Source of the DNA: an uncultured bacterium
GTDB lineage: Bacteria > Armatimonadota > UBA5829 > DSUL01
Assembly (NCBI GenBank): GCA_937967775.1
Contig: CALCJH010000364.1
Location: forward strand, 1-20,286
Direction of reading: 5' to 3'
Length of the DNA stretch: 20,286 nt
Below, piece by piece: positions 1-20,286 of this stretch (position 1 is its first letter; each line of letters begins with the position of its first letter). A program made the translations under genes and the position numbers. The notes beneath the pieces are model-generated. The model was not told the origin of the DNA and searched no databases. It was given only the letters and a program-made list of their open reading frames with translations.

Positions 1-35
1 CAGGGGACTTTCAGGTGGTGACGCACGCGGAGTAG
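1..35 (+). CDS. C-terminal end of an upstream gene (partial)
   Basis: In frame 3 the first bases read GDFQVVTHAE followed by a TAG stop at 33-35. A good hairpin terminator lies 40 bases further on, which fits the end of a gene entering from the left. Ten residues are too few to name the product. The other forward frames either stop at once or read through the terminator, so this frame is the best guess. Confidence 0.35.
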   Translation, partial: GDFQVVTHAE

Positions 36-73
36 CCCTGCGGGCGCCTTTCTGCATCCTCCTTCGTCATCTG

Positions 74-104
74 CGGCCCGCCCGGTCCGAGGCGGGCCGG
101 TTTT
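74..104 (+). terminator. Rho-independent terminator of the upstream gene
   Basis: A perfect 9-bp GC stem (74-82 with 91-99) closes an 8-base loop and is followed by G and TTTT (101-104). It separates the gene entering from the left from the SOS promoter that starts at 135. Confidence 0.75.
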
Positions 105-134
105 CAATCTCCCCGTAAACCCGGGCTGGCGGCG

Positions 135-163
135 TTGACAGCGGCGGAGGAGGGGAATATACT
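135..163 (+). promoter_or_regulatory. Sigma-70-type promoter of the imuB operon
   Basis: TTGACA at 135-140 and TATACT at 158-163 are 17 bp apart. This is a perfect -35, a -10 with one mismatch to TATAAT, and ideal spacing. The start of transcription should be near 170, giving a leader of about 64 bases before the ATG at 234. Such a strong promoter in front of mutagenic polymerases makes sense only if it is repressed, and a LexA-type palindrome lies immediately downstream. Confidence 0.8.
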
Positions 164-176
164 GTGCGTGAGAAAA

Positions 177-190
177 CGAACATATGTTCT
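177..190 (+). promoter_or_regulatory. LexA (SOS) operator
   Basis: The site reads CGAACATATGTTCT. Its core GAACATATGTTC (178-189) is a perfect 12-bp palindrome. It matches the LexA box of Bacillus and actinobacteria (CGAAC-N4-GTTCG) at all but the last base. It sits about +7 to +20 from the predicted transcription start, so bound LexA would block the promoter at 135-163. The downstream genes are classic SOS genes, which supports the call. Confidence 0.85.
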
Positions 191-233
191 CATATCTCGC
201 CGGGCGCCCTCCGGCGCCGAAAAGGTTCGAACA

Positions 234-1397
234 ATGGATACCGTCGGCTACTTCTACATCCGCAACCTGTTCTTCGTACAGACGCTGCGCCTCCATCCGG
301 AGCTTGCCGGACGGCCGTTCTGGGTAGACCGGAGCGGCAGGGTGCTGGCACACTCTCCCTGCCTGGAGCGGGAGGGTCTGCGTCCCGGACTGTCCGCACG
401 CCGCGCCCGGCGCGTCGCGCCGCAGGCCCATCGGCTGGAGTACCGCCCGGAGGACTACCGGGGTGCTCACGAGCTGTTCTGCCATATCGCTCACCGGTTC
501 ACCCCTCTGGTCGAGCCATCGAGCCCGGGAGAGATCTTTCTGGGGCTGCAGGGGCAGGAGGTGCGGACGGCGCAGGCGCTTGTGGCGGAGGCACGCGACC
601 TGGGCTTCGAGGCGACCGTGGCGATCGCGGGATCCCGGCTGACAGCGCGTCTTGCGGGACGACTGGGCGGTCCCGGGTGTGTTCTTCTTCCCCCTGATGA
701 GGAGGTGGCGTTTCTTGCCAACCGGTCCATCGAGTGCCTGTGGAGTGTGCCCCGGAAGGTGCGGGATCGGCTGGGCAGGATGGGCATCCATAGAGTGGCG
801 GATCTTCAACGCATCCCCCTCCAGACGCTCATTGCCCGCTTCGGCCCGCAGGAAGGGCTGCGGCTCTTCGAGGCGGCCCGGGGGCGCGACCTGCACCCGC
901 TGCGGGCGACCTGGCCGCCGGAGACGCTGGAGGCAGAAGCGCGCTTCGACGGGCTGGCAGACCGGCTTCTGCTGGAGCGGCATATCCGGGCTCTGGCCAG
1001 GCGGCTCTCGGCGCTGCTGGCAGAGGGCGGGAAGCGGTGCGGCCGGCTGCGGCTGGAGCTGCGGGAGGAGGACTCGTATCTGCCTCTTTCGGAAGCGACG
1101 GTTCTGGGGCCGCCCGCATCGGGAGAAAACCGTCTGGCCCTGGCGGCCCTGCGGATTGCGGAACGAATGAGCCCGCGCCGTCCGCTGGAAGGAGCACGGC
1201 TGGTGGCGGAGGATCTAAGGGCGGCTTCCGTGGGGCAGCTGGATCTGTTCGCTCCGTTGAAGGCGATGGAGAACGGAAAGGAGGAGTTCCAGGCGTACCT
1301 GACCCTGAGGTTCGGAACCGGCACGCTGCGGTTCTGTTCGGAGCTGGCGGGCAGCTGGCGCGAACGCATGCTCGGATTTCTGCTGGTGGAGAGTTGA
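234..1397 (+). CDS. imuB: ImuB-like catalytically inactive Y-family DNA polymerase
   Basis: Adaptor subunit of the SOS mutasome, which links DnaE2 to the beta clamp during error-prone lesion bypass. The 387-residue product has a Y-family layout (palm, fingers, thumb, little finger) but lacks the catalytic acids. The usual DMDAFF is IRNLFF (about residues 9-14) and the usual SIDEAFL is SPGEIFL, so only the Glu remains. The sequence QLDLF (residues 335-339, bases 1236-1250) is a textbook clamp-binding motif. The start is ATG 234 because the reading frame upstream of it overlaps the promoter and LexA box; AAAGG at 221-225 is a modest ribosome site. It is followed by a DUF6504-like gene and dnaE2. 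ImuB identity is confident; loss of polymerase activity is inferred from the missing residues. Confidence 0.88.
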   Translation: MDTVGYFYIRNLFFVQTLRLHPELAGRPFWVDRSGRVLAHSPCLEREGLRPGLSARRARRVAPQAHRLEYRPEDYRGAHELFCHIAHRFTPLVEPSSPGEIFLGLQGQEVRTAQALVAEARDLGFEATVAIAGSRLTARLAGRLGGPGCVLLPPDEEVAFLANRSIECLWSVPRKVRDRLGRMGIHRVADLQRIPLQTLIARFGPQEGLRLFEAARGRDLHPLRATWPPETLEAEARFDGLADRLLLERHIRALARRLSALLAEGGKRCGRLRLELREEDSYLPLSEATVLGPPASGENRLALAALRIAERMSPRRPLEGARLVAEDLRAASVGQLDLFAPLKAMENGKEEFQAYLTLRFGTGTLRFCSELAGSWRERMLGFLLVES

Positions 1398-1405
1398 AGA
1401 GGGTT

Positions 1406-1471
1406 GGGGGATTTGAGGGGTGAAAGTTGAAACACGGTCGCTTTCAGACTCAACTTTCGATCCTCGCCCCC
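1406..1471. repeat. Long imperfect stem-loop between imuB and the DUF6504-like gene
   Basis: The inner stem is a perfect 9-bp match, GAAAGTTGA (1422-1430) with TCAACTTTC (1450-1458). It extends through GAGG (1415-1418) with CCTC (1462-1465) and GGGGG (1406-1410) with CCCCC (1467-1471), with small mismatches between. The loop is 1431-1449. It fills most of the 103-base gap. There is no T-run, so it does not look like a terminator. It could be a dispersed palindromic repeat or an mRNA processing or stability element. Confidence 0.6.
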
Positions 1472-1500
1472 TGACTCTCGGCCCTTGCTGCCACCCTGTC

Positions 1501-1782
1501 ATGGCGCGCCGGATGCTGGTGGAAGTCACTGTGGAATGCGGCCCAGGTGGGGCGCCTGTCGGGTTCATCTGGAATGGCAGGCGCTACCGCGGACTCCGGA
1601 TGGTGGAAAGCTGGCGGGAATCCGGCTGTTGGTGGGATGGAGATCCGGTCCGGACGGTGTTCCGCGTTCAGGATCCCGGCGGCCGGGTGTTAGAACTGCA
1701 CCGTCTCGGGGCATCGCTTTTTCCGCTGGAGGGCACAGGGCAGCAGGCGGGCAGGTGGCTGCTCTACCGGATAGAGGACTAG
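1501..1782 (+). CDS. DUF6504-like small protein of the SOS operon
   Basis: A 93-residue soluble protein without signal peptide. The pattern FIWNGRRYRGLRMVESW, then a WW pair (GCWWDGDPVRTVFRV), then an aromatic end WLLYRIED, resembles DUF6504. As I recall, that family occurs next to or fused with ImuB/DnaE2 in actinobacteria and relatives. The function is unknown; the position suggests an accessory part of the mutasome. The start is uncertain. ATG 1501 has no clear ribosome site, ATG 1513 is close behind, and a GTG at 1420 would add 27 residues encoded by the stem-loop and look unnatural. The stop at 1780-1782 is 20 bases before the dnaE2 start, so the two are surely co-transcribed. Confidence 0.65.
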   Translation: MARRMLVEVTVECGPGGAPVGFIWNGRRYRGLRMVESWRESGCWWDGDPVRTVFRVQDPGGRVLELHRLGASLFPLEGTGQQAGRWLLYRIED

Positions 1783-1802
1783 CGAGGGAGGCGGCCGCGA
1801 AG

Positions 1803-4800
1803 GTGTTTGTCCATCTCCACGTCCACAGCGCGTTCTCGTTCCTGGACGGATGCAGTTATCCGGAAGAGCTGGTGGAGCGTGCGGCCGAGCTGGGATATCG
1901 CGCGCTGGCGCTGACCGATCACGACAACCTGAGCGGCGTCATCCGGTTTGTGCGCGCCTGCCGGGAAACCGGCATCAAGCCTGTCCCGGGTGTGGAGCTT
2001 ACGGTAATGGACGACCGGGGAGGAGCGGCCGGGGATGCAGAGCGCTTTCACGTGACTCTGCTTGCAGCCACACGGGAGGGATACGCCAACATCTGCCGTC
2101 TGGTGACTCTGGGCTATGAGCACGGCGGACGGCGCACGCCAGCCGTGCCAAGGCACCTGCTGGGGGAGCATAGCGCCGGCATTATCGCCCTGTCCGGGTG
2201 TCGGAGGGGAGAGGTGCTGCGGCGGCTGGCACAGGGCCGCCGGGAAGAGGCCCGGCGGGCGGCCGTCTGGCACAGAGAGGTGTTCGCGGACGGCTACTTC
2301 CTGGAGATGCAGAGGCTGCTTCTGCCTGGCGAGATGCGCCTGCTGCGCGCGCTGGAGGATCTGGGGCGCGAACTGGACATCCCCCTGGCAGCGACGGGCA
2401 ATGTCCACCATCTGCGCCGCGGCGATCTCCCTGCCCACGACATCCTGACCTGCGTCCGCACTCTCACCAGGGTGGACGAACCCCACCCGGAGCGCCCTTT
2501 CAACGCGGAGAAGTATCTTGCGGAGCCAGAAGAGATGCGGCGGCGCTTCGCTGAGTGGCCGCAGGCGCGGGATGCGGCCGAGCGCATCGCGGAGCTGTGC
2601 TCCGGCGGTGTGCCGGACCTCTCGCGTCCCCGCCTGCCCCGCCCGGCCCTGGTGGAAGGGGATGCAAGGGAGTTCCTGCGCACCCTGGTGTTCCGGGGAG
2701 CAAGAGAGCGCTACGGCGCGCTCACGGAGAAGGTCCGTCAGCGTCTGGAGCATGAGCTCTCCATCATCGGCAGGCTGGGATGCGAGCCGTATTTCCTGAC
2801 GGTCCGGGACATCGTACGGGAGGCCCGCTCCCGCGGCATCCGGACCTCGGGACGAGGTTCGGTGGTGGATTCCGCGGTCGGCTACTGTCTGGGGATTTCG
2901 GACATTGACCCGATCGCCGCGGATTTGCCCTTCGAGCGCTTTATGTCCGTGGAGCGCTCCCAGATGCCGGACATAGACGTGGACTTCCCCAGGGAGCGGC
3001 GGGATGAGCTGGTGCGATGGGTGCAGGAGCGCTACGGATGCGACCACGTGGCGGGCGTCTGCACGTTCCAGACGTTCCGGGCGCGCTCCGCCCTGCGGGA
3101 AATCGGCAGAGCGATGGGCCTACCGGAGGATGAGATCGGGCTGCTTGCGAAGCGGCTGCGGGGCGCCCGCGCGGATGAGGTCGCGGAGGCGATGGAGCGC
3201 CAGCCCCAGGTGGTGCATCAGCCGACGCCTGCGAAGCGTTACAGACGTCTTTTCGAGATGTGCGCCCGTGTGGCCGGGCTGCCGCGGATGATCTCCACGC
3301 ACCTCGCTGGTATAGTTATTGCCGACATACCTCTACTGAACTATACACCCCTGCAGCCTACAGCTAAAGGTGTGGTGCGCATCGCCCACTTCGACAAAGA
3401 CGACATCGAGGCCATCGCCCTGAAGACGGATCTCCTGTCGCTGCCCGTCCTGGGAGCCGTGGACCAGGCGCGTGAGGTCTGCCCCTACGAATCCATCCCG
3501 GACGGTGACGAAGAGACGTTCCGCACGATACGCTGCGGAGAGGCCGTCGGAGCGTTCGAATTGCAGAGCCCCGCCCAGCGTGCCCTGCACACCCGCGTGC
3601 GCACCGACAGCAAGAAGGACATCATCGACAGCATCGCCCTCATTCGTCCGGGACCGGGGATGGGAGGGATGACGGAGAACTACATCCGCCGCCGGCTGGG
3701 TCTGGAGCCGGTCACATACATCCACCCCTCCCTGGAGGAGCCGCTCAGGCACACCTATGGAATCATCATCTTTCAGGAGCAGGTCATCGAGGTGGCGTGC
3801 GCGGCGGCAAATTTCACGCCCGGGGAGGCCGATATTCTGCGCAAAATGATCACGCACGCCAGATCCCAGCAGGCGATGGAGAGGCTCAGAGCGACTTTCC
3901 TGGAGAAGGCTCTGGCAAACGGTCTGTCGGAAGAGCAGGCGGAGCGGGTGTTCCGCTGCATTGCCGGGTTCGCGGGCTACGGGTTTGCCGAGGGGCATGC
4001 GCGGGCGTTCGGAGAGATCGCCTACCGCAGCTCGTACCTTCTGACCCACCATCCGGCGCACTACTTTGCCGGTCTTCTGAACAACCAGCCGATGGGGTTC
4101 TACCCGCCGAACACTCTGGCGGCACAGGCGCGCATCCGGGGGGTACGCATCCTGCCCGTGGACATCAATCGCAGTCATTCCCGAACCGCATCCACGGACG
4201 ATTCCGTCCGGCTGGGGTTTCATCTGGTAAAAGGATTATCCAAAAGCCTAAAAGAAGTTATACAGTCTCAGGCGCCCTTTGCCGATATCTATGATTTCTG
4301 CCGCCGCTGCCGCCCCTCCGTCAGGGAACTGGAGTCCCTCATCATGGCGGGAGCGTTCGATTCCCTGCACCCGAATCGTCGGGCACTTCTGTGGCAGACG
4401 GAGATGGCTGCTCAGGCGGGGCGCAGGCGCGAGAATGCAATTCAGGGCACGCTTCTAGATGTCTGGCCGGATCCGCCCGATCTGCCGGATTTTACAGAGA
4501 CGCAGCTGTTGAGCCTGGAGTACGCGGCCACCGGCATCACCGCAAACTGCCATCTAATCTCCCTGCTGCGCCCGAAGTTCGACGCGATGCGCCTGCTGAC
4601 CACCAACGATATGCTGTGGATTCCCGGAGGCCAGAGGGTGCGGGTGGGGGGGCTGACCATCTGTCCGCACACGCCTCCCACGCGAAGCGGCAGACAGGTG
4701 CTGTTCTTCTGCCTGGAGGACGAGTTCGGGCTGGTGGATGTGACCTGTTTCGAGGATGTCTTCCGCTCGAGCGGCTATCTGGCGTTCTCCGAACCGCTGC

Positions 4801-4952
4801 TCATTGTGGAGGGAAGGCTTCAGAAGCGGGGGCTGGGGCATTCCATCCTGGCGGAGCGTGTTCGGCCGGTTCCGAGGACGCTGTCTCCGGAGCGCGCCGT
4901 GGCCAAAGCGCTGCAGCTGCCCGAGCCGCGCATCAACGCCTCGGCCCGGTAG
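1803..4952 (+). CDS. dnaE2: Error-prone DNA polymerase III alpha subunit DnaE2
   Basis: C-family polymerase for damage-induced mutagenic synthesis. The 1049 residues match the usual DnaE2 length. In order: PHP domain (HLHVHSAFSFLDG near residue 4, ALTDHDNLSG, LSGCRRGE, ATGNVHHL near 200); polymerase core with GRGSVVDS and the catalytic PDIDVDFP (about 388-395); HFDKDD; GIIIFQEQ; the DnaE2-type NNQPMGFYPPNTL; a helix-hairpin-helix (FDSLHPNRRALL); and a C-terminal OB domain (FFCLEDEFGLVDV). One PHP metal ligand is changed: N200 where Asp is usual. The start is GTG 1803, just ahead of the PHP motif, with AGGGAGG at 1785-1791. The open frame upstream of it overlaps the small gene in another phase and is not coding. 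Controlled from the SOS promoter at 135. Confidence 0.93.
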   Translation: MFVHLHVHSAFSFLDGCSYPEELVERAAELGYRALALTDHDNLSGVIRFVRACRETGIKPVPGVELTVMDDRGGAAGDAERFHVTLLAATREGYANICRLVTLGYEHGGRRTPAVPRHLLGEHSAGIIALSGCRRGEVLRRLAQGRREEARRAAVWHREVFADGYFLEMQRLLLPGEMRLLRALEDLGRELDIPLAATGNVHHLRRGDLPAHDILTCVRTLTRVDEPHPERPFNAEKYLAEPEEMRRRFAEWPQARDAAERIAELCSGGVPDLSRPRLPRPALVEGDAREFLRTLVFRGARERYGALTEKVRQRLEHELSIIGRLGCEPYFLTVRDIVREARSRGIRTSGRGSVVDSAVGYCLGISDIDPIAADLPFERFMSVERSQMPDIDVDFPRERRDELVRWVQERYGCDHVAGVCTFQTFRARSALREIGRAMGLPEDEIGLLAKRLRGARADEVAEAMERQPQVVHQPTPAKRYRRLFEMCARVAGLPRMISTHLAGIVIADIPLLNYTPLQPTAKGVVRIAHFDKDDIEAIALKTDLLSLPVLGAVDQAREVCPYESIPDGDEETFRTIRCGEAVGAFELQSPAQRALHTRVRTDSKKDIIDSIALIRPGPGMGGMTENYIRRRLGLEPVTYIHPSLEEPLRHTYGIIIFQEQVIEVACAAANFTPGEADILRKMITHARSQQAMERLRATFLEKALANGLSEEQAERVFRCIAGFAGYGFAEGHARAFGEIAYRSSYLLTHHPAHYFAGLLNNQPMGFYPPNTLAAQARIRGVRILPVDINRSHSRTASTDDSVRLGFHLVKGLSKSLKEVIQSQAPFADIYDFCRRCRPSVRELESLIMAGAFDSLHPNRRALLWQTEMAAQAGRRRENAIQGTLLDVWPDPPDLPDFTETQLLSLEYAATGITANCHLISLLRPKFDAMRLLTTNDMLWIPGGQRVRVGGLTICPHTPPTRSGRQVLFFCLEDEFGLVDVTCFEDVFRSSGYLAFSEPLLIVEGRLQKRGLGHSILAERVRPVPRTLSPERAVAKALQLPEPRINASAR

Positions 4953-4977
4953 AGAGCCGCGGGCGCAGTGCCCCTCC

Positions 4978-5002
4978 GGGAGCCAGTTCCGCTCTCCCTT
5001 TT
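4978..5002 (+). terminator. Probable terminator of the SOS operon
   Basis: GGGAG (4978-4982) pairs with CTCCC (4994-4998) around an 11-base loop and is followed directly by TTTT (4999-5002). The stem is short, but it lies 26 bases after the dnaE2 stop, where a terminator is expected. Confidence 0.5.
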
Positions 5003-5079
5003 GTCAGCAACAGCCCGCCCGACGCGCGACCGGAGAAGTGCATTGACAAACCTGCCCGGGCCAGTCTCCGGAAATGACG

Positions 5080-5114
5080 GAGGGGCGGACCTCCCTGCAG
5101 AAGACCCGCCCCTC
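5080..5114. terminator. GC-rich hairpin between convergent genes
   Basis: A perfect 9-bp stem, GAGGGGCGG (5080-5088) with CCGCCCCTC (5106-5114), closes a 17-base loop. It lies 34 bases beyond the stop of the minus-strand PEP-CTERM gene and beyond the dnaE2 terminator, so it may end transcription from both sides. Neither flank has a convincing T-run, so termination is only likely. Confidence 0.45.
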
Positions 5115-5147
5115 TCGAAGGCTTCTGGCAGCCGACGAGAGACCCGT

Positions 5148-6089
5148 TCAGGCGTTCCTGCGCCGGAAGAAGCCCGCCATTCCCGCAAGCCCCGCGGCCA
5201 TAACGGCCAGGCTGCCGGGCTCCGGCACCAGCTGAGTGATGCCGTAGGGAGCCGTCAGGCCGCCAGAGCCGATCGGGATGAACGGCGTCTTGACATACGG
5301 GAACACCGAGATGTCGTAGTGGACGATCCCCGTGCTTCCCACCAGGAGGAAACTGCTGGGATTGGTCAGGTCCGGGATCAGCATGCTGTTCATCCACTGA
5401 GGGACTCCCTGGGTCTCCACATACGGACCCGTCCAGTTCCCGTCGATGTCCCAGCCCAGGAAGTAGCCGGACGTCGCGCTGTCATTGCGCGCAGCGCGGA
5501 TGGCCTCCGCGCTCCCGACTTTGACGATGGCGACGCTGTTCAGCCGAGGGTTCTGCACAACGCTGACCACATTCAGCCGGTCAGCGTCCCAGCGAAGGAT
5601 GTGCCCGTTGGTGGCAACGTACAACCGATCCTGGCTGTCCAGCGCCATGCCCATCGGTGTCGTGAGTGACTGCGAACCGAGCGGCAGCACCCCGGACGAG
5701 TCATCCGGTTTGAAGTAATAGACTTTGTTCTGCTGGTTGTCGGACGCATACACCACGCCGTTTGCGTCCACGATGGCTCCACCGATCCAGCCAGTGTTTG
5801 TCGCGTAGGTCTTGGTTAGGTTGCCGTTGATGTCGAACCGCAGGAACTGGCTGGTCCCATTGGTATGGTAAGAGCCGACATACACGTTGCCTGCGGCGTC
5901 AGCATACACCGTGGTGGGGCGGTAGACGCTGGCGAAGACGCCCAGGAAGTTGCCGCTGGAGTCGTAGCGTAGCACCTGATTGCTTCCGTAGTCGGCCACC
6001 AGGAAGTCATAAGCAGCTTCCCCTGGAGCGCTCCCCAGCGTGGCTACGGCACCGCAGATGGTCAGAAGCAGCACTCTGAGTGTGCTCAT
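5148..6089 (-). CDS. Exported NHL-type beta-propeller protein with PEP-CTERM sorting signal
   Basis: Exported protein of 313 residues with unknown ligand. It has an N-terminal signal peptide (cleavage near GEAA-YDF), then a run of NHL-like blades (NQVLRYDSSGNFLGVFA, GNVYVGSY, GVVYASDN, DRLYVAT), and a C-terminal PEP-CTERM tail: VPEPGS, a hydrophobic stretch, then FFRRRNA. Such tails are recognised by exosortase in Gram-negative-type cells; no exosortase gene is in the window. A strong site AAAAGGAGA (minus strand, 6097-6105) sets the start. It is a paralogue of the four propeller genes at 9694-16653. The closest is 10963-12174: residues 206-224 here match residues 218-236 there in 17 of 19 positions, but the C-termini are unrelated. 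Confidence 0.82.
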   Translation of the reverse strand: MSTLRVLLLTICGAVATLGSAPGEAAYDFLVADYGSNQVLRYDSSGNFLGVFASVYRPTTVYADAAGNVYVGSYHTNGTSQFLRFDINGNLTKTYATNTGWIGGAIVDANGVVYASDNQQNKVYYFKPDDSSGVLPLGSQSLTTPMGMALDSQDRLYVATNGHILRWDADRLNVVSVVQNPRLNSVAIVKVGSAEAIRAARNDSATSGYFLGWDIDGNWTGPYVETQGVPQWMNSMLIPDLTNPSSFLLVGSTGIVHYDISVFPYVKTPFIPIGSGGLTAPYGITQLVPEPGSLAVMAAGLAGMAGFFRRRNA

Positions 6090-6175
6090 TTCCCTTTCTC
6101 CTTTTCTTTCCTCTCAGACTTTCGTGCCGGTCCGGAACTTCTAACAGTGTCCCTCTCCGCTTATGCTCCGTTCCG

Positions 6176-6197
6176 ACCGGCGTTTTTCTTCGCCGGT
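6176..6197. repeat. Inverted repeat upstream of the PEP-CTERM gene
   Basis: ACCGGCG (6176-6182) and CGCCGGT (6191-6197) form a perfect 7-bp repeat around an 8-base pyrimidine-rich spacer. It lies 87 bases before the minus-strand start at 6089 and 127 bases after the stop of the upstream minus-strand gene. With the T-rich tract in the loop rather than behind the stem, it looks more like an operator or leader hairpin than a terminator. Confidence 0.45.
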
Positions 6198-6323
6198 GTC
6201 AGGGCGGATCCGGACTTATGATGCACGAGGCTGCATCCATTTCAAGACTAGGGCAGATTCACGTGGCCGGTCAATCCCGTCCCTGCCTTATCGAGACAAA
6301 TGCCGCGTTTCCAAAGCCACCCT

Positions 6324-9300
6324 TCACGGTTGGAAGCGGATCAGGGCAAATCGCTCCGGCGGGATGGTGATCTCCAGCACGTTATTGGTCAGCGGGATGT
6401 TCGTGTTCGTGAGCATATTGCGGACGGAGGGGTTGGGGAACCCTTTCCAGCGCAGACGCACCGTCGAGGGGGATCCTCCATTGAAAGTTCTGAGGTTGGA
6501 GATCACCAGAAGCACCCGACCATTGCGCTCCCACGTGGCGAATACGTCTTCCCGACCCGGCGTGGAGACCCACTCGAAGAAGGGATTCTCCCTCCAGCAG
6601 GGAACGAAGTTCGCTCGACGGACCCCGAAGCCCCGCAGCACGCTGTAAATCTGCTTGACCACCGTCTGGTTCATGTTCACGAGCCACGCCTGAGGCACTC
6701 CGTGCGGCAGGGCCCACGCGAAGGACATCCACGTCTGCTTCTCGTCCGGGGGAGGGTCGCCCGCCTCGGTCAGCAGTCCATTGAATAGGTAATTGGGCAC
6801 GCCGAACGCCGTGGAAAGACACCGCGCCCGAAACAGATCCAGCCCCCAGCACTGAGCGTAGCTTGCCGACGTGTTGCCGTAAAGGCAGCCATAGGGCTGC
6901 TCGCCAGTCAACCACTCGGTGGCGAAGCCGATGATCGGCGGAACGAACTCCCATGTGTGCACCCAGAAGTGATAGCGCGGGAAGCCCGGCCGCTCCGGAG
7001 CATCGAGAGGGGGTGTGAAGGGGCTAGTGACTGTGTCCTCCATCATAATGGCGAACCGTTTCATCGCCTCCCGGCTCGCAAGCACCGGCACTGTCGGGTG
7101 GGTAACTCCGTTGTCGTCCACCCACCCGCAGCCGTGATGCGTGTTGCGGCAGTGGAACTGCGCGCCCAGCCAGCCGTCGAAGTAAAATCCGTCCAGCGAA
7201 TAAGTCTGCATGACGTTTCGCCACGTGTGGGTCAGGAAATCCACGTAGCTCGTGGCCGCAGCGCAGTCCGCATACTGCGGGATGCCATCCCAGGTGAGCA
7301 CATCTTCCGGTAGCCTCTGCCACTCGTGGAAGAAATCGTTGAAAGGCGTCATCGGCGGAGAGATCTTCTGAGGACAGGAAGCCGGCCCCACGGCGGCGAC
7401 GCCCCGCTCGTGATACATCTGCACGCGCTGATTGAGGACTGCCGCGTTGAGGTGCTCCGGATCGTTGAGCCCCTGCATGATGTCCGTATTCCAGATGACC
7501 ATCATGTCCACATTGCCCGGCATCGCGAGCCATGCCAGACTGGAGGGCCACGCGAAAGCCCGGTCCGCCACCATCGAGTGGTAGTCCGGCGGCAGAGGCT
7601 TGACGGGCGTGGCCTGAATGCCGAACTCGTAGTGCAGACCGTGGGCCGCCGCCGGGGATTCGATCAGGTTCATCCGATAAGCCGAAGCGGGCGAGCCCGG
7701 GAGCAGGGTGCAGAAGTTCGACAGGCTGGTCGGCTTCCAGTTCTCAAGTGAAGAGTAGGTAAATCCGATGCCGCGGTCCTCGTTTCCGAACCAGTGGTAG
7801 AAGTTCGCCACCCACTCGTTGACCAGCCAGCCCAGCGGAAGCGGTGACGCGCCGATGGCTCCCGCGCCTTCGGCTCCCGGGCGGAAGGTCTGGAAGAGGC
7901 GAATCTGGGACGTTCGCAGAGGCGCCTCGACTCGCAGCCAGCTGAATGTGACATTCCGCGCCGGGTTCCTCAGATCCAACTCGAACCAGACGAAGCCGTC
8001 GAAGTCGGCCGTAATGCGCGCGACGGCCTCCACGTCGCAGATGTCGCCCACGGCTTCCGCCACCGCCCGGGCCGGCGTGCTGGAGAGAAACCGAAAGCTC
8101 TTCAGCCGGAAAGGATGCGTCTCGGCGCCGATGCCTGCCACCAGTTTCATCGGCGCTGACAAAAGCTCTTCCCCGGAGCTAACAATGCTGTCCGGGAAAA
8201 TGCTCGACCCCCAGGTCATAGTCCGGCCCCAGACTCCGATCTGCTTTTCCCCGACCACCACCGGCGTCCATGGTTTCACAACGCGGTCCGGGTCCTTCCC
8301 CGTCCGGGACAGGATCCAGGGCGGATCCTCCAGATGGTTGAAAGCTGCCTGTCCCTGAGCCAGAAGGGATCCCGCCCGGTAGGCGGACGCCCGAATGATG
8401 TATTGGCCCCGGGGAAGCCCTGCGTAGTCAATGCGCACGTCCTTCGGCTGGTTCGCCTGCATGGGAGCCTCCCGGCGAAGAACCACAGAGTTGCCCTGGT
8501 CCAGCACCTCCAGCGTGCAAGAGATGGGTCCGGTCCCGAGCCCCTGCGGCTGGAGCCGGGCAATCAGATACTTGCGCGAAGGAACATTCAAAGCCCGCAC
8601 GGTCAGCCACGCCGTTCCCGACAGGATCTCGAAGGACAGGCGATCCACCTGAATGAAGTCCGCAGGCAGCCGGCAGCGCTCCGCTGTCCACTCCAGGCTC
8701 TGCAGCTGGGTCCAGGAGCTGTTGGTCAGGGTGCCGCTCCCCGAGTCTTTGCGCCAGCCCGTCCACGGATCGCTGGTCGTCGTTGCGCCGGCGATGTCCA
8801 TGTCCACCACGTAGAGCGTCAGCGTTGAGGGGCCGGCCGTGAACATCAACAGATTCCGATACACGCTGCCATTCGGGAACCGGGCCCGGATCGTGACGGG
8901 TGAGATGCCGGAGGAGCCTTCTCCATTGGCTTCAGCGCGTAAGAAGAACCGCAGAGAGCTCCCCGCTCCGGCTTCAGGAAGACCGAAGGAGCGCTGAAGC
9001 TTCAGCCCTCCGCCGTTGACTCCCTGCCAGCCGTTGGCCTGCACCGCGTTTCCGGCCCAGGCGTCAATCTTCGGCACAGACAGGGTGGGGTTGCCGGTCG
9101 GAAGAGCCGACCAGCCCGCCGCAGCAGCCTGATCCGCGGTCTCGAACTCCGTCCAGGCGTCCGGTGTCTCGGGGAACATCTGAGCGCCGACGTTTGAAGC
9201 CAGGACAAGAACGGCCAGCAAAGCGGCCAACGGTGCTGGGACCTGCGCTGGTGATTGCTCGCAGGAGGGTAAAAACGAGCGCCAGATGGACCTCCTTCCT

Positions 9301-9326
9301 CTGTGAGTCCGGCAGCTTCGCGGCAT
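6324..9326 (-). CDS. Secreted protein resembling DUF6067 / GH123-like glycoside hydrolases
   Basis: Large exported protein, probably acting on polysaccharide or glycan outside the cytoplasm. Of its 1000 residues, about 48 form a signal peptide with an arginine-rich start, hydrophobic core and cleavage near SNVGA-QMF. Beta-sandwich-like segments follow to about residue 330. Next comes a region like the DUF6067 core (NEWVANFYHWFGNEDRGIGF; then a barrel-like part with DGFYFDGWLG at 712-721, where D712 and D717 are candidate active-site acids). A beta-rich end follows (RVLLVISNLRTF). The ATG at 9326 has GGGAG 8 bases upstream. A very strong AGGAAGGAGGT lies inside the reading frame (9290-9300) with no ATG or GTG after it. 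The family call rests on pattern memory; the substrate is unknown. It is transcribed toward the PEP-CTERM gene. Confidence 0.6.
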   Translation of the reverse strand: MPRSCRTHRGRRSIWRSFLPSCEQSPAQVPAPLAALLAVLVLASNVGAQMFPETPDAWTEFETADQAAAAGWSALPTGNPTLSVPKIDAWAGNAVQANGWQGVNGGGLKLQRSFGLPEAGAGSSLRFFLRAEANGEGSSGISPVTIRARFPNGSVYRNLLMFTAGPSTLTLYVVDMDIAGATTTSDPWTGWRKDSGSGTLTNSSWTQLQSLEWTAERCRLPADFIQVDRLSFEILSGTAWLTVRALNVPSRKYLIARLQPQGLGTGPISCTLEVLDQGNSVVLRREAPMQANQPKDVRIDYAGLPRGQYIIRASAYRAGSLLAQGQAAFNHLEDPPWILSRTGKDPDRVVKPWTPVVVGEKQIGVWGRTMTWGSSIFPDSIVSSGEELLSAPMKLVAGIGAETHPFRLKSFRFLSSTPARAVAEAVGDICDVEAVARITADFDGFVWFELDLRNPARNVTFSWLRVEAPLRTSQIRLFQTFRPGAEGAGAIGASPLPLGWLVNEWVANFYHWFGNEDRGIGFTYSSLENWKPTSLSNFCTLLPGSPASAYRMNLIESPAAAHGLHYEFGIQATPVKPLPPDYHSMVADRAFAWPSSLAWLAMPGNVDMMVIWNTDIMQGLNDPEHLNAAVLNQRVQMYHERGVAAVGPASCPQKISPPMTPFNDFFHEWQRLPEDVLTWDGIPQYADCAAATSYVDFLTHTWRNVMQTYSLDGFYFDGWLGAQFHCRNTHHGCGWVDDNGVTHPTVPVLASREAMKRFAIMMEDTVTSPFTPPLDAPERPGFPRYHFWVHTWEFVPPIIGFATEWLTGEQPYGCLYGNTSASYAQCWGLDLFRARCLSTAFGVPNYLFNGLLTEAGDPPPDEKQTWMSFAWALPHGVPQAWLVNMNQTVVKQIYSVLRGFGVRRANFVPCWRENPFFEWVSTPGREDVFATWERNGRVLLVISNLRTFNGGSPSTVRLRWKGFPNPSVRNMLTNTNIPLTNNVLEITIPPERFALIRFQP

Positions 9327-9357
9327 CGCACAATCTCCCGTTGGTCAGGACGATGGG

Positions 9358-9374
9358 GCTCCCGCCGGGGGAGC
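9358..9374. repeat. Hairpin in the leader of the hydrolase gene
   Basis: GCTCCC (9358-9363) pairs with GGGAGC (9369-9374) around GCCGG. On the plus strand it is followed by TTTCTC and resembles a terminator, but no plus-strand gene lies upstream. On the minus strand it lies 32-48 bases before the hydrolase ATG, so it may fold in that leader. Confidence 0.4.
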
Positions 9375-9429
9375 TTTCTCATCTGACGCAATCTTACCAT
9401 TTTGCGCTCCGGCTCCGGTCCGCTCCTGA

Positions 9430-9451
9430 CTCGAAACCTTCGAAATTCGAG
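9430..9451. promoter_or_regulatory. Operator-like array of TTCGA half-sites
   Basis: CTCGAA (9430-9435) and TTCGAG (9446-9451) form an inverted repeat, and a palindromic TTCGAA (9439-9444) lies between them. A symmetric, AT-richer cluster in the middle of a divergent intergenic region is a typical place for a transcription factor. The binding protein is unknown. Confidence 0.4.
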
Positions 9452-9520
9452 GGTAATCCCGGTTCCATGCACACTTTGCTGCCGAGAGAGGATGCAGGCA
9501 GTCGGTTTCGAGGACAAAGC

Positions 9521-9567
9521 ATGGATAATCGCATTCACCTCTCCGCCGCTGTGCGGTATCTTTGAAA
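9521..9567 (+). promoter_or_regulatory. Candidate promoter of the first propeller operon
   Basis: GTGCGGTATC (9551-9560) recurs exactly at 13211-13220 before the second propeller operon. Both copies are preceded by AAAGCATG, then AATC and ATTC at nearly the same spacing, and followed by GAAA. TATCTT (9557-9562) could be a -10 and TTCACC (9534-9539) a -35, 17 bp apart. Conservation between two operons with related genes suggests shared control. Confidence 0.5.
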
Positions 9568-9693
9568 ACAGGAGTCGGAAATCCGGTCTAAGTGGTCGGC
9601 ATCCGGTTTTGCGGCCGCGCGGCAGAGCACCGGCGCTCAAGGCTCGGAGGATGCCGCTGGCACGTTGTCGCGAGTCCGAAAGGAGGAGAGGAG

Positions 9694-10896
9694 ATGCGCT
9701 TAATCTGGCGAGTGCCTGGTCTGATTGCGCTGGCCCTGATGATGCTCCAGCCTGTGGCTCCCGCACTGGCCGACGGGCCCTATGAGCTGCTTGTTGTCAG
9801 CGCAAACAACAGGGTGCTTCGTTTCGACCCGGACGGGCGGTATCTGGGCGTTTTCACGGCGGATCCCGGCCTGATCGGGCCAGTAGGGATCGCTGTCGGG
9901 CCTGACGGGAAAGTCTACGTCAGCGCGGAGAGCTCCGGGCGGGCGTCGGTTCGGCGATACTCCAGCGACGGCACATTCGAGCGCGAGTACTACGAGTTTT
10001 CCCTGACCCGGCCGTTCGGGGTCGCCCTGGATTCTGCAAACAACCTCTATGTCAGCAGTTACAACGGCGATGAGGTCGTCCGCTGGCTCGCGAGCGGAGC
10101 CTACGACGGCACATTTGCCTCGAGCGGCGGAATGGAAGGTCCTGCCGGCATCTGCTTCGACGCTCAGGGACGCCTCTATGTCGCCTGCGATATGTATGGG
10201 CAGGACCCGCCTGTGAAGGGGCGCGTACTGATCTTCGGTCCCACCGGCGCTTATCAGAGCCAGATCGTGATGGACAATCTGTATGTCTATCCCAGCGACG
10301 TGGCGGTGGACCCGGCGGGCGATGTCTATGTACTGGTGACGGTCGGCAAGCCCAACAACGCTGTCATTCGCTACGGGCCAGACGGCGCATACAAAGCGTT
10401 CTACACATTTCCCGCCATCAATGCGCCCGTAGGGATCGCCCTGCATCCCGAAACAAGTCAGGTCTACGTGACGGGTGAGGAAGGAGTCTATCGTTGGGAC
10501 CAGACGATGGGCCAGCAACTAGTGGTAGCCAGCGGTCAGTCCGGTTTGTCACGCCCGATGGATATCGCTTTCCGCCCACTTCAGCCGGCCGCCGGCAACA
10601 CCATCACTTATCAGGGCAAACTGACCAATCTGCAGGGGCAGGCCGTCGCGGACGGGACCTACACTGTCGCGGTGCGGTTTTACCAGGAGGAGTCCGGAGG
10701 CACGGCTCTCTGGGAGTCTCCTTCCGTCGGCGTGCAGGTTAAGCAAGGCCTGTTCACGGTCAGGTTCTCGAAGGTTCCTGCGGATGTCTTCTACGCGCGC
10801 AATGTCTGGATGGAGACAGTGGTCAACGGAGAAACCGTTGTCCCGCGCCGATACATCGGATCGGTGTCTCTGGCCATCCGCGCACCGGGGAGTTGA
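9694..10896 (+). CDS. Exported NHL-type beta-propeller protein with C-terminal NYQG-type domain
   Basis: A 400-residue exported protein of unknown ligand, first gene of a three-gene operon. The signal peptide ends near APALA-DGP. A propeller of NHL-like blades follows (NNRVLRFDPDGRYLGVF, GKVYVSAES, NNLYVSSYNGDEVVRW, GRLYVACD, GDVYVLVT). From residue 302 (NTITYQGKLTNLQG) comes a domain of about 99 residues with DGTYTVAVRFY, a GG.ALW motif, GLFTV and PRRYIGSVSLAIRA. That domain is frequent at the end of secreted proteins in Armatimonadota and other phyla and has no known function. The ATG at 9694 follows a strong AGGAGGAGAGGAG. It has no PEP-CTERM tail and no S74 domain. The next gene follows after 66 bases. 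Confidence 0.8.
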   Translation: MRLIWRVPGLIALALMMLQPVAPALADGPYELLVVSANNRVLRFDPDGRYLGVFTADPGLIGPVGIAVGPDGKVYVSAESSGRASVRRYSSDGTFEREYYEFSLTRPFGVALDSANNLYVSSYNGDEVVRWLASGAYDGTFASSGGMEGPAGICFDAQGRLYVACDMYGQDPPVKGRVLIFGPTGAYQSQIVMDNLYVYPSDVAVDPAGDVYVLVTVGKPNNAVIRYGPDGAYKAFYTFPAINAPVGIALHPETSQVYVTGEEGVYRWDQTMGQQLVVASGQSGLSRPMDIAFRPLQPAAGNTITYQGKLTNLQGQAVADGTYTVAVRFYQEESGGTALWESPSVGVQVKQGLFTVRFSKVPADVFYARNVWMETVVNGETVVPRRYIGSVSLAIRAPGS

Positions 10897-10918
10897 GTTT
10901 GAGCGGAGATCACAGTGA

Positions 10919-10934
10919 CCGGCCGGATGGCCGG
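10919..10934 (+). repeat. Hairpin between the first two genes of the operon
   Basis: CCGGCC (10919-10924) and GGCCGG (10929-10934) form a perfect 6-bp stem with a GGAT loop, without a T-run. It lies between the stop at 10896 and the ATG at 10963 and may stabilise the upstream mRNA end. Confidence 0.45.
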
Positions 10935-10962
10935 GGAAGGTTACGGGAAGGAGAAACAGAAA

Positions 10963-12174
10963 ATGCGGGATCGGAAGCAAACGCAGTTTCTGCTGATTAT
11001 CGCGGCGCTTGTGATGGCCGCAGCCATCTTCGCCGGGTCGCCGGCGGCGGCGGATTACCTTGTCCTGAGCTTCGGCACGGACCGGGTGCTCAGATTCGGA
11101 GATGACGGAACTTACAAAGGGGTCTTTGCGGGCCCGGACCAGAACATCACGAAGCCGACCGCCATAGCCCGAAGATCCGACGGCAAGATCTATGTGGCCT
11201 GCTACGTAACTCAGATCACAAGCTACATTGTGAGACTGAGTGAAAAGGGTGAATATGAGGCCCATGTCGGCACCGGTGACTACGGCTTTATAGGCGGACT
11301 CATCTTCGATCAGGCGGGTAACCTATATATTAGCGATTCCAGCGCCTGGTGGGTGAACAAGCTCACCCCGGATGGTGTGCAGACGGTGCTCAACTCAGGT
11401 TCGGAGACCACTCCGTCCCCGGCTGGCATGGCCTTCGACGCCCAGGGCAGGCTGTATCTGGCGTGCGGCGGCGCCAACGGAAAGATCCTTCGCTGGAATG
11501 CGGACGGGAGCTTCGACCGCAAACTCCTGGACAATCCAAGGCTCGTGGACGTGGCCATCGTAACGCTGGACGGCGGGGCGCAGGCCGTTCGCGCCCTGCG
11601 TGCGGATGGCTCCACATCCGGCTACTACCTGGGGTGGGATATTGAAGGCAACTGGACCGGTCCCTACGTAACGACGGAAAGCTCTCCCGAGTGGGTCAAC
11701 AGCCTGTGGCAGATAGACGCTACAAAGTTCTTGATCGTCGGCTACAACGGAATTTACCGCTACGAGCTGACGGATCAGGGACCGGTGAAGACCCTCTGGA
11801 CGGGTCTGATCCCGGGCCTCCTCAGTAGCCCTTATGGCATCGTCTGGGTGCCGGATGAAGTAGGTTCGGCGAATTCTCTAAACTACCAGGGAAGGCTGGC
11901 GGACAGCTCGGGCAACCCGGTGCCGGATGGTCAGCATACTCTGGTCTTCGCGTTCTTCGCTACGGAGACCGGTGGAGATCCCCTCTGGACTTCTGCGCCG
12001 GTCAGCGCGACCACGAGCGGGGGCCTGTTCACCACCACCATTCCCGGAGTGCCGCCTGCGGTCTTTGATGCGAAGGATGTCTGGCTCCAGGTGACCGTGA
12101 ACGGCGAAACCCTCTCGCCGCGGATCTACGTGAGCTCGGTGCCGCTTGCCATGAAGGCGCTCAGGGCGCTCTGA
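10963..12174 (+). CDS. Exported NHL-type beta-propeller protein with C-terminal NYQG-type domain
   Basis: A 403-residue exported protein, second gene of the operon. The signal peptide has a basic start (MRDRKQTQ), hydrophobic core and cleavage near SPAAA-DYL. The propeller shows DRVLRFGDDGTYKGVFAG, GKIYVACY, GNLYISDS and GRLYLACG blades. From residue 304 (NSLNYQGRLADSSG) comes the same C-terminal domain as its neighbour, with GG.PLW, GLFTTTIPGVP and PRIYVSSVPLAMKA. The propeller is closest to the minus-strand PEP-CTERM protein at 5148-6089, not to its operon neighbours, and even keeps TSGYYLGWDIEGNWTGPYV. The start is ATG 10963 with AAGGAG 9 bases upstream; the GTG at 10915 would add a charged stretch before the signal peptide. 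Confidence 0.8.
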   Translation: MRDRKQTQFLLIIAALVMAAAIFAGSPAAADYLVLSFGTDRVLRFGDDGTYKGVFAGPDQNITKPTAIARRSDGKIYVACYVTQITSYIVRLSEKGEYEAHVGTGDYGFIGGLIFDQAGNLYISDSSAWWVNKLTPDGVQTVLNSGSETTPSPAGMAFDAQGRLYLACGGANGKILRWNADGSFDRKLLDNPRLVDVAIVTLDGGAQAVRALRADGSTSGYYLGWDIEGNWTGPYVTTESSPEWVNSLWQIDATKFLIVGYNGIYRYELTDQGPVKTLWTGLIPGLLSSPYGIVWVPDEVGSANSLNYQGRLADSSGNPVPDGQHTLVFAFFATETGGDPLWTSAPVSATTSGGLFTTTIPGVPPAVFDAKDVWLQVTVNGETLSPRIYVSSVPLAMKALRAL

Positions 12175-12195
12175 GAGGGGAAAGGAGGAGCCACT

Positions 12196-13071
12196 ATGCC
12201 TGTCGGCAAAGCATTGCAGTCTTTAGCCGTCTGTCTGGCAGTCAGTTGCCTGACGGCAGCTTCCCTTTCTGCAGGGCAGTTCGCAATTGACTGGGCGGTG
12301 TTGAGCGGAGGAGGCGGCGAGATGTCCTCGGCCTCCTACCGTCTGAACGGTACGCTCGGGCAGGGGTTTGCCGGCTATGCCTCCAGCGCATCATACCGGC
12401 ACTGGGTCGGATTCTGGGTCGAGCCGGGCAGCATTGCGCCTCCCCAGCCCGTGATCGTTCAGAATCTGGAGCAGGCCAAGGTGTTGGCGGACGGCACACC
12501 TGTCGTGGTACCTCGCCTGGTCGCGACCACCACCGCGGGGGATTTCGGCAGCAGCACGCTGGCCTACCTGGAGCAGGAGGACAGGGCGGCCGGCATCCGT
12601 GTTGCGCTGGCATCTCCTGTCGAATGGCTCGGCGAGGGAGCGCGGGTCAGTGTGACGGGAGTGATGTCCACCACGCCCGATCAGGAGCGCCAGATCGCTT
12701 CAGCCTCATTGATTCTGCTGACACCCGGAGCGCCGCTCGAACCGCTGCGCATGACCAACCGGGCGCTCGGCGGCGGGGATCTCGGCGTTCCTCCGCTGGG
12801 TCAGATCGGAGTCACGGGAGGCTACGGCGTGAACACCGTGGGCCTCCTGGTCGTGGTCTGGGGGACGGTGGTCAATGATCCGTCAGCGGGCTTTACCCTG
12901 CTGGACGACGGGTCCGGCACACCGGTCCGGGTCGAGACGGGTCATCTGGCCGTCCTCTGGTCTCAGGGAGACTACCTGAAGGTGACCGGACTCAGCAGCC
13001 TTCGCAAGAACGGCGACATCTTGGAGCGGCTCATCATTCCAAGGTCGAACGCAGACATATCGGGACTCTAA
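12196..13071 (+). CDS. Exported protein with two OB-like segments
   Basis: A 291-residue exported protein of unknown function, last gene of the first propeller operon. The signal peptide ends near AASLSA-GQF. A short motif follows (SSASYRLNGTLGQ ... SASYRHWVGFW). Then come two OB-like segments: about 85-195 (DGTPVVVPRLVATTT ... GIRV ... GARVSVTGVMST) and about 205-291 (VNTVGLLVVVWGTVV ... LLDDGSGTPVRV ... GDYLKVTGLSS ... LIIPRSNADI). It is a paralogue of 16650-17495, which ends the second operon. A strong AAAGGAGGAG (12181-12190) precedes the ATG, 21 bases after the previous stop. OB-like is judged from pattern only. Confidence 0.7.
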   Translation: MPVGKALQSLAVCLAVSCLTAASLSAGQFAIDWAVLSGGGGEMSSASYRLNGTLGQGFAGYASSASYRHWVGFWVEPGSIAPPQPVIVQNLEQAKVLADGTPVVVPRLVATTTAGDFGSSTLAYLEQEDRAAGIRVALASPVEWLGEGARVSVTGVMSTTPDQERQIASASLILLTPGAPLEPLRMTNRALGGGDLGVPPLGQIGVTGGYGVNTVGLLVVVWGTVVNDPSAGFTLLDDGSGTPVRVETGHLAVLWSQGDYLKVTGLSSLRKNGDILERLIIPRSNADISGL

Positions 13072-13092
13072 GGGAGCCTGCCCGCATCACCG

Positions 13093-13141
13093 ATATCTGC
13101 AGAGGGCTCGTCAGGCACGGCGGGCCCTTTCCTGCAGATGT
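13093..13141 (+). terminator. Terminator with nested inverted repeat after the first propeller operon
   Basis: The inner stem (13103-13112 with 13119-13128) has 10 pairs, two of them G-U, around a 6-base loop, followed by TTTCC. Outside it, ATCTGCAG (13095-13102) pairs with CTGCAGAT (13132-13139), and one or two further pairs can form. The inner hairpin alone is a good terminator 31 bases after the stop at 13071. Confidence 0.7.
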
Positions 13142-13177
13142 CCTCTGCACGTCAGACGGTCGTGTTTTTGCGGGAAA

Positions 13178-13233
13178 GCATGCTCAATCCGATTCTCCCG
13201 TCCTGAGAGAGTGCGGTATCCTCGAAATAGAGG
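13178..13233 (+). promoter_or_regulatory. Candidate promoter of the second propeller operon
   Basis: GTGCGGTATC (13211-13220) is identical to 9551-9560, with the upstream pieces AAAGCATG, AATC and ATTC also conserved. TATCCT (13217-13222) could be a -10 and TTCTCC (13193-13198) a -35, 18 bp apart. The leader would be about 70 bases. A small hairpin, CGGCGC (13241-13246) with GCGCCG (13252-13257), follows in the leader. Confidence 0.5.
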
Positions 13234-13297
13234 GGATTCTCGGCGCCCAAAGCGCCGGGAGATCGAGTCTTTCTGGAATGCCACCGCGGAGACTGAT

Positions 13298-14980
13298 ATG
13301 CGAGCGCTCTTGATCTTTCTTGCAACTGGCATACTTTGCCTGTCAATCCACCTGCCCGTGACGGCCCAGAACCTTCTGGTGAACAGCTCTGGCGGCGACC
13401 AGACCCTGCGCTTCGACCTTTACGGCATCTATCAGGGAGTCTTCGCGACGAGTCAGGGACTGGATGATCCCTCCAGCCTGTGTGTGGCCCCGGATGGCAC
13501 TACTTTCATCGGGATGCGCGACGCTCAGGGGCAGGGAAAGGTGCAAAAGCGGTCGGCCGCGGGTTCGCTCCAGGCGGAGTATTCCATTCCGGGCCTGTCC
13601 AGTGTCGGCGGGGTCGTGCTGGACGCGGCCGGAAATCTGTATGTCAGCGACAGCGCTGCCAACCGGGTTCTGCGATGGGATGCCTCGGGAAACTTTCAGG
13701 GCGTCTTTGCATCTGGGAACGGGCTCAGCCGCCCACTTGGCCTGTCCTTGGATGGCGAAAGAGGGTTGCTCGTTGCTTCTGCGGACTCCGGAGAGATTCT
13801 CAGGTGGAACGCGGGCGGCTCTTTCGACAGGGTGTTTGCGTCGGTGGCCTCGCCTGTGGATGTGGAGTGCGGCTCGGATGGCAGGGTCTACGTGCTGCAC
13901 GGAGGCGCGGGCGGAGGAGGGGTTCTGGAGTTGCACCCGGACGGGTCCGTCCGGTGCGCAAGGATTGGCGGGGTGAGTCTGGCATCTCCCACCGGTCTGG
14001 CTCTTCGGCCGGGTGACGAGGCGCTTTTCGCTACGGACGCGCAGAAGGGTGTTCTGTTCTGGGATGACACGGGTGGATGGCACGTGCTGGTCCCGAATGG
14101 GCAAAGCGGACTGAACGCCGCAAGGGGACTGGCCTTCCAGACCGCTGCCGTGCTGTCCCGGAACACCATCAACTATCAGGGCCTTCTCACGGATTCCACC
14201 GGCGCTCCCCTGCCGGACGGGCAGTACGCAGTGGCCTTCGCACTTTACTCTTCCGAGTCTGGCGGGCAGCCTCTCTGGGTCTCCGCTCCTCAGACGGTCA
14301 CGACCAACGCCGGGGTTTTCACCACGCTCATAGCGGGGGTGCCCGAGACTGTTTTCGAGGTTCCTGAAGTCTGGGTCGAGGTGCGCGCCGGGTCTGTCGT
14401 CATGTCTCCGCGCCAGCGGTTTTCCGCTGTGCCCTACGCATTCCATTCCCGCTACGCATCTTCGCTGGCCACGGAAGGCGCTCCCCTCATCTGTTCCATC
14501 GGAAATGTCACCGCGCTTCGCCTGGGCTCGGACTCCAGCTTCTGGGCGCGGGCAAGCGGCGGAGCCACATTTGTTACCGGCTTCGACGCGAACGGCCTGC
14601 CGGCCTCCGGCGTCATGCTGGCCCCGGGCAGCGGCGCGTGGTCCACGCTTAGCGACCGGGCGGCGAAATTGGGCTTTCAAAGAGCGGATCCGGAGGAGAT
14701 CCTGCGCAAAGTCCGGGAGCTGCCCGTGGGCTACTGGAGCTACAGAACGCAGGACCCGGGCATCCGGCACATCGGTCCGACTGCTCAGGATTTCCGGTCG
14801 GCATTCGGGCTGGGCGAGGATGACAAGCATATTAGCACGGTGGACGCGGATGGCGTGATTCTGGCGGCGATTCAGGGTCTGCTTCGCCGGGTGGAGGAGA
14901 ACGACTCCCGCATTCGGGATCTGGAGCGGCGCCTTGCGGGGCGGCCCGATGCGCCTGAAAGGGAGGCGGAGGACCGCTGA
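13298..14980 (+). CDS. Exported NHL-type propeller with NYQG-type and S74 chaperone domains
   Basis: A 560-residue exported protein, first gene of the second three-gene operon. The signal peptide ends near PVTA-QNL. A propeller follows (QTLRFDLYGIYQGVFA, GNLYVSDSAANRVLRW), then the NYQG-type domain from residue 289, a linker with FVTGFDANG, and a C-terminal S74-type intramolecular chaperone domain. In the last, S452-D453 and K457 (LSDRAAK) match the Ser-Lys pair used for self-cleavage, H491 lies in RHIGP, and ISTVDADGVILAAIQGL leads into a coiled coil. In phage tail spikes this domain assembles trimers and then cuts itself off. The start is ATG 13298 with GGAGA 5 bases upstream; the frame continues back to the promoter motif but is not coding there. 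The TGA overlaps the next ATG. Confidence 0.85.
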   Translation: MRALLIFLATGILCLSIHLPVTAQNLLVNSSGGDQTLRFDLYGIYQGVFATSQGLDDPSSLCVAPDGTTFIGMRDAQGQGKVQKRSAAGSLQAEYSIPGLSSVGGVVLDAAGNLYVSDSAANRVLRWDASGNFQGVFASGNGLSRPLGLSLDGERGLLVASADSGEILRWNAGGSFDRVFASVASPVDVECGSDGRVYVLHGGAGGGGVLELHPDGSVRCARIGGVSLASPTGLALRPGDEALFATDAQKGVLFWDDTGGWHVLVPNGQSGLNAARGLAFQTAAVLSRNTINYQGLLTDSTGAPLPDGQYAVAFALYSSESGGQPLWVSAPQTVTTNAGVFTTLIAGVPETVFEVPEVWVEVRAGSVVMSPRQRFSAVPYAFHSRYASSLATEGAPLICSIGNVTALRLGSDSSFWARASGGATFVTGFDANGLPASGVMLAPGSGAWSTLSDRAAKLGFQRADPEEILRKVRELPVGYWSYRTQDPGIRHIGPTAQDFRSAFGLGEDDKHISTVDADGVILAAIQGLLRRVEENDSRIRDLERRLAGRPDAPEREAEDR

Positions 14981-16653
14981 TGGCCGGGCGGGTTCTGGCA
15001 GCGTCCATCATCCTGCTGTCCACCTGCCTGATCCCGGTGCCGGGTCAGGAGCTGCTGGTCGCCAGTCGGGGCAGCAACAGCATTCTGGTGTTCGATGCCG
15101 AAGGCAACTATGCTGGAGTGTTTGCCTCGGGAGCGCTCGCGCCTGCTCCCTCCTGTCTGGCGGTCGGCTCGGACGGGAGCGTTTATGCCGGAGTGCGGGA
15201 GCCATCGGGACTGCGGGGGGTAGTCTGCTGGGAGGGCGGAGGCGCATACCGTTTCCGGTTGACGGCTGCGGGGCTGAGCGACCTGACCGGTCTAGCTGTG
15301 GACGCGTCCGGGAGCGTCTGCGCGAGCTCTACCGGTGAAGTAGTCCGCTGGAATCCAGACCGGTCGTTCTTCGGCACTTTCTCTTACGGAAGCGGCTTGG
15401 CAGAACCTGCTGGTCTTGTCTTTTCGGCGGATGGCAAGCTCTTCATTGCCAGCGCCGGCAGCGGGCAGGTGCTGGTATGGAACCGGGATGGTACCCTCGA
15501 TCGCGTGTTCCGGTCTTTCGGGGCAAGCGCCCGGCCCCTGGACGTCGCCCTGGCCGGGGACGGGAGCGTCTATGTCTTGCTACGCCTGAGTACAGGGCAG
15601 ACCGGGGTGGGGGTTTACAGCTCGGCCGGATCATTTGTCCGTTTCCACTCCGGCGGGGCCGTGATGCCCTCGCCGACAGGGCTTGCCCTGCGTCCCGGGG
15701 ACGATGCGGTATTTGTGAGCGACTCCATTTCCGGTCTGTTGCGGCTGGGTGCTGACGGCGTGTTCCGTGTTGTGGCGCCCGCAGGCGCTCACGGCCTGTC
15801 CCAGGCTTCGGCGGTGCGATTCCTGCCTGACCGCCACGCTTCGCACAACTCGCTGGTCCTTCAGGGTGTGCTGGCGGCGCAGGAGGGCGTTCCGATTGCG
15901 GATGGAGTGTATCAGATCAGGTTCCGCTTCTACGCTCAGTCCTCCGGAGGTAGTGCGCTCTGGTCCTCTCCGACTCTGCCTGTCGAGACCCGGTCGGGAG
16001 TCTTTACGGCGCGGCTGGAGCAGGTTCCCGCAGGTCTGTTTGCACGCGATTCCCTCTGGCTGGAAACGCTCCTGGGAAGTGTGGCTCTCACCCCCCGGCA
16101 GCTGCTGGGCTCCCAGGGTCTGGCCATCCGATCCGTCTCGGCTTCCGGCCTTCGCGCGGCATCCGGTGGAGCGGCCGTGTTCCGGGTGGGAGCCCGTCAG
16201 GCGCTCACGTTGACCGCCGACGGGTCGTTTACGGCTCTTGCGCCCGGCGGGGCGCTTTTCGCCACGGCTTTCGACGCCGGAGGCCAACCCTCGATGGGTC
16301 CCCGGTTGGCCCCGGGTGCGGGTGCGTGGTCCACGCTTTCAGATGCCTCGCTCAAAGTGTGGCACGGAGCCGCCGATCCTGAGGACATCCTTTCTCGGCT
16401 ACAATCCCTTCCTGTCTTCTTCTGGAGATACCGTGCCCAGAGGACAGGGGCTCTCCATCTCGGTCCAATGGCGGATGACTTTTGCAGGATGTTCGGGCTG
16501 GGTGAGATGCCTGGCGCGATCTCCACAGTTGATGCCGACGGCGTGGCGATGGCGGCGGTGCAGGGCTTGCTGCGAAGGATCGAGCAACAGGAACAGACCA
16601 TCCGGCGCCTTGAGGAGCTGATCAACCGCACGCAGGGGAAGGAACTGCGATGA
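14980..16653 (+). CDS. Exported NHL-type propeller with NYQG-type and S74 chaperone domains
   Basis: A 557-residue exported protein and tandem paralogue of the preceding gene. The signal peptide ends near IPVPG-QEL. The propeller starts with NSILVFDAEGNYAGVFASG. The NYQG-type domain starts at residue 290, where the usual NYQG has drifted to NSLVLQG. The S74-type domain has S454-D455 and K459 (LSDASLK), H493 (LHLGP) and ISTVDADGVAMAAVQGL, ending in a coiled coil (IEQQEQTIRRLEEL). All residues expected for self-cleavage are present. The start ATG shares its A with the previous TGA, and GGAGGA at 14968-14973 serves it, so translation is coupled. Its own TGA overlaps the next ATG by 4 bases. Confidence 0.85.
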   Translation: MAGRVLAASIILLSTCLIPVPGQELLVASRGSNSILVFDAEGNYAGVFASGALAPAPSCLAVGSDGSVYAGVREPSGLRGVVCWEGGGAYRFRLTAAGLSDLTGLAVDASGSVCASSTGEVVRWNPDRSFFGTFSYGSGLAEPAGLVFSADGKLFIASAGSGQVLVWNRDGTLDRVFRSFGASARPLDVALAGDGSVYVLLRLSTGQTGVGVYSSAGSFVRFHSGGAVMPSPTGLALRPGDDAVFVSDSISGLLRLGADGVFRVVAPAGAHGLSQASAVRFLPDRHASHNSLVLQGVLAAQEGVPIADGVYQIRFRFYAQSSGGSALWSSPTLPVETRSGVFTARLEQVPAGLFARDSLWLETLLGSVALTPRQLLGSQGLAIRSVSASGLRAASGGAAVFRVGARQALTLTADGSFTALAPGGALFATAFDAGGQPSMGPRLAPGAGAWSTLSDASLKVWHGAADPEDILSRLQSLPVFFWRYRAQRTGALHLGPMADDFCRMFGLGEMPGAISTVDADGVAMAAVQGLLRRIEQQEQTIRRLEELINRTQGKELR

Positions 16654-17495
16654 GAACCCTTCTAACAGCAGCCTTGCTGATGGTCGCGATACCAGTTCCC
16701 TGCTGTGCTCAAGGAGTCACTCTGCAGCGGCTGGTGCTTCCTGCTCTGGCGGGTGGTGCATCCGCTTCTGATGTTGATCTGCAGGCCACCGGGGGGCAGC
16801 CTGTGGCGGGGCGGGTTCAGGCCACTGGCGTGCGGCACTGGATCGGCTTCTGGCTTCCAGGAGCCACCGGGGAACCACCCATATTGCCGGATAGTCTTGC
16901 CCTCGCGAAGCTGCTACCGGACGGAGCCCGAGTCTCGCTGACCGGCCTTGTCGCCACAACCGGTCAGCTGCAACCCGGCGGATTCTTCTATGTCAGCCGG
17001 CCGGACCGGGCCAGTGGCATCAGGCTCCTGCCGCTCAGCGACGCAAAGAGCATCGTCCCTGGCACTGTGCTGTCCGTCATCGGGACTATGGACACCACAC
17101 CTGATGGGGAGCGGCAGATCTCTGCCGCATTGCTTTCGGTGCACGGGTTCCGAGATCCTCTTGAACCGCTTGCGATAGCAGGCCGGTATCTGGGCGGCGG
17201 GGCCTTCGGGAACGCTCCCTGGTTCCAGCCGGGAGCCGACGTTGCGGCGGGGGTGAACAACGTCGGACTCTTCGCCCGCACCTGGGGAACAGTAACGGGG
17301 TGGGAAGAGCGAATACTGACCCTGGAAGATCCTTCAGGAGTGCCCGTCGCAGTGATGTTGGATAATGCCCCGGCGGACCCTGCTCCGGGTTCTCTTCTGG
17401 AAGTCTTGGGCCCGGTCAGCCTTTATCGCGCCGGGCAGCAAGTACGGGCTCTGTTGATTCCACGCTCTCCCACAGATCTGCGCCAGCTGAACTAG
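16650..17495 (+). CDS. Exported protein with two OB-like segments
   Basis: A 281-residue exported protein of unknown function, last gene of the second propeller operon and paralogue of 12196-13071. The signal peptide ends near PCCAQ-GVT; the cysteine pair is near the cleavage site but does not form a clear lipobox. The N-terminal segment keeps VRHWIGFW. Two OB-like segments follow: about 75-170 (DGARVSLTGLVATTG ... FFYVSRPDRASGIRL ... GTVLSVIGTMDTTPDGERQI) and about 190-281 (VNNVGLFARTWGTVTG ... LTLEDPSGVPVAV ... GSLLEVLGPVSL ... LIPRSPTDL). ATGA overlap with the previous gene shows coupling. Its TAG stop lies in a CTAG shared with the convergent symporter gene. Confidence 0.7.
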   Translation: MRTLLTAALLMVAIPVPCCAQGVTLQRLVLPALAGGASASDVDLQATGGQPVAGRVQATGVRHWIGFWLPGATGEPPILPDSLALAKLLPDGARVSLTGLVATTGQLQPGGFFYVSRPDRASGIRLLPLSDAKSIVPGTVLSVIGTMDTTPDGERQISAALLSVHGFRDPLEPLAIAGRYLGGGAFGNAPWFQPGADVAAGVNNVGLFARTWGTVTGWEERILTLEDPSGVPVAVMLDNAPADPAPGSLLEVLGPVSLYRAGQQVRALLIPRSPTDLRQLN

Positions 17496-19534
17496 GCCCG
17501 GTCCGGCTTTCCCGCGTCCGTAGTGGCAGTGACTGTGGCCGGTATGCCTTCGGCCGGGGAGGATTCCGGCGTCGTGACAATCGCCTCCCGGACCATCCCA
17601 TCATCGCTCGCATCCCTGGGAAGGGTCTTCAACGTCTGGAAGAGACGCCGGATGTCCAGCACTCCTCCTATGGTGAACCAGACGATTGCGGGAATGCTGA
17701 TGGCCAGCTTCAGTCGGATGTCGAACCACCAGTATTTGAGCCACACGGCATCGCTCAGAGGATGGATGATGTTGATGAAGCTGAAGACCAGGAACCACAT
17801 GAAGTAGAGCCCGTGGTAGGCCACCAGCGCGACCGCAAGGATGCGGTCCGTACGGTTGAACTCCGGGGTGATGCCCGTGATCTTGAGCCAGAGGCTTTTT
17901 GGCGCCTCATAGACCTCGCGCTCATCGCCGGGGAGACGGTACGGCCCCCTATGCAACATCTTCTCAAGGTTGAAGGGAGGCTTGCCCCGGCCTGTGACAA
18001 GGGAGATTCCCACATAGACGGCGATCGCGCTCAGCATCGCGATGAACCACAACACCTGCCCATTTATGGGAAATGGTCGGCCGTAATGGGCCTGCCAGAA
18101 CTGCGGCACAACAAGTCCGGCCACACCCAGCACTGCCCCCACGGTCAGCGCGCAGTAGGCTCCAGCCGTGGTTCCCCGCCGCCAGTAGAGCCCCCCGATT
18201 ATGACTGCGCCCGAGCCTCCCAGCCATATGGTTCCGGTGATGGCGAAGAAAAAGAGGATCTTCTGCCCCATCGGATACCAGAGGCTGAACAGAAAAGCGA
18301 ACACCGCCACCCCGATGACCGATGCCCGCAGCAGGCGTATGTGCTGTTCCGGCGTAAGCTGCTTCTTGCGTAGGGGCATCACAACGTCCTGGATGAAGAT
18401 GCTGCCCCAGGAGTGCAGATAGGTGTCGTGGGTGGTGAAGGACACGAATAGCATCGTAGCCGCCAACAACCCCTTGATCCCGATTGGCAGAATCTGAGCC
18501 ATCGCCAGTGGGACCCGCATCTGCCCTTGCACGTACTCGTTGGGGATCGTTTTCAGACTCTGGTTGACGGCCTCCGCCTGCGCAGCGAACTCCGGCAGCT
18601 TCATGATCGCGACAGCCGCCAGTGGCATCATCAGCATCACCAGCGCCTGCGGGATCCACCTCCATACCGCGATGATCCCGCCCATTTTGTGCTCATGCGG
18701 GGATTTCGCCGAACTGAAGAACCCTTGAGACCCCTGCCAGGACATATAGCCGTAGAAGCTCCCGAAGACCGCGATTGCGAAATAGAAAAAGTTGAAGTCC
18801 TCCACCTGGCTGGTCTTGAACGGGTGGATCATGGAAGCCTTTTCAGGGGCCATGGCCAGGGCCTGGGCCATCTGGTCCCAGCTTACCAGCAGGACCAGAC
18901 TCGCGGAAACCACCACAAATGCGATGGCGCAGAAGATCCCCTGCACGCAGTCCGTCACCATCACCGAGACCTGACCGCCCATCGTCACGAACGATACCGA
19001 AAGCCCCAGGTCGAAGAGCATCAGGGCGGGGAAGGTCGGGATCTGAAACGGTAGCCCTGGGAGAGAAAACGCCTCCGGCAGGCCGCAGAAGTACATTATG
19101 AAGCGGGCGGATACTGCCGGAAATATTCCGAAGTTCAGGATCCCTGAAATCCAGCACAGGATGCCTGCGAACACTCGGAAGTTGCGGGAATACCGCATCT
19201 CGAAGAACTGCGCCATCGTCATCGCGCGCGTCTCGCGGAAGCGGTAGTAGACCCAGCCTGTCAGCAGGATGATAACGCCGCCCGGGATGCTCATCAACTC
19301 CCACCACTTGGGAGGGAGTCCGGCGGAGTAGATCATCTCGAACGCCCCGACGAAGGTGACGACCCCCACGCCTCCCATCTGGGTGGCGATAGTAAGCAGG
19401 TAGCGTCCTGCCGAGCGGTTGGCCGACAGGAAATCCGCCACCCCCTGCATGTAGCGCTTCGTGCTCAGGCTGAAGATCCGGAGCGCGATAATCGCAAGGA
19501 TCACGATGCCCCAGTCGAGAAGGCTGAGATTCAC
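17492..19534 (-). CDS. Sodium:solute symporter (SSS family)
   Basis: Inner-membrane sodium-coupled uptake carrier of 680 residues; the substrate cannot be told. The chain is strongly hydrophobic with about 13-15 membrane helices. It shows SSS hallmarks: an unwound first helix region (TIATQMGGVGVVTFVGAFEM), RFRETRAMTMAQFFEMRYSR, SWQGSQGFF, and the helix with FVSFTTHDTYLHSWGSIFIQD, where the usual sodium-site serine/threonine pair falls. The hydrophilic C-terminal end is longer than in minimal family members. The start is a GTG at 19534 with AGGAG 10 bases upstream. A receiver/AraC regulator gene lies 49 bases upstream on the same strand, so the two are likely co-transcribed. Its TAG stop is read from the same CTAG as the convergent gene's. 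Confidence 0.85.
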   Translation of the reverse strand: MNLSLLDWGIVILAIIALRIFSLSTKRYMQGVADFLSANRSAGRYLLTIATQMGGVGVVTFVGAFEMIYSAGLPPKWWELMSIPGGVIILLTGWVYYRFRETRAMTMAQFFEMRYSRNFRVFAGILCWISGILNFGIFPAVSARFIMYFCGLPEAFSLPGLPFQIPTFPALMLFDLGLSVSFVTMGGQVSVMVTDCVQGIFCAIAFVVVSASLVLLVSWDQMAQALAMAPEKASMIHPFKTSQVEDFNFFYFAIAVFGSFYGYMSWQGSQGFFSSAKSPHEHKMGGIIAVWRWIPQALVMLMMPLAAVAIMKLPEFAAQAEAVNQSLKTIPNEYVQGQMRVPLAMAQILPIGIKGLLAATMLFVSFTTHDTYLHSWGSIFIQDVVMPLRKKQLTPEQHIRLLRASVIGVAVFAFLFSLWYPMGQKILFFFAITGTIWLGGSGAVIIGGLYWRRGTTAGAYCALTVGAVLGVAGLVVPQFWQAHYGRPFPINGQVLWFIAMLSAIAVYVGISLVTGRGKPPFNLEKMLHRGPYRLPGDEREVYEAPKSLWLKITGITPEFNRTDRILAVALVAYHGLYFMWFLVFSFINIIHPLSDAVWLKYWWFDIRLKLAISIPAIVWFTIGGVLDIRRLFQTLKTLPRDASDDGMVREAIVTTPESSPAEGIPATVTATTDAGKPDRA

Positions 19535-19583
19535 CCCTGCGATGCTCCTGCGAAGATCTGGAAGTGAGAGGTGTTCAGTGGTC

Positions 19584-20286
19584 TCACGGCGCGGAAAGCC
19601 TTGTGTTACGATACTGGCCCGGCCTCATGCCGGTGACCTCCAGGAAAACCTGGCTGAAATAGTTCTCGTCTTCGAAGCCCACGCGCTGCGCTATTTCCGA
19701 AAGGTTCAGGGATGGGTCGCGCATCAGCTCCTTGGCTTTTGCCACCCGCACCATGCGGAGATACGTCCGGAACGAAACTCCGCAGACCGCCTTGAAAAGC
19801 GGCCCCAGATAGCTGGCGCTCAGACGGACCTGGTCTGCGGCGGTCTGCAGGGATATGTCCTCGTGATAGTGAGAGTCCACGTAGCGGCGCACCGCCTGGG
19901 CGATCTGATAGCTGCGTGTTTTGGCACGATGGGCTGCAGCCGGGGATGTCTGGAACGGGGGCTGCCCGATGAGCCGTTCCAGAACCTGGCGCTCCCGCTC
20001 GTGAATCCGAATGCACCTGAGAATGCCGACGGCCTTTTGAAGAGCCTGGTCCAGCTCGTCTGCAGCCAGCGGCTTCGCGAGCAGGTCGACGGCGCCCAGC
20101 CGGACGGCCAGACGCGCGTGCTCGAACGCGGGGCTGGAGGCGGTGCAGATAAACAACGGATCCCTGTCCAGCAGCCCCTGGAGCTGACGACCCAGGGGGG
20201 CATCGGTGAGCGAAGGCATTTTAAGGTCCAGGACCACGATGTCGGGCTGGAGGCGCAGCGAAAGATCTATCGCGTCTGTGGCAGCC
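19584..20286 (-). CDS. Response regulator with receiver and AraC-type DNA-binding domains (5' end outside window)
   Basis: Cytoplasmic two-component regulator of the YesN type. The visible 233 residues begin inside the receiver domain: PDIVVLDLKMP carries the phospho-acceptor Asp (codon 20226-20228), CTASSP the conserved Thr/Ser, and LLAKPL the conserved Lys. A linker leads to a C-terminal AraC domain with two helix-turn-helix motifs (ISLQTAADQVRLSASYLGPLFK; LNLSEIAQRVGFEDENYFSQVF). The frame is open to the window edge, so the true start and probably a partner sensor kinase lie to the right. The internal GTG at 20237 would cut the receiver domain and is not the start. It probably controls the symporter gene 49 bases downstream. 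Confidence 0.88.
   Translation of the reverse strand, partial: AATDAIDLSLRLQPDIVVLDLKMPSLTDAPLGRQLQGLLDRDPLFICTASSPAFEHARLAVRLGAVDLLAKPLAADELDQALQKAVGILRCIRIHERERQVLERLIGQPPFQTSPAAAHRAKTRSYQIAQAVRRYVDSHYHEDISLQTAADQVRLSASYLGPLFKAVCGVSFRTYLRMVRVAKAKELMRDPSLNLSEIAQRVGFEDENYFSQVFLEVTGMRPGQYRNTRLSAP

Follow-up and report, generated by a model that had tools for sequence, protein, structure and literature searches.

Six co-directional genes at positions 9694–17495 of the window (the whole 20,286-nucleotide stretch of Armatimonadota DNA analysed here) present the order propeller, propeller, OB protein twice, and the products of this gene set probably assemble into surface structures whose heads have a propeller shape. 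Every propeller protein carries a domain of ~100 amino acids (YQG) and each OB protein starts with a domain of ~50 amino acids (GFW); pairs of YQG and GFW genes recur in several phyla, unlike the propeller-headed form, which among the genomes searched was found only in this family. The duplicated module of the original prediction is thus confirmed, and its three products do behave as a conserved set: the full six-gene order is kept in a genome of the same genus (G001) and recurs in another genus of the same family (G003), there divided between two contigs. In a further genome, G002, the contig stops inside the first gene.

Two paralogous operons of propeller and OB proteins

The first operon, encoded like the second on the plus strand, starts with A1 (9694–10896), in which a signal-like N terminus precedes an NHL propeller (about 9775–10578) and a YQG domain (about 10579–10884), without an S74 chaperone. 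It continues with A2 (10963–12174; NHL-type propeller about 11053–11862, YQG about 11857–12162) and A3 (12196–13071), where the GFW domain (about 12268–12429) is followed by two OB folds (about 12442–12729 and 12745–13068). In the second operon, B1 (13298–14980) joins an NHL propeller to a YQG domain (about 14156–14461) and an S74 chaperone (about 14504–14977); B2 (14980–16653) combines an NHL propeller with a YQG domain (about 15829–16137) and an S74-like end (about 16165–16650); and B3 (16650–17495), a paralogue of A3, has a divergent GFW domain (about 16707–16871) and an OB pair (about 16878–17492). The SDxxxK motif is present in both B1 (SDRAAK, 14651–14668) and B2 (SDASLK, 16339–16356). 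Against PF13884, B1 scores 29.5 bits, above the cut-off of 22, and B2, which also contains ISTVDADGV, falls under it at 15.5 bits. No phage genes were recognised among the window's Pfam and NCBIfam matches.

Measured against the Pfam NHL cut-off of 20 bits, A1 (43.2), B2 (22.1) and B1 (20.1) pass and A2 (19.2) lies slightly under; B1, the one protein compared, is similar to the solved propeller structures Pizza and PknD. The propellers also match the Vgb_lyase and SGL families, with A1 exceeding the Vgb_lyase cut-off, which speaks for a glycan-use locus in which the propellers would act, together with the adjacent GH123_N-like protein, symporter and AraC-type regulator, either as enzymes resembling lactonases or lyases or as binding proteins. 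GH123_N-like, SSF and response-regulator neighbours are likewise present in G001 and G003, but none of YQG, S74 and GFW is known to form part of an enzyme, and a second YQG–GFW locus in G001 (L067) lacks a match to those neighbours; we consider a glycan-use role quite improbable.

Block duplication of a single three-gene unit was examined by BLAST, a propeller tree and a YQG tree. Among the four YQG-bearing propeller proteins, B1 and B2 are the closest pair by BLAST (43%); the YQG tree joins A1 and B2 weakly (84/93); and the propeller tree, in which outgroup branches are long, leaves A1, B1 and B2 unplaced and groups A2 with P0 (100/100). P0 (5148–6089, minus strand) is a neighbouring propeller protein related to A2 (41% identity) and ends in PEP-CTERM where A2 has YQG. 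Because these propellers group together and differ in their ends, YQG appears to occupy the position at which the attachment signal stands in P0. An exosortase is present in 4/4 genomes of the family.

YQG, GFW and their pairing across phyla

Compared with the profile for the N-terminal domain of Bdellovibrio mosaic adhesive trimer (MAT) fibres (Bdello_MAT_N, NF053851), 32 of 35 YQG members match at E 0.1 or better (best, 1.2e-9), as do 17 of 35 in the broad YQG set at E 0.01 or better, all matches with listed bits lying under the NCBIfam cut-off of 60. Judged from sequence, YQG is related to this domain. Caulton et al. (2024; PMC10769870) state that the element to which this N-terminal domain binds on the surface awaits identification. 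The GFW partner could supply the docking piece still missing for such fibres.

Pfam recognised no GFW domain in the 10 proteins scanned, and a search of the genome contigs with A3 alone as query found no relative. The GFW part of the A3 structure model has low confidence (10-residue means about 43–59) and bears neither way. Outside the class, a narrow GFW profile gave weak matches only (E 6.5e-6 to 5.8e-4); a broad profile (A8), built mostly from YQG-paired GFWs, raised the f8 places among them to 7e-11 to 2e-13, and these were therefore retained. At 1e-5 the broad profile did not recover 5 of the 34 narrow-profile places, two in G094 and three of B3 type (G000, G001 and G003), B3 and its two orthologues being missed; the GFW domain of B3 was found by the profile named 'A2'.

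Outside the module, YQG and GFW genes neighbour each other with no propeller present and, in other lineages, with no OB folds; most relatives outside the family have YQG close to the beginning of the frame. Within the class (28 genomes), YQG is found within 4 kb of 14 of the 18 GFW places, which are also rows of the GFW model, and one class pair, in G024, is divergent. Across the phylum (201 genomes), 21 of 29 places are paired by the broad profile and 24 of 34 by the narrower model. In 25 genomes of several phyla, reached through named loci, 76 of 89 GFW places have YQG among the matches listed, where 1.2 would be expected, 75 of them on the same strand; when the 25 places on the genome-choosing loci are omitted, 54 of 64 are paired among the matches listed. 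YQG counts for this set are lower bounds, the search having covered 25 of the 34 named-loci genomes, those with a GFW match (9/34 have none). At 80 named S74 loci, drawn from 538 relatives, GFW follows 18 of 38 complete S74 genes with YQG versus 3 of 31 without it (Fisher P 0.0013). This comparison omits, from 92 genes, 6 whose downstream sequence is shorter than 600 nt and 17 that are truncated at the 5′ end, of which 6 have GFW. At these loci, all 33 GFW ORFs have a YQG or S74 ORF no more than 1.2 kb away (random ORFs: mean 13.7, maximum 22).

The two domains also occur apart. GFW has no YQG neighbour at 4 of the 18 class places (three independent loci, with GFW-OB genes alone), at 8 of 29 in the phylum sample and, among the matches listed, at 13 of 89 in the several-phyla set; among these 13, the L196 GFW actually adjoins a 2025-aa YQG gene, and at L172 the contig breaks off within the S74 gene. 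Conversely, 65 of 150 YQG places in the several-phyla set have no nearby GFW among the matches listed, and 9 of the 29 YQG genomes in the phylum sample, including the same-class G006 and G020, have no GFW match. The solitary class loci and the 65 places are what one would expect if YQG and GFW were generic exported-protein domains that share operons and are co-regulated with no physical contact. Set against this are a pairing kept in several phyla despite different fibre bodies and tails, and the nesting of GFW genomes within YQG genomes: all 20 fall among the 29 in the phylum sample (P 5.6e-21, ignoring kinship). We think it unlikely that the two merely share operons.

Tails of the GFW proteins and a candidate docking assembly

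The original prediction named, as what would count against it, an OB-like gene that usually occurs alone or an order conserved nowhere else. This was half borne out: OB pairs lie mostly away from the module, at the C termini of other proteins. The genome itself has 27 places with the pair, of which two lie in the window; among the remaining 25, 18 were taken as loci, and at 16 of them no more than 20 aa separate the end of the pair from the stop. The OB pair is a C-terminal tail belonging to one lineage, where many other proteins share it. OB as the defining partner was rejected because other proteins share this C-terminal module and because the GFW partners of other phyla bear different tails. 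OB tails are found on 15/16 GFW proteins versus 0/31 YQG proteins; LPL[VI]-like tails in Chloroflexota (9/15 versus 0/27) and FYR[LI]-like tails in Verrucomicrobiota (11/11 versus 0/21) follow patterns picked after inspection of S74-locus GFW proteins. The two OB folds of A3 are predicted by a structure model and its fold matches, which show OB only; binding of nucleic acid is unlikely, given the signal-like N terminus of the OB protein.

These tails bear on whether GFW might instead be a chaperone-like assembly factor, or a tip or base cap, for YQG proteins, with the OB pair binding glycan or wall outside the assembly. A position downstream of the fibre gene is common for fibre chaperones; among the matches listed, the GFW gene stands there in 58 of 76 pairs, and many GFW frames are small (about 85–200 aa). 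Yet the order is reversed in 17 of 75 same-strand pairs among the matches listed, the lineage-typical tails are absent from the fibres, and GFW proteins have signal-like N termini (by eye). We regard an assembly-factor role as doubtful.

We instead favour, with confidence evenly balanced for the model as a whole, two paralogous operons that make one kind of surface assembly, in which a head would be docked, through its YQG domain, to a GFW partner held at the surface. A1/A2 and B1/B2 would be exported propeller heads, possibly binding a ligand such as a glycan, each joined to YQG as a relative of the MAT base domain; in B1/B2, the S74 chaperone would trimerise the chain and then cut itself off at SDxxxK. 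A3 and B3 would be dedicated partners whose GFW domain directly receives YQG, and the OB pair, to judge by its position, would hold the partner at the cell surface, which suggests that in this Armatimonadota lineage the OB pair is a C-terminal module for surface retention. The YQG–GFW pair itself would be common to other lineages and phyla, with different fibre bodies and different tails. The surface assembly put forward in the original prediction is thus retained on the strength of S74, the MAT-like domain and N termini that look signal-like by eye; its definition by propeller plus OB is not.

More tentatively, and at somewhat less than even confidence, surface fibres of the MAT_N/YQG type may, across bacteria, generally dock onto GFW proteins, a role so far unrecognised. 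The two genes would then form an adhesin chassis: the YQG plug would accept a head of any kind (fibre, S74 spike or propeller), and the GFW socket could be fitted with whatever anchor is specific to the lineage (OB pair; dockerin-like, LPLV-like or FYRL-like tail). A GFW partner gene beside MAT_N-domain relatives in several phyla offers a direct, testable candidate for the MAT surface partner. If true, this would give the small GGG..GFW domain a role and present a propeller grafted onto a fibre-docking domain.

Comparison with known systems

The statement that no described system has this make-up was too strong, because the MAT/tail-fibre kind, to which the YQG domain and the S74 chaperone belong, has been described. 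Titles and abstract starts of the open-licence PubMed Central papers searched described neither the GFW partner, nor PamT, nor propeller-headed MAT proteins. The N-terminal part of the CPR-type pilus protein PamT (NF058579) matches 45 of 70 GFW-OB proteins at E 0.1 or better (best, 9e-8) and 2 of 10 other-lineage GFW proteins at E 0.01 or better; the match, however, is confined to that part, and A3 reaches 18.8 bits against a cut-off of 240. The propellers resemble ScyD/ScyE/ScyF-type NHL proteins (NF033206, NF035926), with all matches under the cut-offs and the best stretches within the propeller part only. With S74 intramolecular-chaperone tail fibres and spikes (PF13884), B1 (above the cut-off) and B2 (below it) share SDxxxK, but the proteins here are propeller-headed. 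The likeness to MAT fibres lies in a YQG domain that matches Bdello_MAT_N and in an S74 end with SDxxxK. MAT fibres, which have a trimeric, beta-helical body, carry their conserved, beta-rich domain of ~130 aa directly behind the signal peptide, whereas here the related YQG stands behind a propeller; A1 and A2 end right after YQG, without fibre or S74, and a GFW partner gene comes after the YQG genes.

The double operon and its conservation in relatives

The six genes of the double operon (9694–17495, plus strand) sit where the original prediction had placed them, in a fragmented source genome that is 69% complete and of which the window forms one entire contig (G000:C364). The paired head proteins of the first unit (A1 and A2) and of the second (B1 and B2) all consist of NHL-type propellers followed by a domain of approximately 100 amino acids that we named YQG after its start, and whose alignment over 35 members shows invariant Q, G, W and P columns. 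In B1 and B2 the chain continues into an S74 end with SDxxxK; that of B2 scores below the Pfam cut-off. The third protein of each unit (A3 and B3) has as its N-terminal part a GFW domain of approximately 50 amino acids; a structure model of A3 shows two OB folds after it, and B3 can be aligned to A3 over its whole length.

Gene order in relatives bears out the claim that this double operon is real and conserved. A genome of the same genus (G001, a single contig of 3,289,812 bases) carries, with identities of 79–95%, the series P0 (a propeller protein at 5148–6089 on the minus strand of the window), GH123_N-like gene, A1, A2, A3, B1, B2, B3, symporter and regulator. The same genes are spread over two contigs in G003, from another genus of the family, with the break inside A3, and the contig of G002 ends within A1. 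The GH123_N-like gene (1,000 amino acids, 6324–9326; 39 bits against a cut-off of 22) is kept between P0 and A1 in G001, G002 and G003. Downstream, the sodium:solute symporter family gene and AraC-type response regulator (17492–20285, minus strand), possibly a sugar-use neighbourhood, are kept in G001 and G003. At the other end of the window, 135–4952 contains a Y-family polymerase (ImuB-like), a small ORF (1420–1782) and, by eye, a large DnaE2-like polymerase, a group that we take to resemble an SOS mutasome cassette; these three genes had no match in the fetched G001 stretch (L062).

KatS3mg024_0167 from an Armatimonadota bacterium is 85% identical to A3, and we assign the window to this phylum. 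A database search with B1, which scored 7,996 candidates, returned 15 proteins with at least 92% B1 coverage (P0013–P0027, the window's own included), the next reaching 60%; this search was non-exhaustive, since even A1 and A2 of the window were absent from its matches. Across 61 genomes (the source genome and 60 relatives), this family alone gave matches that combine the B1 propeller part with YQG. The reading that fits the double operon best is a propeller-headed variant of mosaic adhesive trimer (MAT)/S74-type surface fibres plus partner proteins.

Pairing of YQG and GFW genes

The part of greatest interest is the YQG–GFW gene pair, which extends across several phyla. Within the class (28 genomes), 11 genomes hold 18 GFW places, gathered from full-length A3 matches and doubling as rows of the GFW model, and YQG lies within 4 kb of 14 of them. 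Six of these 14 represent the main locus in three genomes, while the others adjoin propeller-less YQG proteins in G001 (second locus), G003:C58, G017 (two loci), G018, G019, G027 and G024, the last pair on divergent strands. The four places lacking a YQG neighbour represent three separate loci: G003:C162, G022:C12 and one shared by G010 and G012 as orthologues. In one further family of this phylum, a dockerin-like tail replaces OB in the GFW protein (one scanned; 19.8 bits against a cut-off of 22.9), and a YQG gene precedes 10 of the 12 GFW places of that family. A sample of 201 phylum genomes, chosen independently of S74 and GFW, showed pairing with YQG at 21 of 29 GFW places under a broad model and 24 of 34 under a narrow one. 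All 20 GFW genomes of this sample fall within its 29 YQG genomes; 9 YQG genomes had no GFW match.

In G018 (L102, 2229–6560), a 490-amino-acid frame, C10-type peptidase-like by eye, lies between the YQG gene and the GFW–OB gene. In G006 (L115, 3006–7989 and L107, 3392–6198), an OB protein comes after two YQG genes, and its GFW motif is degenerate or lies within a 1,025-amino-acid frame.

Outside the phylum, 80 named loci (of 538 relatives) were fetched via the S74 end, and 29 contain GFW ORFs. YQG–GFW neighbours occur in Chloroflexota, Verrucomicrobiota and Planctomycetota (L205, L230), phyla being as named in the records, and in a Proteobacteria record (L212) with GFW divergent and upstream, giving five phyla with Armatimonadota included. 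In a Sumerlaeota record (L211), GFW lies behind an S74 gene whose YQG is not visible because the contig end cuts it; in a Parabeggiatoa record (L203), the S74 gene ahead of GFW shows no match to YQG. Among the 80 loci, GFW is downstream of 18 of 38 complete YQG-positive S74 genes versus 3 of 31 YQG-negative ones. Whole genomes behind the named loci contained GFW in 25 of 34 cases (89 places); a YQG search covering those 25 GFW-positive genomes found YQG within 4.5 kb of at least 76 of the 89 places; from the density of YQG, 1.2 such places would be expected. These pairs, 75 of them with both genes on one strand, are spread over 24 of the 25 genomes. With the 25 GFW places on genome-choosing loci removed (22 of them paired), at least 54 of 64 remained paired, in 20 genomes. 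YQG and GFW genes alternate or are repeated at L193 (4032–8731), L178 (2–11235) and L164 (946–4758), from Chloroflexota and Verrucomicrobiota, which suggests repeated duplication of the pair.

Tails and the proposed attachment side

Tail patterns, defined after inspection of the sequences, are carried by the GFW proteins: an LPL[VI]-like tail in Chloroflexota loci (9 of 15 GFW proteins; 0 of 27 YQG/S74 proteins) and an FYR[LI]-like tail in Verrucomicrobiota loci (11 of 11; 0 of 21), with 2 of 162 and 1 of 133 among the remaining long ORFs at these loci. Such tails occur widely on exported proteins in these two phyla. The OB pair forms the tail of 15 of 16 GFW proteins and 0 of 31 YQG proteins at the loci analysed from the window's own lineage. 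P0, on the opposite strand, has a propeller that clusters with that of A2 (tree support 100/100) and ends in PEP-CTERM (23.3 bits, cut-off 20.7) at the place of YQG in A2; each of the 4 family genomes carries exosortase genes. The tails on GFW proteins and this PEP-CTERM both suggest that the assembly attaches through YQG and the GFW partner. We infer direct YQG–GFW binding, anchoring of the assembly and a ligand of the propeller heads.

The OB pair reaches further, with 27 matches in the source genome, 2 of them in the window. Of 18 other carriers whose loci were analysed, 16 end within 20 residues after it, which places it at the extreme C-terminus; of the remaining two, one meets a contig edge and one has a frame broken by a stop. 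Pfam matches at 0.001 or better were found in 5 of 10 scanned carriers, including the purple acid phosphatase N-terminal domain, Amidase_3, BNR and NHL. At the C-terminus of so many proteins, the pair may act as a sorting or retention module specific to the lineage. Standalone GFW–OB proteins of approximately 280 amino acids form a coherent family (70 proteins).

Relation to known fibre and pilus proteins

Against PDB sequences, YQG gave nothing better than E 0.51 and GFW no match at E 1 or better. Caulton et al. (2024, PMC10769870) describe 21 MATs with a conserved domain directly after the signal peptide, report no PDB structural homologue for it and state that its surface partner awaits identification. 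YQG resembles this domain: 32 of 35 members match Bdello_MAT_N (NCBIfam) with E-values of 0.1 or below (the lowest 1.2e-9), with bit scores, where shown, below the curated cut-off. On the partner side, PamT, a CPR-type pilus protein, is matched in its N-terminal part by 45 of the 70 GFW–OB proteins at E 0.1 or better.
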